The notes under the pieces were generated by a model that had not been told where the DNA came from, made no database searches, and saw only the letters and a list, made by a program, of their open reading frames with translations. The translations under genes were made by a program, and so were the position numbers. A stretch of DNA of 64,000 bases, taken from the NCBI RefSeq assembly GCF_007625155.1, contig NZ_VMNK01000006.1, positions 62,001 through 126,000 on the forward strand, in the 5' to 3' direction. Source of the stretch: Denitromonas halophila. Its GTDB lineage: Bacteria > Pseudomonadota > Gammaproteobacteria > Burkholderiales > Rhodocyclaceae. Below, piece by piece: positions 1 through 64,000 of the stretch (position 1 is its first letter; each line of letters opens with the position of its first letter).

Positions 1-767
1 CAGTCGGGGTTGCCGCTGCCGTCGGAAATAACCAGCACTTCGGACGGCCCGGCCACCATGTCAATGCCGACCGTGCCAAACACGCGCCGCTTGGCCGACG
101 CCACATAGGCATTGCCCGGGCCAACGATCTTGTCCACCTGCGGAATGGTCTGCGTGCCATAGGCCAGCGCGGCGACCGCCTGGGCGCCACCGATGGTGAA
201 CACGCGATCGACGCCCGTGATGGCCGCCGCGGCCAGCACCAGCGGATTGCGTTCGCCATCCGGCGTCGGCACGACCATGATCAGCTCGCCCACCCCGGCC
301 ACCTTGGCCGGGATCGCGTTCATCAGCACCGAACTCGGATAGGACGCCCGACCGCCGGGCACATACAGGCCAACACGGTCCAGCGGGGTCACGATCTGCC
401 CCAGACGGGTGCCGTCGGCTTCGGTGTAATCCCAGGATTCGGCGATCTGCCGGCGGTGATAGGCTTCAACGCGGCTGGCGGCCACTTCGAGCGCCGCACG
501 CTGCGCTTCGGGCAGCGTTGCCAGGGCATCGTCCAGCGCATGCCGGGGCAGCTCGAGCGCCGACATGTGATTCACATCCAGCCGGTCAAAGCGGCAGGTG
601 TAGTCGATCACGGCCGGATCGCCGACCGTGCGCACCGCCGCGAGAATGTCGGTGACCGCGTTTTCGATCTGCGAGTCGGTGCCGCTCTCGAAAGCCAGCA
701 AGGCGTCGAGGGTGGCGAGAAAATCGGGGGTGCGGGAATCGAGACGGCGGATCTGCGATGCGTTCAT
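1..767 (-). CDS. hisD: Histidinol dehydrogenase, N-terminal part (cut by window edge)
   Basis: HisD oxidises L-histidinol to L-histidine in two NAD-dependent steps, the last reactions of histidine synthesis in the cytoplasm. About 255 N-terminal residues are visible, starting [10 protein letters not shown]. They include the family segments [20 protein letters not shown] and [10 protein letters not shown], the last being part of the classic HisD signature. The C-terminal portion lies beyond base 1. The ATG at 767 overlaps the hisG stop by four bases (ATGA), so the two are translationally coupled as usual in betaproteobacteria. Confidence 0.97.
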
Positions 768-1408
768 GGTTTGACCGCTCCGGCAAAGGCGTCAATCACC
801 GGCTGCAACAGCTCGCGTTTGACCTTGAGCGCCGCCTGATTGACCACCAGGCGAGAGCTGATCGTGGTGATGTCTTCGACCGCTTCAAGGTTGTTGGCGC
901 GCAACGTGTTGCCGGTGGAGACCAGATCGACAATCGCGTCGGACAGCCCGACCAGCGGCGCCAGCTCCATCGATCCATAGAGTTTGATCAGATCGACGTG
1001 CACGCCCTTGCTGGCGAAGTGCTCCCGTGCAATTTTGGTGTACTTGGTCGCGACGCGGATGCGGCTGCCCGGCTGCGAGGCGCGGGCATAGTCAAAGCCC
1101 TTGCGCACCGCCACGCACACACGGCAGCGCGCGATGTTCAGATCCAGCGGCTGATACAGGCCGGCGCCACCGTGCTCGATCAGCACGTCGCGCCCGGCAA
1201 TGCCGAGGTCGGCCGCGCCGTATTGCACATAGGTCGGCGTATCGCTGGCGCGCACGATGACCAATTGCACATCCGGCCGGTTGGTGCCGATGATCAGCTT
1301 GCGGGACTTCTCCGGATCGTCGGTCGGCGTAATACCCGCCGCCGCCAACAGCGGCAGCGTCTCTTCGAAGATGCGACCCTTGGACAGGGCGATCGTGATG
1401 CCGGACAC
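764..1408 (-). CDS. hisG: ATP phosphoribosyltransferase, short form
   Basis: HisG condenses ATP with PRPP, the first and feedback-controlled step of histidine synthesis. The 214-residue protein is the short form, which lacks the C-terminal regulatory domain. From family knowledge this form needs the HisZ subunit, which is not encoded here. Visible motifs are [11 protein letters not shown] at the N-terminus and the PRPP-binding [13 protein letters not shown]. Start is GTG at 1408 with GAGGAA a few bases upstream. It lies 44 nt after murA and overlaps hisD by 4 nt. Confidence 0.97.
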
Positions 1409-1452
1409 AGGAATTCCTCGAGTTCGTACAAAAAACGGATTTTACCGGAGCC

Positions 1453-2715
<1,263 letters not shown>

Positions 2716-2973
2716 TTACAGCCCCAGTTCCTGACGCACGCTCGCCCACTGCTCGGGCGTGTAAGTCTGCAACTGGAGGGCGTGGATTTCGTTGCCCATC
2801 AACGGTCCCAGCGTGGCGTACACCGCCTGATGCTGGCGCACTTTCGGCTTGCCCGCGAACTCGGCACTGACCACCACGCCGGTGAAGTGAACGCCGTCGT
2901 CGCCCTGGATCTGGACGTAGTCGCAGGGCAGGCCCTGCTGGATCAGGCGGGTAATTTCGGTAGCTTCAAACAT
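2716..2973 (-). CDS. ibaG: BolA/IbaG family iron-sulfur metabolism regulator
   Basis: This 85-residue BolA-like protein (MFEATEITRL...) belongs to a family that binds [2Fe-2S] clusters with monothiol glutaredoxins and takes part in iron and acid-stress homeostasis. The conserved core H-F-x-G-x-V-V-S and the H-Q-x-V-Y segment are seen in GVHFTGVVVSAEF and KVRQHQAVYATL. Its place directly upstream of murA and downstream of ABC/mla genes matches ibaG (yrbA) rather than bolA itself. The subfamily assignment rests on this context. Confidence 0.88.
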   Translation of the reverse strand: MFEATEITRLIQQGLPCDYVQIQGDDGVHFTGVVVSAEFAGKPKVRQHQAVYATLGPLMGNEIHALQLQTYTPEQWASVRQELGL

Positions 2974-3027
2974 GTCAGGTCTTCCTGCTGCGATCGATCA
3001 GACCGCGAATGGTAAGGCATCGGGCGC

Positions 3028-3804
3028 TCAGGCGCGCAATTTGTAGCCGCGCGCGAGCATCGACAAGGTAAGGATGGCCAGCACCACGAAACAGGCCGAG
3101 ACCACGCCCAGGCTGACCCAGGGCGACACATCGGACTGGCCGAAGAAGCCATAGCGGAAACCGTCAATCATGTAGAAAAACGGGTTCAGGTGCGACACCG
3201 TCTGCCAGACGGGCGGCAAGGAGTGAATCGAGTAGAACACGCCGGAGAGCATGGTCAGCGGCATGATCAGGAAGTTCTGAAAGGCCGAGAGCTGATCGAA
3301 CTTGTCGGCCCAGATGCCGGCGATCATGCCGAAGGAGGCCAGAATCGCGCCGCCGAGCAACGCAAACACAATGATCCAGGCCGGTGCGACCACCGGCAGC
3401 GACACCATCAGCAGCGAGACCAGAATCACGCCCGTCCCAACGAAGGCGCCCCGCACGATCGCCGCCAGCACATAGGCGGCAAAGAACTCGCGATAGCTGA
3501 TCGGTGGCAGCAGCATGAACACGATGTTGCCGGTGATCTTGCTCTGGATGAGCGACGACGAGGTGTTGGCAAAGGCGTTCTGCAGCACCGACATCATCAC
3601 CAGGCCCGGCACCAGAAAGACGGTGTAGGGTACGTCGCCATAGACCGTGACATGACGGTCGAGCACATGCGAAAAAATCAGCAGATACAGCACCGCGGTG
3701 AGCACCGGCGCGCCTACGGTCTGAAAAGACACTTTCCAGAAGCGCAGCACTTCCTTGTACAACAGGGTGCGAAACCCGGCGAAACGCACGGTCTCAGGCC
3801 TCAT
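3028..3804 (-). CDS. ABC-2 type transporter permease (YadH-like)
   Basis: Inner-membrane permease of an ABC-2 exporter, about 258 residues with six hydrophobic segments (e.g. VGAPVLTAVLYLLIFSHVL, AYVLAAIVRGAFVGTGVILV). The frame is open further upstream, but the ATG at 3804 (MRPETVRFAG) is preferred because it gives a short overlap with the ATPase stop at 3794. It pairs with the adjacent ATPase. In many proteobacteria this YadG/YadH-like pair sits beside the mla genes. Its substrate is not established. Confidence 0.92.
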   Translation of the reverse strand: MRPETVRFAGFRTLLYKEVLRFWKVSFQTVGAPVLTAVLYLLIFSHVLDRHVTVYGDVPYTVFLVPGLVMMSVLQNAFANTSSSLIQSKITGNIVFMLLPPISYREFFAAYVLAAIVRGAFVGTGVILVSLLMVSLPVVAPAWIIVFALLGGAILASFGMIAGIWADKFDQLSAFQNFLIMPLTMLSGVFYSIHSLPPVWQTVSHLNPFFYMIDGFRYGFFGQSDVSPWVSLGVVSACFVVLAILTLSMLARGYKLRA

Positions 3805-4693
3805 GCATGACCCCCATGAAGACTTTTTCGAGATCCGGCTCGCCGAGCACCATGTCTTCCACCTGCCCACCGGTCAAACGAATGCGCGACAGCATGTCTT
3901 CGACTTCACCGTAGGACTCGAAGGGAATCTCGACCCAGCCATGCCCGGCATCGCGGGCGCCGGGCAGAAAGTCCAGCCCGACCGGGGCGCTCAGACGCAC
4001 GCGCAGGACACGCGAGGCGAAGCGCGCGAGCAGGTTGTCGGTGGTGTCGAGTGCCACCACCCGCCCCGCCTTGAGCATGGCGATTCGGTTGCACAGCGTC
4101 TGTGCTTCTTCGAGGTAATGGGTGGTCAGCACAATGGTGTGACCATCACGATTGAGCCGGCGAATGAACTGCCACAACCCCTGGCGCAACTCCACATCGA
4201 CCCCGGCGGTCGGCTCGTCGAGCACGATCACCGGCGGGCGATGCACCAGCGCCTGCGCCACCAGCACCCGCCGCTTCATGCCACCCGAGAGCATGCGCAT
4301 GTTGGCGTCAGCCTTGTGGGCGAGGTCGAGACTGGCGAGGATTTCATCGATCCAGGTGTCGTTGCGGCGGATACCGAAGTAACCCGACTGCAAGCGCAGC
4401 GCCTCACGCACCGAGAAGAAGGGGTCGAACACCAGTTCCTGCGGCACCACGCCCAGCTTGCGGCGCGCCTGCCGGTAATCGGCAACCACGTCGTGCCCCA
4501 TCACGGCGAGTTCGCCCTCGTCCACACGGGTGAGCCCCGCCAACGCGGAAATGAGCGTGGTTTTGCCGGCGCCATTGGGGCCGAGCAGGCCGAAAAACTC
4601 GCCCTGCTGCACCTCAAGATCAATCCCGTCGAGCGCTTTGAGCTGACCGTAGCGCTTGCGCACCCCGGCGATACGAATGGCGGGTGCGCTCAT
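3794..4693 (-). CDS. ABC transporter ATP-binding protein (YadG-like)
   Basis: Cytoplasmic ATPase of about 299 residues that powers the downstream permease. Visible are Walker A GPNGAGKTT, a Q-loop region at VVPQELVFDP, the signature LSGGMKRRV, Walker B VIVLDEPTAGVD and the H-loop TTHYLEEA. The start chosen is ATG 4693 (MSAPAIRIAG), which overlaps the mlaB stop by four bases. A longer open frame upstream would run through mlaB in another frame and is not credible. Substrate unknown. Confidence 0.95.
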   Translation of the reverse strand: MSAPAIRIAGVRKRYGQLKALDGIDLEVQQGEFFGLLGPNGAGKTTLISALAGLTRVDEGELAVMGHDVVADYRQARRKLGVVPQELVFDPFFSVREALRLQSGYFGIRRNDTWIDEILASLDLAHKADANMRMLSGGMKRRVLVAQALVHRPPVIVLDEPTAGVDVELRQGLWQFIRRLNRDGHTIVLTTHYLEEAQTLCNRIAMLKAGRVVALDTTDNLLARFASRVLRVRLSAPVGLDFLPGARDAGHGWVEIPFESYGEVEDMLSRIRLTGGQVEDMVLGEPDLEKVFMGVMHEA

Positions 4694-4989
4694 GCCGCGG
4701 TCGAGTCGCCCGTCGGGAGCAGTTCGGTCACGCCATACAAATCGGCCAGACTGCGCAGCCCTGCCGGCATGCTGACGATGTCGATAGCCTGATGCCGCGC
4801 TGCGGCTTCGCGACAGACATCGAGCAGCAACGCGAGCGCGGCCGAATCGGCCTCCGGCACACCGGAGAGATCGATTCGCAGCGCGCCGTCGGTCAACACG
4901 CGACGCGCATCTTCGCGCATGGCGGCGGCGGTATCGAAGGTCAGCGCCGTCGTCGGCTGCCAGCAAGACTGTGGCACCGCCTCACTCAC
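4690..4989 (-). CDS. mlaB: STAS-domain phospholipid transport protein MlaB
   Basis: A 99-residue single STAS domain. In the Mla system MlaB binds the MlaF ATPase and stabilises the MlaFEDB complex at the inner membrane. The segment RIDLSGVPEADSAALALLL matches the conserved STAS loop with a serine before the helix. The GTG start at 4989 overlaps the mlaC stop (GTGA). Identity relies on this fold-like pattern plus its place immediately after mlaC. Confidence 0.85.
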   Translation of the reverse strand: MSEAVPQSCWQPTTALTFDTAAAMREDARRVLTDGALRIDLSGVPEADSAALALLLDVCREAAARHQAIDIVSMPAGLRSLADLYGVTELLPTGDSTAA

Positions 4990-5624
4990 TTCGCGTTGCC
5001 AGCCAGGCCAGCGTTCTTGGCTTCCAGCGCCTTGATCAGGCCGTCGATACCGCTACTGCGAATTTCACTACTGAAGGAACTGCGGTAGTTGGTCACCAAG
5101 GACACGCCGGCGACGACCACGTCATAGACCTTCCAGTGATCGCCCTGCTTTTCGAGCGCGTAATCGATCTCGATCGACTTGGCGCCCGGCTGGCGCACTT
5201 CGGTGCGCACAGTCACATCCGTGTCATTGGGCTTGGCGCGCAGCGGCTTGAAGTCGATATGCTGGTCGCGATACTGGGTCAAGGCATTGGAGTAGGTCCG
5301 CACGAGCAGCGTACGGAAGGCTTCGACGAGGCGATCGCGCTGTGCCGGGGTGGCCTGACGCCAATCACGGCCGACGGCCAGCGAGGTCATGACCCGGAAG
5401 TCGAAATGCGGCAGCACTTTCTCATCGACCAGACCTGCGGCGCGCGAGGCATCACCCGACTGGATGGCCTCGTCCGAGCGCACGATCTCGAGCACCTCGT
5501 CCATCACGGTACGCACCAGCGCATCGGGCGAAGGCGCCGCCCATGCCGTCATGCTGGCCAGACAGATCAGCCCCGTCATCAGGGTATTACGTCCAAACAT
5601 CTTCATTTCACTTAAGTCCCGCAT
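4986..5624 (-). CDS. mlaC: Periplasmic phospholipid-binding protein MlaC
   Basis: MlaC shuttles phospholipids across the periplasm between the outer-membrane MlaA complex and inner-membrane MlaFEDB. A signal peptide is visible (hydrophobic TLMTGLICLASMTAWA), followed by the family region with D-F-R-V-M-T-S-L-A-V-G-R-D-W-R. ATG 5624 was chosen. ATG 5606 (MKMFGRN) gives a tighter signal peptide and is equally possible, and a TTG at 5633 is also in frame. All three have weak Shine-Dalgarno matches. Confidence 0.92.
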   Translation of the reverse strand: MRDLSEMKMFGRNTLMTGLICLASMTAWAAPSPDALVRTVMDEVLEIVRSDEAIQSGDASRAAGLVDEKVLPHFDFRVMTSLAVGRDWRQATPAQRDRLVEAFRTLLVRTYSNALTQYRDQHIDFKPLRAKPNDTDVTVRTEVRQPGAKSIEIDYALEKQGDHWKVYDVVVAGVSLVTNYRSSFSSEIRSSGIDGLIKALEAKNAGLAGNAK

Positions 5625-5633
5625 TTGCTTCAA

Positions 5634-6455
5634 TCAGGGGCGGCTTCCCGTCAGCCCCGCCAACTCCAGACGCATCGCGCCCACTGCCACACCATCAGCT
5701 TCGATGGCGTGGATCGCATGATGTTCCACCGCCGGCGCACGCGCGTCATCAAAACGCTCCCGCGGCGGCTGGCCGTCGTAGACTTCGTAGCGGCGTTGCT
5801 GCAAATAGAAGTCACGGATATAGACGTATTTATCGAGGCTGCCCTGCGAGGCCGCCCGATCGGCGCCCAGCAGCGTGGCACGGGTGTGCACCAGCTTCAG
5901 CCCGGTCGCCGAATTGCGCGCAGCGATATCGGCGGGCTGCGCCCAGCTATTGCCGTAGAGGTCCGCCGGCAGGGCTGCGGCATCGCGCAGCGTGCGCGGG
6001 CCGAAGAAAGGCACCACGAAGTACGGACCGTCACCCACGCCCCAGACCGCCAGCGTTTGTCCGAGATCCTCATCGTGCTTCTCGATGCCCATCTCGGTGG
6101 CCACGTCAAAGACGCCAAAAATACCCAGTGTCGAGTTGATCAGCACGCGGCCAAGATCCGACATGCCATCGCCACCCTTGCCTTGCAGCAGGTTGTTCAA
6201 GCCGGTCCAGACGTCCTCGATGTTGCCGAAGAAATTGCCGATCGTGACCTTGACCGGTAGCGGCGCCACCTCGTCATAGCCAATCGCGAGCGGCTTGAAC
6301 ACGGTCTTGTCCACGCCCTCGTTGAAGGAGTACATGGCGCGGTTGTAAGCTTCCCACGGATCACGCGGATCGTCGCTCGTGGAGGCGCAGCCGCCCAGCA
6401 CCAGCGCGCCCATCACGGCCAGCAGTGGCTGTCGTAGCGTTTTGGTTATTGTCAT
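5634..6455 (-). CDS. mlaA: Outer-membrane lipoprotein MlaA (VacJ)
   Basis: MlaA removes mislocalised phospholipids from the outer leaflet of the outer membrane and hands them to MlaC. A lipoprotein signal with lipobox LVLGGC is seen near residue 22. It is followed by the family hallmark DPWEAYNRAMYSFNE and the segment VVPFFGPRTLRD. The preferred start is ATG 6455 (MTITKTLRQ). A GTG at 6473 overlapping the mlaD stop (GTGA) would add six residues and is also plausible in this tightly packed operon. Confidence 0.95.
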   Translation of the reverse strand: MTITKTLRQPLLAVMGALVLGGCASTSDDPRDPWEAYNRAMYSFNEGVDKTVFKPLAIGYDEVAPLPVKVTIGNFFGNIEDVWTGLNNLLQGKGGDGMSDLGRVLINSTLGIFGVFDVATEMGIEKHDEDLGQTLAVWGVGDGPYFVVPFFGPRTLRDAAALPADLYGNSWAQPADIAARNSATGLKLVHTRATLLGADRAASQGSLDKYVYIRDFYLQQRRYEVYDGQPPRERFDDARAPAVEHHAIHAIEADGVAVGAMRLELAGLTGSRP

Positions 6456-6469
6456 TCGTTCACCCGAAT

Positions 6470-6937
6470 TCACTGCTGCGGCGCTTCGGCCGCTTTGTTA
6501 AACAGAAACTGGCCAATCAGTTTCTCTAGAACGACCGCTGACTGCGTAATCTTGAGCGAATCGCCCGCCTTTAGTGCGCGCTCGTCGCCCCCCGGCTCCA
6601 GGCCGATGTACTGCTCCCCGAGCAAACCCGAGGTCAGGATTTCGCCAATCGTGTCGCGCGGAAAGCTGTAACGGCTGTCGAGCGTCAGACTCACCACGGC
6701 CTCGAAGCGTTCGTTGTCGTAGCGAATATCGGACACCCGCCCGACCACCACGCCCGCCACCTTGACCGGCGCGCGGACCTTGAGTCCGCCGATATTGCTG
6801 AAACTGGCCTCGATCGTATAGTTCTCGGCAAAACTCGACGCGGACAGATTGCCCACCTTGAGCGCCAGAAACAAAATGGCGGCGCAGCCCATCAAGACAA
6901 AAATACCGACCCACAGGTCGATGGTTGAGCGGCTCAT
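6470..6937 (-). CDS. mlaD: MCE-domain phospholipid transport protein MlaD
   Basis: MlaD forms the periplasmic hexameric ring of the MlaFEDB complex. The 155-residue protein has one N-terminal membrane helix (IDLWVGIFVLMGCAAILFLAL). An MCE domain follows with the typical ISNIGGLKVRAPVKVAGVVVG-like region and the LLGEQYIGLEPGG loop. The length is normal for MlaD. It lies 2 nt after mlaE. Confidence 0.96.
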   Translation of the reverse strand: MSRSTIDLWVGIFVLMGCAAILFLALKVGNLSASSFAENYTIEASFSNIGGLKVRAPVKVAGVVVGRVSDIRYDNERFEAVVSLTLDSRYSFPRDTIGEILTSGLLGEQYIGLEPGGDERALKAGDSLKITQSAVVLEKLIGQFLFNKAAEAPQQ

Positions 6938-6939
6938 GA

Positions 6940-7710
6940 CTAGCCCCGGAACATGAAAGATGTCAGTACAAAATCCAGCGCCAGAATGGCCAGCGCCGAA
7001 CTCACCACAGTGCGGGTAATCGCCCGCGAAACCCCTTCGGCCGTGGGCACGCAGTCGTAACCCTCGAAGACGGCAATCAGCGACACCGCCACACCGAACA
7101 CAAAACTCTTGATCACACCATTGATGATGTCATAGCGAATGTCTACCGCTGCCTGCATCTGCGACCAGAACGCGCCGTCATCGACGCCGATGAAGGCCAC
7201 CCCGATCAACCAGCCGCCAAGAATGCCCATGGCAGAGAACAGCGCCGCCAGGATGGGCATCGAAATCACCCCGCCCCAGAAGCGCGGCGCAGCCACACGG
7301 GCGATCGGATTGACCGCCATCATGTCCATCGCCTTGAGCTGCTCGGTGGTTTTCATCAGGCCGATCTCGGCAGTCACCGCCGACCCCGCCCGACTGGCAA
7401 ACAGCAAGCCGGCCACCACCGGCCCGAGTTCACGGGTCAGCGACAAGGCCACCAACACCCCCAAGGCCTCGCTCGAGCCGTAACGCTGCAGCGTTTCGTA
7501 GCCCTGCAAGCCCAGCACCAGCCCCACAAACAGGCCGGACACCAGAATGATCAACAGCGACAGCACACCGCTGAAGTAAATCTCGCGCAAGGTCAGGTGC
7601 AGGCGCAGAAAGGACTGCCCCGAGTAGCGCAACAGCAAGAACAGAAAACGGGTGGCAAACCCCAGGCGCCAAACGCCGTCAATAACCATCGCCCCCAGCT
7701 TGCGGATCAT
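6940..7710 (-). CDS. mlaE: Phospholipid transport permease MlaE
   Basis: Inner-membrane permease (256 residues, five to six hydrophobic segments) of the Mla complex. The family core [24 protein letters not shown] is present, as is the region around [17 protein letters not shown]. The ATG at 7710 overlaps the mlaF stop by four bases, so translation is coupled. Confidence 0.97.
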
Positions 7711-8528
7711 CGCGCCCCCTCGCCCATCAACATCTCACCGATCGGCGCGGCCTTCATGTGGAATGGCACCGGACCGTCGGGTTCGGCGTGGACAAACTGA
7801 TGCACGAAATCATCCTTCGACGCCCGAATTTCCTCCGGGGTGCCCTTGGCCACGATGCGCCCGTCCGACACGAAATAGACATAGTCGACAATCGACAAGG
7901 ACTCGGCCACGTCATGGGTCACCATGATGGAGGCCGCACCCAGCGCGTCGTTGAGACGACGAATCAGCTGACCGATGACGCCCAGCGAGATCGGGTCGAG
8001 GCCGGCAAAGGGCTCGTCGTACATGATCAGCATCGGGTCCAGCGCAATCGCCCGCGCCAGCGCCACCCGCCGCGCCATGCCGCCGGACAGCTCCGTGGGC
8101 ATCAGCGCATGGCCGCCACGCAAGCCAACCGCCTGCAGCTTCATCAAGACCAGGTCACGCAGCATCGATTCGGGCAGGCGTGCATGTTCTCGCAGCGGAA
8201 ACGCCACGTTGTCGAACACCGACATATCGGTGAACAAGGCCCCGAACTGGAACAACATGCCCATGCGGCGACGCAAGGCATACAGTTGCCCCGTATTCAG
8301 GGCACCGATGTCCTGCCCTGCGACCTGCACGTTGCCCGCCGAGGCCTTGAGTTGACCACCGATCAGACGCAGCAGCGTGGTCTTGCCACAGCCGCTGCCA
8401 CCCATGATGGCGACCACTTGCCCGCGATGTACGGTCAGATCAATGCCCGACAGGATTTCGCGATCGCCGTACGCGAATCGCACCTGCCGCAGATCGACCA
8501 GCGCTTCTTGCCCGCTATTTGCCACCAA
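7707..8528 (-). CDS. mlaF: Phospholipid transport ATPase MlaF
   Basis: Cytoplasmic ATPase of the Mla transporter. Walker [10 protein letters not shown], signature [14 protein letters not shown], Walker [14 protein letters not shown] and an H-loop MVTHDVAE are all visible. It is the first gene of the mla run. The frame begins with TTG at 8528 followed directly by GTG at 8525. No ATG or clear Shine-Dalgarno lies nearby, so the exact start is uncertain. On the minus strand a possible -10 hexamer TAGAAT lies at 8561-8556. Confidence 0.95.
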
Positions 8529-8531
8529 ACG

Positions 8532-8567
8532 CTCTGATATCCTTGGAAAAGCGGCATTCTATCAGAG
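8532..8567. promoter_or_regulatory. 8-bp inverted repeat between divergent mla and pilus-regulator genes
   Basis: CTCTGATA at 8532-8539 is perfectly mirrored by TATCAGAG at 8560-8567, with 20 nt between. The dyad covers the likely mla promoter (minus-strand TAGAAT at 8561-8556) and begins 4 nt before the mlaF start, so a protein bound there, or the RNA hairpin, could govern mla expression. No matching regulator was recognised. Confidence 0.4.
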
Positions 8568-8672
8568 CCCTCCCTGCATGCCGTCAAGATGCGGCAGCGC
8601 ATCACGACGACAGTGTGTCGATTCCGCTACACTGAATCGTCCGCAGCCCTTGCCCCGGAAAGCCCAAAACCC

Positions 8673-10109
8673 ATGCCGCCGCTGCCTGACCTGCTTATCG
8701 TCGACGACGACGCCCTCATCGTTGAAACGCTCAGCGCCTTGCTGGAGTCGGACTTTCACATCCTGGCCGCGCCCACCCGGCGCCAGGCCATCGATCTGGT
8801 GCGCGCCCTGCCGTCACCGCCGCCACTGGCGCTGGTAGACCTCGGCCTGCCGCCGGCGCCGCATCGCGCCGACGAAGGCTTCGCGCTCATTGGCGACCTC
8901 CTCGCCCACGCCCCGCGCATGCAGATCATCGTGCTCTCGGGGCAAAGCGACGACGGCAACGCCCGCCATGCCCGCACCCTGGGCGCGCTCGAATTCGTTG
9001 CCAAACCGGCCGACCCGGCCTATCTGCGGAAAATCCTGCACGACGCGCTCGAGGCCGGCGGCGCCCCCGGCGCCCGAACCACCGACGAAGGCCTGATCGG
9101 CTACAGCCCGGCCATGCACACGGTGCTCGACCGGATCCAGCAGTTTGCCGACGCGCCCTTTCCGATTCTGATCGAAGGCGAGTCCGGCGCCGGTAAAGAA
9201 CGCGTTGCCAAACAGCTTCACGCCGCCAGCACCCGTCGCGAAAAGCCCTTTCTGACCCTTAACTGCGCCGCCATCGCCCCCACCCTGATCGAAGCGGCGC
9301 TGTTTGGGCATGCCCGCGGCGCTTTCACCGGTGCGGCCGGCCAGCGCGCGGGCTATTTTGAAGAGGCTGGCGACGGCTGCCTGCTGCTCGACGAAATCGG
9401 TGAGCTCCCGCTCGAGCTGCAACCCAAACTACTGCGGGTGCTCGAAAACGGCGAATTCCAGCGCGTCGGCGAAACCCAGCCCCGATTCAGCCGGGCGCGC
9501 GTGCTGGCCGCCACCAATCGCGACCTGCGCGCCGAAGTCCATGGCGGGCGCTTCCGCGCCGACCTCTACCACCGGCTCAGTGTATTTACCCTGCGCGTGC
9601 CCCCGCTGCGCGATCTGGGTCGCGACCGTCTACTCCTGCTCGACCACTTCCGTGCGCGCTTCGCCGCCCAAACCCGACAGCCCGCCTTCACGCTCAACGA
9701 AGCCGCCCGCGCGCGGTGGCTCGACTACGCCTTTCCCGGCAACGTGCGCGAGCTGAAAAACATCGTCATCCGCCTGCAGACCAAGCACCCGGGCGCCAGT
9801 GTCACCCCCGCCCAACTGGCCGACGAGCTTGACCAGAGCGGCCACGACGACGCCCCCAGCGCCGCGCCGCTCACCAGCGACTTCGACGCCATCGTGGCCG
9901 ACGCCATGCAGCAGCTCGAAAACCACGCCGACTTCAGCCTCGACGACGCCTTGCGTGAGCAGGAGCGCGCTTATGTCGAAGCCGCCCTGCGCATGGCCGA
10001 CGGCAATGTCAGCAAAGCCGCCCGCCTGCTGGGCATCAACCGCACCACCTTGTACAACCGCATGGACTCCCTCAGCCTGCCCCGGCCGCAGGGCACCGTC
10101 GTTCAGTAA
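8673..10109 (+). CDS. Sigma-54-dependent response regulator (NtrC type)
   Basis: A 478-residue transcription activator. The receiver domain shows the acidic pocket D11-D12, phospho-acceptor D56 and K111. The AAA+ domain has Walker A GESGAGKE (169-176), the sigma-54-contacting GAFTGA (216-221) and Walker B LLLDEI (237-242). A Fis-type helix-turn-helix closes the protein ([20 protein letters not shown]). The start at 8673 ([10 protein letters not shown]) fits the receiver fold, and the 28 extra codons upstream are not credible. It heads the pilus locus and architecturally resembles PrsR-type regulators. Its probable target is the -24/-12 promoter at 25133. Confidence 0.95.
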
Positions 10110-10118
10110 GCCACCGCC

Positions 10119-11750
10119 ATGTACCTCGACCACTACGGCCTGCGCGAAGCCCCCTTCCGCCTCACCCCGCTCACCGACTTCTTCTTCACCGGCGCCCAAC
10201 GCGGCGCGACGGTCGATGCCCTGGTCTATGCCGTGCTGCACGACGAAGGCATCGTCAAGGTCAGCGGCGAAGTCGGCGCAGGCAAGACCATGGTCTGCCG
10301 GGTGCTGATCGAACGCCTGCCGGACACTGTGGATACGGTCTACCTCGCCAACCCCAGCCTGGCCCCCGATGACCTGCTGATCGCCATTGCCGCCGAACTC
10401 GGCCTGTCGCTGGGTAGCGAGCGCTCGGGCGCGGTGCTCGGCGCCGTGCAAGAAGACCTGGTGCGCCGCCACGCCGACGGTCGGCGCGTGGTCGTGCTGA
10501 TCGACGAGGCCCACGCCATGCCGGCCGCCTCGCTCGAACAGATCCGCCTGCTGTCCAACCTGGAGACCGGCCGCCACAAACTGATGCAGCTGGTGCTGTT
10601 CGGCCAGCCCGAGCTCGACACCCTGCTCGACACCCGCGACATGCGCCCGCTCAAGGATCGCATCACTCATCATTTCCGGCTCAGCCCCCTGGCACCCGAC
10701 GAAGTCGCCGCCTACCTCGATTTTCGGATGCATGCCGCCGGCTACCGCGGCCCGGCCGTGTTCAGCCCCGCCGCGGCGCGCCAGATCGCCCGCATTGCCG
10801 CCGGCCTGACCCGCCGGGTGAACGTGCTGGCCGACAAATCCCTGCTCGCCGCCTTCAGCCAGAACCGCCATGTCATCGCCCCCAGCCATGTCACCGCGGC
10901 CGCCCATGACGCCGAGTACGCACCGCCAACGCAGCGCCGTGCCGTCTGGCCGCTGATCGTTGCCGCCGCCGCGGGCGCGATGGCCGCAGTCGTCATCCCC
11001 CGCTGGTTGAACGACACCCCGCTGAGCACACCGCCAACAACAAGCGTCGCGACCAGCGCGCCATCCGAGGTCGCACCACCGGTTGAAGCACCGGCCCCCG
11101 TGGTTATCGCCACGGCCCCCAGGGCACCCAACAAGCCGGCAGCCGTCGTCACGCCACCGACTGCCACGCCGCAGCGCACGCCCGCGGTGGCCGTCGCCCC
11201 GCAAGCGCCCGTGCCTGCCGACACCAGGGCGCACCCGGCCAACGAGCCGACCGTACGCGCCGCCACCCCGCCCCCAGTGGCAGCACCCGCAACATCAAAG
11301 GAAATCACTGCGCCACACGTCACTGAACCAACGGTCACCCTGGCCACGGTCACCGAGCGCTCAACGGCGGCCATGGTGACCGCCGCCCCGGCCCTAGCTA
11401 TCGAGCCTGCAAGCGCGTCTGCCGTGCCGGAATTCGGCCCGCTCGCCCAAGCCGCGCTGACGGACCAGGCGGCCTGGATGGCCAGCGCACCGGACACACA
11501 GTGGTTCATCCAGCTCCATACCAATACCAATCTGGACTACGGCGATCTGGAGCGGCAGCTCGAGGCCGCCCGCAACGCCCTGCCGTCAGAACAGATCCGT
11601 ATCTACAGCGCACACCTTGGCGACCGTCACCGTGTCGGCGTCATCATGGGCAGCTACGCCACCGAGCAAGAGGCCTTGGCGGCGATGCGGGCGCTGCCGG
11701 GGAGCTATCGCGACAACGCCTACATCCGCCAGGCACGGCGCCTGCGCTAA
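10119..11750 (+). CDS. mshM: MshM/ExeA-like AAA ATPase with C-terminal SPOR-like region
   Basis: The N-terminal part (MYLDHYGLREAPFRLTP...) is the ExeA/GspA-type AAA ATPase used to assemble secretins. Walker A is GEVGAGKTM and Walker B VVVLIDEAHAMP. A single membrane helix follows around residues 270-290 (LIVAAAAGAMAAVVIP), then a long Pro/Ala/Thr-rich linker and a C-terminal WFIQLHTNTNLD...VIMGSYATEQEA region like a peptidoglycan-binding SPOR domain. This suits a protein that couples ATP use to secretin placement through the cell wall. It lies 9 nt after the regulator. Confidence 0.88.
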   Translation: MYLDHYGLREAPFRLTPLTDFFFTGAQRGATVDALVYAVLHDEGIVKVSGEVGAGKTMVCRVLIERLPDTVDTVYLANPSLAPDDLLIAIAAELGLSLGSERSGAVLGAVQEDLVRRHADGRRVVVLIDEAHAMPAASLEQIRLLSNLETGRHKLMQLVLFGQPELDTLLDTRDMRPLKDRITHHFRLSPLAPDEVAAYLDFRMHAAGYRGPAVFSPAAARQIARIAAGLTRRVNVLADKSLLAAFSQNRHVIAPSHVTAAAHDAEYAPPTQRRAVWPLIVAAAAGAMAAVVIPRWLNDTPLSTPPTTSVATSAPSEVAPPVEAPAPVVIATAPRAPNKPAAVVTPPTATPQRTPAVAVAPQAPVPADTRAHPANEPTVRAATPPPVAAPATSKEITAPHVTEPTVTLATVTERSTAAMVTAAPALAIEPASASAVPEFGPLAQAALTDQAAWMASAPDTQWFIQLHTNTNLDYGDLERQLEAARNALPSEQIRIYSAHLGDRHRVGVIMGSYATEQEALAAMRALPGSYRDNAYIRQARRLR

Positions 11751-11839
11751 TGCCAAACGATTGTTTCATTGCCGCACGAAAGGATTGAAGTTCAAGCACA
11801 AACGTTTAACATGAGCGGGCTATCCACGACGGCACCTGA

Positions 11840-13510
11840 ATGAAAACACGCACCGCGCTGGCCCTGTTGCTGCCCACTCTGCTTGCCGCGTGCGCGCAGG
11901 CTCCCAAGCCGGCGACGCCGCGAGGCCATCTCAAGACCGAAGATGTCCAGGCCGCAGTCACCCCCATCGCCGCGCCGATTCCGGCCCCGGTCCAGCGCAG
12001 CTTTACGCTGCCCCCGCCCAAACCCGCCGTCAAAGCCGACACCTACTCGGTGGTGGTGCGCGATGTCGATGTGCGTGAATTGCTGTTCGCCCTGGCGCGC
12101 GACGCCAAGCTCAATGTCGACGTCCACGCGGGTCTGGCCGGCCGGGTCACACTCAACGCCATCAACCAGACGCTGCCGCAACTGCTCGAGCGCATCAGCC
12201 ATCAGGTCGACATGCGCTACGAGCAAAACGGCCCCAACCTGGTCGTCATGCCCGACACGCCCTTCCTGCGCGCCTACAAGATCGACTATGTGAACATCAG
12301 CCGCGCGGTCACCGGCACCGTTGCCACCAACACTCAGATCGCCACCCAGTCGGGCACGGCCGCAACGACTGCGCAGGGCGGCGGCAACATCTCGAGCATC
12401 CGGATCGAGAACACCTCGCTCAACCAGTTCTGGGTGTCGATCGAAAAGAACATCCAGGATCTGCTCAAGGAAACCGACAAGGTCCTCCCCGCCACGCCCG
12501 CCACCAAAGAAGGCGACACCCCGGGCGGTTTCCGCGAGGCCGCGTCGGTCATCATCAACCGCGAAACCGGCGTCATCAACGCCCGCGCCACGGCGCGCCA
12601 GCACGCCCGCGTGCGCGACTTCATCGACCGCGTGGCGGCCTCCGCCCGGCGTCAGGTCATGATCGAGGCGACCATCGTCGAGGTCTCACTCAACGATGGC
12701 TACCAGCAAGGCATCGACTGGTCACACCTGGGCGGCACCAACTTCGGCTTCCAGCGCCCCAGCCTGGGCAGCAACGTCGGCAGTTCGACCACACCGTTCT
12801 CGATCACCTATCTAAGCAACAACCTGTCGATCGATATCGACCTGCTTGAAGCCTTCGGCACGGTCAAGGTGCTGTCCAGCCCGCGGCTGTCGGTGCTCAA
12901 CAACCAAACCGCCATGCTCAAGGTCGTCGACGAATTCGTGTACTTCAATGTCAAGGCCGAGACCGTCTCCACCGCCAATGTCGACAGCCGCACCACCTTC
13001 ACCACCACGCCACAGTCGGTGTCGGTCGGGCTGGTGATGTCGATCACCCCGCAGGTGTCCGACACCGGCGAGATCACGCTCAATGTGCGCCCGACCATCT
13101 CCAGCATCTCTGACCTCAAAGAAGACCCCAACCCCAATCTGGCCGCGGCCAACATCAAGAACCTGGTGCCACAGATCCGCACCCGCGAAATCGAATCCGT
13201 GCTGCGCCTGCGCAGCGGCCAGGTCGCGGTGCTGGGCGGCCTCATGGAAGACCGCATCGACTACAAAACCGGTCGCGTCCCGCTGGTCGGCTCGGTGCCC
13301 CTGTTCGGCGAAGTATTCACCTCGCGCGACAACGCCACCCAAAAAACCGAACTCGTGATCTTCCTGCGCCCGATCATGGTCGGCGACGGTCCGCTCCCCG
13401 CCAATCTGGCTGAACACCTGCCCGACGCCACTTTCTTCGCCCGCAACCCCGTGCCTGGCAACCGCAATTTCGACAGCGAACCCAGCGCGCCGCTGCCGCT
13501 GCGTCCATGA
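11840..13510 (+). CDS. mshL: MSHA-type pilus secretin
   Basis: Outer-membrane secretin channel through which the pilus is extruded. The N-terminus is a lipoprotein signal (LLPTLLAACAQ). N-domain sequence and a secretin_N region follow. The C-terminal secretin domain contains VLSSPRLSVLNNQTAM and the terminal VPLVGSVPLFGEVF motif before the LVIFLRPIMV strand. At 556 residues it has MshL rather than PilQ size. An 89-nt gap separates it from mshM. Its stop overlaps mshN (ATGA). Confidence 0.93.
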   Translation: MKTRTALALLLPTLLAACAQAPKPATPRGHLKTEDVQAAVTPIAAPIPAPVQRSFTLPPPKPAVKADTYSVVVRDVDVRELLFALARDAKLNVDVHAGLAGRVTLNAINQTLPQLLERISHQVDMRYEQNGPNLVVMPDTPFLRAYKIDYVNISRAVTGTVATNTQIATQSGTAATTAQGGGNISSIRIENTSLNQFWVSIEKNIQDLLKETDKVLPATPATKEGDTPGGFREAASVIINRETGVINARATARQHARVRDFIDRVAASARRQVMIEATIVEVSLNDGYQQGIDWSHLGGTNFGFQRPSLGSNVGSSTTPFSITYLSNNLSIDIDLLEAFGTVKVLSSPRLSVLNNQTAMLKVVDEFVYFNVKAETVSTANVDSRTTFTTTPQSVSVGLVMSITPQVSDTGEITLNVRPTISSISDLKEDPNPNLAAANIKNLVPQIRTREIESVLRLRSGQVAVLGGLMEDRIDYKTGRVPLVGSVPLFGEVFTSRDNATQKTELVIFLRPIMVGDGPLPANLAEHLPDATFFARNPVPGNRNFDSEPSAPLPLRP

Positions 13511-14619
13511 GCCTGCTGATCGACGCCCTGCGCAAGGCAGAACAAGACCGCACCCAGGCGCGCGACACCGACGCGCAAGCGACGATCGACGAACTCAGCC
13601 TCGAACCCATCGCGCCGATTGCCCTGCCCGAGCCCGCCGCGGCCGACGCGCAAGCCAACACCGATCGCGCCGCAGCCGCCAATCTCTTTGCCGTCAAACA
13701 GACGAGCGGCGAGCACACCCACCTGCGCTGGATCGGCGGCATCGGTCTGCTCGCGGCGCTCGGCATCGTGGCCTATGTGTGGTGGCAATGGCCCAGCCCC
13801 CGGCCTGCGCCCGCCCCGATGGCCGCCCGAACGCCGCCGCCGACGGCACACGCCATTGCGCCGACACCTCCGCCGGCCGCGGCCGCGCCGCTGCCGGCGC
13901 CGCCTGTCGCGACGGTCGCCGCCGCCCCCGCGCCCATTCGCCAGCCGCAGCGTGGCGCCCTGGGGGCCGCTGCCACGCCGCCCCAGGCCGCCGCGCCGGA
14001 TAGCGCCACCACGCCACAGTTTCGTCGCACCCAGGCGGCCGCCCCGGCCGTCCCCGCGGGCCTGTCCAGCGCTTACGAGGCCTACGCTGCGGGCGATCTG
14101 GCCACGGCACACCGGCGCTATCAGCAGTATCTGAAACAAGACCCCAACAGCACCGACGCCCTCAACGGGCTGGGCGCCATCGCCCTGCACCAAGGCGACA
14201 ACGACCGGGCAGCGCAATGGTTCCGGCGCGCGCTGGCGGCCAACCCCAACAACGCCCATGCCGTCGCCGGCCTGAGCGCGGCGGGGCAACGCCCGGCCGA
14301 AGACCGCGAAGCCAGCCTGCGCCAGGCGCTGGCCAAGCAGCCCGAATCGGGCAGCGCCGCGTTTTCGCTGGGCAATGTGCTGGCCGAACAAGGCCGCTGG
14401 GCCGAGGCACAGCAAGCCTATTTTCAAGCCCACACGCTAAACCCCGACAGCCCGGACTACCTGTTCAATCTCGCGGTCAGCCTCGATCAGCTCGGCGAAC
14501 GCCGGCTGGCGCGGGACTACTACAGCCGCGCACTCGACGCCGCACAGGACCGTCCCACGGTATTCGACCCGGCGCCCGTGCGTGCGCGCCGCGATGCCCT
14601 TGCCGAGGCGCTGCAATGA
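13507..14619 (+). CDS. mshN: MshN-like TPR protein
   Basis: A 370-residue bitopic protein with a cytoplasmic N-terminus (MSLLIDALRKAEQDR), a membrane helix near residues 77-97 (IGGIGLLAALGIVAYVWWQW) and a Pro/Ala-rich linker. At least three to four tetratricopeptide repeats follow (e.g. LNGLGAIALHQGDNDRAAQW, FSLGNVLAEQGRWAEAQQAY). The N-terminal motif and TPR layout match MshN of MSHA loci, a periplasmic assembly scaffold. Position between mshL and mshE agrees. Confidence 0.8.
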   Translation: MSLLIDALRKAEQDRTQARDTDAQATIDELSLEPIAPIALPEPAAADAQANTDRAAAANLFAVKQTSGEHTHLRWIGGIGLLAALGIVAYVWWQWPSPRPAPAPMAARTPPPTAHAIAPTPPPAAAAPLPAPPVATVAAAPAPIRQPQRGALGAAATPPQAAAPDSATTPQFRRTQAAAPAVPAGLSSAYEAYAAGDLATAHRRYQQYLKQDPNSTDALNGLGAIALHQGDNDRAAQWFRRALAANPNNAHAVAGLSAAGQRPAEDREASLRQALAKQPESGSAAFSLGNVLAEQGRWAEAQQAYFQAHTLNPDSPDYLFNLAVSLDQLGERRLARDYYSRALDAAQDRPTVFDPAPVRARRDALAEALQ

Positions 14620-16328
14620 ACGCCCCGCAAGCACAGGGCCACGCGCCGCTGGGCCAGACCCTGATCGCCACCGGGCTGATCAGCGAAGACCAGCTGCGCA
14701 TTGCCTTGCAGGAACAAAGCCGCGTCGACCACCCGCTCGGGCGCTTGCTGATCGAATTGGGTTTTGTCTCCGAAGCCGCCCTGCGCGACGCCCTCTCCGA
14801 GAGTCTGGGCAAGCAAAGTGTCGATCTGGCCAACACCATCGCCGACCCCGACGCGCTGGCCCTCGTGCCGCAAGAGCTGGCCAAGCGCCATCGCCTGCTG
14901 CCGCTGCATTTCAATGCCGCTGAAAACCGCCTGACCGTCGCCATCGGCGACATCAACGACGTGGTCGCGCTGGACATCCTGCGCGGTCTGCTGGCGGAAG
15001 ACATCATCATCGACACGCTGCTGGCCGGCGATTCGGAGATCTCCCGCGCAATCGACCAGTACTACGGCCACCAGCTGTCGATCGACGGCATCCTGCATGA
15101 GATCGAAACCGGCGAGATCGACGTCCGCTCACTGTCGGCCACCACCGACGAGTACAGCCAGCCGGTAGTTCGGCTGATCGACGCGCTGCTGGCCAACGCG
15201 GTCAAGCGCGACGCCTCGGACATCCACTTCGAACCTGAAGCCGCCTTTTTGCGCATCCGCTACCGTATCGACGGCCTGTTGCGCCAGGTACGCTCGCTGC
15301 ACAAGTCCTACTGGGCGGCCATGGCGGTGCGGGTCAAGGTGATGGCCGGACTCAATATTGCCGAAACGCGGGCGCCGCAAGACGGTCGCATCTCGCTCAA
15401 CATCAGCGGCCGTCCGGTGGATTTTCGCGTCTCGGTGCAACCCACCATCCATGGCGAAAACATCGTTCTGCGCGTGCTCGACCGCCACAAAGGCATTGTC
15501 CCGCTCGATGGCCTCGGCCTGTCTGATGCGCAGCTCGACCTGCTCAAGCTGATGATCGCCCGCCCCGAGGGGCTGATCCTGGTCACCGGCCCCACCGGTA
15601 GCGGCAAAACCACCACGCTGTATTCGATCCTCAGCCATATCAACGCCGAGGGGGTCAACATCATGACCCTCGAAGACCCGGTCGAATACCCGATGGGAAT
15701 GATTCGTCAGACCTCGGTATCCGAGGCAGTCAAACTCGATTTTGCCGACGGCATCCGCGCCATGCTGCGCCAGGACCCGGATATCATCCTGGTCGGCGAA
15801 ATCCGCGATACCGACACCGCGAAAATGGCCTTCCGCGCCGCCATGACCGGCCATCAGGTGTATTCCACCCTGCACACCAACTCGGCCATCGGCGCAGTGG
15901 CCCGCCTGATGGATGTGGGCATCTCGCCCGAGCTGCTGGCCGGCAACATCATCGGCATCGTGGCGCAGCGGCTAGTCCGCAAACTGTGCCCCCACTGCCG
16001 CGAAGCCTATGCGCCCGAGGCATGGGAAAACCGCCTCATCAACCATACGCAGGAGCGCGGCCTGCCCACGCTCTATCGCGCCAAGGGCTGTGCCCGCTGC
16101 GAGTTCCAGGGCTACCGCGGGCGCACCGCCATCATGGAGCTGGTGCGCATGGACAGCGACATGGACGATCTGGTCGCCCGCCGCGCCAGCATCCGGGAAA
16201 TCCGCAACGCGGCGCGCGCCAAGGGCTTTCGCGCGCTGGCCGAAGACGGTATCCGCCGGGTACTCGACGGCGTCACCTCCCTCGATGAACTTGCCCGCGT
16301 GGTCGATCTGACCGAGCGGATGGTCTGA
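14616..16328 (+). CDS. mshE: Pilus assembly ATPase MshE (GspE/PilB family)
   Basis: Hexameric ATPase that drives pilin polymerisation at the inner membrane. A GspE N-terminal domain (about residues 10-160) precedes the motor domain. The motor has Walker A GPTGSGKTTT, an Asp box, Walker B region DIILVGEIRD and a His box. A tetracysteine zinc site (CPHC...CARC) is present. In Vibrio, MshE binds c-di-GMP through its N-terminal region. The equivalent motif was not verified here. ATG 14616 overlaps the mshN stop, so the much longer open frame upstream is not used. Confidence 0.95.
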   Translation: MNAPQAQGHAPLGQTLIATGLISEDQLRIALQEQSRVDHPLGRLLIELGFVSEAALRDALSESLGKQSVDLANTIADPDALALVPQELAKRHRLLPLHFNAAENRLTVAIGDINDVVALDILRGLLAEDIIIDTLLAGDSEISRAIDQYYGHQLSIDGILHEIETGEIDVRSLSATTDEYSQPVVRLIDALLANAVKRDASDIHFEPEAAFLRIRYRIDGLLRQVRSLHKSYWAAMAVRVKVMAGLNIAETRAPQDGRISLNISGRPVDFRVSVQPTIHGENIVLRVLDRHKGIVPLDGLGLSDAQLDLLKLMIARPEGLILVTGPTGSGKTTTLYSILSHINAEGVNIMTLEDPVEYPMGMIRQTSVSEAVKLDFADGIRAMLRQDPDIILVGEIRDTDTAKMAFRAAMTGHQVYSTLHTNSAIGAVARLMDVGISPELLAGNIIGIVAQRLVRKLCPHCREAYAPEAWENRLINHTQERGLPTLYRAKGCARCEFQGYRGRTAIMELVRMDSDMDDLVARRASIREIRNAARAKGFRALAEDGIRRVLDGVTSLDELARVVDLTERMV

Positions 16329-16341
16329 GCGGGCGGGGCCG

Positions 16342-17544
16342 ATGGTGATGTTCGCCTATAAAGCGATCACCCCCGACGGGCGCCATGTGCGCGGCGAAAT
16401 GGACGCGGCGAATCTGGTCGATCTGGAGATGCGCCTCAAGCGCATGGATCTGGATTTCATCAATGGCAACACGCTCAAGGGCGCACGCGCCTGGCACAAC
16501 GCCCCCATCCCGCGCCGCGAACTGATCAATTTCTGCTTCCACCTCGAACAGCTGACCCGCGCCGGCGTACCGATTCTCGAAGGCCTGGCCGACCTGCGTG
16601 ACTCAACCGAACACGCCCGCTTCCGCGAGGTCGTCGCCGGTCTGGTCGAAAGCATCGAGGGCGGCCGCAACCTGTCCGACGCCGCCGAAGACTACCCGCA
16701 CGTGTTCGACACCGTGTTCTGCGCCCTGCTGCGCGCCGGCGAAACCTCGGGGCAACTGCCTCGCGTGCTGCGCGAAATCATGGAAAGCATCAAGCGCGAG
16801 GACGAACTCGCCGCCTTTGGCCGACGTGTGGTGATCTACCCCATCATCGTGTCCACCATCATCCTCGCCGCACTGGCCGTCGCGCTCTTGTTCCTGGTGC
16901 CGCAACTGGGCAGCCTGTTCCGCCTTGCCGGCCAGACGCTGCCGCTGCAGACCCGCTTGCTGATCGGCGCCTCCGAGCTGCTCGCCGACTGGTGGTGGCT
17001 GCTGCTGCTCGTCGTAGCCGCCACGGCCACCGGCCTGCGGCTCGCCATTCAGCGCAGTCCGTCAGCAAAGCGCAGCTGGGACGGGCTGATGCTCGCCCTG
17101 CCGCTGATTGGCCCCATCCGCAGCAAGATCATCCTGGCCCGCTTCGCCGGCCTGTTCTCCATGATGTACGGTGCCGGCATTCCCATCGTCAACGCGCTCA
17201 AATCGGCCGAAACCGTGGCCGGCAACACCCTGGTCGCCGACGCGCTGAGCCGTGTGCGCGATCGCATCGCCGAAGGCCATAGCGTGTCCAGCGCCTTCGC
17301 CGCCACGCCGCTGTTTCCGCCGCTGGTGGTGCGCATGCTGCGGGTCGGCGAAAACACCGGCGCGCTCGACACGGCGCTGGCCAACGTCAATTATTTCTAC
17401 GACCGCGACGTCCGCGAAGCGGTCGACCGCCTGCAAGCGATCATCGAACCCTTGCTGATGGTCGTGCTCGGTGCGATCCTGCTGGGCATCATGATGGCCG
17501 TGCTGGGCCCGGTCTACGACATCATCACCCAGCTCCCCCTATAG
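16342..17544 (+). CDS. mshG: Pilus assembly platform protein MshG (GspF/PilC family)
   Basis: Polytopic inner-membrane platform of the pilus machine, 400 residues with two T2SF domains. The N-terminus MVMFAYKAITPDGR is typical. The hallmark FCFHLEQLTRAGVPILEGL lies in the first domain and FAGLFSMMYGAGIPIVNALK in the second. Three membrane helices are visible, the last near the C-terminus (VVLGAILLGIMMAVLGPVYD). Start is ATG 16342; ATG 16348 is also possible. Confidence 0.93.
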   Translation: MVMFAYKAITPDGRHVRGEMDAANLVDLEMRLKRMDLDFINGNTLKGARAWHNAPIPRRELINFCFHLEQLTRAGVPILEGLADLRDSTEHARFREVVAGLVESIEGGRNLSDAAEDYPHVFDTVFCALLRAGETSGQLPRVLREIMESIKREDELAAFGRRVVIYPIIVSTIILAALAVALLFLVPQLGSLFRLAGQTLPLQTRLLIGASELLADWWWLLLLVVAATATGLRLAIQRSPSAKRSWDGLMLALPLIGPIRSKIILARFAGLFSMMYGAGIPIVNALKSAETVAGNTLVADALSRVRDRIAEGHSVSSAFAATPLFPPLVVRMLRVGENTGALDTALANVNYFYDRDVREAVDRLQAIIEPLLMVVLGAILLGIMMAVLGPVYDIITQLPL

Positions 17545-17547
17545 CCC

Positions 17548-19038
17548 ATGCCTGTTCGCCACCTGCTCTATCTCGACGCCAACGCCCTGCACAGCTTCCG
17601 CTGGCAGCACGGCAGTGTGGTGCCGACCGGCCGCTACACCGCCGACGACGAGGGCATCAAGGCCTTTGCCGAGGCCGTGCGACGCGCCGGCTCGGGGCTG
17701 TATACCTTGCTGGTCGACGTGGTCGAAGAAGGGTTTCACGCTGACACCCTGCCCAGCGTGCGCGGGCCCGATCGCACCGCCATGCTCGAGCGCAAGCGGA
17801 GCCAGGCCTTCTTTGGCACCCCGTTCAGCGGCGCGCTTTCCCGCGGCATCGATCGCAACGGGCGGCGACGCGACGAGCGCTTCCTATTCGTTGCGCTGAC
17901 CCGGCCGGCCGTCGTCGAGCCCTGGCTGCAGGTGCTGCGCGTGGTCAACGCGCCACTGACCGGCATCCATTCGGTCGCGCTGGTCATCGACAGCCTCATC
18001 CAGCGCCTGGCCGCCCCGGCCGAGCGCTGCCTGCTGGTCACCTACGCCCCCGGCGGCATGCGCCAGACCTTCGTTGACCAAGGCCATCTACGCTTCAGCC
18101 GGCTCGCTCCCAACCTGAATGCCATCACACCCGACACCGCGGCGCGCTGTGCAGGCGAGATCCTCAAGACCCACTCTTACCTGATCAGCCAGCGCATGCT
18201 GCCGCGCAACGGCCAGCTCCCGGTGTATATCCTCAGCGACGCGGCCGACCACGCCCACCTGGCGCCGATTCTGAACACCTCCGACGAGCGCATCTATCAC
18301 CGCGCCGACATCGCCGAACTGAGCCGCAAGATCGGCCTGAACGCGCCCGTCAGCGGCAGCGACGCAACCCCCTTGATGCTGCACTGGATCGCCCGCGAGA
18401 GCGGTTTGCTGCAACTGGCGCCCGCCAACGAGCGGCGCTTCTTCCGCGTGTGGCAGGCCCGCCAGGCCATCGTCGGCGCAGGCGTGGCGCTGTTTGCGGC
18501 GGCCCTGCTGTTTGCCGGCAAGCTCTGGTTCGACACCGAATCGATCAAGGCAAGCACCGAGCAACTGCGCAGCGACGCGGCATCCACACAGCACAACCTC
18601 AGCCAGCTTCAGGCCGCCCTGCCCACGCTGCCGGCGCCGCTTGACGATCTGCGCGACGCCTTCCACGCCCTCGATGCGTTTCAAGCCGGCAAGGCCTCGC
18701 CGCGACCCTGGCTGAATCATCTGTCGGCAGCGCTGGACGCCACGCCGGAGCTCGCACTGCAAAGCATCCAGTGGCAATCGGATGCAGGCGACACGCCATC
18801 GAAGGGCACCGCCAAACTGAGTCTGCCCCCGCAAATGGCGGTCGACCGGCGCGTCATGGTCGACACCGCCGAGCAGTTTCTGGCTGACCTCGCCCGTCGG
18901 CCGGGCATGGCGGCGCGTGTCACGCGCATGCCGGTCGAGCTGCAATCCGATCGCGCCTTCCGCAGCAGCACCGACCCGGCCGGACAGCCGCAAGCCCCCA
19001 CGCTTGAAGTGAGCTTTGCGCTGGGAGCCGGCCAATGA
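17548..19038 (+). CDS. mshI: MshI-like pilus biogenesis protein (PilM/PilN-type fusion candidate)
   Basis: 496 residues without a strong single motif. The first ~300 residues are soluble and could be an actin-like PilM/GspL cytoplasmic domain. One membrane helix (AIVGAGVALFAAALLFAGKLW) follows near residues 310-330. A coiled-coil-like stretch and a PilN/GspL-like periplasmic part complete it. This layout, and its place after mshG and before PilO- and PilP-like genes, indicates the inner-membrane alignment subcomplex. The symbol is given by position and is not certain. Confidence 0.68.
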   Translation: MPVRHLLYLDANALHSFRWQHGSVVPTGRYTADDEGIKAFAEAVRRAGSGLYTLLVDVVEEGFHADTLPSVRGPDRTAMLERKRSQAFFGTPFSGALSRGIDRNGRRRDERFLFVALTRPAVVEPWLQVLRVVNAPLTGIHSVALVIDSLIQRLAAPAERCLLVTYAPGGMRQTFVDQGHLRFSRLAPNLNAITPDTAARCAGEILKTHSYLISQRMLPRNGQLPVYILSDAADHAHLAPILNTSDERIYHRADIAELSRKIGLNAPVSGSDATPLMLHWIARESGLLQLAPANERRFFRVWQARQAIVGAGVALFAAALLFAGKLWFDTESIKASTEQLRSDAASTQHNLSQLQAALPTLPAPLDDLRDAFHALDAFQAGKASPRPWLNHLSAALDATPELALQSIQWQSDAGDTPSKGTAKLSLPPQMAVDRRVMVDTAEQFLADLARRPGMAARVTRMPVELQSDRAFRSSTDPAGQPQAPTLEVSFALGAGQ

Positions 19039-19610
19039 TCCGCGGGCAGGACATGCGTCTGCTGCGCTGGCCACTGCTGCTGGCCAGCGCCCTCATCGCG
19101 CTCGGCGGCGCGGCGGTGTGGTACGCCCAGTCTGAATCGCGGCTCGCCACGCGGGCACACGAGCTCGCCGAGCAGCGGCACAGTCTCGCCAATCGCCAGC
19201 TCCTGCAAGCGCGCACTGATGAGCACAGCGTGCGCGACACCCTGGCCCGCTACGAGACACTGGCCCGGCGCGGTCTGATCGGGCCCGAGCACCGGCTCGA
19301 CTGGGTGGAGATGCTCGACGCCACGCGCCGCCAGCTGGGCATCGACGTCATCAGCTACGAGATCCTGCCCCAGCGCAAACTCGACAAGGACGCCCATGGC
19401 GCGCTGCTCTGGATGGAAAGCCGCATGCGCCTGACGCTGCGGGTCCGCCATACCGACGTGCTGCTCGGCATGCTCGATCAACTGCGCCGCGTCGACACCG
19501 CGCTGGTGTTGCCCTTGAGCTGCGATCTCAGTCGCCGCGCCGACAGTACCGATCTGGACGGCGCGTGCGAGCTGCGCTGGCTCACGCTGTTGCCGAAGGC
19601 GCCCGCATGA
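19035..19610 (+). CDS. mshJ: PilO/MshJ-like inner-membrane alignment protein
   Basis: 191 residues with one N-terminal membrane helix (WPLLLASALIALGGAAVWYA), a heptad-rich region (HELAEQRHSLANRQLLQ) and a small alpha/beta periplasmic domain. This is the architecture of PilO/GspM/MshJ, which bridges the platform to the secretin. It overlaps the preceding gene by 4 nt. No enzyme motif. Assignment is by architecture and order. Confidence 0.68.
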   Translation: MIRGQDMRLLRWPLLLASALIALGGAAVWYAQSESRLATRAHELAEQRHSLANRQLLQARTDEHSVRDTLARYETLARRGLIGPEHRLDWVEMLDATRRQLGIDVISYEILPQRKLDKDAHGALLWMESRMRLTLRVRHTDVLLGMLDQLRRVDTALVLPLSCDLSRRADSTDLDGACELRWLTLLPKAPA

Positions 19611-19957
19611 GCGCCCGCCGCATACCACTGCTCGCGCTGGCTTTGGCGCTGATGGCGGCCGGCAGTGCGCAGGCCGACACGCCGTTGGGCCGGCTGTTCT
19701 TCACCCCGGCAGAACGCAGCGCCATGGATCGGCACGAAGTCCCGAGCGCGCAGATTCCGCCGGCACAGGTCAACGGCATCGTCCGCCGCAATGACGGCCG
19801 GGCAACGGTATGGGTCAATGGCGAAGCACGTCAGGACATCCCCGCCAGCAACCATCAAGCCCGGGTCATCGACCCGCGTGGTGTGCCCGTGTGGCGAAAG
19901 GTGGGCGAGCCCCTCGACGACGCGCCGCCGGCCATGCATATCAAGCGGCACCGGTGA
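19607..19957 (+). CDS. mshK: PilP/MshK-like periplasmic protein
   Basis: A 116-residue exported protein with signal peptide MSARRIPLLALALALMAAGSAQA. The short beta-rich core contains VNGIVRRNDGRATVWVNGE, a pattern shared with PilP/GspC-like homology regions and MshK. It probably contacts the secretin N-domains. ATG 19607 overlaps the previous stop (ATGA), and its own TGA overlaps the next ATG. The very small size makes the assignment moderate. Confidence 0.65.
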   Translation: MSARRIPLLALALALMAAGSAQADTPLGRLFFTPAERSAMDRHEVPSAQIPPAQVNGIVRRNDGRATVWVNGEARQDIPASNHQARVIDPRGVPVWRKVGEPLDDAPPAMHIKRHR

Positions 19958-21177
19958 TGCACTCACGGCAACGCGGCCTCATCCTCCCGGCGCTGCTGGT
20001 GCTGCTGCTCATTGGTGGCCTGTCGGTGGTGCTCGGCGGCACCACACTGTCCGACCGGGTCGCCGCCCAGCGCCAGCAAACCACCACAGCGGCGCTCGCC
20101 CAGGCCCGCGCCGCGCTGCTGGGTTACGCGCAAAGCTACCACCTCACGCACCCCGGCCAGAGCGTTGGCTACCTGCCCTGCCCCGACACCAACTCCGCCC
20201 TCAGCGATGGCAACGCCGCGCCGGTGTGCGGCAGCCAGGACAATTTCGCCATCGGCCGCCTGCCCTATCGCACCCTGGGATTGCCGCCGCTGCGCGACGG
20301 CTACGGCGAGTGCCTGTGGTACGTCGTGTCAGGCCCCTTCAAGAACAACCCCAAGGGCGCGCGCATGGATTGGGACACCCCCGGCCAGTTCGACATTTCG
20401 GACGGCAGCCGGACGCTCAACCCTGCCATCTATGGCGATCAATTTGCGTCGGCGGTCGTTTTTTCCCCGGGTCGCCCACTCACCGGACAAGCCCGCAGCA
20501 GCTCCAGCCGCCGCTGTGGCGGCGACGCCGATGCCGCGACGGCCTTACAGGCCTACCTCGAAGGCGCCACCAGCTCACCGTCTTCGGTCATCACCACACT
20601 GACCCGCGGGCGACCAGCCGACGAGACAAACAACGACAGCGTCGCCTGGATATCGGCAGACGACATCTTTGACGCCAAGCTGCTGGCGCGCGCCGATTTC
20701 GCCGCCTTTCTCAACACCATGAACACCAATCTGAAAACCGCGCTGACCAACGTCAAGACCGCCTCGCCCATCGCGGCGCTTCCGCCAGTCGCTTTCACTT
20801 CTGTCGGTTTGATCGATATCGGCGAGCTTCCCGCGCCCTTTTCAACGCCAACTGTAAACGCCGCCGAGCAGGCATACAACGATGCACACGCACTCGCCAA
20901 AAGCTGGCAAGGCCAGATCCGCTACCTGCGCTGCGCAGATGGCAGCGCCTGCCTTCAGTGGGACGACGGCTCGGGCATCCCGCGTCAGTGCATCGCGGCC
21001 GTGGCCTTTGCCGGCCACCGCTTGCCCACCCAGAATCGCTCGGACGGCATCGTCGATACCGCCGCATTCTTTGAAGGGGGTAATGTGTCCGCCGTCACAG
21101 CGGGCACCCCGCTCTCTGGCCCGAACGTGTACGACGGCGCCTTCCCCGCCACCGATGTGATCCAATGCGTGCAATGA
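19957..21177 (+). CDS. Large pilin-like (pseudopilin) protein without Glu5
   Basis: 406 residues. The N-terminus MHSRQRGLILPALLVLLLIG is a type IV pilin-like hydrophobic helix after a basic leader with Gly, but lacks the usual FT(L)xE. The region ARAALLGYAQS...VGYLPCPDTN and RTLGLPPLRDGYGE resembles ALIGYAIVHGRLPCP and RTLGLPAFDAWG in the next protein, so the two are probably paralogous. It is likely a large minor pilin or tip protein of the MSHA-like pilus. Six or more cysteines suggest disulfides. Confidence 0.6.
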   Translation: MHSRQRGLILPALLVLLLIGGLSVVLGGTTLSDRVAAQRQQTTTAALAQARAALLGYAQSYHLTHPGQSVGYLPCPDTNSALSDGNAAPVCGSQDNFAIGRLPYRTLGLPPLRDGYGECLWYVVSGPFKNNPKGARMDWDTPGQFDISDGSRTLNPAIYGDQFASAVVFSPGRPLTGQARSSSSRRCGGDADAATALQAYLEGATSSPSSVITTLTRGRPADETNNDSVAWISADDIFDAKLLARADFAAFLNTMNTNLKTALTNVKTASPIAALPPVAFTSVGLIDIGELPAPFSTPTVNAAEQAYNDAHALAKSWQGQIRYLRCADGSACLQWDDGSGIPRQCIAAVAFAGHRLPTQNRSDGIVDTAAFFEGGNVSAVTAGTPLSGPNVYDGAFPATDVIQCVQ

Positions 21178-21902
21178 GTCCGACACCATCGCACCGCCAG
21201 GCTGGCTTTACCCTCGCCGAGCTGGCCATCGTCCTGCTGATCCTCACCGTCCTCGCCGCGGCGCTGGTCGTGCCCTTCAGCGCACGCCTGGCCGCCGAGC
21301 GTCGCGAGCAGACGGCGACAATGCTCGACAACATCCACGCCGCACTCATCGGCTACGCCATCGTCCACGGCCGGCTGCCCTGTCCAGGCACCCGCAAGAA
21401 CCCCCTCGACGCCCGTTATGGCGAGGAAGAGTTCGACGCCGCCACCAACAACTGCGTCGTCACCACCGAAGGCATACTGCCGTGGCGAACACTCGGCCTC
21501 CCTGCCTTTGACGCCTGGGGCCTGCCCCGCCAAGCCGAATCGGACCCGTGGACCGGCCACTTCCGTTACCGCGTCGATCTCGGCTTCAGCAGTGCCCAAC
21601 CGGGCGCCAGGATCCGCGCCAACACGGCGTATCAGGACGAAATCAAAGTCATTGATCACAACGGTAACGAGATCACCGTCTCGTCCTATACCGGCAGCGA
21701 CGTACTGAAAAACACCACCGCTGTCGCACTGGTCTACGCCACCGGCCCCGACCTGACCCCCAACGGCGCCAACACCAGCTACGAGTCCGGCAGCGACGCG
21801 ACTTACGAGGCCGGCGATCCGAGCACCACCTTTGATGATATGGTTATGTGGATTGGCCGCCCCTTGCTGATCGCCCGCATGGCGCAAGCTGGCGCCTTGT
21901 AG
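21174..21902 (+). CDS. Type IV prepilin-like minor pilin
   Basis: About 242 residues with a canonical prepilin leader and helix: GFTLAELAIVLLILTVLAA, including Glu at mature position 5, for processing by a PilD peptidase encoded elsewhere. It shares the LxGYAxxxGRLPCP block with the preceding protein. ATG 21174 is favoured because it overlaps the previous TGA (ATGA). An ATG at 21165 would add three residues. Confidence 0.85.
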   Translation: MSPTPSHRQAGFTLAELAIVLLILTVLAAALVVPFSARLAAERREQTATMLDNIHAALIGYAIVHGRLPCPGTRKNPLDARYGEEEFDAATNNCVVTTEGILPWRTLGLPAFDAWGLPRQAESDPWTGHFRYRVDLGFSSAQPGARIRANTAYQDEIKVIDHNGNEITVSSYTGSDVLKNTTAVALVYATGPDLTPNGANTSYESGSDATYEAGDPSTTFDDMVMWIGRPLLIARMAQAGAL

Positions 21903-21917
21903 CCAACCCTTCTCGCG

Positions 21918-23255
21918 ATGCCCATGGACACTTCGGACGACCTGTCCTACTACGCTCAGAGCTTTTCGGCCCGACTGCGCAACGCGGGCGTGCGCCCGGA
22001 CGACGACGAGCAGACGCGGCTCGGCAAGTCGCTGCTGGTCTTCGCCACGGGCTTGATGAGCATCGCCTCGGGCGTCTGGCTGCTGCTCTACTGGCTCACC
22101 GGGCCGAAGCTGTCCTCGACGCTGCCGTTTCTGTTTCAGGTGCTGCTGGCGGCCAATCTGGCCTACTACATCCAGAGCGGCAACTTCAGTTGGTTCCGGC
22201 TCAGCCAGTTCACCCTGTTCCTGTTCTTCCCCTTTGTCGCGCAGTGGAGCATGGGTAACTTCATCACCGGCTCCGGCGTTATCCTGTGGGGTTTGATCGC
22301 GCCGGTCGGTGCCGTTTTCGTGATGGGCCTTCGCGAATCCATGCCTTGGTTCTTTGCCTACATTTTCTTCACCGCACTCACCGGTTTTTTTGACTACCTG
22401 CTGGTGGACGTGGGCAATCCGCTCGACGCCGCCACGGCGGTCTCCCTGCGCACCTCGGTGCTGTTCTTCGCCCTCAACTTCATCGCCATTTCGGGCATCG
22501 TCTACGCGCTGGTGCGCTTCGCGCTCGAAGAAAAACGCAAACTGCAGACCCGGCTCGAAGAAGCCATGAACCTGCTGCGCTCCGAGCAGGAGCGCTCCGA
22601 ACGCTTGCTGCTCAACGTGCTGCCGGGCGCCGTGGCCGAGCGACTCAAAGCCAGCGACGACATCGTCGCCGACGACTTCCCCAGCGTCTCGGTGATGTTC
22701 GCCGACATCGTCAATTTCACCCAGATCGCCAGCGGGCTGAGCGCGCCCCAGGTCTTCAGCATGCTCAACGAAGTCTTCTGCCGCTTCGACGCGCTGGCCG
22801 AAGAGCGCGGCCTGGAAAAGATCAAGACCATCGGTGATGCCTACATGGTGGCCGGCGGTCTGAACAGCCGCTGCAAAGACCCCTGTGCCGCCGTCGCCGA
22901 GCTCGCGCTCGACATGCGCGACAGCCTGGCCGCCTTGTCCGAAAAGGTCGGCGTCCCCCTCGCGCTGCGCATCGGCATCGGCACCGGGCCGGTGGTGGCC
23001 GGCGTGGTCGGGCGCAAGAAATTCATCTACGACCTGTGGGGCGACACCGTCAATCTGGCCAGTCGACTCAGCAGCGAAGGCGCACCCGATGGCATCCAGT
23101 GCGACCGGCGCACCCACATGCACCTGTCGCAGCGCTTTGTCTTCGACGAGCGCAGCATCCTGCGCATCAAGGGCAAGGGCGAGGTCATCACCTATCGCCT
23201 GCTCGGGCGCGCCTCAAATCACGCCAGGGGGCCGCATCAGCCCGCCGCCGCCTGA
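21918..23255 (+). CDS. Membrane class III adenylate cyclase
   Basis: 445 residues: six predicted membrane helices (about residues 38-200), a signalling coiled coil (EEKRKLQTRLEEAMNLLRSE) with the LLLNVLPGAVAERLK linker, then a class III nucleotide cyclase domain (~255-435). The two metal-binding aspartates are in VMFADIVNFT (D263) and KTIGDAYM (D307). Lys303 and the Asp of DLWGDTVNLASR fit an ATP-specific enzyme, and the Asn and Arg of that motif serve the transition state. It should make cAMP. It lies 15 nt after the pilin-like gene and its 3' end overlaps the convergent kinase gene by 19 nt. Confidence 0.93.
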   Translation: MPMDTSDDLSYYAQSFSARLRNAGVRPDDDEQTRLGKSLLVFATGLMSIASGVWLLLYWLTGPKLSSTLPFLFQVLLAANLAYYIQSGNFSWFRLSQFTLFLFFPFVAQWSMGNFITGSGVILWGLIAPVGAVFVMGLRESMPWFFAYIFFTALTGFFDYLLVDVGNPLDAATAVSLRTSVLFFALNFIAISGIVYALVRFALEEKRKLQTRLEEAMNLLRSEQERSERLLLNVLPGAVAERLKASDDIVADDFPSVSVMFADIVNFTQIASGLSAPQVFSMLNEVFCRFDALAEERGLEKIKTIGDAYMVAGGLNSRCKDPCAAVAELALDMRDSLAALSEKVGVPLALRIGIGTGPVVAGVVGRKKFIYDLWGDTVNLASRLSSEGAPDGIQCDRRTHMHLSQRFVFDERSILRIKGKGEVITYRLLGRASNHARGPHQPAAA

Positions 23256-24964
23256 CGCAAGCAAAACTGAACGCGGCCATCCAGGTTACTCGACAGGCCA
23301 AGTTCATAACCCGCCTCTTCAGCCAGCCGCGCCGCCTGGTACAAGCCCATCCCCAGGCCACTTTGCGACGCCACCGGAGCGCGCATCAACTGCCCCGCCA
23401 AGGCATCGGGCAGAGCTGCACCATCGTCGCCAACCGTCAAGGTCGCGCCCCCGTCCTGCTCGCCCAGCTGAACGACGACGTCCAGACCGGGCAGGAGCAA
23501 ACGCTTGTCCAGCGCGTTCTGAATCAGGTTGTCCAGCACACTGTTGAACACCCCCGGCGGCACCTCAAGCGCCGAGATATCACCGCTGAGCTCAAAGCGA
23601 ATACCCGTGCTCGCATGGCGAGCAGCGCACTCCTGCCACCACACGCTGGCGGGCATCGCCTCACCCGGAGATCCCTCCGGGTGCCGCAGCTTCTCCAGGG
23701 TTTGGGCCAGCCGACGCGTGATCACCGGCAACTGACGAGACACCAGCGCCCGTAGCGCGGCCTCGTCAACCTCCGGACGTGCCGCGGTGTAGCACAGCGT
23801 ATTGAGTGACTGCAGCAAATTCTTGATGTCGTGCGTCAGGCGCGCACCGGTCTCGTGGATGGCGCGCAGATACGACAAGGTTTCCAGCTGTTGCGAATGG
23901 CGCTTCTCCCGGCAGAACTCAGCCAACATCCGCACCATGAGGCTGAAGTGCCAGCTCAGCGCCGGGCTGGGTGCGCGCCGAAGGTAGAGCGTGACTGTCA
24001 GCCCTTCCTGCGTGAGCTGACGTGCCACCGCCGCCACCTCACCGAAGCTGCCCTCACCTTCGGCCAGCCGCCAATGCCCACCACACACGCCGGGAATACG
24101 CAGCATGCGCTGGCAGGCCTGGTCGGCCAGGGCCTCTGGCGTATCGGCCGACACCGACACGCTGGCCACCTCATGTAACCACTCTTCGAAGGACAAACCG
24201 ACCGACAGCACACGCCGGGCGAACACCATGCCCAGTTGTGGCCCGCTGGCACTCGGATGCCACGCCCAGGCCAGCACGAGCAATACCACCGCCATGGAAA
24301 ACAAGGCGGTCACCAGCGCGACCAGGTAGGGCAGATGCATCAACCACATGAACGCAAAGCCGCCCAGCGTGCTGATGGCCAGCGCGACAAACAGCAAGAT
24401 GGTCGACAGAAAGTCGATCGCGCCGGCCCGCCTGACAGACTCCGGCGCCGAGGGCTGCAGCATCACCACCAGGGTCAGCGCGGGCAACACCGTGAGCGCC
24501 AGCACGTCGAACAAGGGCCGCTCGGCCACCTCCACCGGCACCACGCGTGGCAACACCATCATGAACAGGCTGCACACCAGATACGCAACGGCGAGTTGAT
24601 AGGGCAGACGACCCCGTGCGCCGATCTCAACAAACGCACCGCCCCCGATGACGCCGGCCAGCACCATCAACCAGATCCCCAGCGCGCCCCAGGACATGGC
24701 CAGCAAGAACAGCGCGATCACCGCCACCATCACCAGCAGATCCCGCGACACCAAGCGATGGGCGCCGCGCACCACGGGCTGCCAGATCAGGAACAGACCC
24801 AGATGGGCAAGCACCAGCGTCCGCCCGACCAGCGAATCAATCCCCTGCAGCATGCCCAGGTGCAACACCAGCAGGGAAGCGCCCAACAGTCGGTTCGGCA
24901 CGCGGCTGAACCATCGCCACGGCGCCCTGAAACCGCTTGCCATCCCCACGTCGTTCGTCGTCAT
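23237..24964 (-). CDS. Multi-pass membrane sensor histidine kinase
   Basis: 575 residues. The N-terminal ~235 residues carry about eight membrane helices, followed by a GAF-like stretch (~250-345). The phospho-acceptor block ARLTHDIKNLLQSL (His378) and the ATP-binding domain with N box NSVLDNLIQNALDKR and G box QSGLGMGLYQAARL close the protein. There is no linked receiver. The fold order is like PrsK of PEP-CTERM systems. The NtrC-type regulator at 8673, on the far side of the pilus genes, is the natural candidate partner. Start is ATG 24964; ATG 24943 is an alternative. Confidence 0.9.
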   Translation of the reverse strand: MTTNDVGMASGFRAPWRWFSRVPNRLLGASLLVLHLGMLQGIDSLVGRTLVLAHLGLFLIWQPVVRGAHRLVSRDLLVMVAVIALFLLAMSWGALGIWLMVLAGVIGGGAFVEIGARGRLPYQLAVAYLVCSLFMMVLPRVVPVEVAERPLFDVLALTVLPALTLVVMLQPSAPESVRRAGAIDFLSTILLFVALAISTLGGFAFMWLMHLPYLVALVTALFSMAVVLLVLAWAWHPSASGPQLGMVFARRVLSVGLSFEEWLHEVASVSVSADTPEALADQACQRMLRIPGVCGGHWRLAEGEGSFGEVAAVARQLTQEGLTVTLYLRRAPSPALSWHFSLMVRMLAEFCREKRHSQQLETLSYLRAIHETGARLTHDIKNLLQSLNTLCYTAARPEVDEAALRALVSRQLPVITRRLAQTLEKLRHPEGSPGEAMPASVWWQECAARHASTGIRFELSGDISALEVPPGVFNSVLDNLIQNALDKRLLLPGLDVVVQLGEQDGGATLTVGDDGAALPDALAGQLMRAPVASQSGLGMGLYQAARLAEEAGYELGLSSNLDGRVQFCLRQAAAG

Positions 24965-25034
24965 GCCGCCATTGTAGTGAATGTCCAGAAAATCAATCAG
25001 GTCACCCGATGCACCACAAAAAGTGACGAATCAA

Positions 25035-25060
25035 TGACACCCGCTGTCAACATTTCGACA
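25035..25060. promoter_or_regulatory. Candidate enhancer (UAS) dyads for the sigma-54 pilin promoter
   Basis: TGACA (25035-25039) and TGTCA (25045-25049) form a perfect inverted repeat with a 5-nt spacer. The second arm is reused in TGTC-N8-GACA (25045-25060). The cluster ends about 73 nt upstream of the -24 element, a normal distance for binding of an NtrC-family activator that loops to sigma-54 RNA polymerase. Assignment is by symmetry and position only. Confidence 0.45.
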
Positions 25061-25132
25061 CCTTGCCGTCAGCTATCGGTCACTTTCCCGCGCCATTCCA
25101 TACGAATCGCGCCTATCACCTTGGAAATACGG

Positions 25133-25148
25133 CGGCACACAACTTGCT
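25133..25148 (+). promoter_or_regulatory. Sigma-54 (-24/-12) promoter of the pilin gene
   Basis: CGGCACA-CAAC-TTGCT matches the consensus TGGCACG-N4-TTGCW with both invariant GG and GC dinucleotides and correct spacing. A start of transcription near 25159 would give a short leader containing GGAG (25166-25169), 8 nt before the pilin ATG at 25178. A GAFTGA-bearing activator is encoded in the same locus, which strengthens the call. Confidence 0.72.
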
Positions 25149-25177
25149 TACCCTAAGCGTATTGTGGAGATCTTTCA

Positions 25178-25834
25178 ATGAAAAGCACCCCCCGGAAATA
25201 CCAGCGTGGCTTCACCCTCGTGGAGATCGCAGTCGTCCTCGTCATCATCGGCCTGCTGCTCGGCGGTGTGCTGAAGGGACAGGAGTTGATCAACAACGCC
25301 AAGGTCAAGAGCCTGGTGCAAGAGTTCAAGAGCGTTTCGACCATGGTGTATGGCTACCAGGACCGGTTCCGCTTTCTGCCGGGGGACGATCCGCAAGTAG
25401 TCAATCACGTTGCCGGCACTCTGGCCACCACCACACCGGCCGATGTTGGCAACGGCCGCATTGATGGCGCGTGGGACTCCGCCACGAAGACCGACGAATC
25501 CTTTTTGTTCTGGGAGCATGTGCGTCTCGCCAATCTGGCAAACGGCAGCACTGACATTGATGATGCCGTCAACTACCTGGAGCGGAATGTCGAAAACGGT
25601 CGCATCGGGGTGACAAGCAACCCCGCACCAATCACCGGCCTTCCTGGCCAGTTCTTTATCTGCTCTGGCAATCTCACAACACGTTTCGCACGCCAGATCG
25701 ACACCACCATGGACGATGGCATCACCAATACCGGCACCGTCCGCGTCAGAGCCGGCGCTGCACTGGCGGCCGTCAATCTCACCGCGGCAGACGAAAACGA
25801 CGGCAATGTCTACACCGTCTGCGTGGGCTACTAA
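25178..25834 (+). CDS. Type IV prepilin, probable major pilin of the MSHA-like pilus
   Basis: 218 residues with a short basic leader and a canonical prepilin helix (GFTLVEIAVVLVIIGLLLGG, Glu5 present). Then comes the KVKSLVQEFKSVSTMVYGYQ segment and FLPGDDP, typical of MSHA/PulG-like pilins. Two cysteines (FICSGN and YTVCVGY) could form the C-terminal disulfide loop. It is monocistronic, sits apart from the assembly genes and has its own sigma-54 promoter, as expected for the abundant subunit. Its TAA overlaps the convergent antiporter stop. Confidence 0.9.
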   Translation: MKSTPRKYQRGFTLVEIAVVLVIIGLLLGGVLKGQELINNAKVKSLVQEFKSVSTMVYGYQDRFRFLPGDDPQVVNHVAGTLATTTPADVGNGRIDGAWDSATKTDESFLFWEHVRLANLANGSTDIDDAVNYLERNVENGRIGVTSNPAPITGLPGQFFICSGNLTTRFARQIDTTMDDGITNTGTVRVRAGAALAAVNLTAADENDGNVYTVCVGY

Positions 25835-27801
25835 ACGCCCCGCATCAGCCGCTGCTCGGCCAGTTCCAGATTGCCTGGCACACCGAGCAGCACCACCACA
25901 TCGCCGGCCTGGATGTCGGTTTCCGGCCCCGGGCTGAGCCCACGGATGTTTCGTCGGCGCACGACCGACACCGTCACGTTCAGCAACGCAAAATCCATGT
26001 CGCCGATGGTCTGCCCCACCGACCCGGCGCCCGGCGGTATCACCACCGAATGCAGCCGTGACTGCTGAGACTCCGGCCCCTCCGGCGCGTCATCAGCGCC
26101 ATGAAACAAGCCTTGCATCAATGCGTAACGCTGACGGCGAATCTCGCGGATGCGGCGCAGCACGCGATTGAGCGGCACACCGATCAGCGCCAGGGCATGC
26201 GAAGCGAGCATGATGCTGCCCTCAAAGGCCTCGGTGACCACTTCAGCCGCCCCTGCATCCGACAGCTTGGTCATTTCCGCCTCATCCACCGCCCGCGCCA
26301 CAATGGGCAAATCGGGCCGAATCGTCTGCACATGATGAATCACCCGCAAGGCCGCATCCACACCAGAGAACGACACCACTACCGCGCTGGCCCGCATCAC
26401 GCCTGCCGCCTGCAGTGTTTCGTGGCGGGCGGCGTCGCCGTACACCACAGTGTCGCCCGCCGCGCCAGCCTCCCGCACCCGCTCGGGGTCGAGGTCCAGC
26501 GCCACATAGCTGATGCCCTCCTGCTCAAAGAAACGCGCCAGATGCTGACCGCTGCGACCGTAGCCGCAGATCACGATATGCCCGGTGGTATTCAGGCTCT
26601 GCGCCGCGACCCGGGTCAGCTCCATCGAGCGCATCAGCCACTCAGACGCCACAAAGCGCATCACCAGCTTGTCGCTCACCTGCACGATCAGCGGCGCCAC
26701 CAGCATCGACAACACCAACGCCGCCACCGTGACCTGCAGCAACACCGGCGACAACAGATCCAGTCCATCGATCTGCGAGAGCAGCACAAACCCGAACTCA
26801 CCGCCTGCGCACAACCACAGGCCGGTACGCATGGCGGTGCCAGGCGTCCCGCCAAACAAGCGTGAGGCGCCACCGGCAATCAATAGCTTGAAGACCAGCA
26901 AGGCGGCCACCATACCCAGCACGGCAGGCAGGTGAAGCAGGATTTCGCCCACATCCAGGAACATGCCGACCGTGACGAAGAACAGGCCAAGCAACACGTC
27001 CCGGAACGGCTTGATGTCCTCCTCCACCTGATAGCGATACTCGGTTTCGGAGATCAGCATGCCCGCCAGAAAGGCGCCGAGCGCCAGCGACAACCCCACC
27101 AGCTCACTCAACCAGGCCAGGCCGAGGGTGATCAGCAGCACATTGAGCATGAACAGCTCACCCGAGCGCCGCCGGGCCACCAAGGTAAACCAGGCCCGCA
27201 TCAGACGCTGGCCAAACACCAGCACCAGGGCCAGCATGGCCGCCGCCTTGATCGCCGCCACCGACAGCGTCGCAAACAAGGCGTCGCCGGGCTGCGACAA
27301 GGCCGGGATCAGGATCAGCAGCGGCACCACTGCGATATCCTGAAACAGCAGCACACCAATGACTTCCCGACCATGCCGGGATTCAAGCTCCATCCGGTCG
27401 GTCAGCAATTTTGACAGGATCGCGGTCGACGACATGGTCAGAATGCTGCCCAGGGCAAAACTGGTCAGCAGGCTCAGGCCGAGCGCCCAACCTATCAGCA
27501 TCACCAGCGCAATCGATCCGGTCACCTGCACCGCCCCCAGACCAAACACGATGCGCTTCATCGCCACCAGGCGGGGCAACGAAAATTCCAGTCCGATCGA
27601 GAACATCAGGAAGACCACGCCGAATTCCGCCAGGTGGCGCGCGCCGGCCGAGTCTTCCATCAAATTCAGCGCATGCGGCCCCACCGCCGCACCAACCAGC
27701 AGGTAACCGAGCACAGGGGGGAGGTTAATACTACGAAACAGGCCGACCACCAGCACGGCGGCGGCAAGCAACAGCAGAACCAGTTCCAGGGTATTGACCA
27801 T
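25831..27801 (-). CDS. CPA2-family cation:proton antiporter with TrkA domains (Kef/YbaL type)
   Basis: 656 residues. The N-terminal ~380 form 12-13 membrane helices of the CPA2 family (e.g. FGVVFLMFSIGLEFSLPRL, GVLLFQDIAVVPLLIL). A TrkA-N/RCK nucleotide-binding domain follows with GYGRSGQHLARFFEQEG, then a TrkA-C domain. This is the architecture of KefB/KefC/YbaL, which exchange K+ or Na+ for protons under ligand control. The exact ion and ligand cannot be told from sequence alone. Confidence 0.93.
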   Translation of the reverse strand: MVNTLELVLLLLAAAVLVVGLFRSINLPPVLGYLLVGAAVGPHALNLMEDSAGARHLAEFGVVFLMFSIGLEFSLPRLVAMKRIVFGLGAVQVTGSIALVMLIGWALGLSLLTSFALGSILTMSSTAILSKLLTDRMELESRHGREVIGVLLFQDIAVVPLLILIPALSQPGDALFATLSVAAIKAAAMLALVLVFGQRLMRAWFTLVARRRSGELFMLNVLLITLGLAWLSELVGLSLALGAFLAGMLISETEYRYQVEEDIKPFRDVLLGLFFVTVGMFLDVGEILLHLPAVLGMVAALLVFKLLIAGGASRLFGGTPGTAMRTGLWLCAGGEFGFVLLSQIDGLDLLSPVLLQVTVAALVLSMLVAPLIVQVSDKLVMRFVASEWLMRSMELTRVAAQSLNTTGHIVICGYGRSGQHLARFFEQEGISYVALDLDPERVREAGAAGDTVVYGDAARHETLQAAGVMRASAVVVSFSGVDAALRVIHHVQTIRPDLPIVARAVDEAEMTKLSDAGAAEVVTEAFEGSIMLASHALALIGVPLNRVLRRIREIRRQRYALMQGLFHGADDAPEGPESQQSRLHSVVIPPGAGSVGQTIGDMDFALLNVTVSVVRRRNIRGLSPGPETDIQAGDVVVLLGVPGNLELAEQRLMRGV

Positions 27802-27862
27802 GCGCGACGCCAGTTGTCCTCAATCCGCGGGGCATCAGGCCGAAAGGGCGGCAGCGGCCTTC

Positions 27863-27871
27863 TGATATACT
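27863..27871 (+). promoter_or_regulatory. Candidate extended -10 promoter for kdsD-lptCA
   Basis: TGATATACT fits the extended -10 pattern TGnTATAAT (TATACT at 27866-27871), 39 nt upstream of the kdsD ATG in the 109-nt divergent gap. No convincing -35 was seen, which is common for extended -10 promoters. Confidence 0.38.
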
Positions 27872-27910
27872 TTTTCGTCCAAGTTTAACCGCAATCTTCG
27901 ACCCACCCCA

Positions 27911-28900
27911 ATGTCCCGCCCCACCTCATTTTCGCCGGAAGCCTCTCTGGCGCAGGCGCGTCGTGTCCTCACCATCGAGGCCGCTGCAGTCGCTGCGCTG
28001 ATTCCCCGTCTCGACGCGGCGTTTCCGCGCGCGGTGGAAATGATTCTGGCCGCGCCGGGGCGTGTCGTCGTGACCGGCATTGGCAAAACCGGGCATATCG
28101 GGCGCAAGCTCGCCGCCACGCTGGCCAGCACCGGCACCCCGGCCTACTTCGTGCACGCGGCCGAAGCGGCCCATGGCGATCTGGGCATGATCACCTCGGC
28201 CGATGTGGTGATTGCGCTCTCTCATTCCGGCAGCAGCGCCGAGCTGCTCACCATCGTGCCACTGGTCAAGCGCCAGGGCGCGCGCCTGATCGCCATCACC
28301 GGCCACGCCAACTCGCCGCTCGCCAAAGAGTCCGACGTCCATCTGGATGCCGGCGTCAGTGAAGAAGCCTGCTCGCTCAACCTTGCACCCACGGCCAGCA
28401 CCACTGCCGCGCTGGCCATGGGCGATGCCCTGGCCGTCGCCCTGCTCGACGCGCGCGGCTTTGCCGAAGCCGATTTCGCCCGCAGCCACCCCGGCGGCTC
28501 GCTGGGTCGGCGCCTGCTCACCCATGTGCGCGACGTCATGCGCAGCGGACCGGCGCTGCCAATGGTCCGCCCGAACGCCAGCGTGACCGACGCCTTACTC
28601 GAAATGTCGCGCGGCGGCATGGGCATGGCCATCGTGGCCGACGCCAACGCGCAGCCAGCCGGCGTCTTTACCGACGGTGACCTGCGCCGCGCGCTGGCCG
28701 GCACCGACGACATCCGCCACGCGGCACTCACCACGCTGATGACCCGCAATCCGCGCAGCATCGGGCCGGAGGCCCTGGCAGCCGAAGCGGCCGAACTGAT
28801 GGAGCGCCACCGCATCAACCAGTTGCTGGTCGTTGATAGCGACGGCATGCTCGTTGGCGCGCTCAACATGCACGACCTGATGCAAGCCAAGGTCATCTGA
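27911..28900 (+). CDS. kdsD: D-arabinose 5-phosphate isomerase
   Basis: KdsD converts ribulose 5-phosphate to arabinose 5-phosphate, the first step toward Kdo for LPS. The 329-residue protein has an N-terminal SIS sugar-isomerase domain (VVVTGIGKTGHIGRKLAATL; SHSGSSAEL; SHPGGSLGRRLL) and two C-terminal CBS domains (DVMRSG... and LMTRNPR...). Its length and architecture match the family. lptC begins only 9 nt after its stop. Confidence 0.95.
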   Translation: MSRPTSFSPEASLAQARRVLTIEAAAVAALIPRLDAAFPRAVEMILAAPGRVVVTGIGKTGHIGRKLAATLASTGTPAYFVHAAEAAHGDLGMITSADVVIALSHSGSSAELLTIVPLVKRQGARLIAITGHANSPLAKESDVHLDAGVSEEACSLNLAPTASTTAALAMGDALAVALLDARGFAEADFARSHPGGSLGRRLLTHVRDVMRSGPALPMVRPNASVTDALLEMSRGGMGMAIVADANAQPAGVFTDGDLRRALAGTDDIRHAALTTLMTRNPRSIGPEALAAEAAELMERHRINQLLVVDSDGMLVGALNMHDLMQAKVI

Positions 28901-28909
28901 GCCCGCCGC

Positions 28910-29485
28910 ATGCGCCTGAGCCCCCAGCATCTCTATCCGATCATGGCACTGGCGGCGCTCGCCGCCGGCAGCATCTGGCTCGAGCGGATCAGCACAGACC
29001 CCAACGCCTCGCCCGAACCCAAAGCCATGCTTGGCCCCGACGTCATCGTCGAACACATGGCCTTGACCCGCTTCGACCTCACCGGCACGCCGCAGTACTA
29101 CATCGACTCGCAACAGATGCGCCACCTCCCCGCCCAGGCGCAATCCGAACTCATCGAACCCATCGTGCGCTACGAACGCGACGGCATGCATTTGCGCCTG
29201 ACCGCCGACCACGGCATCACACGTGACGATGGCGAGCGCGTCGACCTCAAAGGCCAGGTCCGCGCCCAACGTACACTGCCCGACAAACCCGAATCCACCT
29301 TCGCCTCGGACACCCTGGTGCTGTGGCCCAATACCGAACAAGCCAAGTCCATTGATCCGGTCGTGCTGACCCAGGACGGCGCCATCGTCCACAGCAAGGG
29401 CATGACCGCCGACAACCTGTTTGGCGAAATCACCCTCACCGGCGGCGTCGTCGCCAACCTGCCCATCAAGCGGAAGCAACCATGA
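28910..29485 (+). CDS. lptC: LPS export protein LptC
   Basis: Bitopic inner-membrane protein of the LPS bridge. A single N-terminal helix (LYPIMALAALAAGSIWL) precedes a periplasmic beta-jellyroll with typical LTADHGITRDDGERVDLKG and MTADNLFGEITLTGGV patterns. At 191 residues it is normal for LptC. The stop overlaps the lptA start by 4 nt. Confidence 0.92.
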   Translation: MRLSPQHLYPIMALAALAAGSIWLERISTDPNASPEPKAMLGPDVIVEHMALTRFDLTGTPQYYIDSQQMRHLPAQAQSELIEPIVRYERDGMHLRLTADHGITRDDGERVDLKGQVRAQRTLPDKPESTFASDTLVLWPNTEQAKSIDPVVLTQDGAIVHSKGMTADNLFGEITLTGGVVANLPIKRKQP

Positions 29486-30006
29486 ACACACGCCTCTGTC
29501 TGCTCGCCCTCACCGCCAGCCTCTGGGCGGGCCACGCGATCGCCGAACGTGGCGACCGCAGTCAGCCCGTCAACATCGAAGCCGACAAGGTCACAGTGGA
29601 TGAGCGTAAGAAAATCCACCTGTTTGAAGGTAAAGTCGTCCTCACCCAGGGCACGCTCGAAATCCGTGGCGACACCCTCACCGTCACCCAGGATGCCGAC
29701 GGCTTCCAGAAAGGCGTTGCCACCAGCCACGGCAAAGGCCTGGCCCGCTTCAAGCAAAAGCGTGACGGCACGGGCGATTACGTCAACGGCACGGCCGAGC
29801 GCATCGAATACGACGGCCGCACCCAGATGACCCACTTCTACATCCGGGCCCATGTCACCAGCGGCAAGGACGAGGTCCAGGGCGAATTCATCGAATACGA
29901 TGGCTACACCGGCCAGTATGTGGTCACCAACAGCGGCTCCAAATCGGCCAACACGGGCGGCTCGAGTCGCGTGCGCGCGGTCATCCAGCCCAAGACCACG
30001 CAGTAA
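29482..30006 (+). CDS. lptA: LPS transport periplasmic protein LptA
   Basis: LptA polymerises into the periplasmic bridge that carries LPS to the outer membrane. It has a signal peptide ([17 protein letters not shown]) and a beta-jellyroll whose start [17 protein letters not shown] is diagnostic, with further strands at [15 protein letters not shown] and [12 protein letters not shown]. Length is 174 residues. The usual next gene, lptB, is not present downstream. Confidence 0.94.
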
Positions 30007-30061
30007 GCCCCCACAATCAAACGACGGGCAGCGCCCGATCGATAACACAAGGAGAAATGCA

Positions 30062-30838
30062 GTGAGCTACGAGAACATCCTGGTTGAAACACGCGGCCGC
30101 GTCGGCCTCATTACCCTCAATCGTCCCAAGGCACTCAATGCACTCAACGATGTGCTGGTCGACGAAGTCGGCGCCGCGCTCGACGCCTTCGAGTCGAACG
30201 ACGACATCGGCGCGATCGTCATCACCGGATCGGAGAAAGCCTTTGCCGCCGGCGCCGACATCGGTGCCATGGCCACGTTCTCGTACATGGACGCCTACCT
30301 GAGCGACTACATCACCCGCAACTGGGAGCGCGTCAAGACCTGCCGCAAACCCATCATCGCAGCAGTCGCCGGCTACGCGCTGGGCGGCGGATGTGAAATG
30401 GCCATGGCCTGCGACATCATCATCGCCGCCGACACCGCCAAATTCGGCCAGCCCGAGATCAAGCTCGGGATCCTGCCGGGTGCCGGCGGCACGCAGCGCC
30501 TGCCGCGTGCGGTCAGCAAGGCCAAGGCCATGGACATGTGCCTGACCGCCCGCATGATGGACGCCATCGAGGCCGAGCGTGCCGGCCTGGTATCCCGCGT
30601 CGTGCCCGCCGACAAACTGCTGGACGAAGCCCTCACCGCGGCCGAGACCATCGCCGGCTTCTCGCTGCCCGTGGTCATGATGATCAAGGAGTCGGTCAAC
30701 CGCGCCTACGAGTCCGGCCTGTCCGAAGGCCTGCTCTTTGAGCGTCGCGTCTTCCACTCAGCGTTTGCACTCGAAGACCAGAAAGAAGGCATGGCCGCCT
30801 TTGTCGAAAAACGGGCTGCAGACTTCAAGCACCGTTAA
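30062..30838 (+). CDS. Enoyl-CoA hydratase
   Basis: A 258-residue crotonase-family enzyme that hydrates trans-2-enoyl-CoA to 3-hydroxyacyl-CoA in beta-oxidation or related degradation. The oxyanion-hole segments [12 protein letters not shown] and [15 protein letters not shown] are present. Both catalytic glutamates are in place (GGGCEMAM and [19 protein letters not shown]). Start is GTG 30062 with AGGAG at 30050-30054. It closely resembles FadB1x/PaaF-type short hydratases. It may feed (R/S)-3-hydroxyacyl-CoA metabolism next to the phasin gene, but no pathway partner is adjacent. Confidence 0.93.
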
Positions 30839-31173
30839 GCTCGCCCCGGGGCGGCGGCCGCTCGGCCACGCCCCTCGCGCCCGCCTGCGGCGCCCTCGCC
30901 CCACCCCGGCCGTCACATGACGGCAACATCCAGCTGACACACTGCAACAGCCGAATCACTGCGACATTCGCATCGGCTATCTATCGCGCAGATGACGGGA
31001 TCAGCCATCCATCAAACAGCTTTCAGCAAGCCGATGTTTTGTATCAATATTTTTCTTGAAAATGAAGTTGTGCGACGCAACATTTCGGTTGACAGCAGAT
31101 TTTTTCTGCCTATAATCCAAACTATGCCGCACCGCAGCATTACGTGGCCACCAACTTAACTCAGGAGAAACAC
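30839..31173. other. Intergenic region upstream of the phasin gene
   Basis: 335 nt without a gene. The first ~75 nt are very GC-rich with no T-run terminator. The stretch 31020-31120 is clearly more AT-rich than its surroundings and carries the phasin promoter. The leader 31117-31173 contains TGCCGCACCGCAGCA and ends with the Shine-Dalgarno AGGAG at 31163-31167. Confidence 0.7.
31089..31116 (+). promoter_or_regulatory. Consensus sigma-70 promoter of the phasin gene with palindromic spacer
   Basis: TTGACA (31089-31094) and TATAAT (31111-31116) are both perfect, with a 16-nt spacer. The spacer itself is an inverted repeat, GCAGA-N5-TCTGC (31095-31109), which would place a bound repressor squarely on the promoter. 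Transcription should start near 31123. Confidence 0.87.
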
Positions 31174-31734
31174 ATGTTCGCCACCCCCGAGCAATTCGCC
31201 GCTACCAACAAAGCCAACATCGAAACCGTGCTGACGCTGGCTAATGCCGCTTTCGCCAGTGCCGAGCGCCTGGCCGCCCTGAACCTGAACACCGCCCGTG
31301 TCTTCCTGGAAGACGGCGTGGCCAACACCAAGGCCCTGATGGCCGTCAAGGACGCACAAGAGTTCGTGACCATTCAAAGCACCCTGGCTCAGCCGGCTGT
31401 CGAGAAAATGGTTGCCTACGCTCGCAGCGTTTACGAAATCGCCACCCAGAGCCAGGACGAAGTGTCCAAGCTGATGGAAGGCCAGATCGCTGAAGTGAAC
31501 AAGGGTGTTGCTGAAGCCCTCGACAAGGCTGCCAAGTCCGCACCGGCTGGTTCCGACGTCGCTGTTGCTGCCGTCAAGTCCGCCATCGCCGCCGCCAACT
31601 CCGCTTACGACAGCATGAACAAAGCTGCCAAGCAAGTGGCCGAGATCGCTGAAGCCAACGTTGCCGCTGCTACCAGCGCCACCGTCAAGGCTGTGGGCAC
31701 CGCTCAGAAAGCCGGCACCAAGAAAGCTGCCTAA
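31174..31734 (+). CDS. phaP: Phasin family protein
   Basis: 186-residue amphipathic, Ala-rich all-helical protein starting MFATPEQFAATNKANIETVL, the standard betaproteobacterial phasin N-terminus. Phasins coat polyhydroxyalkanoate granules and limit their size. The C-terminal tail is Ala/Lys-rich (KAGTKKAA). A strong Shine-Dalgarno (AGGAG), a consensus promoter and an intrinsic terminator make this a self-contained, highly expressed unit. Codon use is visibly less GC-extreme than in neighbours. Confidence 0.94.
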   Translation: MFATPEQFAATNKANIETVLTLANAAFASAERLAALNLNTARVFLEDGVANTKALMAVKDAQEFVTIQSTLAQPAVEKMVAYARSVYEIATQSQDEVSKLMEGQIAEVNKGVAEALDKAAKSAPAGSDVAVAAVKSAIAAANSAYDSMNKAAKQVAEIAEANVAAATSATVKAVGTAQKAGTKKAA

Positions 31735-31758
31735 TCAGCACGCTACTTGATGTTGAAG

Positions 31759-31786
31759 AGACCCCGCTTCGGCGGGGTCTTTTTTT
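31759..31786 (+). terminator. Intrinsic terminator of the phasin gene
   Basis: AGACCCCGC (31759-31767), loop TTCG, GCGGGGTCT (31772-31780), then a T-run to 31786. A 9-bp GC-rich stem with a stable UUCG tetraloop, 25 nt after the phasin stop. Confidence 0.93.
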
Positions 31787-32252
31787 GTCCGTACCGCCAG
31801 GCAACGGCATACGAACACGGCACGAAACGCATTGTCCAAGAAGCAGCAAAGCTCACTTGGCCCCGCGGCACCCACCCTTACCACCCCAGCTCGCCCAACC
31901 GACGACAATACCCCGCCGTCTCGACGCACCACGCTTCGGTGAGGTGCTTCGGCGAGGTGCTTCGGTGAGGTGCTTCGGTGAGGTGCTTCGGTGAAGTGCC
32001 TCGGTGAAGTGCCTCGGTGAAGTGCCTCGGTGAAGTGCCTCGGTGAAGTGCCTCGGTGAAGTGCCTCGGTGAAGTGCCTCGGTGAAGTGCCTCGGTGAAG
32101 TGCCTCGGTGAAGTGCCTCGGTGAAGTGCCTCGGTGAAAAAGCCGCGGCCAGGTGAGCAGGACTCACCGACACGGCGACCGTGAAACCATCAGACCATCC
32201 CGCCGGCCATCCATGCCGGCCTGGCTAGCGACACCAAGCCTCGCATGAAAAA
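31787..32252. other. Non-coding stretch holding a 13-bp minisatellite
   Basis: 466 nt between the phasin terminator and the 3' end of plsC. No credible gene is seen on either strand. Open frames here are by-products of the tandem repeat at 31934-32138. The flanks are unremarkable GC-rich sequence. Confidence 0.7.
31934..32138. repeat. 13-bp tandem repeat array (minisatellite), 15 full units plus a partial
   Basis: Four or five early units read CTTCGGTGAGGTG (one with GGCG), one hybrid reads CTTCGGTGAAGTG, and ten identical units read CCTCGGTGAAGTG from 31999 to 32128. A 10-nt partial unit ends the array at 32138. The homogeneous right part and variant left part indicate growth by slippage or unequal exchange. 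There are no spacers, so it is not a CRISPR. Confidence 0.97.
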
Positions 32253-32996
32253 TCAGGCCGTGCCCTGCACCGCCTCATCGGGATAGTGCGACGGAAACAG
32301 GCGTCGCATCTCGCTCTCGATCCACGCCTCGGCGCGACGGTTGACCTCATCCGGCGCCAGGCCGGTCGGGTCGATTTCCGGACCGATGCTGACCACGATC
32401 TCGCCGGGCTGCTTGACGAAGGCGTTGCGGCGCCAGAACTCGCCGGCGTTGTGTGCAATCGGCAGCACCGGGACACCCGCCTTGATGCCCAACCATGCGC
32501 CGCCCGCCTTGTAGCGACGGGTCGCGCCCGGTTCGACGCGCGTCCCCTCGGGAAACACCACCACGTAAAAGCCTTCGCTCAAACGGGCCTTGCCCTGCTC
32601 CACCACCTGCGCCAGTGCGTCTTTGCCCGCCGCACGGTCAATGGCGATGTTGGGCATTTTCCCGAGCCCCCAGCCGAAAAACGGCAAGCGAAGCAACTCG
32701 CGCTTGAGCACAAAACAGATCGGCGGCAGGATGCGTTGCAGCGCGATGGTCTCCCAGGCCGACTGGTGTTTGCACAGCACCACGCAAGGATCCGCAGGAA
32801 TGTTGTCCGCACCGATCACGCGATGACGAATGCCCAGCAAATGCTTGATGAACCACATGGCCAGCGTCGTCCAGCCACCGATGAGTCGATAGCGCATCTG
32901 CGGCGGCAGCGGCGTGCTGAGCATGCCGACCAGGGCAAACACCGGCGTGATGAACACCAGCACCACGGCAAACAGGGTTGAACGAATCAGGGGCAT
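32253..32996 (-). CDS. plsC: 1-acyl-sn-glycerol-3-phosphate acyltransferase
   Basis: PlsC acylates lysophosphatidic acid to phosphatidic acid at the inner membrane. The 247-residue protein has an N-terminal hydrophobic helix, the catalytic block CKHQSAWET (H-x4-E variant of H-x4-D, common in betaproteobacteria), and VVVFPEGTRVEPG for substrate phosphate binding. Start is ATG 32996 (MPLIRSTLF), seven bases after the gmhB stop. The longer frame would run into gmhB. Confidence 0.93.
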   Translation of the reverse strand: MPLIRSTLFAVVLVFITPVFALVGMLSTPLPPQMRYRLIGGWTTLAMWFIKHLLGIRHRVIGADNIPADPCVVLCKHQSAWETIALQRILPPICFVLKRELLRLPFFGWGLGKMPNIAIDRAAGKDALAQVVEQGKARLSEGFYVVVFPEGTRVEPGATRRYKAGGAWLGIKAGVPVLPIAHNAGEFWRRNAFVKQPGEIVVSIGPEIDPTGLAPDEVNRRAEAWIESEMRRLFPSHYPDEAVQGTA

Positions 32997-33003
32997 GGCC
33001 AGC

Positions 33004-33540
33004 TCAGTCCAGCAAAAGAGTGTCCGCAATCGCGGACAGATCGGGGAAGATCAAGGTGTCGGGCGGCAGCTCGGGGTCTTCACGGGTACGCTCGCCCTTG
33101 CCGGTCAGCACCAGATAGGTCTGACAGCCGACGGCACGACCGGCTTGCAGGTCGCGCAGACTGTCGCCAACCATCGGCACGCCGGTCAGATCGATATTGA
33201 AGCGCGACTCGATCTGCTTGAACAGGCCGGGCTTCGGCTTGCGGCAATCACAGGTCGAGTCCGCCGCATGGGGGCAGAAAAAAATCGCATCCAGCCGCCC
33301 GCCAACCTGCGCCAGGGACTCCACCATCTTGGCGTTGATGGCGTTGAGCGTATCCATGCCAAACAGGCCACGGCCCACGCCGGACTGATTTGACGCGAGC
33401 ACCACCCGCCAGCCCGACTGGTTGAGCCGGGCAATGGCTTCGAGCGAACCGGGGATGGGTATCCACTCTTCGGGCGACTTGATGAACTGGTCGGAGTCCT
33501 GGTTGATAACCCCGTCCCGATCAAGAATGATCATTTTCAT
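33004..33540 (-). CDS. gmhB: D-glycero-beta-D-manno-heptose-1,7-bisphosphate 7-phosphatase
   Basis: HAD-family phosphatase of ADP-heptose synthesis for LPS core. The 178-residue protein begins MKMIILDRDGVINQDSD (nucleophile and acid Asp pair DxD). It also has the ASNQSGVGRG motif and a zinc-binding cysteine/histidine cluster (CPHAADSTCDCRKP) typical of GmhB. The MVGDSLRDLQAG motif carries the last acidic residue. It sits between glyS and plsC, as in many betaproteobacteria. Confidence 0.96.
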   Translation of the reverse strand: MKMIILDRDGVINQDSDQFIKSPEEWIPIPGSLEAIARLNQSGWRVVLASNQSGVGRGLFGMDTLNAINAKMVESLAQVGGRLDAIFFCPHAADSTCDCRKPKPGLFKQIESRFNIDLTGVPMVGDSLRDLQAGRAVGCQTYLVLTGKGERTREDPELPPDTLIFPDLSAIADTLLLD

Positions 33541-33568
33541 AGGCCTGCCTCCCGGCGGGTAATGACAC

Positions 33569-35652
33569 TCACACGGACAGTCGTGACAAATCGGCCACGC
33601 GATTCATCTGGCGCGCCAGTGCCGCGAGCAAGGCCAGACGGTTGGCGCGAATGAGCGGCTCCTCGGCCATCACCATGACGTCCTCGAAGAAGCGATCGAC
33701 CGCCGCACGCAAGCCGGCCAGCACACGCAGGGCTTCGGCGTCATCCTCGTTGTCGAAGTAGGCATCCACTTGCGGCGACACCTGATTGAGCTGTTCGAAC
33801 AGCGCTTTTTCTGCCGGCTCTTGCAGCAAGGTGACATCGGGCTGACCCGGGACGACATCGGTTTTCTTGAGGATGTTGATGATCCGCTTGTTGGCCGCGG
33901 CCAGCGCTTCGGCCTCGGGCAGCGCGCGGAAGGCCGACACTGCCGCCAGTCGTGCCGGCACGCGGTCGATGCGCATCGGATTGAGCGCCAGTACGGCGTC
34001 GATCTCTTCACCCGCATGACCGGCCTCGCGCAGCAGGTGACGCAGACGGTCCTGCATGAAGCCGAGCAGCGCCTCGGGCACCGGCTCGGTCAGCTGACCG
34101 GCCGCAAAGCCCTGAACGGCATCGGCGATGAGTGCCGACAGATCCAACGGCAACGGGGTTTCCATCAGGATGCGCAGCACGCCGAGCGCGGCGCGGCGCA
34201 GACCGAAGGGGTCTTTGTCTCCGGTGGGCACCTGGCCAATGCCAAAGAAGCCGACCAGCGCGTCGAGTTTGTCGGCCAGCGCCACCGCGGCGGCCACATT
34301 GCCTTGCGGCAGCGCGTCACCAGCGAAGCGCGGCAGGTAGTGCGCCTGCACGGCATCGGCCACCACCTCGCCCTCGCCGTCGTTGAGCGCGTAGTAGCGG
34401 CCCATCACGCCTTGCAGTTCGGGAAACTCGCCAACCATGTCGGTGACCAGATCGGCCTTGGCCAGCCGTGCCGCGCGTGCGGCGGCGGTTTGGTCAGCAC
34501 CGAGTCGCGCCGCGATCTTGCCGGCCAGCACTTCGAGGCGCTCGACCCGGCTCAGCACGCTGCCGAGTTTGTTGTGATAGACCACGTTGGCAAGACGCTC
34601 GACACGAGTGGCCAGCGGCTGCTTGCGGTCGGTGTCGAAGAAGAAGCGCGCATCGGCCAGGCGCGGGCGGACCACGCGCTGGTTGCCGGTGATAATGTTC
34701 GTCGGATCCTGCGGGCGCATGTTGGACACGATCAGGAAGCGATTGAGCAGCTTGCCCTCGGCATTGAACAGCGGGAAATACTTCTGGTTGGCCCGCATGG
34801 TAAGGATCAGGCATTCCTGCGGTACGGCCAGGAAGCCGGCCTCGAACTCGCCCACATACACCGTCGGATGCTCGACCAGCGCGGCCACTTCGTCGAGCAG
34901 ATCGGCGTATTCGTCCAGGCTGGCGTTTTGACGCGCGGCCTCGGCGGTGAGCTGGGCGTCGATGTCGGCGCGGCGCTCATCGAAATTCGGGATCACCTTG
35001 CCTTCGGCCAGCAGCGTGGTTTCATACGCATCGGCATTGGCCACGCTCAGCTCGCCACGACTCATGAAGCGGTGCCCCATGGTCAGGTTGCCTGACTCGA
35101 GATCCAGCACCTGCCCCGGCACGACGCGATCACCGTGCATCATGATGAGCTTGTGCACCGGTCGCACGAACTGCGCCTCGCCCGCGCCCCAGCGCATCAC
35201 TTTCGGAATCGGCAGCGCCTTCACGGCGATGCCCACCACCTCGGCCAGCACCGCATCCAGACTCGCGCCCGGCACCAGGCTGGTATAGAACAGCGCCTCG
35301 GCCTTGCCGTCCATGCGGCGTTCAAACTTAGGCACTTCGCTGGCGTCGATGCCCTTGGCTTCGAGCTTTTTTAGCAGCGGTGCTTTCGGCGTGCCATCAG
35401 CCTCCAAGGCCACCGCCACCGGCATGAGCTTTTCGGTGACTTCGCGTGCTGGCGCCGTCGCGCGAACACCGGCAATGGTCACGGCCAGACGGCGCGGCGA
35501 GGCATAGGGACGGAAGCCGGCGTCAGCATCGGCCAGCCCGCGCGACACCAGTTCTTCCTGAATACGACGGGCAAAGGCCTCGCCCAGACGCGGCAACGCC
35601 TTGGGCGGGAGTTCTTCGGTCAGCAGTTCGACGAGCAGGGTCGCGTTGGACA

Positions 35653-35653
<1 letters not shown>
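33569..35653 (-). CDS. glyS: Glycyl-tRNA synthetase beta subunit
   Basis: Beta subunit (about 694 residues) of the alpha2beta2 glycyl-tRNA synthetase; it binds tRNA-Gly. The N-terminus [19 protein letters not shown] and the internal [12 protein letters not shown] and [18 protein letters not shown] blocks are diagnostic. The C-terminal anticodon-binding region is present ([22 protein letters not shown]). ATG 35653 was chosen. A GTG at 35656 gives a GTGA overlap with glyQ and is equally possible. Confidence 0.97.
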
Positions 35654-36579
<926 letters not shown>

Positions 36580-36706
36580 GAGCTTGGCGGTCGGGCGACG
36601 ACCGCGTAAGAAGCAAAACGCCGATTTTACTGGCTAAACGCCCGATGTCGAAGCCGGATCGTGCCTTTTGTCATGTTGAGGGCCAAAAGGCCCCCGCGCC
36701 AGGCGC

Positions 36707-38200
36707 TCAAGCTGAGGCCTCGCGCACCGGGTTGCGCCAGCGCGACCACATCGCCGGCAGCAAGGCGAGCGCGGCCAGGCTCAAGGCCAGCGCGTCGCCC
36801 CAGCGCAGATACGGTGTCAGACCGGCCATGCCCTGCACCATTACGGTCAGCACATCGCGGGTAAACGGCGCCAGCGCGCCGGCCACGCGGCCATCGGGCA
36901 AGATGGCCGCGGTCATGCCGGTATTGGTCGCCCGCAGCATCGGCCGACCGGTTTCCATGGCGCGCACCCGGGCAATCTGCAGATGCTGGGGCTGGGCAAA
37001 GGAGTCGCCGTACCAAGCGAGGTTCGACAGATTGACCAGAATGCTCGCCTCGCCCGCCCGGCGACGAATCTCTTCGCCAAACGTATCCTCGTAGCAAATG
37101 TTCAGCGCCAAACGCTGGCCGGCCAGATGCATCAGCGGCTGATCCGCCGCCCCGCTGGTCTGGTTCGACATCGGAATCTTGGCGAGCCGGTAAAACCAGT
37201 CGAAACTGGGTGGCGAGTATTCACCGAAGGGCACGAGATGCTGCTTGGCGTAAGTTTGGGTTGGCGAAGCGCCCACGCTGAGCGCAGCGTTGTAGATGTG
37301 GCCTTCGGCATCGCGCATGAACACGCCGACGATGGCGTCGCCCTTCCGAGCGGCCGCACTGGCCCCCATTTGCGCCAGATAGCCCGCCGGCAAACGCTCG
37401 GCGAGCATCGGCAGTGTCGACTCAGGCAACACCACGATCTGGGCCGGATGAGTGCGCACCAGTTCGAGGTTCAGATCCAGCCATTGCTGGAGGCGCTCGG
37501 GCTGCCATTTGAGATCTTGCTCGATATGCGTTTGCACCAGCGCGGCGGTCACCGGCTCGCCGTCGGGCACCGTCCACGCCACTGAACGCAGGCTCTGACC
37601 GAGGCCAAGCAAGAGCACGGCCGAAACGGTCCAGGGCATCAACCGCCCGGGCCCGCGCTGAATCATGATGCCAAAACCCGCCGCCAGCGCGGCAACCAGG
37701 GCACTCACGCCATACACGCCCAGGACCGGGAAGAAGCCGGCCAGCGGGCTGGGCGGCGTTTGGGAATAACCAATCGCCAGCCAGGGGAAGCCGGTCAGCA
37801 CCCAGCCGCGCAAGTATTCGGTGAGTGCCCACAGACCGCCGGCGAGCAAGGCGTCACGCGCCGTTCGACCGCTACGAAAGCGAACAAACAAGGCCCCGGC
37901 CACCGCCGGCCACAGCGCCAGATAGGTGCAGAACAGAAAGATGCAGAAGGCAGCCAGCACCGAGGGCATGCCACCGAATTGGTGCAACGCGACGTACAGC
38001 CACGACACCCCGCCCAGAAACGAACCGAGCCCCCAGGACAGGCCAATGGCAAAGCCGATGCCCGCCTGATGCTGCCGCACCAGCAGACCGAACAAGATGG
38101 CCAGACTCAGGACGGCCGCCGGAAACAGCTGAAAAGGGGCAAACCCAAGCACCGAGACGACGCCGGCGAGCATCGCCATCAGCGGCACACGAACGCGCAT
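36707..38200 (-). CDS. lnt: Apolipoprotein N-acyltransferase
   Basis: Lnt adds the third acyl chain to lipoproteins in the inner membrane. Six or more membrane helices occupy the first ~200 residues. The nitrilase-like domain follows with catalytic Glu (VVLPESTLP), Lys (KQHLVPFGEYSPP) and Cys (LNICYEDTFGEEI), and a final membrane helix closes it. Length 497. It adjoins corC, the classical pairing. Confidence 0.96.
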   Translation of the reverse strand: MRVRVPLMAMLAGVVSVLGFAPFQLFPAAVLSLAILFGLLVRQHQAGIGFAIGLSWGLGSFLGGVSWLYVALHQFGGMPSVLAAFCIFLFCTYLALWPAVAGALFVRFRSGRTARDALLAGGLWALTEYLRGWVLTGFPWLAIGYSQTPPSPLAGFFPVLGVYGVSALVAALAAGFGIMIQRGPGRLMPWTVSAVLLLGLGQSLRSVAWTVPDGEPVTAALVQTHIEQDLKWQPERLQQWLDLNLELVRTHPAQIVVLPESTLPMLAERLPAGYLAQMGASAAARKGDAIVGVFMRDAEGHIYNAALSVGASPTQTYAKQHLVPFGEYSPPSFDWFYRLAKIPMSNQTSGAADQPLMHLAGQRLALNICYEDTFGEEIRRRAGEASILVNLSNLAWYGDSFAQPQHLQIARVRAMETGRPMLRATNTGMTAAILPDGRVAGALAPFTRDVLTVMVQGMAGLTPYLRWGDALALSLAALALLPAMWSRWRNPVREASA

Positions 38201-39042
38201 CAGGACTCCGTGGGAACGGGCTTTGGCGCAGCCTCGACCTGCAGGGTGTGAACCCGCCGGCTATCGGCGCGCAGCACCTGAATACGCAAGCCTTCGATGT
38301 TGACCACCTCGCCGCGCTTGGGCAGACGGCCGAGGTGCCGAATGACCAGCCCGCCGATGGTGTCGCAATCCTCTTCGCTGAAGTCGCGATCGAAGGCTTC
38401 GTTGAAGTCCTCGATCTCGGTGGTGGCCTTGACCCGGTAGCGGCCCTGCTGGTCGAGGCGGATGTTGTCTTCGACCTCATCAAAGTCGAATTCGTCCTCG
38501 ATGTCGCCGACGATCTGCTCCAGCACGTCTTCAATCGTCACCAGCCCGGCCACGCCGCCGTATTCATCGACCACGATAGCCATGTGATTGCGGCTGACAC
38601 GGAACTCGCGCAGCAACACGTTGAGGCGCTTGGACTCGGGCACGAACACCGCGGGGCGCAGCATGTCGCGCACGTCGAGCTCTCGCCCGGCGAAGTAGCG
38701 CAGCAGATCCTTGGCCATCAGGATGCCGACCACATCGTCGCGGTTTTCACCCACGGCAGGGAAGCGTGAGTGGGCGGTGTCGATCACCACATTGGCAATG
38801 GCATCGATCGGGGAATCGAGCTGGACGATGTCCATCTGGGCGCGCGGCACCATCACTTCGCGCACCTGCATGTCGGAGACCTGCAGCGCGCCTTCGATGA
38901 TGGACAGCGCATCGGCATCGAGCAGATTGCGCTCGAAGGCGGAATGCAGCAGGCCGATGAGTTCGTCGCGATCCTCGGGCTCAGGTGACAGCAAGGCCGA
39001 AAGACGGTCCAGCAAACTAGGTCGACTCGGGGGGTTATCCAT
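38200..39042 (-). CDS. corC: CorC/HlyC family CBS-domain protein
   Basis: 280 residues without membrane helices. It has a CBS pair (VREVMVPRAQMDIV... and VRDMLRPAVFVPES...) and a C-terminal CorC_HlyC domain (EDCDTIGGLVIRHLGRLPKRGE). The family is linked to magnesium/cobalt efflux and is regularly encoded beside lnt. The precise role is unsettled in the family. Confidence 0.93.
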   Translation of the reverse strand: MDNPPSRPSLLDRLSALLSPEPEDRDELIGLLHSAFERNLLDADALSIIEGALQVSDMQVREVMVPRAQMDIVQLDSPIDAIANVVIDTAHSRFPAVGENRDDVVGILMAKDLLRYFAGRELDVRDMLRPAVFVPESKRLNVLLREFRVSRNHMAIVVDEYGGVAGLVTIEDVLEQIVGDIEDEFDFDEVEDNIRLDQQGRYRVKATTEIEDFNEAFDRDFSEEDCDTIGGLVIRHLGRLPKRGEVVNIEGLRIQVLRADSRRVHTLQVEAAPKPVPTES

Positions 39043-39087
39043 TCAGGGGTTCAGACTCACAACAAAAAATAAGTAACAGCAAAACGG

Positions 39088-39798
39088 TCATTCAGCATAC
39101 GGATCGGGGTAGCCCAGACTGGCGAGAATCTCGCGCTCCATGGCTTCCATGCCCTCGGCGTCGGCAGCGTCTTCATGATCCATCCCTTGCAGGTGAAGCA
39201 TGCCGTGCACCACCAGGTGCGCCAGATGCGCGGTCAGCGATTTGCCCTGCGCCTCGGCTTCGGCCACCACCACGGGCAGGCAGATCACCAGATCACCGGT
39301 CAGCGCGCCGTCCGATTCATCGTAGACGAAAGTCAGCACATTGGTCGCGTAATCCTTGTCGCGGTAGTCGGCGTTCAGCTTGCGGCCTTCGGCCTCGCCC
39401 ACCCAACGCAGCGTCACATTGGCGTCGCGCATCAAGGCGGCGTTCGCCCATTCACGAATCAGTTTCTTCTTGGGACGCACACGCTTGGGCTCTTCTTCGG
39501 CCGGCACCGCGTTCTGCACGGTCAGCGTCAGCACCGGCTCGGCGTCCGCATCGACGCCATCGATGAGGGTGTCTACATCCAGCATGACCAGATTGCAGGC
39601 CGCCGGTTTCAGCGTAATGACAGGCACGCCGGCGGGCGCCTCGGCTTGCAGTTCGATGTCGCCCTCATCGGCAAACGGCAGGCTCAGCGTCAGCGTGCGG
39701 CCGTCCGGCCAGCGCACTTCGATGGCCTCGGCCTTGAGCGCACGGCTGCGACCGCGACTGTCGATGGCGTTGAAGGTCGGCAGATCATTCGTCGTCAT
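39088..39798 (-). CDS. ybeY: Endoribonuclease YbeY with extra N-terminal region
   Basis: YbeY is a zinc-dependent endoribonuclease in 16S rRNA maturation and 70S quality control. The metal site [21 protein letters not shown] and the [10 protein letters not shown] block are clear in the C-terminal ~150 residues. The protein is 236 residues long against about 150-185 usually. The first ~85 residues form a separate beta-rich-looking part ([17 protein letters not shown]...). The ATG at 39798 overlaps phoH by 14 nt. Confidence 0.94.
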
Positions 39799-40777
39799 TC
39801 GTGCGCTCCTTGTTGCGCGCCCGCGCGGCTTTGTCGCGGCGTTTGTTCATCTGTTCGTAGGCTTCAACGATGCGTGCCACCAGCGGGTGACGCACCACGT
39901 CTTCCTTGAGGAATTCGGTAAACGCGATGCCGCGCACACTGGCCAGGATATCGCAGGCCTCGCGCAGCCCGCTGTGATTGCCGCGCGGCAGGTCGATCTG
40001 GGTCAGGTCGCCGGTCACCACCGCCTTGGCGCCGATGCCGATACGGGTGAGGAACATCTTCATCTGCTCGGGCGTGGTGTTCTGCGCCTCGTCGAGGATG
40101 ATGAAGGCGCGGTTGAGCGTGCGCCCGCGCATGAAGGCCAACGGCGCGATCTCGATGATGCCGCGCTCAAACAGCTTGCCCACCCGCTCGAAGCCGAGCA
40201 GATCGTTGAGCGCGTCGTAAAGCGGTCGTAGATAGGGGTCAACCTTCTGGTTCAGATCGCCCGGCAAAAAGCCCAGGCGCTCCCCCGCCTCGACCGCCGG
40301 CCGGGTCAGGATGATGCGCTCGACATGCTCGCGCTCCAGCGCATCGACCGCACTGGCCACGGCAAGAAAGGTCTTGCCCGTGCCCGCCGGCCCAATGCCG
40401 AAGGTAATGTCGAACTCCTGGATCTGATTGAGATACTGCACCTGGCGCGGCGTGCGCCCGTGCAAGTCGGCCTTGCGGGTCAGCAGGGTCGGCGCCTTCT
40501 GGGGCATGTCGGCCGCATTGGCCAACTCGACCAGCCCGAGCTGAATGTCATCGACGCTCAGATGCTCGCTCGACTGGGCATAAAAATGCCGCAGCGCCTC
40601 CATCGCCAGCTGCGCCTTGGCCGGCGTGCCGAGCAAGGTGAAATGCTCGCCGCGACGGGCAATCGCAATCTCGTAGGCCGTTTCGATCTGGCGCAGGTTC
40701 TCGTCCAGCGTGCCGCACAGATTGACCAGCCGGGCGTTGTCCAGCGGCTCGAGGACCAACTCTAGTGATTTGGCCAC
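39785..40777 (-). CDS. phoH: PhoH-like ATPase (YbeZ)
   Basis: 330 residues. The P-loop [39 protein letters not shown] and the Walker B region [21 protein letters not shown] identify a PhoH/YbeZ ATPase. It is the constant genetic partner of YbeY and probably helps it on ribosomes as an RNA-associated ATPase. The start abuts the miaB stop (40778). Confidence 0.96.
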
Positions 40778-42115
40778 TCAGACTTCCCGCGTCACGATGT
40801 CGCCGCGCAAACTGTGCGGCAAGGCCGAGGTGATGGTCAGATCGACAAACTGACCGATCAGGCGCGGATTGCCCACAAAATTGACCACCCGGTTGTTGTC
40901 GGTACGCGCTGCCAGCTCCTCGGTCGACTTCTTCGACACGCCCTCGACCAGCACCCGCTGCACCGAACCCACCATGGACTGGCTGATCACCTGTGCCTGC
41001 TCGTCGATACGCTTTTGCAAGCGCGACAGCCAGGCCAGCTTCTCGGTGTGCGGCACCGGGTCGTCCAGATCCGCCGCCGGCGTGCCGGGGCGCGAGCTAT
41101 AGACAAAGCTGAAGGACGAATCGAAACCGACCTCGTCGATCAGCTTCATGGTCTTTTCAAAATCCGCCTCAGTCTCGCCGGGGAAACCGACGATAAAGTC
41201 GGACGACAGCGACAGATCCGGCCGCGCCGCGCGCAACTTGCGCACCACCGACTTGAACTCCAGCACAGAATAGCCGCGCTTCATTGCGGCAAGAATACGG
41301 TCCGAACCCGATTGCACCGGCAGATGCAGATGCGACACCAGCTGCGGCAACTTCTCATACACCTCGAACATGCGCGGCGTCATCTCGCGCGGATGCGAGG
41401 TGGTGTAGCGCAAGCGCTCGATGCCGGGGATCCCCGCCACGCACTCGAGCAAGAACGCGAAGTCGCCAATTTCGGTGCCGCCCTTGGTCAGCGTGCCGCG
41501 CCAGGCGTTCACGTTCTGGCCCAGCAGCGTCACTTCCTTCACGCCCTGCGCGGTCAGCGTCGCCACCTCGGTCAGCACATCGTCCAGCGGACGCGAGACT
41601 TCTTCACCGCGGGTGTAAGGCACCACGCAAAAGCTGCAGTACTTGGAGCAGCCTTCCATGATCGACACGAACGCGCTCGCGCCCTCCACCCGGGCAGGCG
41701 GCATGGCGTCGAACTTCTCGATCTCAGGGAAAGAAATATCCACCTGTGAGCGACCGGAGCGTTTGCGCTCGGCAATCATCTGCGGCAGGCGGTGCAGGGT
41801 CTGCGGGCCAAACACCAGGTCGACATACGGCGCGCGCTTCACGATCGCGTCGCCTTCCTGGCTCGCCACACAGCCGCCCACGCCAATGATCAAGCCCGGC
41901 TTCTGCTCCTTGAGCAGCCGCACCCGGCCCAGATCATGAAACACCCGCTCCTGCGCCTTCTCGCGCACCGAACAGGTATTGAACAGAATCACATCGGCGT
42001 CTTCCGGGGAGTCGGTCTTGACCAGCCCCTCTTCCGCGCCCAGCACATCCACCATCTTGTCCGAGTCGTACTCGTTCATCTGGCAGCCAAAGGTGCGGAT
42101 ATAAACCTTCTTCAT
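40778..42115 (-). CDS. miaB: tRNA-2-methylthio-N6-dimethylallyladenosine synthase
   Basis: Radical-SAM methylthiotransferase that converts i6A37 to ms2i6A37 in tRNAs. The 445-residue protein shows the UPF0004 N-terminal domain with its cluster cysteines ([33 protein letters not shown]). The radical-SAM CxxxCxxC lies in [17 protein letters not shown] and a TRAM domain is at the C-terminus. It leads the miaB-phoH-ybeY-corC-lnt operon. Confidence 0.98.
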
Positions 42116-42124
42116 CGCCGCCCC

Positions 42125-42454
42125 TTACTTCTTGCGCTTGGCCAGCGCGGCCTGCTCTTGCGGCGAGAGGATCCAGATGCGGTTCACCATGCCCTGAAAG
42201 TCCGTCTTCACGCCCACCACATGGCTGCCGTACAGGTTCGACGGCATCACAATCATGTTATTTGCGTTGCGCACCTGCGCCGCCGGCGACAGCATCACCT
42301 TCTTCTCGCCGAGCATCACCGCGGCGCCTCCCTGGGCCACCATGGTGGTCACCACGACGTCGTCCGGCAACTGCCGCAGGCTTTGCGCCAACGCAACAGA
42401 AGACAAGAGGCATGCCGCCAACGCGGCAAACAAGGCAGTAAAACGAGAAATCAA
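42125..42454 (-). CDS. Small exported protein of unknown function
   Basis: About 109 residues from a TTG at 42454. The frame stays open 52 codons upstream, but those codons do not look like protein. A signal peptide (ISRFTALFAALAACLLSSVALA) precedes ~85 residues (SLRQLPDDVVVTTMVAQGGA...). The mature part is beta-strand-like with the pattern ANNMIVMPSNLYGSHVVGVKTD and a basic tail (AALAKRKK). No family was recognised. It lies 9 nt upstream of miaB and may share its transcript. Confidence 0.6.
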   Translation of the reverse strand: MISRFTALFAALAACLLSSVALAQSLRQLPDDVVVTTMVAQGGAAVMLGEKKVMLSPAAQVRNANNMIVMPSNLYGSHVVGVKTDFQGMVNRIWILSPQEQAALAKRKK

Positions 42455-42655
42455 AACAGGACCCGAACCGTTTCGCCGGAGGCGAAACCCTTTGTCAGCA
42501 AGGCAAAGATGGTCGCCGAAGCCCCCCGAAAAGTCAATGCAAGCACCTGATTCAACACGCCAAATCAAGCCCGAAAACAGCCGCCCCCACACCAACAATT
42601 CACGCCGCAACCCCTTGACAATACACAGGCTCTCTCATAGGATGCCGGGCTCGGC

Positions 42656-42732
42656 GGTGATGTAGCTCAGACGGTTAGAGCGATGGATTCATAACCCATA
42701 GGTCGGCGGTTCGATTCCGCCCATCACCACCA
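42656..42732 (+). tRNA. tRNA-Met (CAT), elongator type
   Basis: Acceptor arms GGTGATG (42656-42662) and CATCACC (42722-42728) pair fully. The D stem is GCTC/GAGC, the T stem GGCGG/CCGCC with TTCGATT loop, and the anticodon loop TTCATAA has CAT at 42690-42692. CCA is encoded (42730-42732). A perfect first acceptor pair argues for the elongator rather than the initiator. The anticodon stem has a terminal A-C mismatch (42687/42695). Confidence 0.96.
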
Positions 42733-42740
42733 ACAAATAC

Positions 42741-42775
42741 AAAAGCCGCTGGCCCGCGAGGATCAGCGGCTTTTT
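42741..42775 (+). terminator. Intrinsic terminator of the tRNA-Met gene
   Basis: AAAAGCCGCTG (42741-42751) pairs with CAGCGGCTTTT (42764-42774) around a 12-nt loop and ends in a five-T run. It starts 8 nt after the tRNA CCA. Confidence 0.85.
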
Positions 42776-42781
42776 CCGTTG

Positions 42782-42830
42782 TGTGTAACCGCGCGCGCTT
42801 TTTGACACCGTTTCGCGCTTTTTTTGTCAC
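42782..42830. other. Candidate phage terminus with transposase-site-like repeats
   Basis: After the tRNA terminator the sequence turns to TGTGTAACCGCG followed by two similar blocks, CGCGC-T5-GACAC (42794-42808) and CGCGC-T7-GTCAC (42814-42830), starting exactly 20 bp apart. Transposable phages end in TG...CA and carry helically spaced transposase sites just inside. The exact first base is ambiguous because of the TGTGTG run. Confidence 0.5.
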
Positions 42831-42914
42831 TGCGGCCGTGGCTAGAAAAGCTGTCCGTTACCAGCACCTTCCCAGTTCACGATGACCGGCTTCTTTGACG
42901 CCTACTGCGCACCT

Positions 42915-42942
42915 CCGGCCTGGTGCGCTAACACCGGGCCGG
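42915..42942 (-). terminator. Strong hairpin after the phage late operon
   Basis: CCGGCCTGGTG (42915-42925) pairs with CACCGGGCCGG (42932-42942) over 11 bp with one wobble and a 6-nt loop. It lies 15 nt after the last late gene's stop. There is no T-run, so it may be a processing or stabilising hairpin rather than a terminator. Confidence 0.38.
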
Positions 42943-42957
42943 TCGCCCTCTTTCTGA

Positions 42958-43434
42958 TCAATACGTGAAGCGGATCTGAATGCCGTCGACGCCGGTGTTT
43001 GGCTGGTGGATGCCTGCCGAGCTGTAGTGGAAGTACTCCAGCTGCATCACGCTCCACTCCAGGCCGATTCCGAGGCGAAAATTGCTGTCGCCGATGAGGG
43101 CTGATCCATCAACGTAGGCCACTCCCAAGCGAAGGTAGTTGTTGGCGCCGAACACACGCCACGGCGGCCGGACGATCCGGGAAAACGATAGCGCCCTGAC
43201 CTCGCCTTGCGGGCCGTTGTGGGTATCGCCGGCCCCGGTGATTGCTGCGGCGATTTCCCACCCGTTGGGCAGCTCATAGCCGAACTCCCCCCAGGGCGCC
43301 GATGAATTCACGACAGTTCGGCCAAGGCCAACACGGATGCCTGGTGCAGCCTCGGCTTCCTTGATCAGAAACGCGCCATACGCAATAGCGACAATGAAGG
43401 CGGCGACGGCTACGCGGGTCCATTTGATCTTCAT
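42958..43434 (-). CDS. PagL-like lipid A 3-O-deacylase candidate (phage moron)
   Basis: 158 residues: signal peptide (VAVAAFIVAIAYGAFLIKEAEA), then an all-beta chain ending in Tyr, as in outer-membrane barrels. The C-terminal block YFHYSSAGIHQPNTGVDGIQ matches the PagL active-site strand. His136, Ser138, Gly141, Asn146 and Asp150 have exactly the spacing of His126, Ser128, Gly131, Asn136 and Glu140 of Pseudomonas PagL, the acid being Asp rather than Glu. PagL removes the 3-O-acyl chain of lipid A in the outer membrane. ATG 43434 overlaps the fibre-assembly stop, so it belongs to the phage late operon. Alternatively it may be a catalytically altered barrel. Confidence 0.66.
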   Translation of the reverse strand: MKIKWTRVAVAAFIVAIAYGAFLIKEAEAAPGIRVGLGRTVVNSSAPWGEFGYELPNGWEIAAAITGAGDTHNGPQGEVRALSFSRIVRPPWRVFGANNYLRLGVAYVDGSALIGDSNFRLGIGLEWSVMQLEYFHYSSAGIHQPNTGVDGIQIRFTY

Positions 43435-43961
43435 GGCCACACCACCAGTGCGAGCTCATCGGTATCCGCCGCATCATCAATCGCGCGCATCAGCGTCTGC
43501 TTGGTGGCAAGTGCCGATTGGAACGCCCCGGCGACCGCGATAACGATCTGCAGCGCGGCTGAAAAGCTCAGCACGTGAGGCAGGTTGTCACTTGAATAGA
43601 ACGTCACGTCAGACAGGCCTGCGGACTCAGCCAAGCGCTTTGCGGCATCGAGCTTGATAGCGCTGTCGAAACCGCCATCCCAAGTGACGCCGTCGGCGAT
43701 CACTGGTGCCTCGGCGGACAGGGCGTAGGCGGCGCGGATATCGGCGCGCTTAGACTCCTTCATCTCCTCGAACGTCGGGGGCGGCGGATCGATCAGGGTC
43801 GGTGCGCCAGTCAGGTCGGCTGCGATGATTTTTCCAATGGATTGACCGTAGAGCAGAGAGAGGTGCTCTGCGGGAGTGATGGCGACAGCATCGGGGGGCA
43901 TTGCTGCGTGGATGCTCGGGCTGTAGAACCCTCCAGCAGAAGCCGAATAGTGCATGTCCAT
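43431..43961 (-). CDS. Tail fibre assembly-like protein (DUF4376 type)
   Basis: 176 residues. The C-terminal ~100 residues (IADGVTWDGGFDSAIKLDAA... FYSSDNLPHVLSFSAALQIV... LATKQTLMRAIDDA) follow the DUF4376 pattern found in phage fibre-assembly proteins. The N-terminus is typical of such proteins (HYSASAGGFYSPSIHAAMP). It stands directly after the fibre gene, which supports a chaperone role for the distal fibre. Confidence 0.75.
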   Translation of the reverse strand: MDMHYSASAGGFYSPSIHAAMPPDAVAITPAEHLSLLYGQSIGKIIAADLTGAPTLIDPPPPTFEEMKESKRADIRAAYALSAEAPVIADGVTWDGGFDSAIKLDAAKRLAESAGLSDVTFYSSDNLPHVLSFSAALQIVIAVAGAFQSALATKQTLMRAIDDAADTDELALVVWP

Positions 43962-43975
43962 TTTGCGAGACCTCC

Positions 43976-44827
43976 TTAGTGACCAATGGCGAAGAATCGC
44001 GCACCGGCAACAGTGGATGACGGGTCAAATGCGATCGTGATCGATGCCGCATTGACGGCTGATACGCCGACCTCCGCGGTGCCGTTCACGTCGACGTTGC
44101 TTGCCAGCGCTTCCAGGCAGGCCGTCGGAAACGCAATTGGAAGCGTAGCTACGGTGGCCGTGCCTGACCGGGCCACATACCCCCACTGGAGGATCAGCCC
44201 CCCAGGCCACTTCTGGTAGCCGTTTCCAGCAAGGCTCTGATTTGCACCCTGCATAGACTCAGCCAAGCGCAGCGGGGTCAGGACTTTCGCGTTGTCGGTC
44301 TGCGCTTGGGCATCTGCCGTTGATGCAATCGACACCGATGCGGCCGGGTTCTGCAGCGACCACTTATCCAGCACCGAGTCATACCGCAGTACGACCCAAT
44401 GCCCTGCGCCGGCGACGTCTCCAGCGGCCAGAGCAAGATTGTTGCCCTTGACGATGGTCTTGGCCGCAATCGTGCCGCTGGCCGGGGTGAACGTCGGCGT
44501 GGTCGTGGCATTCGCGGCGGCGGCGCGCACGCACAGCGTCATGCCATCGATCAGCGCTGATACTTCCGGGTCGAAAACGGCGGTGATCGCGTCAGCCGTA
44601 CCGCCGGCCGCAGCAGCGCCGAGGGTGCCGATCTGGATGGCGGTGGCGAGCTGGTCGAGCGTGCCGTTATCTGGCGTGAGCCCGGCCGCGGCAATGGCGG
44701 CGACGATTTCGCGCTGGGGGTCTTCGATCGCGGCCGCGGGCGGGATGCTGCCCTCGGTGCCGGTGGTGGGGTTGCCATCGATGTACGGATCGCCGGGGTC
44801 TCCACCGACGGGTGGGTTGTAGTCCAT
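43976..44827 (-). CDS. Tail fibre protein
   Basis: 283 residues, short for a Mu fibre. The N-terminus is Gly/Pro-rich and the middle contains ADAQAQTDNAKVLTPLRLAESM, a widespread fibre module. The C-terminal part NGYQKWPGGLILQWGYVA is the gp53/tail-collar-like receptor-binding end used by many phages. It probably determines host-surface recognition. It lies 3 nt after the gp48-like gene. Confidence 0.8.
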   Translation of the reverse strand: MDYNPPVGGDPGDPYIDGNPTTGTEGSIPPAAAIEDPQREIVAAIAAAGLTPDNGTLDQLATAIQIGTLGAAAAGGTADAITAVFDPEVSALIDGMTLCVRAAAANATTTPTFTPASGTIAAKTIVKGNNLALAAGDVAGAGHWVVLRYDSVLDKWSLQNPAASVSIASTADAQAQTDNAKVLTPLRLAESMQGANQSLAGNGYQKWPGGLILQWGYVARSGTATVATLPIAFPTACLEALASNVDVNGTAEVGVSAVNAASITIAFDPSSTVAGARFFAIGH

Positions 44828-44830
44828 TGG

Positions 44831-45415
44831 TTATGCTCCTTCGTAGGATACAAATAGCCGGGTGTGGGCGGGCTTGAGCCGCTGGAACGTGCACTCCAGG
44901 TCTTCTGCCCGGGTGATCTTGAGCAGCGGGTCTGTGCCAACTTGCGACTCGCCACAGCGGAAATAGGTGACGCGTGGCCCAGCCAACCGAACCCGCCAGA
45001 CAAATCGCATCTGAGCCGGGTTCAGCGCCTGAACTCCGCACTGGCTGATGCCGCAGATAAACGGGCGGTACTCTTCGATTTCGACGGAGTAGCCAAGCCG
45101 CTCGGCGACACCCATGAAGTAGGCGCGGCTCGCGCCGCCACCGCCTGCAATCCGGGCCACCAGGGCGGCGCGGCGCTCTTGCAGCGTGGTGGCCAGTGCG
45201 GCGCTGCACTTGTCCGGCAACCCGGCGACGCGCTCCCAATCGGTGATCAGCGCCAGCGTGTTGCGCGGGTCGGCTTCGTCATGCAAGGCGCTGGCGGCCA
45301 GCTGGGCCGCATCGAGGCGCGCGCCCTCGGCGTCGGCCTCGGCGCCGAGCAGCTCGGCATTGGGGTCGATCGCGCCGGGCGGCAGCAGGCGGCGCAGGAG
45401 ATCGGCGTGCATCAC
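44831..45415 (-). CDS. Baseplate/tail protein, Mu gp48-like (DUF2313)
   Basis: 194 residues of the YmfQ/DUF2313 family, which link baseplate and fibres in contractile tails. The start LLRRLLPPGAI and the middle DERGGGGASRAYFMGVAERLGY-like pattern (here ARIAGGGGASRAYFMGVAE) are typical, with the conserved YRPFICGISQCG cysteines. It overlaps gp47 by 4 nt. Confidence 0.87.
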   Translation of the reverse strand: MMHADLLRRLLPPGAIDPNAELLGAEADAEGARLDAAQLAASALHDEADPRNTLALITDWERVAGLPDKCSAALATTLQERRAALVARIAGGGGASRAYFMGVAERLGYSVEIEEYRPFICGISQCGVQALNPAQMRFVWRVRLAGPRVTYFRCGESQVGTDPLLKITRAEDLECTFQRLKPAHTRLFVSYEGA

Positions 45416-46467
45416 GACAGGCTCACCGTGCCGAGAACGGCGAGCTCGACGGCGGTGTCATCTACCGTGGTGGTGACATTGGCCGCCGGCGACGTGAGGG
45501 TAAAGTCGACAACGCCGTCGATATCGCTGATCAGTGCCGCGATCTTGCTCCGGTAAACGGTGTCACCCGGCGCCAGCGTGGCGAAGTACGAAACCAGGGC
45601 GCCCTGGATGGCGTCACTGGTAGCGGCCAAGGTGATTCCGTCGAGCACCAGCGCAGCCGTTACGTCGACCTGCACTTCGGCGGGGCCGAAGGCAAGGAAG
45701 TCCGCGGTCGCTGGTCGCTCCATGTCGATATGGGTTTGCACACTCGCGATCAGCTGTGCGCTTGGTTGCCCCGACGCTGGCAGGGGCACGACGTCGACCG
45801 TCCCGTCCCCGCGACGCAAGGAGAAAACATAGGCTCGCTCGACGCCAGGCACCTCGCGCGCCCAAGCCTCGTAGTCGTGCTTCGCCCCACCATGTGGCGG
45901 CTTCCGGATGCGGTAGAGCAAGCGATCGAGCAGCGATGCGGGGGTTTCCACGTCGGTGCCGCCGGTCATCAGGGTGATGGTGGCTGCGCTGTCCACGCCG
46001 GAGGGGGCGCTGGTGAGGGTGAGCTGCGTCGCGGCGTCGGCGTTGCCGGCGGCGCCCGGCACCACGGCCTGCGCGGCGATGGCGATGCTGCCGCCGCCGG
46101 GGATGGTGTCTGCCGCGGTGGTGACATAGGCCACCCCGGCCGATGTGCGCGCCTCGGTACCGACAAGCACGGGTGCGCCAGGCGTGCCGGTGAAGGTGAT
46201 CGTTCCGCTTGCCACGCTGGCGGCCTTTAGTTGGATCTCGAACAGGCTGGCCCAGCGCTCCAGGTAGTCGTCATCGGCGGTGTCTGGCAGGATCTGGCGG
46301 GCGATCCACTGCTGGTGCTGATAGAGACCTTCGATCGCGGCCGCCACCGCGTTGGCGCGGATGGCGTAGTCGGAGTCCGACCCCACGGCGGCGCCGGGCA
46401 GCTGGTTGGCGATGTCGCGCAGGATCGCGTCGCGGATGTCGGGGTAGTCGGGCGTGGTGAAGGGCAT
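45412..46467 (-). CDS. Baseplate assembly protein J (Mu gp47)
   Basis: 351 residues. The N-terminal block (YPDIRDAILRDIANQLPGAAVGSDSD) and the central PHGGAKHDYEAWAREVPGVERAYV are diagnostic of the baseplate wedge protein J/gp47. It forms the periphery of the contractile baseplate. It starts 1 nt after the gp46 stop. Confidence 0.94.
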   Translation of the reverse strand: MPFTTPDYPDIRDAILRDIANQLPGAAVGSDSDYAIRANAVAAAIEGLYQHQQWIARQILPDTADDDYLERWASLFEIQLKAASVASGTITFTGTPGAPVLVGTEARTSAGVAYVTTAADTIPGGGSIAIAAQAVVPGAAGNADAATQLTLTSAPSGVDSAATITLMTGGTDVETPASLLDRLLYRIRKPPHGGAKHDYEAWAREVPGVERAYVFSLRRGDGTVDVVPLPASGQPSAQLIASVQTHIDMERPATADFLAFGPAEVQVDVTAALVLDGITLAATSDAIQGALVSYFATLAPGDTVYRSKIAALISDIDGVVDFTLTSPAANVTTTVDDTAVELAVLGTVSLS

Positions 46468-46468
46468 A

Positions 46469-46843
46469 TCAGATCACTGTCACGGGGTGGGTGAAGGTCT
46501 GGCGGCCGCCGCCGGCATCGGTCACTTCGATGCGCAGATGCAGGCGGCCGTTACCGGGGCGCTCGGTGGTGATGTCGATGGCCGTGGCGCGGCCGTCGTC
46601 GAGGATGGGCTGCAGTGCCACTTGGGCGTACTGGCGCGCCAGCACTGCCACGCGGGCCAGATCCTTTTCGCGCGCCAGCTCGTGCAGTCGGCTGCCCATG
46701 GTGGGCTCGGCCCAGTAGCTGCCGCGCGGGGTCATCAGGCGCAGATAGACGGCGTTGGCCAGGCCCGCGGCGGGGTCGCGCTGCGCGGCGCCGGCGCTCA
46801 GGCGGTAGTCGCGGGTATCGGGGTCGATCCAGGCGTCGGTCAT
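46469..46843 (-). CDS. Baseplate wedge protein, Mu gp46 family
   Basis: 124 residues of the GP46/gp25-like group (LTNAVYLRLMTPRGSYWAEP-type segment: LANAVYLRLMTPRGSYW, then MGSRLHELAREKDLARV). The Mu gp46 and T4 gp25 families are sheath-initiator wedge proteins. It is placed between V and J as expected. Confidence 0.88.
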   Translation of the reverse strand: MTDAWIDPDTRDYRLSAGAAQRDPAAGLANAVYLRLMTPRGSYWAEPTMGSRLHELAREKDLARVAVLARQYAQVALQPILDDGRATAIDITTERPGNGRLHLRIEVTDAGGGRQTFTHPVTVI

Positions 46844-46845
46844 GG

Positions 46846-47418
46846 TCAGGTCTGCTGCGTCGGCGTGTTGGTTTCGCCGTTCGTGTCGTTTTCGTGGTGG
46901 GTGTGGATGTCGTACAGGTCGCGCATGGCCGACATCGACTGCCCTCCGGTGGCGAACAGGTCGGTGATCTCGCCGTCGGCCTGCACCTGCGCCGTGGTGG
47001 TGATCAGCGGCGTGTCGATCTGCACCTTGGTGGCGGCCGTGATCTTGAGCGTGTTCGTCGTCACCTCGATCAGCCGCCCGCGCTTGAGCACGATGCTGTC
47101 GCCCTCGTCGGTGTAGATGGCCACCTCGCCATCCTTGAGCCCCTTGATGCGATACGCGCCGTGCTCGGTGCCAATCACGATGCCATGGGCCGTCTTGCCA
47201 CCGATTGGCAGCACCACCGCCATGGTGCCGGGCGGCGGTACAGACGTGAGTCCGTAGTGCTGGAACAGCTCGGCGTCGCGGATCGGCTCGCCGGCCAGGC
47301 CCTCAGCCTGCACCAGCGCCACGGCCGGGGCGGCGTTGACGCGCGAGATGACGGCGCGGAAGGCCTTTCGAACCTGGCCCATGGCGCGCTGGACGCGGGC
47401 GTCGATGGTCTTGATCAT
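46846..47418 (-). CDS. Baseplate assembly protein V (Mu gp45, spike)
   Basis: 190 residues. The N-terminal OB-like part (LAGEPIRDAELFQHYGLTSVPPPGTMAVVLPIGG in pieces) and the C-terminal beta-helix-like region match gpV/gp45. The very end HTHHENDTNGETNTPTQ carries the HxH iron-binding tip motif (HTH) of membrane-piercing spikes. It overlaps gene P by 4 nt. Confidence 0.92.
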   Translation of the reverse strand: MIKTIDARVQRAMGQVRKAFRAVISRVNAAPAVALVQAEGLAGEPIRDAELFQHYGLTSVPPPGTMAVVLPIGGKTAHGIVIGTEHGAYRIKGLKDGEVAIYTDEGDSIVLKRGRLIEVTTNTLKITAATKVQIDTPLITTTAQVQADGEITDLFATGGQSMSAMRDLYDIHTHHENDTNGETNTPTQQT

Positions 47419-48539
47419 TGCGCGCCACCGGACAGGTCAATGATCTTGCCCGGCAGGCTGTTCTTGCCGCGCCGGTGTTTGCGCTTGTGCGGATGCGCTT
47501 CGATCGCCCACACGCCGTCCTCGGCCAGCGTCAGCTCGGTGGAGGTGCCGGCCGCGCGTGAGGCGCTGAAGCGGCGCGCCATGATGAACATGGGCGCGTC
47601 GATGCCATGCGGCTCGCTCACCACATGCACCCGCTGGCCCGCCGCCCACAGAAGGCCGTTGCCCGGCTCGCCCGGCGCCACGATGCGAAAGCCCTTGACC
47701 GTGGCCGTGAGCGAGTAACCGCCCAGGCGGCCGTCGGAGATGATTTTGCGCGCGCGCGACGCGCACACCGCGGTGTTGTCAGCCTCGTGGTCGATTGCGA
47801 TGCGCGGCCGGTACCACGACACGCCAGTGTCCTCGACGGTGGCGCGCAGCGCATGCTTGCCCGATTCGGTCTCGGTGCCGTGGGTCTGGCCCAGCACAGT
47901 CACTCGCGAGTGGCGCCCCGCGATGGAGCGACGCTCCTCGAGGCGCTCGACGTTGGTGGTGCCGTTGGTGCGCAGCACCAGCGTGGCCACCGGCGCGGTG
48001 GTGTAGTCCGGCCCGCCCACCACCAGGGTGCCGTCGGGTTCGAACCACGGCCACAGGCCATTGGCTGCGGCCACGTTGGCCAGGGCGTCCCATGCGGTAT
48101 CGCCGGGCTCGACATTGACCTTCTCGCGTGTGCGCGTGGCCACCGCGTCAATGCGGACGCGTGTCACGCCCAGGGGCTTGACGATCTTGGCCGCCACATC
48201 GGCCAGGCCCACTTGGCGGGCGGAGAAGATCGGCGCGCTGCAATCGACCAGCACCGCCGCGCCGTCACGGCCCGACAGCGACAGGTCATGACGGCCACGC
48301 TCGACCGAGCGGGTCACTGCATCCACACGCCCGGTCATGATGCGTTCGCCGTCGATGCGGATCTCGACCGGCGCGCCCGGCGCCACCGCTGTCGGCAGCG
48401 ACTGCGCGCTGGTAGTGCCCAGCGATACGTGCCAGGCGTCGGCCGGCACCAGCAGGTCGCTATCGGCCTCGGCGCGGTCCCAGCTGTCGTGCACGCGGCC
48501 GCCAATCAGCACCTGGAGGCTGTCATTGCGCGTAGGCAT
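47415..48539 (-). CDS. Baseplate hub protein P (Mu gp44, late control D-like)
   Basis: 374 residues. It corresponds to the Mu P/gp44 and T4 gp27-like hub that holds the spike. Recognisable segments are the N-terminal LQVLIGGRVHDSWDRAEAD, DLSLSGRDGAAVLVDCSA and the LWPWFEPDGTLVVGGPDY-type core. It overlaps the N gene by 17 nt. Confidence 0.9.
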   Translation of the reverse strand: MPTRNDSLQVLIGGRVHDSWDRAEADSDLLVPADAWHVSLGTTSAQSLPTAVAPGAPVEIRIDGERIMTGRVDAVTRSVERGRHDLSLSGRDGAAVLVDCSAPIFSARQVGLADVAAKIVKPLGVTRVRIDAVATRTREKVNVEPGDTAWDALANVAAANGLWPWFEPDGTLVVGGPDYTTAPVATLVLRTNGTTNVERLEERRSIAGRHSRVTVLGQTHGTETESGKHALRATVEDTGVSWYRPRIAIDHEADNTAVCASRARKIISDGRLGGYSLTATVKGFRIVAPGEPGNGLLWAAGQRVHVVSEPHGIDAPMFIMARRFSASRAAGTSTELTLAEDGVWAIEAHPHKRKHRRGKNSLPGKIIDLSGGAQ

Positions 48540-49743
48540 TGATGCGGTCTCCGGTGTTAAGCGCGTTGGGCGTGCGCAGGGTGTTCAGGCGCCACAGCTC
48601 GGGCGCGCGGGTGTGGTCGCCATACAGGCGATGGGCGATCAGACGCAGGTTGCCCGGCGCCGTGAGCGTGCGCACCACCAACGGCGGGCGCGCTTCGATG
48701 ATGGCCTGCGCGGCCTCCTGCACCGCCAGCGCCTGGGCGCGCAGCGGCTCGACGATGCGGCGGGCCGTCTCCAGCGGGTAGAGCGCGCGCACCGCCTCGA
48801 TCGCCGCATCCAGTGCGGCGCGGGCGGCGTTGGCCACCGTCTCGATATCGACCGGCGTCAGGGTGGGGGTTTCGGCCTCGGCGCCGAGCAGCGCGGCGGC
48901 GTTCTCGGCCTGGCCGGTGGCTACCGTCACCTGCGTGGTTACTTTTGCCGCCTCGGCGGCCTGCGATTCGGTCGGAGTAACGGACGCGCTCACCGAGGAG
49001 GTGCCCGAGCCGAACAGCGCATCGAAGCGCCCGAAACCGGTGGAAACCGCGCGCCAGTCGGTCATCACGTCGCTGGTGAAGTCGCGCGTATCGACCATGC
49101 CATCGACCAGCGAGGCCAGGTCGTTTGCCCACGCGCGCGGCTCGGTCAGCACGTCGGCGCCCGAGAGCACCACGCCCTGCACCTCGGCCAGCCCCTGGGT
49201 GATCGGCGCCAGCAGGGTCTCGCGCAGTTCGTTGAAGGCCTTGAGCGGCGCCGAGGCGCGCAGGCGCTCGATCACGCCCGCCACTGCACCGGCGGCGGCG
49301 CTTCGCACCACGGCGCTTTGCGCCGACACCGCTTGTGCCTGCTGCACCGGCAGCGCGCGCGAATAGAAGGGCTGGGGCTGATCGCGCGCCTCGACGAACT
49401 CCAGCGACACGCGGGCTTGATCGACCCCGTCCGCCTCGTGTTCGATGCCGTAGCGGCGCAGATGCACATTCATGGCGCCAAACACCGGATGCACCAACTC
49501 GCCGGCGCCGGCCTGGTCGAATACGGCAATAGCCGCCTTCAGGCGGGCCTCGTAGTCGTCACCATAGAACAGCGCGGTCAGCGTCGGGCTGCGCGGTTCG
49601 CGGCCCATGTCCTCCACGTCGGCGCCATCCACCCACGGATAGGTGTGCAGCGCCAGCGCACGGGCGGCGCCGTCGCTGGTGCTAAGCACCTCCAGGGCGA
49701 CGCCGCGGAAGGTGCATTCGAGGAGGGAATCTGCCCATGCCAT
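48523..49743 (-). CDS. DNA circularisation/tail protein N (Mu gp43)
   Basis: 406 residues. The N-terminus WADSLLECTFRGVALEVLS and DGADVEDMGREPRSPTLTALFYGDDYEARLKA (in pieces) define the DNA-circulation N-terminal domain of Mu gpN. A LysM-like C-terminal stretch (TLTAPGNLRLIAHRLYGDHT... LNTGDRINAY) is typical. No Shine-Dalgarno precedes ATG 49743. A repeated dyad lies 33 nt upstream. Confidence 0.9.
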   Translation of the reverse strand: MAWADSLLECTFRGVALEVLSTSDGAARALALHTYPWVDGADVEDMGREPRSPTLTALFYGDDYEARLKAAIAVFDQAGAGELVHPVFGAMNVHLRRYGIEHEADGVDQARVSLEFVEARDQPQPFYSRALPVQQAQAVSAQSAVVRSAAAGAVAGVIERLRASAPLKAFNELRETLLAPITQGLAEVQGVVLSGADVLTEPRAWANDLASLVDGMVDTRDFTSDVMTDWRAVSTGFGRFDALFGSGTSSVSASVTPTESQAAEAAKVTTQVTVATGQAENAAALLGAEAETPTLTPVDIETVANAARAALDAAIEAVRALYPLETARRIVEPLRAQALAVQEAAQAIIEARPPLVVRTLTAPGNLRLIAHRLYGDHTRAPELWRLNTLRTPNALNTGDRINAYAQ

Positions 49744-49776
49744 GGGCGCACGTTACGCGCGCGCGCGGGGCCGGAT

Positions 49777-49798
49777 CAGGCGGAAGGGGTTCCGCCTG
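49777..49798. repeat. Phage intergenic dyad repeat, copy 1 (upstream of N)
   Basis: Core CAGGCGGAAGGGGTTCCG at 49777-49794; here the symmetry extends to a perfect 9-bp inverted repeat with a GGGG spacer (to 49798). It ends 33 nt before the N start codon and is followed (toward that start) by alternating CG. The same core recurs at 55299 and 61698. Confidence 0.9.
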
Positions 49799-49802
49799 AG
49801 GC

Positions 49803-51722
49803 TCAGTTGCGGCTGGCTTCTCGGGCGTTGCGGTCGTTGACCACGGTGGCGATGGTGCGTCCATCGACCTGGATATTGATGGTCTGCGACTGGGCGGCCA
49901 TCATTTCCATGTAGCGCGCCTCGGCCTCGACCGCGCGCTTGGCGTCTTCGTTGCCGAAAAACGCCAGGGCCTTGGCCACGCCCCGCCCGATCGAATCGCC
50001 GAACTCGGTGCCCTCGATCATGGTCTTGTTGATCAATGTGCCGGCGCCGTAGCCCGCCGCGCCGGCAATGCCGACGCCCCCGGCAATGGTGCCGATGCCG
50101 GTCGCCCCCAGGCTGGCCATCTGGGTGAGCGATGCGCCACCGGCAAAGGCGCCGGTCACACCCAGTTTTGTCAGCAGCCGGCTACCGAGGCCGCCGGCCG
50201 CACCCGCCGCACCAGCGGCAGCACCGCCGCGCAACATGCCAGACAGGCCAGCCGCACCACTGGCCACCGCCAGCGCCGTCAAACCCTTCGTAGCCGCCGA
50301 CAGCGCCGCCGTCAGGCCGGGGTATTCGCGGGCGTATTCGGTCAGCTTCTCGGCCGCATCGCCCACCGCCGGCGCCAGCTTCTCGAAAGCGGTATTGCTG
50401 GCAATGGCGGCCTCGTTCGCTGCCTGTTGCGTCTTGAAGCCGGCCTCCTGGGCGATCACTGCAAAGTTCGCCTCGCCGGCGCCGCCGCCGGCCATCACCT
50501 GGCGCTGCACGTCGGCCATGTAGCCGCCGTTGTTCATCAGCGCCACCAGCGCCATCATGGCCTGGCGGTCTTGCACCAGGGCGCCCAGCGACGAGCCCTG
50601 CAGAATGTCCGCCTGGCTGGCCAGCAAGGTGCGCTTGTCGCCGGCCGGGGCGCCGGCCAGCTGGCTCTGCAGGCGCTTGAATTCCGGGTTGGCGTCGGCC
50701 ATCTGGCGGGCCAGCGCCACGAAGGCATCCAGGCTATCCATACCCTTGCCGCGCGCGGCAGACAGCGTGCCCGGCAGGTCGATGCCCATCTTCTTGGCGT
50801 CGAGCGCGGTCTCACGGCTGTTGATCTTGGCCAGCAGGTTGACCAGGTTGTTACCGGCCTCGTCCTTTGTGCCGGCGGTGATGGCGCTGGCCTGGTTGGC
50901 GGCCAGGATCTTGGCCAGCCCGTCGATGCCATTGAGGCCAGACAAGCGCCCGGCCGCCATCTGCTGCGGTAGCCAGCGGGCCATGTCGCGCAATTCAAAG
51001 CCGCCCGCCTGGCCGGCGGTAATCGCCATGTCGATGGCGCGGCCGATCTGGTCCGGTGCAATGCCAAAGGTCTGCATGCCCCGGATGCCGATGTTGGCCA
51101 GCTCGGTGGGCGCGGCGCCGCTGGCGGTGGCTTTGCGCATCAGCGTGGGCAGCTGGCGCATGGCGTCGCTCACCGGCATGGCGCCGGAGGCGATCAGGGT
51201 GTCGAGGGTTTCGGCGGCGCTGTCGCGGGTGCCGCCGCCCTGGCGCACGGCGCGCACGATGGCGGCGTCCAGCTCGCGCTTGCCGGCGATGCGCCCGAGG
51301 GTGTCGCGGCCGCTGAATGCGGTGTTGGCCATGCCGGCCAGACGCATGCCGTAGTCCATGGTCTGGCCGAGCGGGCGGCCCACTACATAGGCACCGGCGG
51401 CGGCGCCGGCGGCCAGGTCGCGCATGCGGCCGAGCACCCGCACTGCGCTGCCGCCGTTGTCGACCACCGCGCGCAGGGTATTGACCAAGGCCACCGGGCC
51501 GCGCTCGTTGGCCATGCGGCGCACCGTGCCCAACAGCCCGCGCGACTCGCGCTCGGCGCGCTTGGTGTTGCGCTCGTACTCCAGCATGCTGCGACCGAGC
51601 TGATTGACCGCGCGGTCGGATTGGCCCACCGCCGTGCGCATGTCGCGCATGCCGCGCTCGACCTGCTTCGAGGCCTGGTCGCGCAGGCGCATCACCAGGC
51701 TGAATTCGAGGTTGTTGCTCAT
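49803..51722 (-). CDS. Tail tape measure protein (Mu gp42)
   Basis: 639 residues. It sets tail length and probably helps DNA ejection. The N-terminal part is helical with charged heptads (VMRLRDQASKQVERGMRDMR). The long middle carries the TP901/Mu tape-measure pattern (TAENLDTLIASGAMPVSDAM-like: AETLDTLIASGAMPVSDAMR). The last third has Gly/Ala-rich hydrophobic segments that could insert into membrane. ATG 51722 overlaps the frameshifted chaperone stop by 4 nt. Confidence 0.94.
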   Translation of the reverse strand: MSNNLEFSLVMRLRDQASKQVERGMRDMRTAVGQSDRAVNQLGRSMLEYERNTKRAERESRGLLGTVRRMANERGPVALVNTLRAVVDNGGSAVRVLGRMRDLAAGAAAGAYVVGRPLGQTMDYGMRLAGMANTAFSGRDTLGRIAGKRELDAAIVRAVRQGGGTRDSAAETLDTLIASGAMPVSDAMRQLPTLMRKATASGAAPTELANIGIRGMQTFGIAPDQIGRAIDMAITAGQAGGFELRDMARWLPQQMAAGRLSGLNGIDGLAKILAANQASAITAGTKDEAGNNLVNLLAKINSRETALDAKKMGIDLPGTLSAARGKGMDSLDAFVALARQMADANPEFKRLQSQLAGAPAGDKRTLLASQADILQGSSLGALVQDRQAMMALVALMNNGGYMADVQRQVMAGGGAGEANFAVIAQEAGFKTQQAANEAAIASNTAFEKLAPAVGDAAEKLTEYAREYPGLTAALSAATKGLTALAVASGAAGLSGMLRGGAAAGAAGAAGGLGSRLLTKLGVTGAFAGGASLTQMASLGATGIGTIAGGVGIAGAAGYGAGTLINKTMIEGTEFGDSIGRGVAKALAFFGNEDAKRAVEAEARYMEMMAAQSQTINIQVDGRTIATVVNDRNAREASRN

Positions 51723-52227
51723 GAGCGCACCTTGCGCGGATTGATGAAGCGTTTGCGGCTCACGCCGGGGCTGGCGGCGGCCACCGCGGCGCCCAGACTG
51801 GGCAGTGTCACACCCTGGGGCAGCGCGGCCAGCAGGGCATGCACTTCGGCCTCCGGCAAATCGAGCACGCCGGCGGGGTTAAGCCCGGCGCGGGCAAACA
51901 GAACCTGCGCCAGGCGGATGGGCTTTAGTCGATCTTCAAATCGTCGAGTTTTTTTTCGAGCTCGTCCGACGTGTTCTCCAGCACCACGCCGTCGCGGTCT
52001 GTCAGGTCCATAACCACGTCGGTGGTGATCTGCTCGACCCCCGACACAGTCAGCCGGCGCGCCAGCGTGGCGTAACGCAGGCGGCTGGGCGACGCATCCG
52101 GCCCGCACTCCTCGAGCGCCTCGACCGAGTCGCGCACCGTGCCGGCACGCAGGGTGAAATCGGTGGCGCGCTTGACGCCTTTGCCCATCGGGACGCCATG
52201 CACGAACTTGCCTTCGACGGTAATCAT
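51719..52227 (-). CDS. Tail assembly chaperone, -1 frameshift product (gp41-gp41')
   Basis: Readthrough from gp41 by a -1 slip at the A8 run (51956-51949) gives a 169-residue product: gp41 up to its EKK, then TRRFEDRLKPIRLAQVLFARAG and a C-terminal ~70-residue domain ending RKRFINPRKVRS. Such G/GT-type pairs coat the tape measure during tail assembly in most long-tailed phages. The extension has no credible start of its own, and its stop overlaps the tape measure ATG. Confidence 0.8.
51925..52227 (-). CDS. Tail assembly chaperone gp41 (unshifted product)
   Basis: 100-residue acidic protein (MITVEGKFVHGVPMGKGVKR...) between tube and tape measure genes, the position of Mu gp41. It ends DLKID shortly after the slippery run. 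ATG 52227 overlaps the tube stop by 4 nt. Confidence 0.87.
   Translation of the reverse strand: MITVEGKFVHGVPMGKGVKRATDFTLRAGTVRDSVEALEECGPDASPSRLRYATLARRLTVSGVEQITTDVVMDLTDRDGVVLENTSDELEKKLDDLKID
51949..51956 (-). promoter_or_regulatory. Slippery site for -1 ribosomal frameshift
   Basis: On the minus strand the codons read GAA AAA AAA CTC, that is A-AAA-AAA, a perfect X-XXY-YYZ heptamer, eight nucleotides of A in all. Slipping back by one nucleotide leads into the exact frame that continues for about 75 codons to the stop at 51719. Confidence 0.8.
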
Positions 52228-52598
52228 TCGCTCACCTCGCGCAGCGCCATCATCGACAGGTCGCGCTTGGCGTCGCCATCCACGCCATACTTGCCGCCGG
52301 TCTCGGTGACAAAGCAGTCGAGGTAGCTGGTGCGCTTGCCGCCGCCCAGCGGCGACACGGTCACCTTGGCGCCCTGGATGTTCTTCCAGTCGGGCTCGGA
52401 GCCGTCCGCCGGGATCGACACCGTCAGCCGCAGGCTGAACTCTTCGATGCCCTTGGAAAAGCCCTTGGCTCGACCGGTCTTGTTCATGGTCTTGACCAGG
52501 CGGCGGCCGGTGTTGTGGGTCACGTCGAGGCTGTCGACCTCGATCTCCTGGCCATCGATCTCCATCACGATGGCGCCCAGGTATTCTTGCAAAGCCAT
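52224..52598 (-). CDS. Tail tube protein (Mu gp40-like)
   Basis: 124 residues directly after the sheath gene. The beta-rich sequence (IVMEIDGQEIEVDSLDVTHN... VKTMNKTGRAKGFSKGIEEF... YLDCFVTETGGKYGVDG) agrees with tube proteins of Mu-like contractile tails. They polymerise as the inner conduit for DNA. Confidence 0.87.
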   Translation of the reverse strand: MALQEYLGAIVMEIDGQEIEVDSLDVTHNTGRRLVKTMNKTGRAKGFSKGIEEFSLRLTVSIPADGSEPDWKNIQGAKVTVSPLGGGKRTSYLDCFVTETGGKYGVDGDAKRDLSMMALREVSE

Positions 52599-52613
52599 GG
52601 TGGCCTCCTTTGA

Positions 52614-54035
52614 TTACAGCAGCAGGTCGATGCGGCCGGCGAACACGTGCAAGCCATTGACCACGTCGACCGGGATCTTGCAGTTCAGGCGATTGGGATC
52701 TTGGGAGTCGCGCTCGCAGATCACGCCGGGCAAGTTCTCGGTCACGTTCTCGACGATCTCCAGCTCCTCGAGCTTGTAGAGGACGTCGATGATCTCGCCT
52801 CGCACCTTGTCCGGCGTGCGGGAGGAGAGCTTCTCACGCGGGAAGCGCAACGAAATGCGCTCGCGACACGCCTTGCGGACGTAGTCCAGCGTCCGAATAG
52901 TGGTCAGATCGAGCAGCGAGATATCGGGAATGCTCTGCGGGTTCAGCGTGTAGGTGGTGATGGCGCGAACGATCTGCACTTTCTCGCCTGGCCCGACTTC
53001 GGTCGGCGTCACGCCGTTGTACAGCGAAGACTCCTGCTCGGTGCGGGACATCCGGTCTTCAAGCGGGGGGGCCAGAATCCCGGTCAGCGGTAAATCGTCC
53101 AAGGGACGCGCCGGGTCTTCCTCCCCAGCGACCACAGCGCCATAACTCGCAGCGACAGCAAACGACGGGTTCGCGCAAGCCGGCACGAGGATCTCGCTGA
53201 TGCGGCCCATGTTGATCGTCCCTGCGAGCGTAGTTGCCTGCGCTAGCGTGCCTACATGCGCACACACGCCGATCGCGCCGCGTTGCTCGAGCGGGCCGGA
53301 CACGTTGTCCAGGTGCGTGCGCAGCGCCGTGAGGCTGGTGCTGTCATTGAGCGACGAGATGATCACGTCGTGACCACCCGCAAACACCGCTGCCAGCGGC
53401 GTGGCAATGTCCGGATCGACCGAGCCACCGCTCATCGCCACCGTCGTGGCGGTGATGCCGGCCGCGGTGCTGGTCGCGGTAACGGCAATCCCGTTGCCCA
53501 GCGTGCCCTTGTTGCGTGCCGTGGGGGTGATCACCGCGCCGGCCACCGAGGCCGTCACCGGCAGGTCGCCCAGGGCGTCGAGCTTTGCCTCCATGGCCGC
53601 AGCCACGTCGGCGGCCGTATCGCCCGAGGCAATGGCCAACTCGGTGCGCATGCCGGCAATCCACACCGTGAGCACGCCGGTGCTCGTGGCGGTGCCGGCC
53701 AGGGTGATGGTGCCGGTGGCCGCGGCCGAGCCGACGGCGTCGTCCATGGCAATCACGGACAGCGCCAGGTAGGGGTTGGCGACGAGCGCGGCGCGCACCA
53801 TCAGGTGGGCGATCGAGCCCTCGCCGAAGTACTCGGCGGCCTCATCGTCGCCGAACACCTCCACCGCCACGCCGGCGGCCTGGCTGCCGGCGGCCAGCTT
53901 CTGGGCCACGATCAGCGTTTCCTGGCGGTTACCCGGCAGGGTGCGCACGGCCAGCTTTGTGTTGAACTCGAAGTACTTGCCCGGCTTGCGGATACTGCTC
54001 GGGATCTGGTCGAAGCTGATATTGGGCGATGCCAT
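52614..54035 (-). CDS. Contractile tail sheath protein (Mu gpL)
   Basis: 473 residues. The N-terminus PNISFDQIPSSIRKPGKYFEFN and the C-terminal RTLDYVRKACRERISLRFPREKLSSR (in pieces) and GVICERDSQDPNRLNCKIP segments match Mu gpL. It forms the outer contractile layer. A central hypervariable Ala/Thr-rich insertion (~150-230) is normal for the family. Confidence 0.95.
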   Translation of the reverse strand: MASPNISFDQIPSSIRKPGKYFEFNTKLAVRTLPGNRQETLIVAQKLAAGSQAAGVAVEVFGDDEAAEYFGEGSIAHLMVRAALVANPYLALSVIAMDDAVGSAAATGTITLAGTATSTGVLTVWIAGMRTELAIASGDTAADVAAAMEAKLDALGDLPVTASVAGAVITPTARNKGTLGNGIAVTATSTAAGITATTVAMSGGSVDPDIATPLAAVFAGGHDVIISSLNDSTSLTALRTHLDNVSGPLEQRGAIGVCAHVGTLAQATTLAGTINMGRISEILVPACANPSFAVAASYGAVVAGEEDPARPLDDLPLTGILAPPLEDRMSRTEQESSLYNGVTPTEVGPGEKVQIVRAITTYTLNPQSIPDISLLDLTTIRTLDYVRKACRERISLRFPREKLSSRTPDKVRGEIIDVLYKLEELEIVENVTENLPGVICERDSQDPNRLNCKIPVDVVNGLHVFAGRIDLLL

Positions 54036-54037
54036 GA

Positions 54038-54217
54038 TCAGGCCTCCTTACGCTTGGCCGGGGTCTTTGCCTCGGCCTGGATAATCAGGTCGCCATCGCG
54101 CAGGCGACGGCGGTAGTACGCGGTATCGGGCACGTCGGCGGTTTCCGCCTCGGTGATGTATTTGCGCGGCTTGCCTTCGATTGGCACGCGCACGCCCGGT
54201 TTTGCGGTCACGATCAT
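54038..54217 (-). CDS. Small tail-region protein (DUF2635, Mu gp38-like)
   Basis: 59 residues, MIVTAKPGVRVPIEGKPRKY..., with the DUF2635 signature of Mu-like phages. ATG 54217 overlaps the gp37 stop (ATGA) and is preceded by GGAGGG. It lies 2 nt before the sheath gene. Function unknown in the family. Confidence 0.87.
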   Translation of the reverse strand: MIVTAKPGVRVPIEGKPRKYITEAETADVPDTAYYRRRLRDGDLIIQAEAKTPAKRKEA

Positions 54218-54801
54218 TGCGATCCCTCCAGGGTGATCAGGTCGGACGCATCGGCCGTGCCGTCGTCCGGGGTGAGGTGGTAGTTGATGCCGACCTTGAG
54301 CAGGCCGCCCACGATTTCTTCGGCGGGTTTTTCGACGAGCCAGCGGGTGTGCCATTCCTGGGCATAGACGGCGATCGACTTGCCGCGCAGCTGAGCGTTG
54401 TAGAGGGTGCGCTTGCGCCCCGGCTCGAAGGCCTCAATGGCGATGCCGAAGTCCTGCCCGATCAGCAGGGACTGCACGTCATCCAGCATCTGATAGGCGC
54501 CCGGTTCGCTCACGCTGCCATGGCGCGTCTCGCGCTCGCCGCGCACATTGCGGGCGGCCACCAGCACCGCGAAGGTGTTGGCCTCGACCCACCGGGTGCG
54601 CGAGGTGCCGAATCGTGTCGGCTTTGCGGACCCCGTCCATGTAATCCAGCAGGCGGGCCACTTGCGCACCACCTCGTCGAGCTGGCCGTCAAGCTCGCCC
54701 GCGTAGCTGGCCACCGTGCCGAACTTGTAGCCCAGCCCGGCCGCGCCGGCCACGCGGGCAATGACCGCGTCTTCTACCTGGGCGACCATGGGGGCCGTCA
54801 T
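54214..54801 (-). CDS. Tail terminator/neck protein, Mu gp37-like (DUF1834)
   Basis: 195 residues of the gp37/DUF1834 group, placed between gp36 and gp38. The recognisable block is WVEANTFAVLVAARNVRGE with LDDVQSLLIGQDFGI. The family is thought to cap the tail or neck. It overlaps both neighbours by 4 nt. Confidence 0.87.
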   Translation of the reverse strand: MTAPMVAQVEDAVIARVAGAAGLGYKFGTVASYAGELDGQLDEVVRKWPACWITWTGSAKPTRFGTSRTRWVEANTFAVLVAARNVRGERETRHGSVSEPGAYQMLDDVQSLLIGQDFGIAIEAFEPGRKRTLYNAQLRGKSIAVYAQEWHTRWLVEKPAEEIVGGLLKVGINYHLTPDDGTADASDLITLEGSQ

Positions 54802-55217
54802 ACCAGCCCGCCCTTGCCGCGCCCGAACAGCTTGGCGCCGGTGGAGATCTCGACCAGGTGCTCGGCTTGCTCGCCGGCGTCGGCAGCGCCGCCCAGGTTG
54901 GCGCGCCCATCGGCCACCCGCGACAAAAACCCGATCGCATCCTTGTAACGCGCGCGGATCTCTTCAGTCACCGGGGTCGGGCCGCCGCACAGGCGGTAAC
55001 GGGTAATGTCGCAGGCGATGTCCTGCAGCATGCGGCTGGCCGCCACCGGCGTGGTGTACCGGCCAGACAGATAGGCATCGATCTCCGCATCGGCACCGAC
55101 CAGGGCGTCATCGAGAATGGCATCGTCGATCGCGCCGGCGTCGGTGCGGTCGGACAGCATCACCACCTCGGACTCACCGAAGCGGGAAATCATCGCCGCA
55201 CGGTCTGCATAGCTCAC
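54798..55217 (-). CDS. Head-tail connector protein, Mu gp36-like (DUF1320)
   Basis: 139 residues starting with GTG 55217 behind GGAGG. The pattern YADRAAMISRFGESEVVMLSD...AEIDAYLSGRYTTPV...LQDIACDITRYRL is the DUF1320 signature of the Mu gp36 neck/adaptor family. Confidence 0.92.
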   Translation of the reverse strand: MSYADRAAMISRFGESEVVMLSDRTDAGAIDDAILDDALVGADAEIDAYLSGRYTTPVAASRMLQDIACDITRYRLCGGPTPVTEEIRARYKDAIGFLSRVADGRANLGGAADAGEQAEHLVEISTGAKLFGRGKGGLV

Positions 55218-55298
55218 ATCACACCCTCCGCTGCGTTAATCGACCCAATGGGTTTTACTCAATGAGTCCGCAGTTTCGCGCGCGCGCGAAGTGGGCGT

Positions 55299-55316
55299 CA
55301 GGCGGAAGGGGTTCCG
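55299..55316. repeat. Phage intergenic dyad repeat, copy 2 (upstream of gp36)
   Basis: CAGGCGGAAGGGGTTCCG, identical to the core of copies 1 and 3. The symmetric part CGGAA-N4-TTCCG covers 55303-55316. It ends 81 nt before the gp36 start. As in copy 1, an alternating CGCGCGCGCG run follows within about 10 nt on the gp36 side. Confidence 0.9.
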
Positions 55317-55317
55317 G

Positions 55318-55479
55318 CTAAAGCCAGTGTTCGATCAGTCCGATCACCCGATCCAGCAGGGTACAAAGCAGGGAATACAGCAGAAGATCGCGCAGACCGG
55401 ATGCGGCCTTGGCCTGGGGCGTTTGCGTTTTCTGGCCACGATGGTTCCGGGGTGGTTTCGATGCCAACCACCTTGTCAC
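55318..55479 (-). CDS. Possible 53-residue membrane-helix protein
   Basis: A GTG-initiated frame in the 319-nt gap between gp36 and the next gene. It has a polar, basic N-terminal half (RNHRGQKTQTPQAKAASG) and a hydrophobic helix (LRDLLLYSLLCTLLDRVIGL) ending IEHWL, TAG. The composition looks protein-like, but there is no good Shine-Dalgarno and no family was recognised. Its stop touches repeat copy 2. Confidence 0.33.
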   Translation of the reverse strand: MTRWLASKPPRNHRGQKTQTPQAKAASGLRDLLLYSLLCTLLDRVIGLIEHWL

Positions 55480-55536
55480 GGCAAAATCGAGGTACGCGCA
55501 CCCCCGTGTTGTGTCGTTGCGCCTTACAACATCCGG

Positions 55537-55842
55537 TCAGAAAACCCGGCGAACCGATTGCACGGCCGGCAGCTCCCGGCTCTGACCGTCGGACAGCACC
55601 ACGCGCGCAACCAGCAGATAGTCGACACCCACTGCCCCACCCGACACCCGCTGTAAGACCTCGACTCCCACCAGCGCGGGAGCGCCCACTAGCACGGCCG
55701 CGGGGTTGGCATCGGTGCCGCGCAGGACGCTCGCGTCACACGGATCGACCGATACGATGGTGACGCCGGCGGGGATCTGGCCCGTATAGTCGAAGGTCAG
55801 GGTGACGGCTTCGCCGGGGCGGCGGGGTTCGAACGCTCTCAT
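55537..55842 (-). CDS. Small phage structural protein (fibre-tail adaptor-like)
   Basis: 101 residues, beta-rich: MRAFEPRRPGEAVTLTFDYT, IPAGVTIVSVDPCDASVLRG, VDYLLVARVVLSDGQSRELP. The pattern recalls short adaptor proteins that attach to capsid-surface or fibre proteins in other phages. That is a resemblance, not a firm family call. It overlaps the preceding repeat-rich gene by 4 nt. Confidence 0.6.
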   Translation of the reverse strand: MRAFEPRRPGEAVTLTFDYTGQIPAGVTIVSVDPCDASVLRGTDANPAAVLVGAPALVGVEVLQRVSGGAVGVDYLLVARVVLSDGQSRELPAVQSVRRVF

Positions 55843-57374
55843 AGGGATACCTTGAATCGACGCGATGGGGCGGAAACGGAAAACCGGCGATCTGGCGCAG
55901 ACACAACAAAGCGAGGCGACTTGATCAGCACCAGGGCCGACGCATCGACCAGCTGCGCCGCGCCGCCCGCGTCAGCTGCGCCCTGCGCCGACAGCGCGCC
56001 CTGGATGACCAGGTAGCCCGCGCCCATGGCCTGGACAAAGCCGGCCGCCGACACGCGCGCCTCGATCCGGGCCTGCGCCTGGCCGGCGGCCTGGCTGCCG
56101 CCCGAGGCGGCCAGCTCACCGGCCGCGCCGCCCTCGATCGCCGCCGACCCACCGGCCTGCGCAGCGCCGGTAGCCACCAGCTCGGCCACGATAGTGAGCA
56201 GCGCAGCGCCGCCGGCCGTTGCGCCGCCTGCAGCGTCCAGCTCGCCGGCCGCACCGCCCGCCAGCGTGGCGCTACCGCCGGCCTGGGCGGCCCCGGCTGC
56301 CAGCGCCGACAGCGTCGCGGCCAGTGTGCCATTACCCGCAGCCTGCGCCGCGCCGGCGCCGGCCAGCAGCACATCGGCCGACAGCCCGGCCGACCCTGCC
56401 GCCGTGGCCAGATCGGCCGCGCCGATGGTGACACTGGCCACCAGGTCGGCACTGCCGCCAGACTGGGCGGCGCCTGCGGCCGACAGATCGGCGCTGGCAG
56501 AACCGTCGATGGTCGCGGCGCCGCCGGCGAGTGCATAGCCAACGGCGGTAACGGACACGTCGGCGCGAGACTGCGCGGTGCCGGAGGCGACGACAACGCC
56601 GACCGCGGCCAGGGCGTAGATGGCGGACACCTCGGCGCCGCCGCCGGCGTTGGCGGCGCCAGAGGCGGCCAGATCATGAGCTGATCCGCCGCCAGATGAC
56701 ACAACAAACGACACTGCTGCCATCCACGACGCGGCCGTAGCTACGTAAGTTGCGGATATTGTCCCTGTCGATCCAGCGGCAGACTTGATCGCATCTCCAA
56801 TGGCTAGCGTCGTAGCCACACCGCCAGCAAATCCGCGTACATATCTATTTTGCCAAGATGTGTCAGAAGCGTCAGCAGTGCTCAGGCTCGCGCCAGATGC
56901 TCCAGACGGGGCTGCTGCAACAAGATCAGATACAGCGGTGGAGGCACGTATCGCGTTAAACGCAACAACAAACTCACCGTCATTCGTGGTAGTCAATCCA
57001 GAGGGGATGTAACCCGCCGAGTCACTAGCAGTTACATCGCTCGCCGCGACAGAATATGTCGCCACTGAGTCCGGCCGCCAGGCCAAGATAATCGAGTCTG
57101 CGTTAGCGCCGCCCGTCCGGGAAAACGTTGGCGTCCCCATCCCGCTTGTATAGGTCGCGTACGCGACAAATCCGCCAATATCCGGACTGCCTGGAATCCG
57201 CTTTGCTGCGAAAGCCCACCCAGGCGGGGCCGTGAAGTCCGCAGCGCCAGTCGCCGTACAAAACGCGCAAAGGATGTCCCCATCAACAAGGCCGGGGGGC
57301 AACGTGGGGGATACGCTACCGCCAGATCCACCTTTATAAGAGTTTATGCCGGCGCCGATGTACTGGACGGGCAT
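55839..57374 (-). CDS. Phage surface protein with long Ala/Gly repeat region
   Basis: 511 residues. The first ~230 look like a globular beta domain (GLVDGDILCAFCTATG, PPGWAFAAKRIPG, WQNRYVRGFAGGV). Residues ~235-475 are about twelve imperfect repeats of ~20 residues built on AAGAAQAGGSATL, almost without charge. The C-terminus is a triple short repeat, RF-x-VSAP-x-R. Such a protein could be a capsid or fibre decoration with a stiff stalk. No firm family was recognised. Confidence 0.7.
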   Translation of the reverse strand: MPVQYIGAGINSYKGGSGGSVSPTLPPGLVDGDILCAFCTATGAADFTAPPGWAFAAKRIPGSPDIGGFVAYATYTSGMGTPTFSRTGGANADSIILAWRPDSVATYSVAASDVTASDSAGYIPSGLTTTNDGEFVVAFNAIRASTAVSDLVAAAPSGASGASLSTADASDTSWQNRYVRGFAGGVATTLAIGDAIKSAAGSTGTISATYVATAASWMAAVSFVVSSGGGSAHDLAASGAANAGGGAEVSAIYALAAVGVVVASGTAQSRADVSVTAVGYALAGGAATIDGSASADLSAAGAAQSGGSADLVASVTIGAADLATAAGSAGLSADVLLAGAGAAQAAGNGTLAATLSALAAGAAQAGGSATLAGGAAGELDAAGGATAGGAALLTIVAELVATGAAQAGGSAAIEGGAAGELAASGGSQAAGQAQARIEARVSAAGFVQAMGAGYLVIQGALSAQGAADAGGAAQLVDASALVLIKSPRFVVSAPDRRFSVSAPSRRFKVSL

Positions 57375-57376
57375 GC

Positions 57377-57697
57377 TTACTCCAATATCTGCACGTCAAC
57401 CACGACTGACGCAGACTCACCCCCGATCACGCGGACACGTATGGCAGCACTATGCTGGCGCACGAGGACACCCCACATAGCGACTGCGAGCGGGTCTGTG
57501 CTGGAATGTCGTGTCGCGATTGGATACCAGTCAGCCCCATCCGGCGATACCTCGACGATGACAATGGCCGATTTCGTCGGGCCAACGGCACCGTTATCCA
57601 CTTTGATGTAAACGGTCTGTTCGGCAGTCGTCGTCGGATGCTCAGAACTGATGTACTCACCAAGCGGCGGCACTGTTTTGTTCTTTACAATGTTCAT
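57377..57697 (-). CDS. Unrecognised phage protein, 106 residues
   Basis: MNIVKNKTVPPLGEYISSEH..., beta-strand-like throughout, with IVIVEVSPDGADWYPIATRH and a terminal SVVVDVQILE strand. It resembles small jelly-roll decoration proteins in composition. No family recognised. It lies 2 nt before the repeat-rich gene and overlaps its upstream neighbour by 4 nt. Confidence 0.65.
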   Translation of the reverse strand: MNIVKNKTVPPLGEYISSEHPTTTAEQTVYIKVDNGAVGPTKSAIVIVEVSPDGADWYPIATRHSSTDPLAVAMWGVLVRQHSAAIRVRVIGGESASVVVDVQILE

Positions 57698-58140
57698 GCC
57701 GCGCTCCCGTCCGAGTTGAGCAGTGCTTTGCGCACATCAATGCTTGTCGTTGATCGACTGACATCACCAATTCCCAGCAATGCATCGACCACCTGCTGCG
57801 CACCCAGGCCGGTGATGTTGCTGAAAACACCCATCTGCCCGAGCTGCTGGATCATCCCGCGCGTGCTGGCACTGCCGAAATCCAGCTCGCCACGATTGAT
57901 AAGCACCCACGCCCACTTAACGGCACTGATAGATGCCTTGAGTGCATCAAGGGCGTCGAGCACCTCAGCACCCGCGACCGGGCCAAGGGCCTCCATGACC
58001 GCGCCCACACCGCCGAGTGTCGTTTGCGGTACGCGCTCGGCGGGCAGCGCGGCGGCAATGGCCGCGAAATTGCCCGCATCGCGCAGGGCAATCAGGGTCG
58101 GGTCCGCCGCGATCGCGTCGCGGATCTCTTGGGGCGTCAT
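57694..58140 (-). CDS. Unrecognised phage protein, 148 residues
   Basis: A helical protein starting MTPQEIRDAIAADPTLIALRD, with repeated short helices (FAAIAAALPAERVPQTTLGG). Similar-looking proteins occur beside capsid genes in many siphophages and myophages. The function is unknown. It lies in the cassette between gp35 and gp36. Confidence 0.68.
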   Translation of the reverse strand: MTPQEIRDAIAADPTLIALRDAGNFAAIAAALPAERVPQTTLGGVGAVMEALGPVAGAEVLDALDALKASISAVKWAWVLINRGELDFGSASTRGMIQQLGQMGVFSNITGLGAQQVVDALLGIGDVSRSTTSIDVRKALLNSDGSAA

Positions 58141-58142
58141 GA

Positions 58143-58676
58143 TCAGTTGTCGATCTGGAACTGAAGTGTGCCGGCGTTGAACTTGAGCGTTACGCCGGCG
58201 CCGCTCACGTTGAACGCACTCGACAGGTCAATGCAGATCCACGCATTGCCGGCGGTACTGGCGTCGTACCAGCGCACCGACTGCATGTTCCCCCAGCTGG
58301 CAGTCGACTCCGGGAACGAGATCAGCGCGTTGTTGCTTGTCGTGCCGCCGGTGCCGGTACTGGCCACCGTGGTGCCTGCGCCCTGGGTGCCCGCCCAGTT
58401 GGCCAGGCTGGATGTGACCGCGACGCGCGCATAGGCGCCGCCGGCCGGCTCCGTGCCGTTGCCCACATCGGTGCATGTGTCGGTGGTCAGGCCGATGTAC
58501 ATCGTTGCCGGGGCGCCGAGCGACTGGCCGCGCAGCAGCGCGTCGACCGTTTTGTTCTCGGCGTAGTTGGTCAGCACGCCGGCCTGGGCCGGGCCGCCGA
58601 ACAACATGCCGGCGCACATGATCATCAGGCCAATCATGGCGGCCCACAGAGAGGGGGATCGGGTCACACGGTTCAT
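58143..58676 (-). CDS. Phage structural-type protein preceded by a signal peptide
   Basis: 177 residues. Residues ~34-177 (LTNYAENKTVDALLRGQSLG, TEPAGGAYARVAVTSSLANW, SASWGNMQSVRWYD-like) form a common phage structural domain. Residues 1-32 are a clear Sec signal peptide: basic NRVTRS, hydrophobic LWAAMIGLMIMCAGMLFGG, cleavage AQA-G. The start is well supported by GAGGAG upstream of ATG 58676. An exported version of a virion-type protein is unusual. Confidence 0.75.
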   Translation of the reverse strand: MNRVTRSPSLWAAMIGLMIMCAGMLFGGPAQAGVLTNYAENKTVDALLRGQSLGAPATMYIGLTTDTCTDVGNGTEPAGGAYARVAVTSSLANWAGTQGAGTTVASTGTGGTTSNNALISFPESTASWGNMQSVRWYDASTAGNAWICIDLSSAFNVSGAGVTLKFNAGTLQFQIDN

Positions 58677-58681
58677 GGCGG

Positions 58682-59143
58682 TTACTCCTCGTCGTCGGCC
58701 GGACGCACATCCAGCTCGCGTTCGTTCATCAGGGTGTCGAAATCGCCGGGGGCGAGTTCGTCGAGCGAGACGGTTTCGCCGGCATGCGGCCAGTGGCGGC
58801 CGCAGCGGCGGAAGCCTTGCGGCGATCGGGCGCGGATGGTGATGCGGACGGCGGCGATGGGCGGCAGGCCCGAGTCGCCGATCTGCTCACCCTGGCCGAT
58901 CGGGCCGGCGGTCTTCTCTTCCGTCGCGGGGATGTCGATCACCGGCGCGTCGCCGACGGGGGTGGCGGGCGCGGCGACTTCCGGGGTTTTTGCCTCGCCT
59001 TCCGGCGACGGGGTAACGGCGGCGGCTTGCGCCACCGACGCGGGGATGTCGATCACCGGCGCAGCGACGGGGGCGGCGGCTTCCTTGGCTTTCGCCTCGG
59101 CCTTGGGCGCGGCGCTCTTGGCGCCGGGGGTACGTTTGTTCAC
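58682..59143 (-). CDS. Mu gp35-like protein (HI1506-type) with Pro/Ala linker
   Basis: 153 residues from GTG 59143, preceded by AGGAGA. The C-terminal ~60 residues (ITIRARSPQGFRRCGRHWPH... LDELAPGDFDTLMNERELDV) match the Mu gp35/HI1506 group. The N-terminal ~90 residues are a low-complexity Ala/Pro/Lys linker containing PVIDIPA twice. Placed after the capsid gene as in Mu. Confidence 0.82.
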   Translation of the reverse strand: MNKRTPGAKSAAPKAEAKAKEAAAPVAAPVIDIPASVAQAAAVTPSPEGEAKTPEVAAPATPVGDAPVIDIPATEEKTAGPIGQGEQIGDSGLPPIAAVRITIRARSPQGFRRCGRHWPHAGETVSLDELAPGDFDTLMNERELDVRPADDEE

Positions 59144-59162
59144 GAGTCTTCTCCTGGGTGAG

Positions 59163-59193
59163 AAAAAGCCGGCACAGGACGCCGCCGGCTTTT
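59163..59193 (-). terminator. Intrinsic terminator after the major capsid gene
   Basis: Ten-base arms AAAAGCCGGC (59164-59173) and GCCGGCTTTT (59184-59193) with a 10-nt loop. On the minus strand the stem is followed by TTTTT (59167-59163). It would reduce transcription from T into gp35 and is symmetric enough to act in both directions. Confidence 0.8.
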
Positions 59194-59205
59194 GCGCTTG
59201 GCTCT

Positions 59206-59236
59206 GACCGGCAGGCTGCGTCCTGGCCTGCCGGTC
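59206..59236 (-). other. Second strong hairpin after the major capsid gene
   Basis: GACCGGCAGGC (59206-59216) and GCCTGCCGGTC (59226-59236) pair perfectly over 11 bp around a 9-nt loop. It lies 35 nt after the capsid stop and just ahead of the terminator hairpin, with no T-run of its own. It could protect the capsid mRNA 3' end. Confidence 0.7.
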
Positions 59237-59270
59237 TTCATCGCCCATCGCTCACGGGTTATTCGTCAGA

Positions 59271-60167
59271 TCAGTCCAGCCACGGGCAAACGATCAGCTG
59301 CGCGGTGTTGAACCAGATGTTGTCGCCACCGCCTGCGATCTGCTGGGTGTTGAGCAGAGTGCGGGCCTTGGCTTCGTTGCTGGCGCCAACCACCAGGTGC
59401 GTGCCCTTGATAGCCATCTTCTGACCGTCCGGGCGGCGCTGACTGGCGAGGGCAACCTTGGCCGCCTCATAGGTGGTGGCGTCCAGCGCCTGCTTCGAGC
59501 CATAGGCCAGCTGATGGAAACCGTACCCGGCGTTGTAACGGGCGTCCGCGCCGAACAGGTACTTGTTCTCCATGAACACGTTTTCGTCGTTGTCTTTGTT
59601 CATGGGGGTGAACTTGACACCGGCGCGCTTCTGGAACACAACCGGACGGGTGAAGGTGCGCGAGAGGTCAAGCAGGAACCACGGTGCGCCGCTGCCGCCG
59701 CCGGTGTTGCTCCAGCTGATCTCGGCGCCGGCCTGGTTGTGGGTAACGTGGTCGGTGTCGAAGAAGTACTGGCCGTCAAAGCCCTTGGCGGCGAAGCCGT
59801 TGGGCAGCAGGTTCCACACCAGGCCGTCCGGATGGCTTGCCGCGATCTCGCCCTGCTGGGCGAACATGGTGGTGTAGATGCCCAGCCGGTCGTCGGCGAT
59901 GTCGTTTTTATTGACACCGATCGTGTGCTCGAAGTGCTTGTTGGCGATCTGGTAATCGACCGACTCGAGGTTGTTGATGACGCGCTTGCCGACCCACTCG
60001 CGCATGCCGGGCAGGTCTTTCATCCAGCCGTAGTTTTCGGCCGAGCCCATGGAATTGACTTCCATGGCCACCTGCATATAGGTGGGCGGCGCGGCCTCGA
60101 TGCCGCGCATGAAGGCCGCGTTGAAACCCTGCGCGAGCAGGATGAGGTTCTGAGTGTTGATAATCAT
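59271..60167 (-). CDS. Major capsid protein T (Mu gp34)
   Basis: 298 residues with the Mu gpT pattern: INTQNLILLAQGFNAAFMRG, YGWMKDLPGMREWVGKRVI, FEHTIGVNKNDIADDRLGIY, and the C-terminal LVVGASNEAKARTLLNTQQI region. It forms the icosahedral shell. Two hairpins follow its stop, consistent with separate regulation of this abundant product. Confidence 0.96.
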   Translation of the reverse strand: MIINTQNLILLAQGFNAAFMRGIEAAPPTYMQVAMEVNSMGSAENYGWMKDLPGMREWVGKRVINNLESVDYQIANKHFEHTIGVNKNDIADDRLGIYTTMFAQQGEIAASHPDGLVWNLLPNGFAAKGFDGQYFFDTDHVTHNQAGAEISWSNTGGGSGAPWFLLDLSRTFTRPVVFQKRAGVKFTPMNKDNDENVFMENKYLFGADARYNAGYGFHQLAYGSKQALDATTYEAAKVALASQRRPDGQKMAIKGTHLVVGASNEAKARTLLNTQQIAGGGDNIWFNTAQLIVCPWLD

Positions 60168-60182
60168 CGGGGCTGTCTCCTG

Positions 60183-60599
60183 TTAAACGCCCAGGCCCAT
60201 GCGGACCCATACACCGTCGGCATCGACGGCCTCGATCTTGCCGGCGCGCGAGCGGGTGCTGCTGCCGTTGGTCTTGGCCACCGTCTGGTCATCGACGATG
60301 TAGCAATCGGCGCCTGCGTCGGCCTGGGCGATCAGGTCGCCCGCGCTCGAGTTGGCGAAATGGAAGGTGCCCTCGGACACCCGCACCTGCTTGTCGCCGG
60401 CGGCGCCGGCGCTGTTGTCGACCGTCTCTTCGAAACGGCCGATGGCCACCAGCGTGGTCGCGGCGCGGCCCGGGCCGGCATAGCCGCCGTCGAGCACGGC
60501 GAGGCCGCCCTGGTGGCAGACGATCGCGGCCTTCACCGGGTGGCCCGAGACCTCGCCCGAGCGCATGCGGGTGTTACGTGCTTTGGTCAGTGCAGTCAT
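60183..60599 (-). CDS. Capsid-associated (decoration-like) phage protein
   Basis: 138 residues between protease/scaffold and capsid genes. It is beta-rich (VKAAIVCHQGGLAVLDGGYAG... LVAIGRFEETVDNSAGAAGD... GKIEAVDADGVWVRMGL) and resembles DUF2190-type cement proteins found at this position in related phages. Function inferred from this resemblance and place. Confidence 0.72.
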   Translation of the reverse strand: MTALTKARNTRMRSGEVSGHPVKAAIVCHQGGLAVLDGGYAGPGRAATTLVAIGRFEETVDNSAGAAGDKQVRVSEGTFHFANSSAGDLIAQADAGADCYIVDDQTVAKTNGSSTRSRAGKIEAVDADGVWVRMGLGV

Positions 60600-60602
60600 G
60601 GT

Positions 60603-61664
60603 TTAGCCCACCTTCGCTTTGGAAAACTCGTCGGCGCTCAAGCCCAGGGCTTTGCACACCGCCAACTCGGCGTCGGTCTGGCTGCCGCCGGCACCGCCTT
60701 CAGGTGCCGCGCCGCCGGTTTGCGTGCCGCGCAGGGCGGCCACCTGGGGGGCGCTATCGATGTAGGCGGTGAGTGCGGCGAGGTCTTTCTTGCCCAGCTC
60801 GGTCGCCCAGTTGGTTTGCGCGGGCAGCAGCTTGCCGGCGGCGAGCGCCTGCTCGACGGCCTTGCCCACCTTGTCGGCGGTAATGCCGGCGGTGAGCGCG
60901 GCCACTTCGGTTTGCAGGGCGTGCATGGCCTCGACCGGCACATACTTGGCCGGGTCGGGGGCGGTCGGGGTCTTCGCCTTGAGGGCGGCGACTTCGGTGG
61001 TCAGCGCGTCGGCAGTGCCGGCCTTGGCCTTGAGCGCGGCGACGGCAGTCAGCGCCGTCTCCTCGTTCGCGTCCGCAGCCAGGCCCAGCGTCGCGAGCAG
61101 CTTGGTGAGCGTCTCGTTCACAGGTGTCTCCTGGGGGTGGGGTGAGTCGGAAAACAGTCGGGTCAGCGCCACGGCGGCCATGCCGTCGAGGCCGGGGTTG
61201 TTGGTGAGCGCGCCCATGCGCAGGGCAACGACGTCGCCCGACAGCTCGGCGTGCTCGAACACGGGCGAGAAGTAGCGGTACTCGTCGGCATCGACCATCT
61301 GCGCGGCGCGCGGCGTCCAGCGCACCCGGCGGGCCACCAGGCCCACGCCCTCGCGCCACTCGACGTCGGCGGGGTCGATCCAGCCGGCGGCCGGCGCGGG
61401 CTGGCCGTTCTTCTCGGCCAGCAGCGTCTGGTGTTCGTAGTCGATCACGATGGGGTTGATGCGCGAGCGCAGCTCGGCGATCACGCGGCCGGCAATGGCG
61501 GCGTCAATGCGCCAGGCCGGGGCCTTTTCGGGGCGACCGTCCCATGAGCGGAACTCGCCGGCGGGCAGGATCTGCAGCTCGCCGACGGCGAGCGCGGCAT
61601 TGCCCATGGCCACGGACAGCGCGGCAACGGCAATGCGGGGGGTGGGTTTGTGTGCTTTCGCCAT
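60603..61664 (-). CDS. Prohead protease/scaffold I (Mu gp32)
   Basis: 353 residues. The N-terminal ~170 form the Mu I protease domain (LQILPAGEFRSWDGRP, INPIVIDYEHQTLLAEKNGQ, RYFSPVFEHAELSGDVVAL). The C-terminal half is a helical, Ala/Lys-rich scaffold, as in Mu where the in-frame Z scaffold is made from this region; GTG/ATG codons near MHALQTEVAALTAG could serve as a start. No Shine-Dalgarno precedes ATG 61664. Repeat copy 3 ends 33 nt upstream. Confidence 0.93.
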   Translation of the reverse strand: MAKAHKPTPRIAVAALSVAMGNAALAVGELQILPAGEFRSWDGRPEKAPAWRIDAAIAGRVIAELRSRINPIVIDYEHQTLLAEKNGQPAPAAGWIDPADVEWREGVGLVARRVRWTPRAAQMVDADEYRYFSPVFEHAELSGDVVALRMGALTNNPGLDGMAAVALTRLFSDSPHPQETPVNETLTKLLATLGLAADANEETALTAVAALKAKAGTADALTTEVAALKAKTPTAPDPAKYVPVEAMHALQTEVAALTAGITADKVGKAVEQALAAGKLLPAQTNWATELGKKDLAALTAYIDSAPQVAALRGTQTGGAAPEGGAGGSQTDAELAVCKALGLSADEFSKAKVG

Positions 61665-61697
61665 GCCGCCATGATCAGGCGGGGGCGAGGAGTAAAA

Positions 61698-61715
61698 CAG
61701 GCGGAAGGGGTTCCG
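61698..61715. repeat. Phage intergenic dyad repeat, copy 3 (upstream of I)
   Basis: CAGGCGGAAGGGGTTCCG, identical to copies 1 and 2. The dyad CGGAA-N4-TTCCG lies at 61702-61715. It ends exactly 33 nt before the I start codon, the same distance as copy 1 from N. Confidence 0.9.
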
Positions 61716-61721
61716 GGGGCT

Positions 61722-61741
61722 GACCGAGAGCGGTCTTTTTT
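61722..61741 (+). terminator. Short plus-strand terminator-like hairpin
   Basis: GACCG (61722-61726), loop AGAG, CGGTC (61731-61735), then six T (61736-61741) on the plus strand. It could block antisense transcription from the left. On the minus strand the same stem follows a run of A. Confidence 0.45.
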
Positions 61742-61813
61742 CACGCTAACCGGGGTCGCGGGATGCCGTCAAGCGATTCCGGCACCCATCGTACGGGCGC
61801 GGAATCGAAACAG

Positions 61814-61862
61814 ACCCCGTTACAACCCCGTTACTTTTGATTTTTGGCATGCCGCCCATGCC
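61814..61862. promoter_or_regulatory. Tandem decamers and dyad in the G-I gap
   Basis: ACCCCGTTAC occurs twice in tandem with an 11-nt period (61814-61823, 61825-61834). A palindrome GGCATG-N5-CATGCC lies at 61846-61862. On the minus strand a TTGACG (61772-61767) with a 17-nt spacer to the weak TTAGCG (61749-61744) could be a promoter needing an activator at these sites. Confidence 0.4.
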
Positions 61863-61910
61863 AGCGGATGCGCCGCAGTGGAGTAACGCCTTACAGGGGC
61901 TGTATCGCGC

Positions 61911-62429
61911 TCAACCGAAAGTGCGCGACAGGTAGCGGCTGACGATATCGCCGATCTCGCGCTCGTCGCTGTCGGAGATACCCAAAAACGGACGGGCCGG
62001 GATGTCGCCCCACAGGTGGCCGAACTCGCTCTTGCGGCCGCCGAAGTGCTGCATGGCGGCGTAGGCCATGGGGCTGCCCACGCGCAGGCTGTCGCCGTCG
62101 ACGTCGTAGTAGATCTGTGTCGAGAGCGCGCCGACTATGCCAATGAGCGGGCGCTTGCCCTGCACCACGGCAGCGCCGCGGGCGTTGATGCGGCCATCCT
62201 TACGGGTGGTGTTGCGGTAGCGGCCAAGGTGCGCTTCGATCGTGGCGCGGCTGTTCATCACCCAGCGCACGCCGTCCGGGCCGGCGCTGTCGGCAAAGCG
62301 CTGCTTGGTGGTGTCGACCAGCATTTCGCCGATTTCGACCAGGTAGGGCTGCGGGCCGCGCAGGGCTTGCGCCAGCTCGGCCAGGGTGTCGAAGACGCGG
62401 CCTTCGTTGATCTCGATAGTGACGGGCAT
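61911..62429 (-). CDS. Virion morphogenesis protein G (Mu gp31; tail completion-like)
   Basis: 172 residues with the family pattern IGEMLVDTTKQRFADSAGPDGVRW, GKRPLIGIVGALSTQIYYDV, PMAYAAMQHFGGRKSEF and PARPFLGISDSDEREI. GpG/GpS proteins complete the head-tail junction. It lies 2 nt after F. Confidence 0.93.
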   Translation of the reverse strand: MPVTIEINEGRVFDTLAELAQALRGPQPYLVEIGEMLVDTTKQRFADSAGPDGVRWVMNSRATIEAHLGRYRNTTRKDGRINARGAAVVQGKRPLIGIVGALSTQIYYDVDGDSLRVGSPMAYAAMQHFGGRKSEFGHLWGDIPARPFLGISDSDEREIGDIVSRYLSRTFG

Positions 62430-62431
62430 GC

Positions 62432-63397
62432 TCAGGCCTCCGGCGCGAGATTGGCGATGGTCAGCGCGCCGTCGGCCGTCGCCAGGCGCAGGCGATCGCT
62501 ACCCGCGTCGAGCAGCGCCTGCACTGCGCGCCATCCATCGGCGCTCACACTGCCGCGCTGGGCGGCGTCGAGCCACACCACTTCGTTGCCACGCACGGCC
62601 ACCGGCCAGCGGCCGTCACGGCCCTCGGCCAGCCAGCGCTCGAAGGGTTCGCCGCCGGTCATCTCGGCCACATGGGCGCGGGCCAGTGGTGCGTCGCGCG
62701 GCGCCAGGGCGCGGGCCTTGTCGGCCACCATGCGCGCCACGTCGTCGGCCACGCCGGCGCCGGGCATGTATGCCCAGCCTTCGTCGATGCCGGCCGGGCC
62801 GCCGGTGGTGGGGTCGAGGCCGTCATCGGGCGGGGTGTCGGTGCGTGCGTCCATGCGGCCGGCGCGCTCGGGGCTTACGGCGGTCACGTAGCACTTGCAG
62901 CCCCAGCCGTTGGGCGGGTAGTGGGTTTGCCACCAAACATCATCGGCCGGGCGGGTGATGCGGTTCCAGCTCACATGCAGCGGGCGCGGGTGCAGCACGC
63001 TGTCGCTGTGGCGGTACATCCACACCATGCCGTTGCGGGCCGCGTCGCGCAGCTGCACCAGGCGCCCGGCCGAGTAGCTGCTGAGCATGTTGGTCTGGTA
63101 GATCACCCGGCTGCGCCAGGCGCGCCCGCCGGTGTGGTCCCAGCCATGGCGCGCCACGACCTTGTCGAAGTCCTTGCGGAACGCGCCCAAGCCCGTGCCT
63201 TTGCTGATCGCGTCATCCACCGCCTGGCGCAGATCGCCCAGCAGGTCGGCCTTTGCCGCGCCGGCCACCACAAAGGCGCGGTCGTGCGCGCCGTGCATGA
63301 TGTCGCGCCAGCTCTCGGTGGGCAGGTTCAGCTTCTGGCGAAAGAAGGTTTGCTGCTCGGCGAAGGGCTGCTGGGCGAAGTCGAGGGCTAGGGGCAT
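62432..63397 (-). CDS. Minor head protein F (Mu gp30; SPP1 gp7-like)
   Basis: 321 residues. The head-morphogenesis core shows KDFDKVVARHGWDHTGGRAW, RVIYQTNMLSSYSAGRL, and the conserved PLHVSWNRITRPADDVWWQTHYPPNGWGCKCYV region (in pieces) with paired cysteines. It is placed in the prohead at the portal. It overlaps the small upstream gene by 10 nt. Confidence 0.94.
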   Translation of the reverse strand: MPLALDFAQQPFAEQQTFFRQKLNLPTESWRDIMHGAHDRAFVVAGAAKADLLGDLRQAVDDAISKGTGLGAFRKDFDKVVARHGWDHTGGRAWRSRVIYQTNMLSSYSAGRLVQLRDAARNGMVWMYRHSDSVLHPRPLHVSWNRITRPADDVWWQTHYPPNGWGCKCYVTAVSPERAGRMDARTDTPPDDGLDPTTGGPAGIDEGWAYMPGAGVADDVARMVADKARALAPRDAPLARAHVAEMTGGEPFERWLAEGRDGRWPVAVRGNEVVWLDAAQRGSVSADGWRAVQALLDAGSDRLRLATADGALTIANLAPEA

Positions 63398-63588
63398 GAG
63401 GGCGGGCCGGGTTTGTCTTGGCGGCTATCCACGGCCGTCAGGGCGCACCAGGTGCGTTCTTTGCGGGCCCGCACTTCGGCGTCCAGCTCGGCCCCCTCTT
63501 TGCTCGCGCCAACGGCGAGGATGCTACCGGGGTTGGCCGGGTCGGTGACTATCCAGCACCGCCGCACGTTGCACCAAATGGCGTTCAT
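63388..63588 (-). CDS. Small unrecognised phage protein, 66 residues
   Basis: MNAIWCNVRRCWIVTDPANP..., with two N-terminal and two C-terminal cysteines and a polar middle (KEGAELDAEVRARKERT). It is coupled to the portal gene by an ATGA overlap and overlaps F by 10 nt, so expression is likely. No family recognised. Confidence 0.6.
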   Translation of the reverse strand: MNAIWCNVRRCWIVTDPANPGSILAVGASKEGAELDAEVRARKERTWCALTAVDSRQDKPGPPSCP

Positions 63589-64000
63589 TCGCCGTTACTC
63601 ACGTCGAAGCGGCCGGCCAGTTCGGCGGTGGCCATGCCAGCCGCCATGACGCGCTGCAGCTCGCTGGCGGGCAGGCTGCCGTAGGCGTCGAGCAGGCGAT
63701 CGCGCACGTCTTCGAGCGAGCCGGCCTCGGCTACCAGGGCGGCGATGGCGGTGAGCCATTCGCCCAGGGGGGCGGCGGCGTCCTGCGCCAGGCGATCGGC
63801 GGCGGCGTCGGCATAGCGGGCTGGGCTGGGTTCTTGTGCGGGCAGCGTGGCGCGCAGCGCGGCAGGCACGGCGTCGGGGGGCGTGGCCTGTCCGGTCGGC
63901 GCGGGCTCAACCTTCGGCGGCGCGGACGGTGCGGCGGTAGCCAACACCTCTTCAGTGCCGTCGGGCAGCGGGATGCGCAGCTTTTCGTGCGCCCAGGTCG
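63585..64000 (-). CDS. Portal protein, C-terminal part (Mu gp29, DUF935; cut by window edge)
   Basis: About 138 C-terminal residues of the frame are visible, entering the window as TWAHEKLRIPLPDGTEEVLA, the typical end of the DUF935 portal core. An Ala/Pro-rich linker and a helical tail (ADAAADRLAQDAAAPLGEWL... LPASELQRVMAAGMATAELA) follow. The portal forms the DNA gate at the capsid vertex. The start lies beyond base 64000. Confidence 0.9.
   Translation of the reverse strand, partial: TWAHEKLRIPLPDGTEEVLATAAPSAPPKVEPAPTGQATPPDAVPAALRATLPAQEPSPARYADAAADRLAQDAAAPLGEWLTAIAALVAEAGSLEDVRDRLLDAYGSLPASELQRVMAAGMATAELAGRFDVSNGE

What the first reader, a model, noticed from the sequence alone, without database searches (positions are those of the whole stretch)
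42958..43434. Phage late operon ends in a PagL-like lipid A deacylase candidate with Asp in place of catalytic Glu
The predicted exported barrel has His136, Ser138, Gly141, Asn146 and Asp150, each exactly ten residues on from His126, Ser128, Gly131, Asn136 and Glu140 of Pseudomonas PagL. Coupling by ATGA to the fibre-assembly gene puts it under late or moron control. A phage that edits lipid A could block superinfection, help release or alter the lysogen's immune profile. I know of no Mu-like phage described with this function.
Basis: partly seen in the sequence, partly recalled or inferred. Interest (0 to 1): 0.72.

Follow-up and report, generated by a model that had tools for sequence, protein, structure and literature searches.

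The report
Phage-borne outer-membrane lipid A deacylase
A virus integrated in a bacterium related to Denitromonas carries a gene for a small outer-membrane enzyme that probably trims the bacterium's lipid A, and uncultured viruses carry relatives of it among their late genes, in several cases beside the genes that burst the cell.

Summary
Window 42958-43434 (minus strand) encodes a 158-aa predicted 8-stranded barrel that passes Pfam's PagL cut-off (31.2 vs 23 bits); PagL (2erv) is its best PDB fold match twice. It is the last gene of a complete Mu-like prophage (42784-83620, 5-bp duplication TTGTG) and overlaps the fibre-assembly gene by ATGA.

'Asp for catalytic Glu' is ordinary: in 30 chromosomal homologues this column is N 16, D 6, E 3, S 3, T 2. 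In the protein's own phage clade it is Asp in 27 of 27 non-redundant sequences.

The larger finding: the gene belongs to a PagL clade of uncultured phage contigs, not found in 50,697 phage records at the sensitivity used. It lies in late regions beside fibre genes, with holin, amidase or Rz-like spanin genes within three genes in at least 9 of 26 contigs.

Most likely it is a late lipid A 3-O-deacylase; a role in outer-membrane lysis or release is my best guess (about 0.4), with receptor or superinfection effects as main rival. Lysogenic immune modulation is unlikely. No activity has been shown.

The parts
42958..43434 (-). PagL-like gene, 158 aa plus stop; last gene of the Mu-like prophage
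   Evidence: PF09411, 31.2 bits; 2erv best fold match
43348..43434 (-). N-terminal signal sequence, residues 1-29, ending in A-E-A (cleavage site inferred from the recalled AxA rule)
   Evidence: sequence; helix 5-23 in the model; no signal-peptide program was used
42985..43029 (-). active-site stretch H136-Y-S138-S-A-G-I-H-Q-P-N146-T-G148-V-D150
   Evidence: in the own phage clade, own sequence included, H and S in 40 of 40 and D in 39 of 39 readable loci
43431..43434 (-). ATGA overlap between the stop of the fibre-assembly gene and the start of the PagL-like gene
43431..43961 (-). tail fibre assembly gene (phrog_188)
   Evidence: E 4.9e-14
43976..44827 (-). tail fibre gene (phrog_4209)
   Evidence: E 7.8e-22
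44831..46843 (-). three baseplate wedge genes (phrog_203, phrog_6, phrog_180) of the late region
47415..48539 (-). baseplate hub gene (phrog_177)
   Evidence: E 5.8e-127
52614..54035 (-). tail sheath gene (phrog_165)
   Evidence: E 1.6e-170
42779..42783 (.). 5-bp target duplication TTGTG at the PagL end; the second copy is at 83621-83625, beyond the window
42784..64000 (.). Mu-like prophage, part inside the window (whole element 42784-83620 in window numbering, 40,837 bp); begins TGTAAC, ends CCCCACA

Best explanation
The gene encodes a phage-borne, PagL-type outer-membrane esterase made late in infection as the last product of the virion operon. It is exported, folds into an 8-stranded barrel and most likely uses His136 and Ser138 with Asp150 to cut the 3-O-linked acyl chain from lipid A. 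Because its place ties it to the late genes, and in several relatives to the lysis genes, its likeliest use is at the end of the cycle: deacylated lipid A changes shape and weakens or curves the outer membrane, so helping the outer-membrane step of lysis or clean virion release. Shown: gene, predicted fold, conserved residues, late position, purifying selection, phage clade. Inferred: export, late timing, enzyme activity, which acyl chain is cut, and the lysis role.
For: PF09411 above cut-off. AF2 models of 8 strands, best pLDDT 74.0 from three own-clade sequences and 89.4 from 45 rows, both with 2erv PagL as best PDB match. In the own phage clade (window sequence included) H136 and S138 in 40 of 40 and D150 in 39 of 39 readable loci; of the 16 loci lacking the search pattern that holds the Asp, 15 are readable and all have it. 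dN/dS 0.17, 0.24 and 0.33 for the three pairs of Denitromonas-group copies. ATGA overlap, no sigma-70-like site in 42784-45000. Holin, amidase or Rz-like spanin genes within three genes of PagL in 9 of 26 non-redundant contigs; 13 of the 26 had a neighbour scanned singly. In G006 the gene is followed by an unassigned gene, a phrog_6637 gene that I read as holin-like, and an endolysin. A P. aeruginosa-like PagL lies among NinG, Q-like and holin-type genes in other viral contigs. PagL expression raised vesiculation about 4-fold in Salmonella and the inactive variant did not significantly (PMC4958258, passages). LysB of phage Ms6 shows an esterase acting in the third lysis step (PMC5707550, abstract).
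Against: Identity to PagL is only about 20%, TM 0.52-0.58, rmsd 4.2-6.0; no catalytic superposition was possible. In this phage PagL is about 26 kb from its own amidase and holin, not in a lysis cassette. Rz-like spanin genes lie near PagL in L244, L257, L259 and L263, so it does not simply replace them. For 17 of 26 contigs no lysis gene was shown within three genes (13 contigs had no neighbour scanned singly, some are cut short), and enrichment over background was not tested. The only terminator-like sites on its strand lie inside the gene and are at chance level. Nothing shows activity.
Confidence: 0.45

Rival explanations
1. Surface alteration: the late deacylase changes lipopolysaccharide so that sister virions or cell debris no longer bind, or superinfecting phages are excluded, rather than helping lysis.
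For: Recurrent neighbourhood of tail fibre and fibre-assembly genes (DUF4376 in 9 of 117 scanned neighbours; tail fibre families). Phage fibres commonly bind LPS (recalled).
Against: Fibres usually bind core or O-antigen, not the acyl chains (recalled). Late expression would leave little time for exclusion (inference). At least 9 of 26 relatives are also near lysis genes.
Confidence: 0.27
2. Lysogenic conversion: a moron that modifies the lysogen's lipid A for the bacterium's benefit (stress, antimicrobial peptides, grazing).
For: Distal end of a Mu-like genome, where Mu has gin/com/mom (recalled). The host genome has no other PF09411 match, and 7 of 9 congeneric genomes have none, two of them only 86% complete. 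LpxR, another lipid A deacylase, is reported with antiterminator Q among genes conserved around prophage-encoded sRNAs of E. coli (PMC13192938, passage).
Against: No promoter-like site by a simple scan and overlap with the preceding gene. Relatives sit beside baseplate and fibre genes, in contigs up to 138 kb, some of which may be strictly lytic (inference).
Confidence: 0.15
3. A PagL-fold outer-membrane protein that is not a lipid A deacylase: another lipid esterase or a non-enzymatic barrel.
For: Low identity; small outer-membrane barrels turn up repeatedly in the viral structure library, none named PagL among the 50 rows shown; E133 is invariant in the own phage clade and unexplained.
Against: H136, S138 and G148 invariant in 30 of 30 chromosomal sequences and in all readable own-clade sequences; PagL is the best fold match ahead of OmpA, OprF, NspA and PagP.
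Confidence: 0.18

Closest known systems
PagL, lipid A 3-O-deacylase (PF09411; P. aeruginosa structure 2erv)
   Same: predicted 8-stranded barrel, H-x-S pair, N and G of the same motif with identical spacing, export signal by inspection
   Different: about 20% identity; Asp where P. aeruginosa has Glu; encoded by phages, in a clade apart from the sampled chromosomal PagLs
LpxR (PF09982) on E. coli prophages, with antiterminator Q among conserved neighbours (PMC13192938, passage)
   Same: lipid A deacylase carried by prophages in the late control region
   Different: different Pfam family (one search lists PagL only); removes the 3'-acyloxyacyl group (recalled)
LysB, mycolyl-arabinogalactan esterase of mycobacteriophage Ms6 (PMC5707550, abstract)
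   Same: works-like analogy: phage esterase aimed at the outer envelope lipid, third lysis step
   Different: no homology looked for or claimed; different envelope and bond; lysis role shown for LysB, only inferred here
Mu late-end genes gin/com/mom (recalled)
   Same: position at the genome end after the fibre genes
   Different: mom modifies DNA; here an envelope enzyme in the late region

Membership tests
PagL (PF09411) | profile score over the curated cut-off | tested here: met
   31.2 bits, cut-off 23; also 9 of 9 virus relatives tested, 24.8-145.4 bits
PagL (PF09411) | 8-stranded outer-membrane barrel of PagL fold | tested here: met
   prediction only: pLDDT 89.4, eight long strands; 2erv best PDB match E 1e-4, TM 0.52-0.58; the 3-row model agrees
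PagL (PF09411) | catalytic His and Ser (H-x-S) | tested here: met
   H136, S138; 30 of 30 chromosomal and 40 of 40 own-clade sequences
PagL (PF09411) | third triad residue, Glu140 in P. aeruginosa | tested here: inconclusive
   Glu itself is not met: Asp here. But Glu is not general in the family: E in 3 of 30, N 16, D 6, S 3, T 2
PagL (PF09411) | removes the 3-O acyl chain of lipid A | not testable with these tools
   needs mass spectrometry
Mu-like transposable phage | MuA-type transposase and repressor in Mu order | tested here: met
   phrog_310 E 1.2e-182, repressor phrog_2328 E 4.8e-17; order
Mu-like transposable phage | TG..CA ends and 5-bp target duplication | tested here: met
   TTGTG on both sides, uninterrupted sites in G001, G006, G003
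lysis-cassette outer-membrane effector (works like LysB or spanin) | gene lies in the lysis cassette | tested here: inconclusive
   not met in this phage (about 26 kb away); holin, amidase or spanin within three genes in 9 of 26 relatives
lysis-cassette outer-membrane effector (works like LysB or spanin) | loss impairs outer-membrane disruption or release | not testable with these tools
   needs a deletion phage
LpxR (PF09982) | PF09982 match | tested here: not met
   only PF09411 listed at E up to 10

The most novel reading that the evidence does not exclude
Many phages of Gram-negative bacteria carry their own PagL clade with an Asp-type triad and use enzymatic lipid A deacylation as part of the outer-membrane step of lysis: a lipid-cutting counterpart, in ordinary Gram-negatives, of mycobacteriophage LysB, working with or beside spanins.
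Probability: 0.35. Interest if true: 0.82.

Novelty: new variant of a known kind. Interest (0 to 1): 0.62.

Why it matters
If these proteins act as PagL does, phages edit lipid A itself and do so late, in several cases next to lysis genes. That would add an enzymatic route to the outer-membrane step of Gram-negative lysis, name a recurrent late gene of uncultured phages, and give small lipid A deacylases of interest for vesicle and endotoxin work. The family is in the viral-contig collection but was not found in 50,697 phage records at the sensitivity used.

Tried and rejected
A hit in the jumbo phage BcepSauron (E 0.2) proved to lie inside a 335-aa protein and was dropped as chance. Integration into the neighbouring tRNA-Met was considered and rejected: in 50 kb the only repeat of the tRNA region was an inverted 13-mer, and the 5-bp duplication explains the ends. 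Scans of viral contigs with the window protein and with the three-copy alignment found only the own phage; a profile of chromosomal PagLs matched 4 stretches, none confirmed, probably because its single peptide pattern was strict; degenerate DNA motif scans then found kin. That Asp marks a dead or exotic enzyme was rejected on the column counts. That viral PagL replaces spanins was rejected as a general rule: Rz-like spanin genes lie near it in L244, L257, L259 and L263 (lipobox candidates). A lipobox scan found no o-spanin candidate on the late strand of this prophage, nor on the + strand of the G006 and G003 stretches searched; a first version with too strict a threshold missed its control. 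PHROG 15758 (E 0.027) was not pursued. Whether lysis genes are nearer than to a random phage gene was not tested. The viral fold library gave many small barrels, none named PagL in the 50 rows shown. No match in plasmids.

Full report
The gene. Window 42958-43434, minus strand, encodes 158 aa (P0001). Pfam gives one match, PF09411 PagL, 31.2 bits against a cut-off of 23, E 2.7e-7, residues 69-158. NCBIfam gives none and PHROGs only a weak unnamed family (E 0.027). phmmer against PDB sequences puts PagL 2erv first but not significantly (E 0.067); in that alignment H136, S138, G141, N146 and D150 stand opposite 2erv positions ten lower.

Fold. AlphaFold2 with three own-clade sequences gave eight strands, pLDDT 74.0, pTM 0.66 (the five models 74.0 to 33.0). 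With 45 rows (window protein, its kin of kinds a and b below, five P. aeruginosa-like PagLs) it gave pLDDT 89.4, pTM 0.76, eight long strands. Foldseek against PDB ranked 2erv first both times (best E 2.3e-4 and 1.0e-4, TM 0.52-0.58, rmsd 4.2 and 6.0), ahead of other 8-stranded barrels. The second alignment contained PagLs and could lean that way; the first did not. H136 and S138 lie on strand 7, D150 on strand 8. No superposition was made.

The Asp. In 30 chromosomal PF09411 stretches out of the 150-genome relatives search, aligned with the three Denitromonas-group copies, the column of D150 is N 16, D 6, E 3, S 3, T 2, while H136 and S138 are invariant. In the own phage clade fetched (40 loci, the window's phage included; 27 non-redundant at 95%), it is Asp in 39 of 39 readable loci and 27 of 27 non-redundant ones, with H and S in 40 of 40. 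One of the two search patterns held this Asp; of the 16 loci lacking that pattern, 15 are readable there and all have Asp. So the Asp is a character of the clade, not a defect.

The element. A MuA-type transposase (phrog_310, E 1.2e-182), a CII-like regulator and a repressor lie at the far end; terminase, portal, sheath and tube between; baseplate and fibre genes next to PagL. Flanks matched to congeneric genomes and read there show uninterrupted sites in G001, G006 and G003; the junctions give a 40,837-bp element, 42784-83620, with TG..CA ends and a TTGTG duplication. PagL is its last gene, 174 bp from the end. Amidase (phrog_822) and holin (phrog_3427) of this phage are at L037:7661-8164 and 7226-7654, about 26 kb away. 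G+C is 0.61 for PagL and for the fibre-assembly gene, 0.668 for the prophage, 0.645 for the host part of the window. The host is congeneric with Denitromonas iodatirespirans: locus L048 of that species matches G003:C3 in place and contig length. The host genome has no other PF09411 match.

Kin in the genus. Two congeneric genomes carry copies with 70% and 68% identity in other phage settings: in G003 between a fibre-assembly gene and a tail sheath (phrog_23; P2-type, recalled); in G006 after a tail fibre-like gene (phrog_1640) and a small gene of unknown function, followed by an unassigned gene, a phrog_6637 gene and an endolysin. dN/dS (Nei-Gojobori) is 0.17, 0.24 and 0.33 for the three pairs. 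A profile of the three (A1) gives 3 strong and 7 weak matches in 395 genomes of the family, and the own genome plus 6 weak ones in 369 of the class. The wider profile A6 matches 6 of 398 genomes of the phylum at E 1e-6: the own genome, one at 155.3 bits with a stop in its frame, and four at 30.6-35.2 bits.

Kin in viruses. tblastn with the window protein, one congeneric copy, one chromosomal PagL and one member each of kinds a, b and c found no relative in 50,697 phage records (one search listed four chance-level records). The collections may leave out records near the window's genome, as the tool says. Motif scans of the viral contigs gave 36 stretches (Ser as AGY) and at least 120, of which 80 were listed (Ser as TCN): 116 loci, 114 with the motif in an open frame, sorted by motif into 26 close kin of the window protein (a), 22 distant ones (b) and 66 P. 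aeruginosa-PagL-like (c). Nine tested members (three of a, five of b, one of c) all pass the PagL cut-off, 24.8-145.4 bits. A tree of 81 sequences (25 of 27 a, 18 b, 8 of 16 c, 28 of 30 chromosomal, two congeneric copies) separates a, b and the Denitromonas-group copies (45 rows) from chromosomal and kind-c rows (36) with support 99/99. Warnings: long branches in b, a chromosomal sample from one order, and a, b and c sampled from viral contigs only, so cellular members of the clade may be missing.

Neighbourhoods. For 26 non-redundant contigs of kind a, 142 neighbours within three genes (frames of 1000 aa or more left out) were listed; 117 were scanned, the 25 dropped being 16 opposite-strand frames and 9 same-strand frames of 50-112 aa. 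Pfam at E 0.001: DUF4376 9, 3TM holin 5, Amidase_2 2, tail collar 2, Amidase_3, GH108, SLT and two other holin families 1 each (25 of 31 families shown). PHROGs: tail fibre and baseplate wedge families, holin 5, Rz-like spanin 3, amidase 2 (25 of 217 families shown). One by one, 13 of the 26 contigs had neighbours scanned, and 9 show a named lysis family: L244, L248, L249, L257, L259, L261, L262, L263, L270; L105, L254, L266 and L277 do not. A small one-TM protein of no named family adjoins PagL in 13 of 27. For kind c, 16 non-redundant contigs at 97% among 65 with a callable frame, 69 of 94 neighbours scanned: NinG 6, Q-like antiterminators 4 and 2, 'hol-like chemotaxis' 8, holin 3; in contigs read by eye, NinG- or Q-like genes lie before and holin-like genes after PagL. 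The hosts of these contigs were not looked up. For kind b, 18 contigs (4 near-copies dropped), 73 of 84 neighbours: peptide deformylase 3, tail fibre and terminase families, endolysin, Mom-like 1.

How it probably works. Shown: the gene, its predicted fold, conserved triad candidates, place in the late region, selection, recurrence in phages. Inferred: export, lipid A as substrate, the 3-O position, late timing. The purpose is inferred from position: recurrent place beside fibre genes and, in at least 9 of 26, lysis genes; overlap with the preceding gene; no sigma-70-like site in 42784-45000 (other promoter types not covered). PagL raised vesiculation about 4-fold in Salmonella while an inactive form did not significantly (PMC4958258, passages), a plausible route to a weaker outer membrane. 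Mu itself uses gp23/gp23.1 spanins (PMC9239132, passages); no o-spanin lipobox candidate was seen on the late strand here, a weak negative. I put the enzyme identity at about 0.8 and the lysis or release role at about 0.4.

Literature. Among the rows listed I saw no paper on phage-encoded PagL: 30 of 1,100; 13 of 13; 20 of 98; 1 of 1; 20 of 25; 9 of 9; 15 of 24; none held the terms; listings only. LpxR on E. coli prophages is in print (PMC13192938, passage), and PMC11332146 (passages) reports lipid A synthesis genes at ends of Salmonella prophage regions. The PagL structure paper was not held; the Glu140 triad is recalled and from the finding. The library lacks most subscription journals, so a prior report may exist.

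Noticed in passing
L124-L203 (kind c, e.g. L133:3653-4162, L157:7513-8022, L197:7125-7631): A P. aeruginosa-like PagL (Glu type) recurs in lambdoid-type viral contigs among NinG, Q-like and holin-type genes: 66 of the 116 motif loci, 16 non-redundant among the 65 with a callable frame. Hosts not looked up.
   Followed up: partly
L094:6095-6316, L104:5879-6151 and others: A conserved small one-TM protein of no named family (73-91 aa, one copy cut to 51) directly after viral PagL, in several cases overlapping its stop codon; 13 of 27 non-redundant contigs.
   Followed up: partly
window 43036-43038 (codon of E133 of P0001) and virus relatives: Glu133, three residues before the catalytic His, is invariant in 40 of 40 own-clade sequences; its role is unexplained.
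   Followed up: no
L106:4537-5007, L112:10797-11276, L127:8095-8568: Peptide deformylase genes lie within three genes of kind-b PagL.
   Followed up: no
kind-b neighbours, alignment A10: One kind-b neighbour is a Mom-like DNA modification gene, recalling Mu's mom position.
   Followed up: no
L052, L061 (G004:C40:35629-35970 and 16893-16968): A congeneric genome seems to hold another element at the same tRNA-Met: the two pieces, about 18.7 kb apart, both match the end of the tRNA.
   Followed up: no
L279 (G1173:C18:68159-68578): A virus-type PagL at 155.3 bits in a genome of another family, with one stop inside the frame, perhaps a decayed prophage copy. Described only.
   Followed up: no
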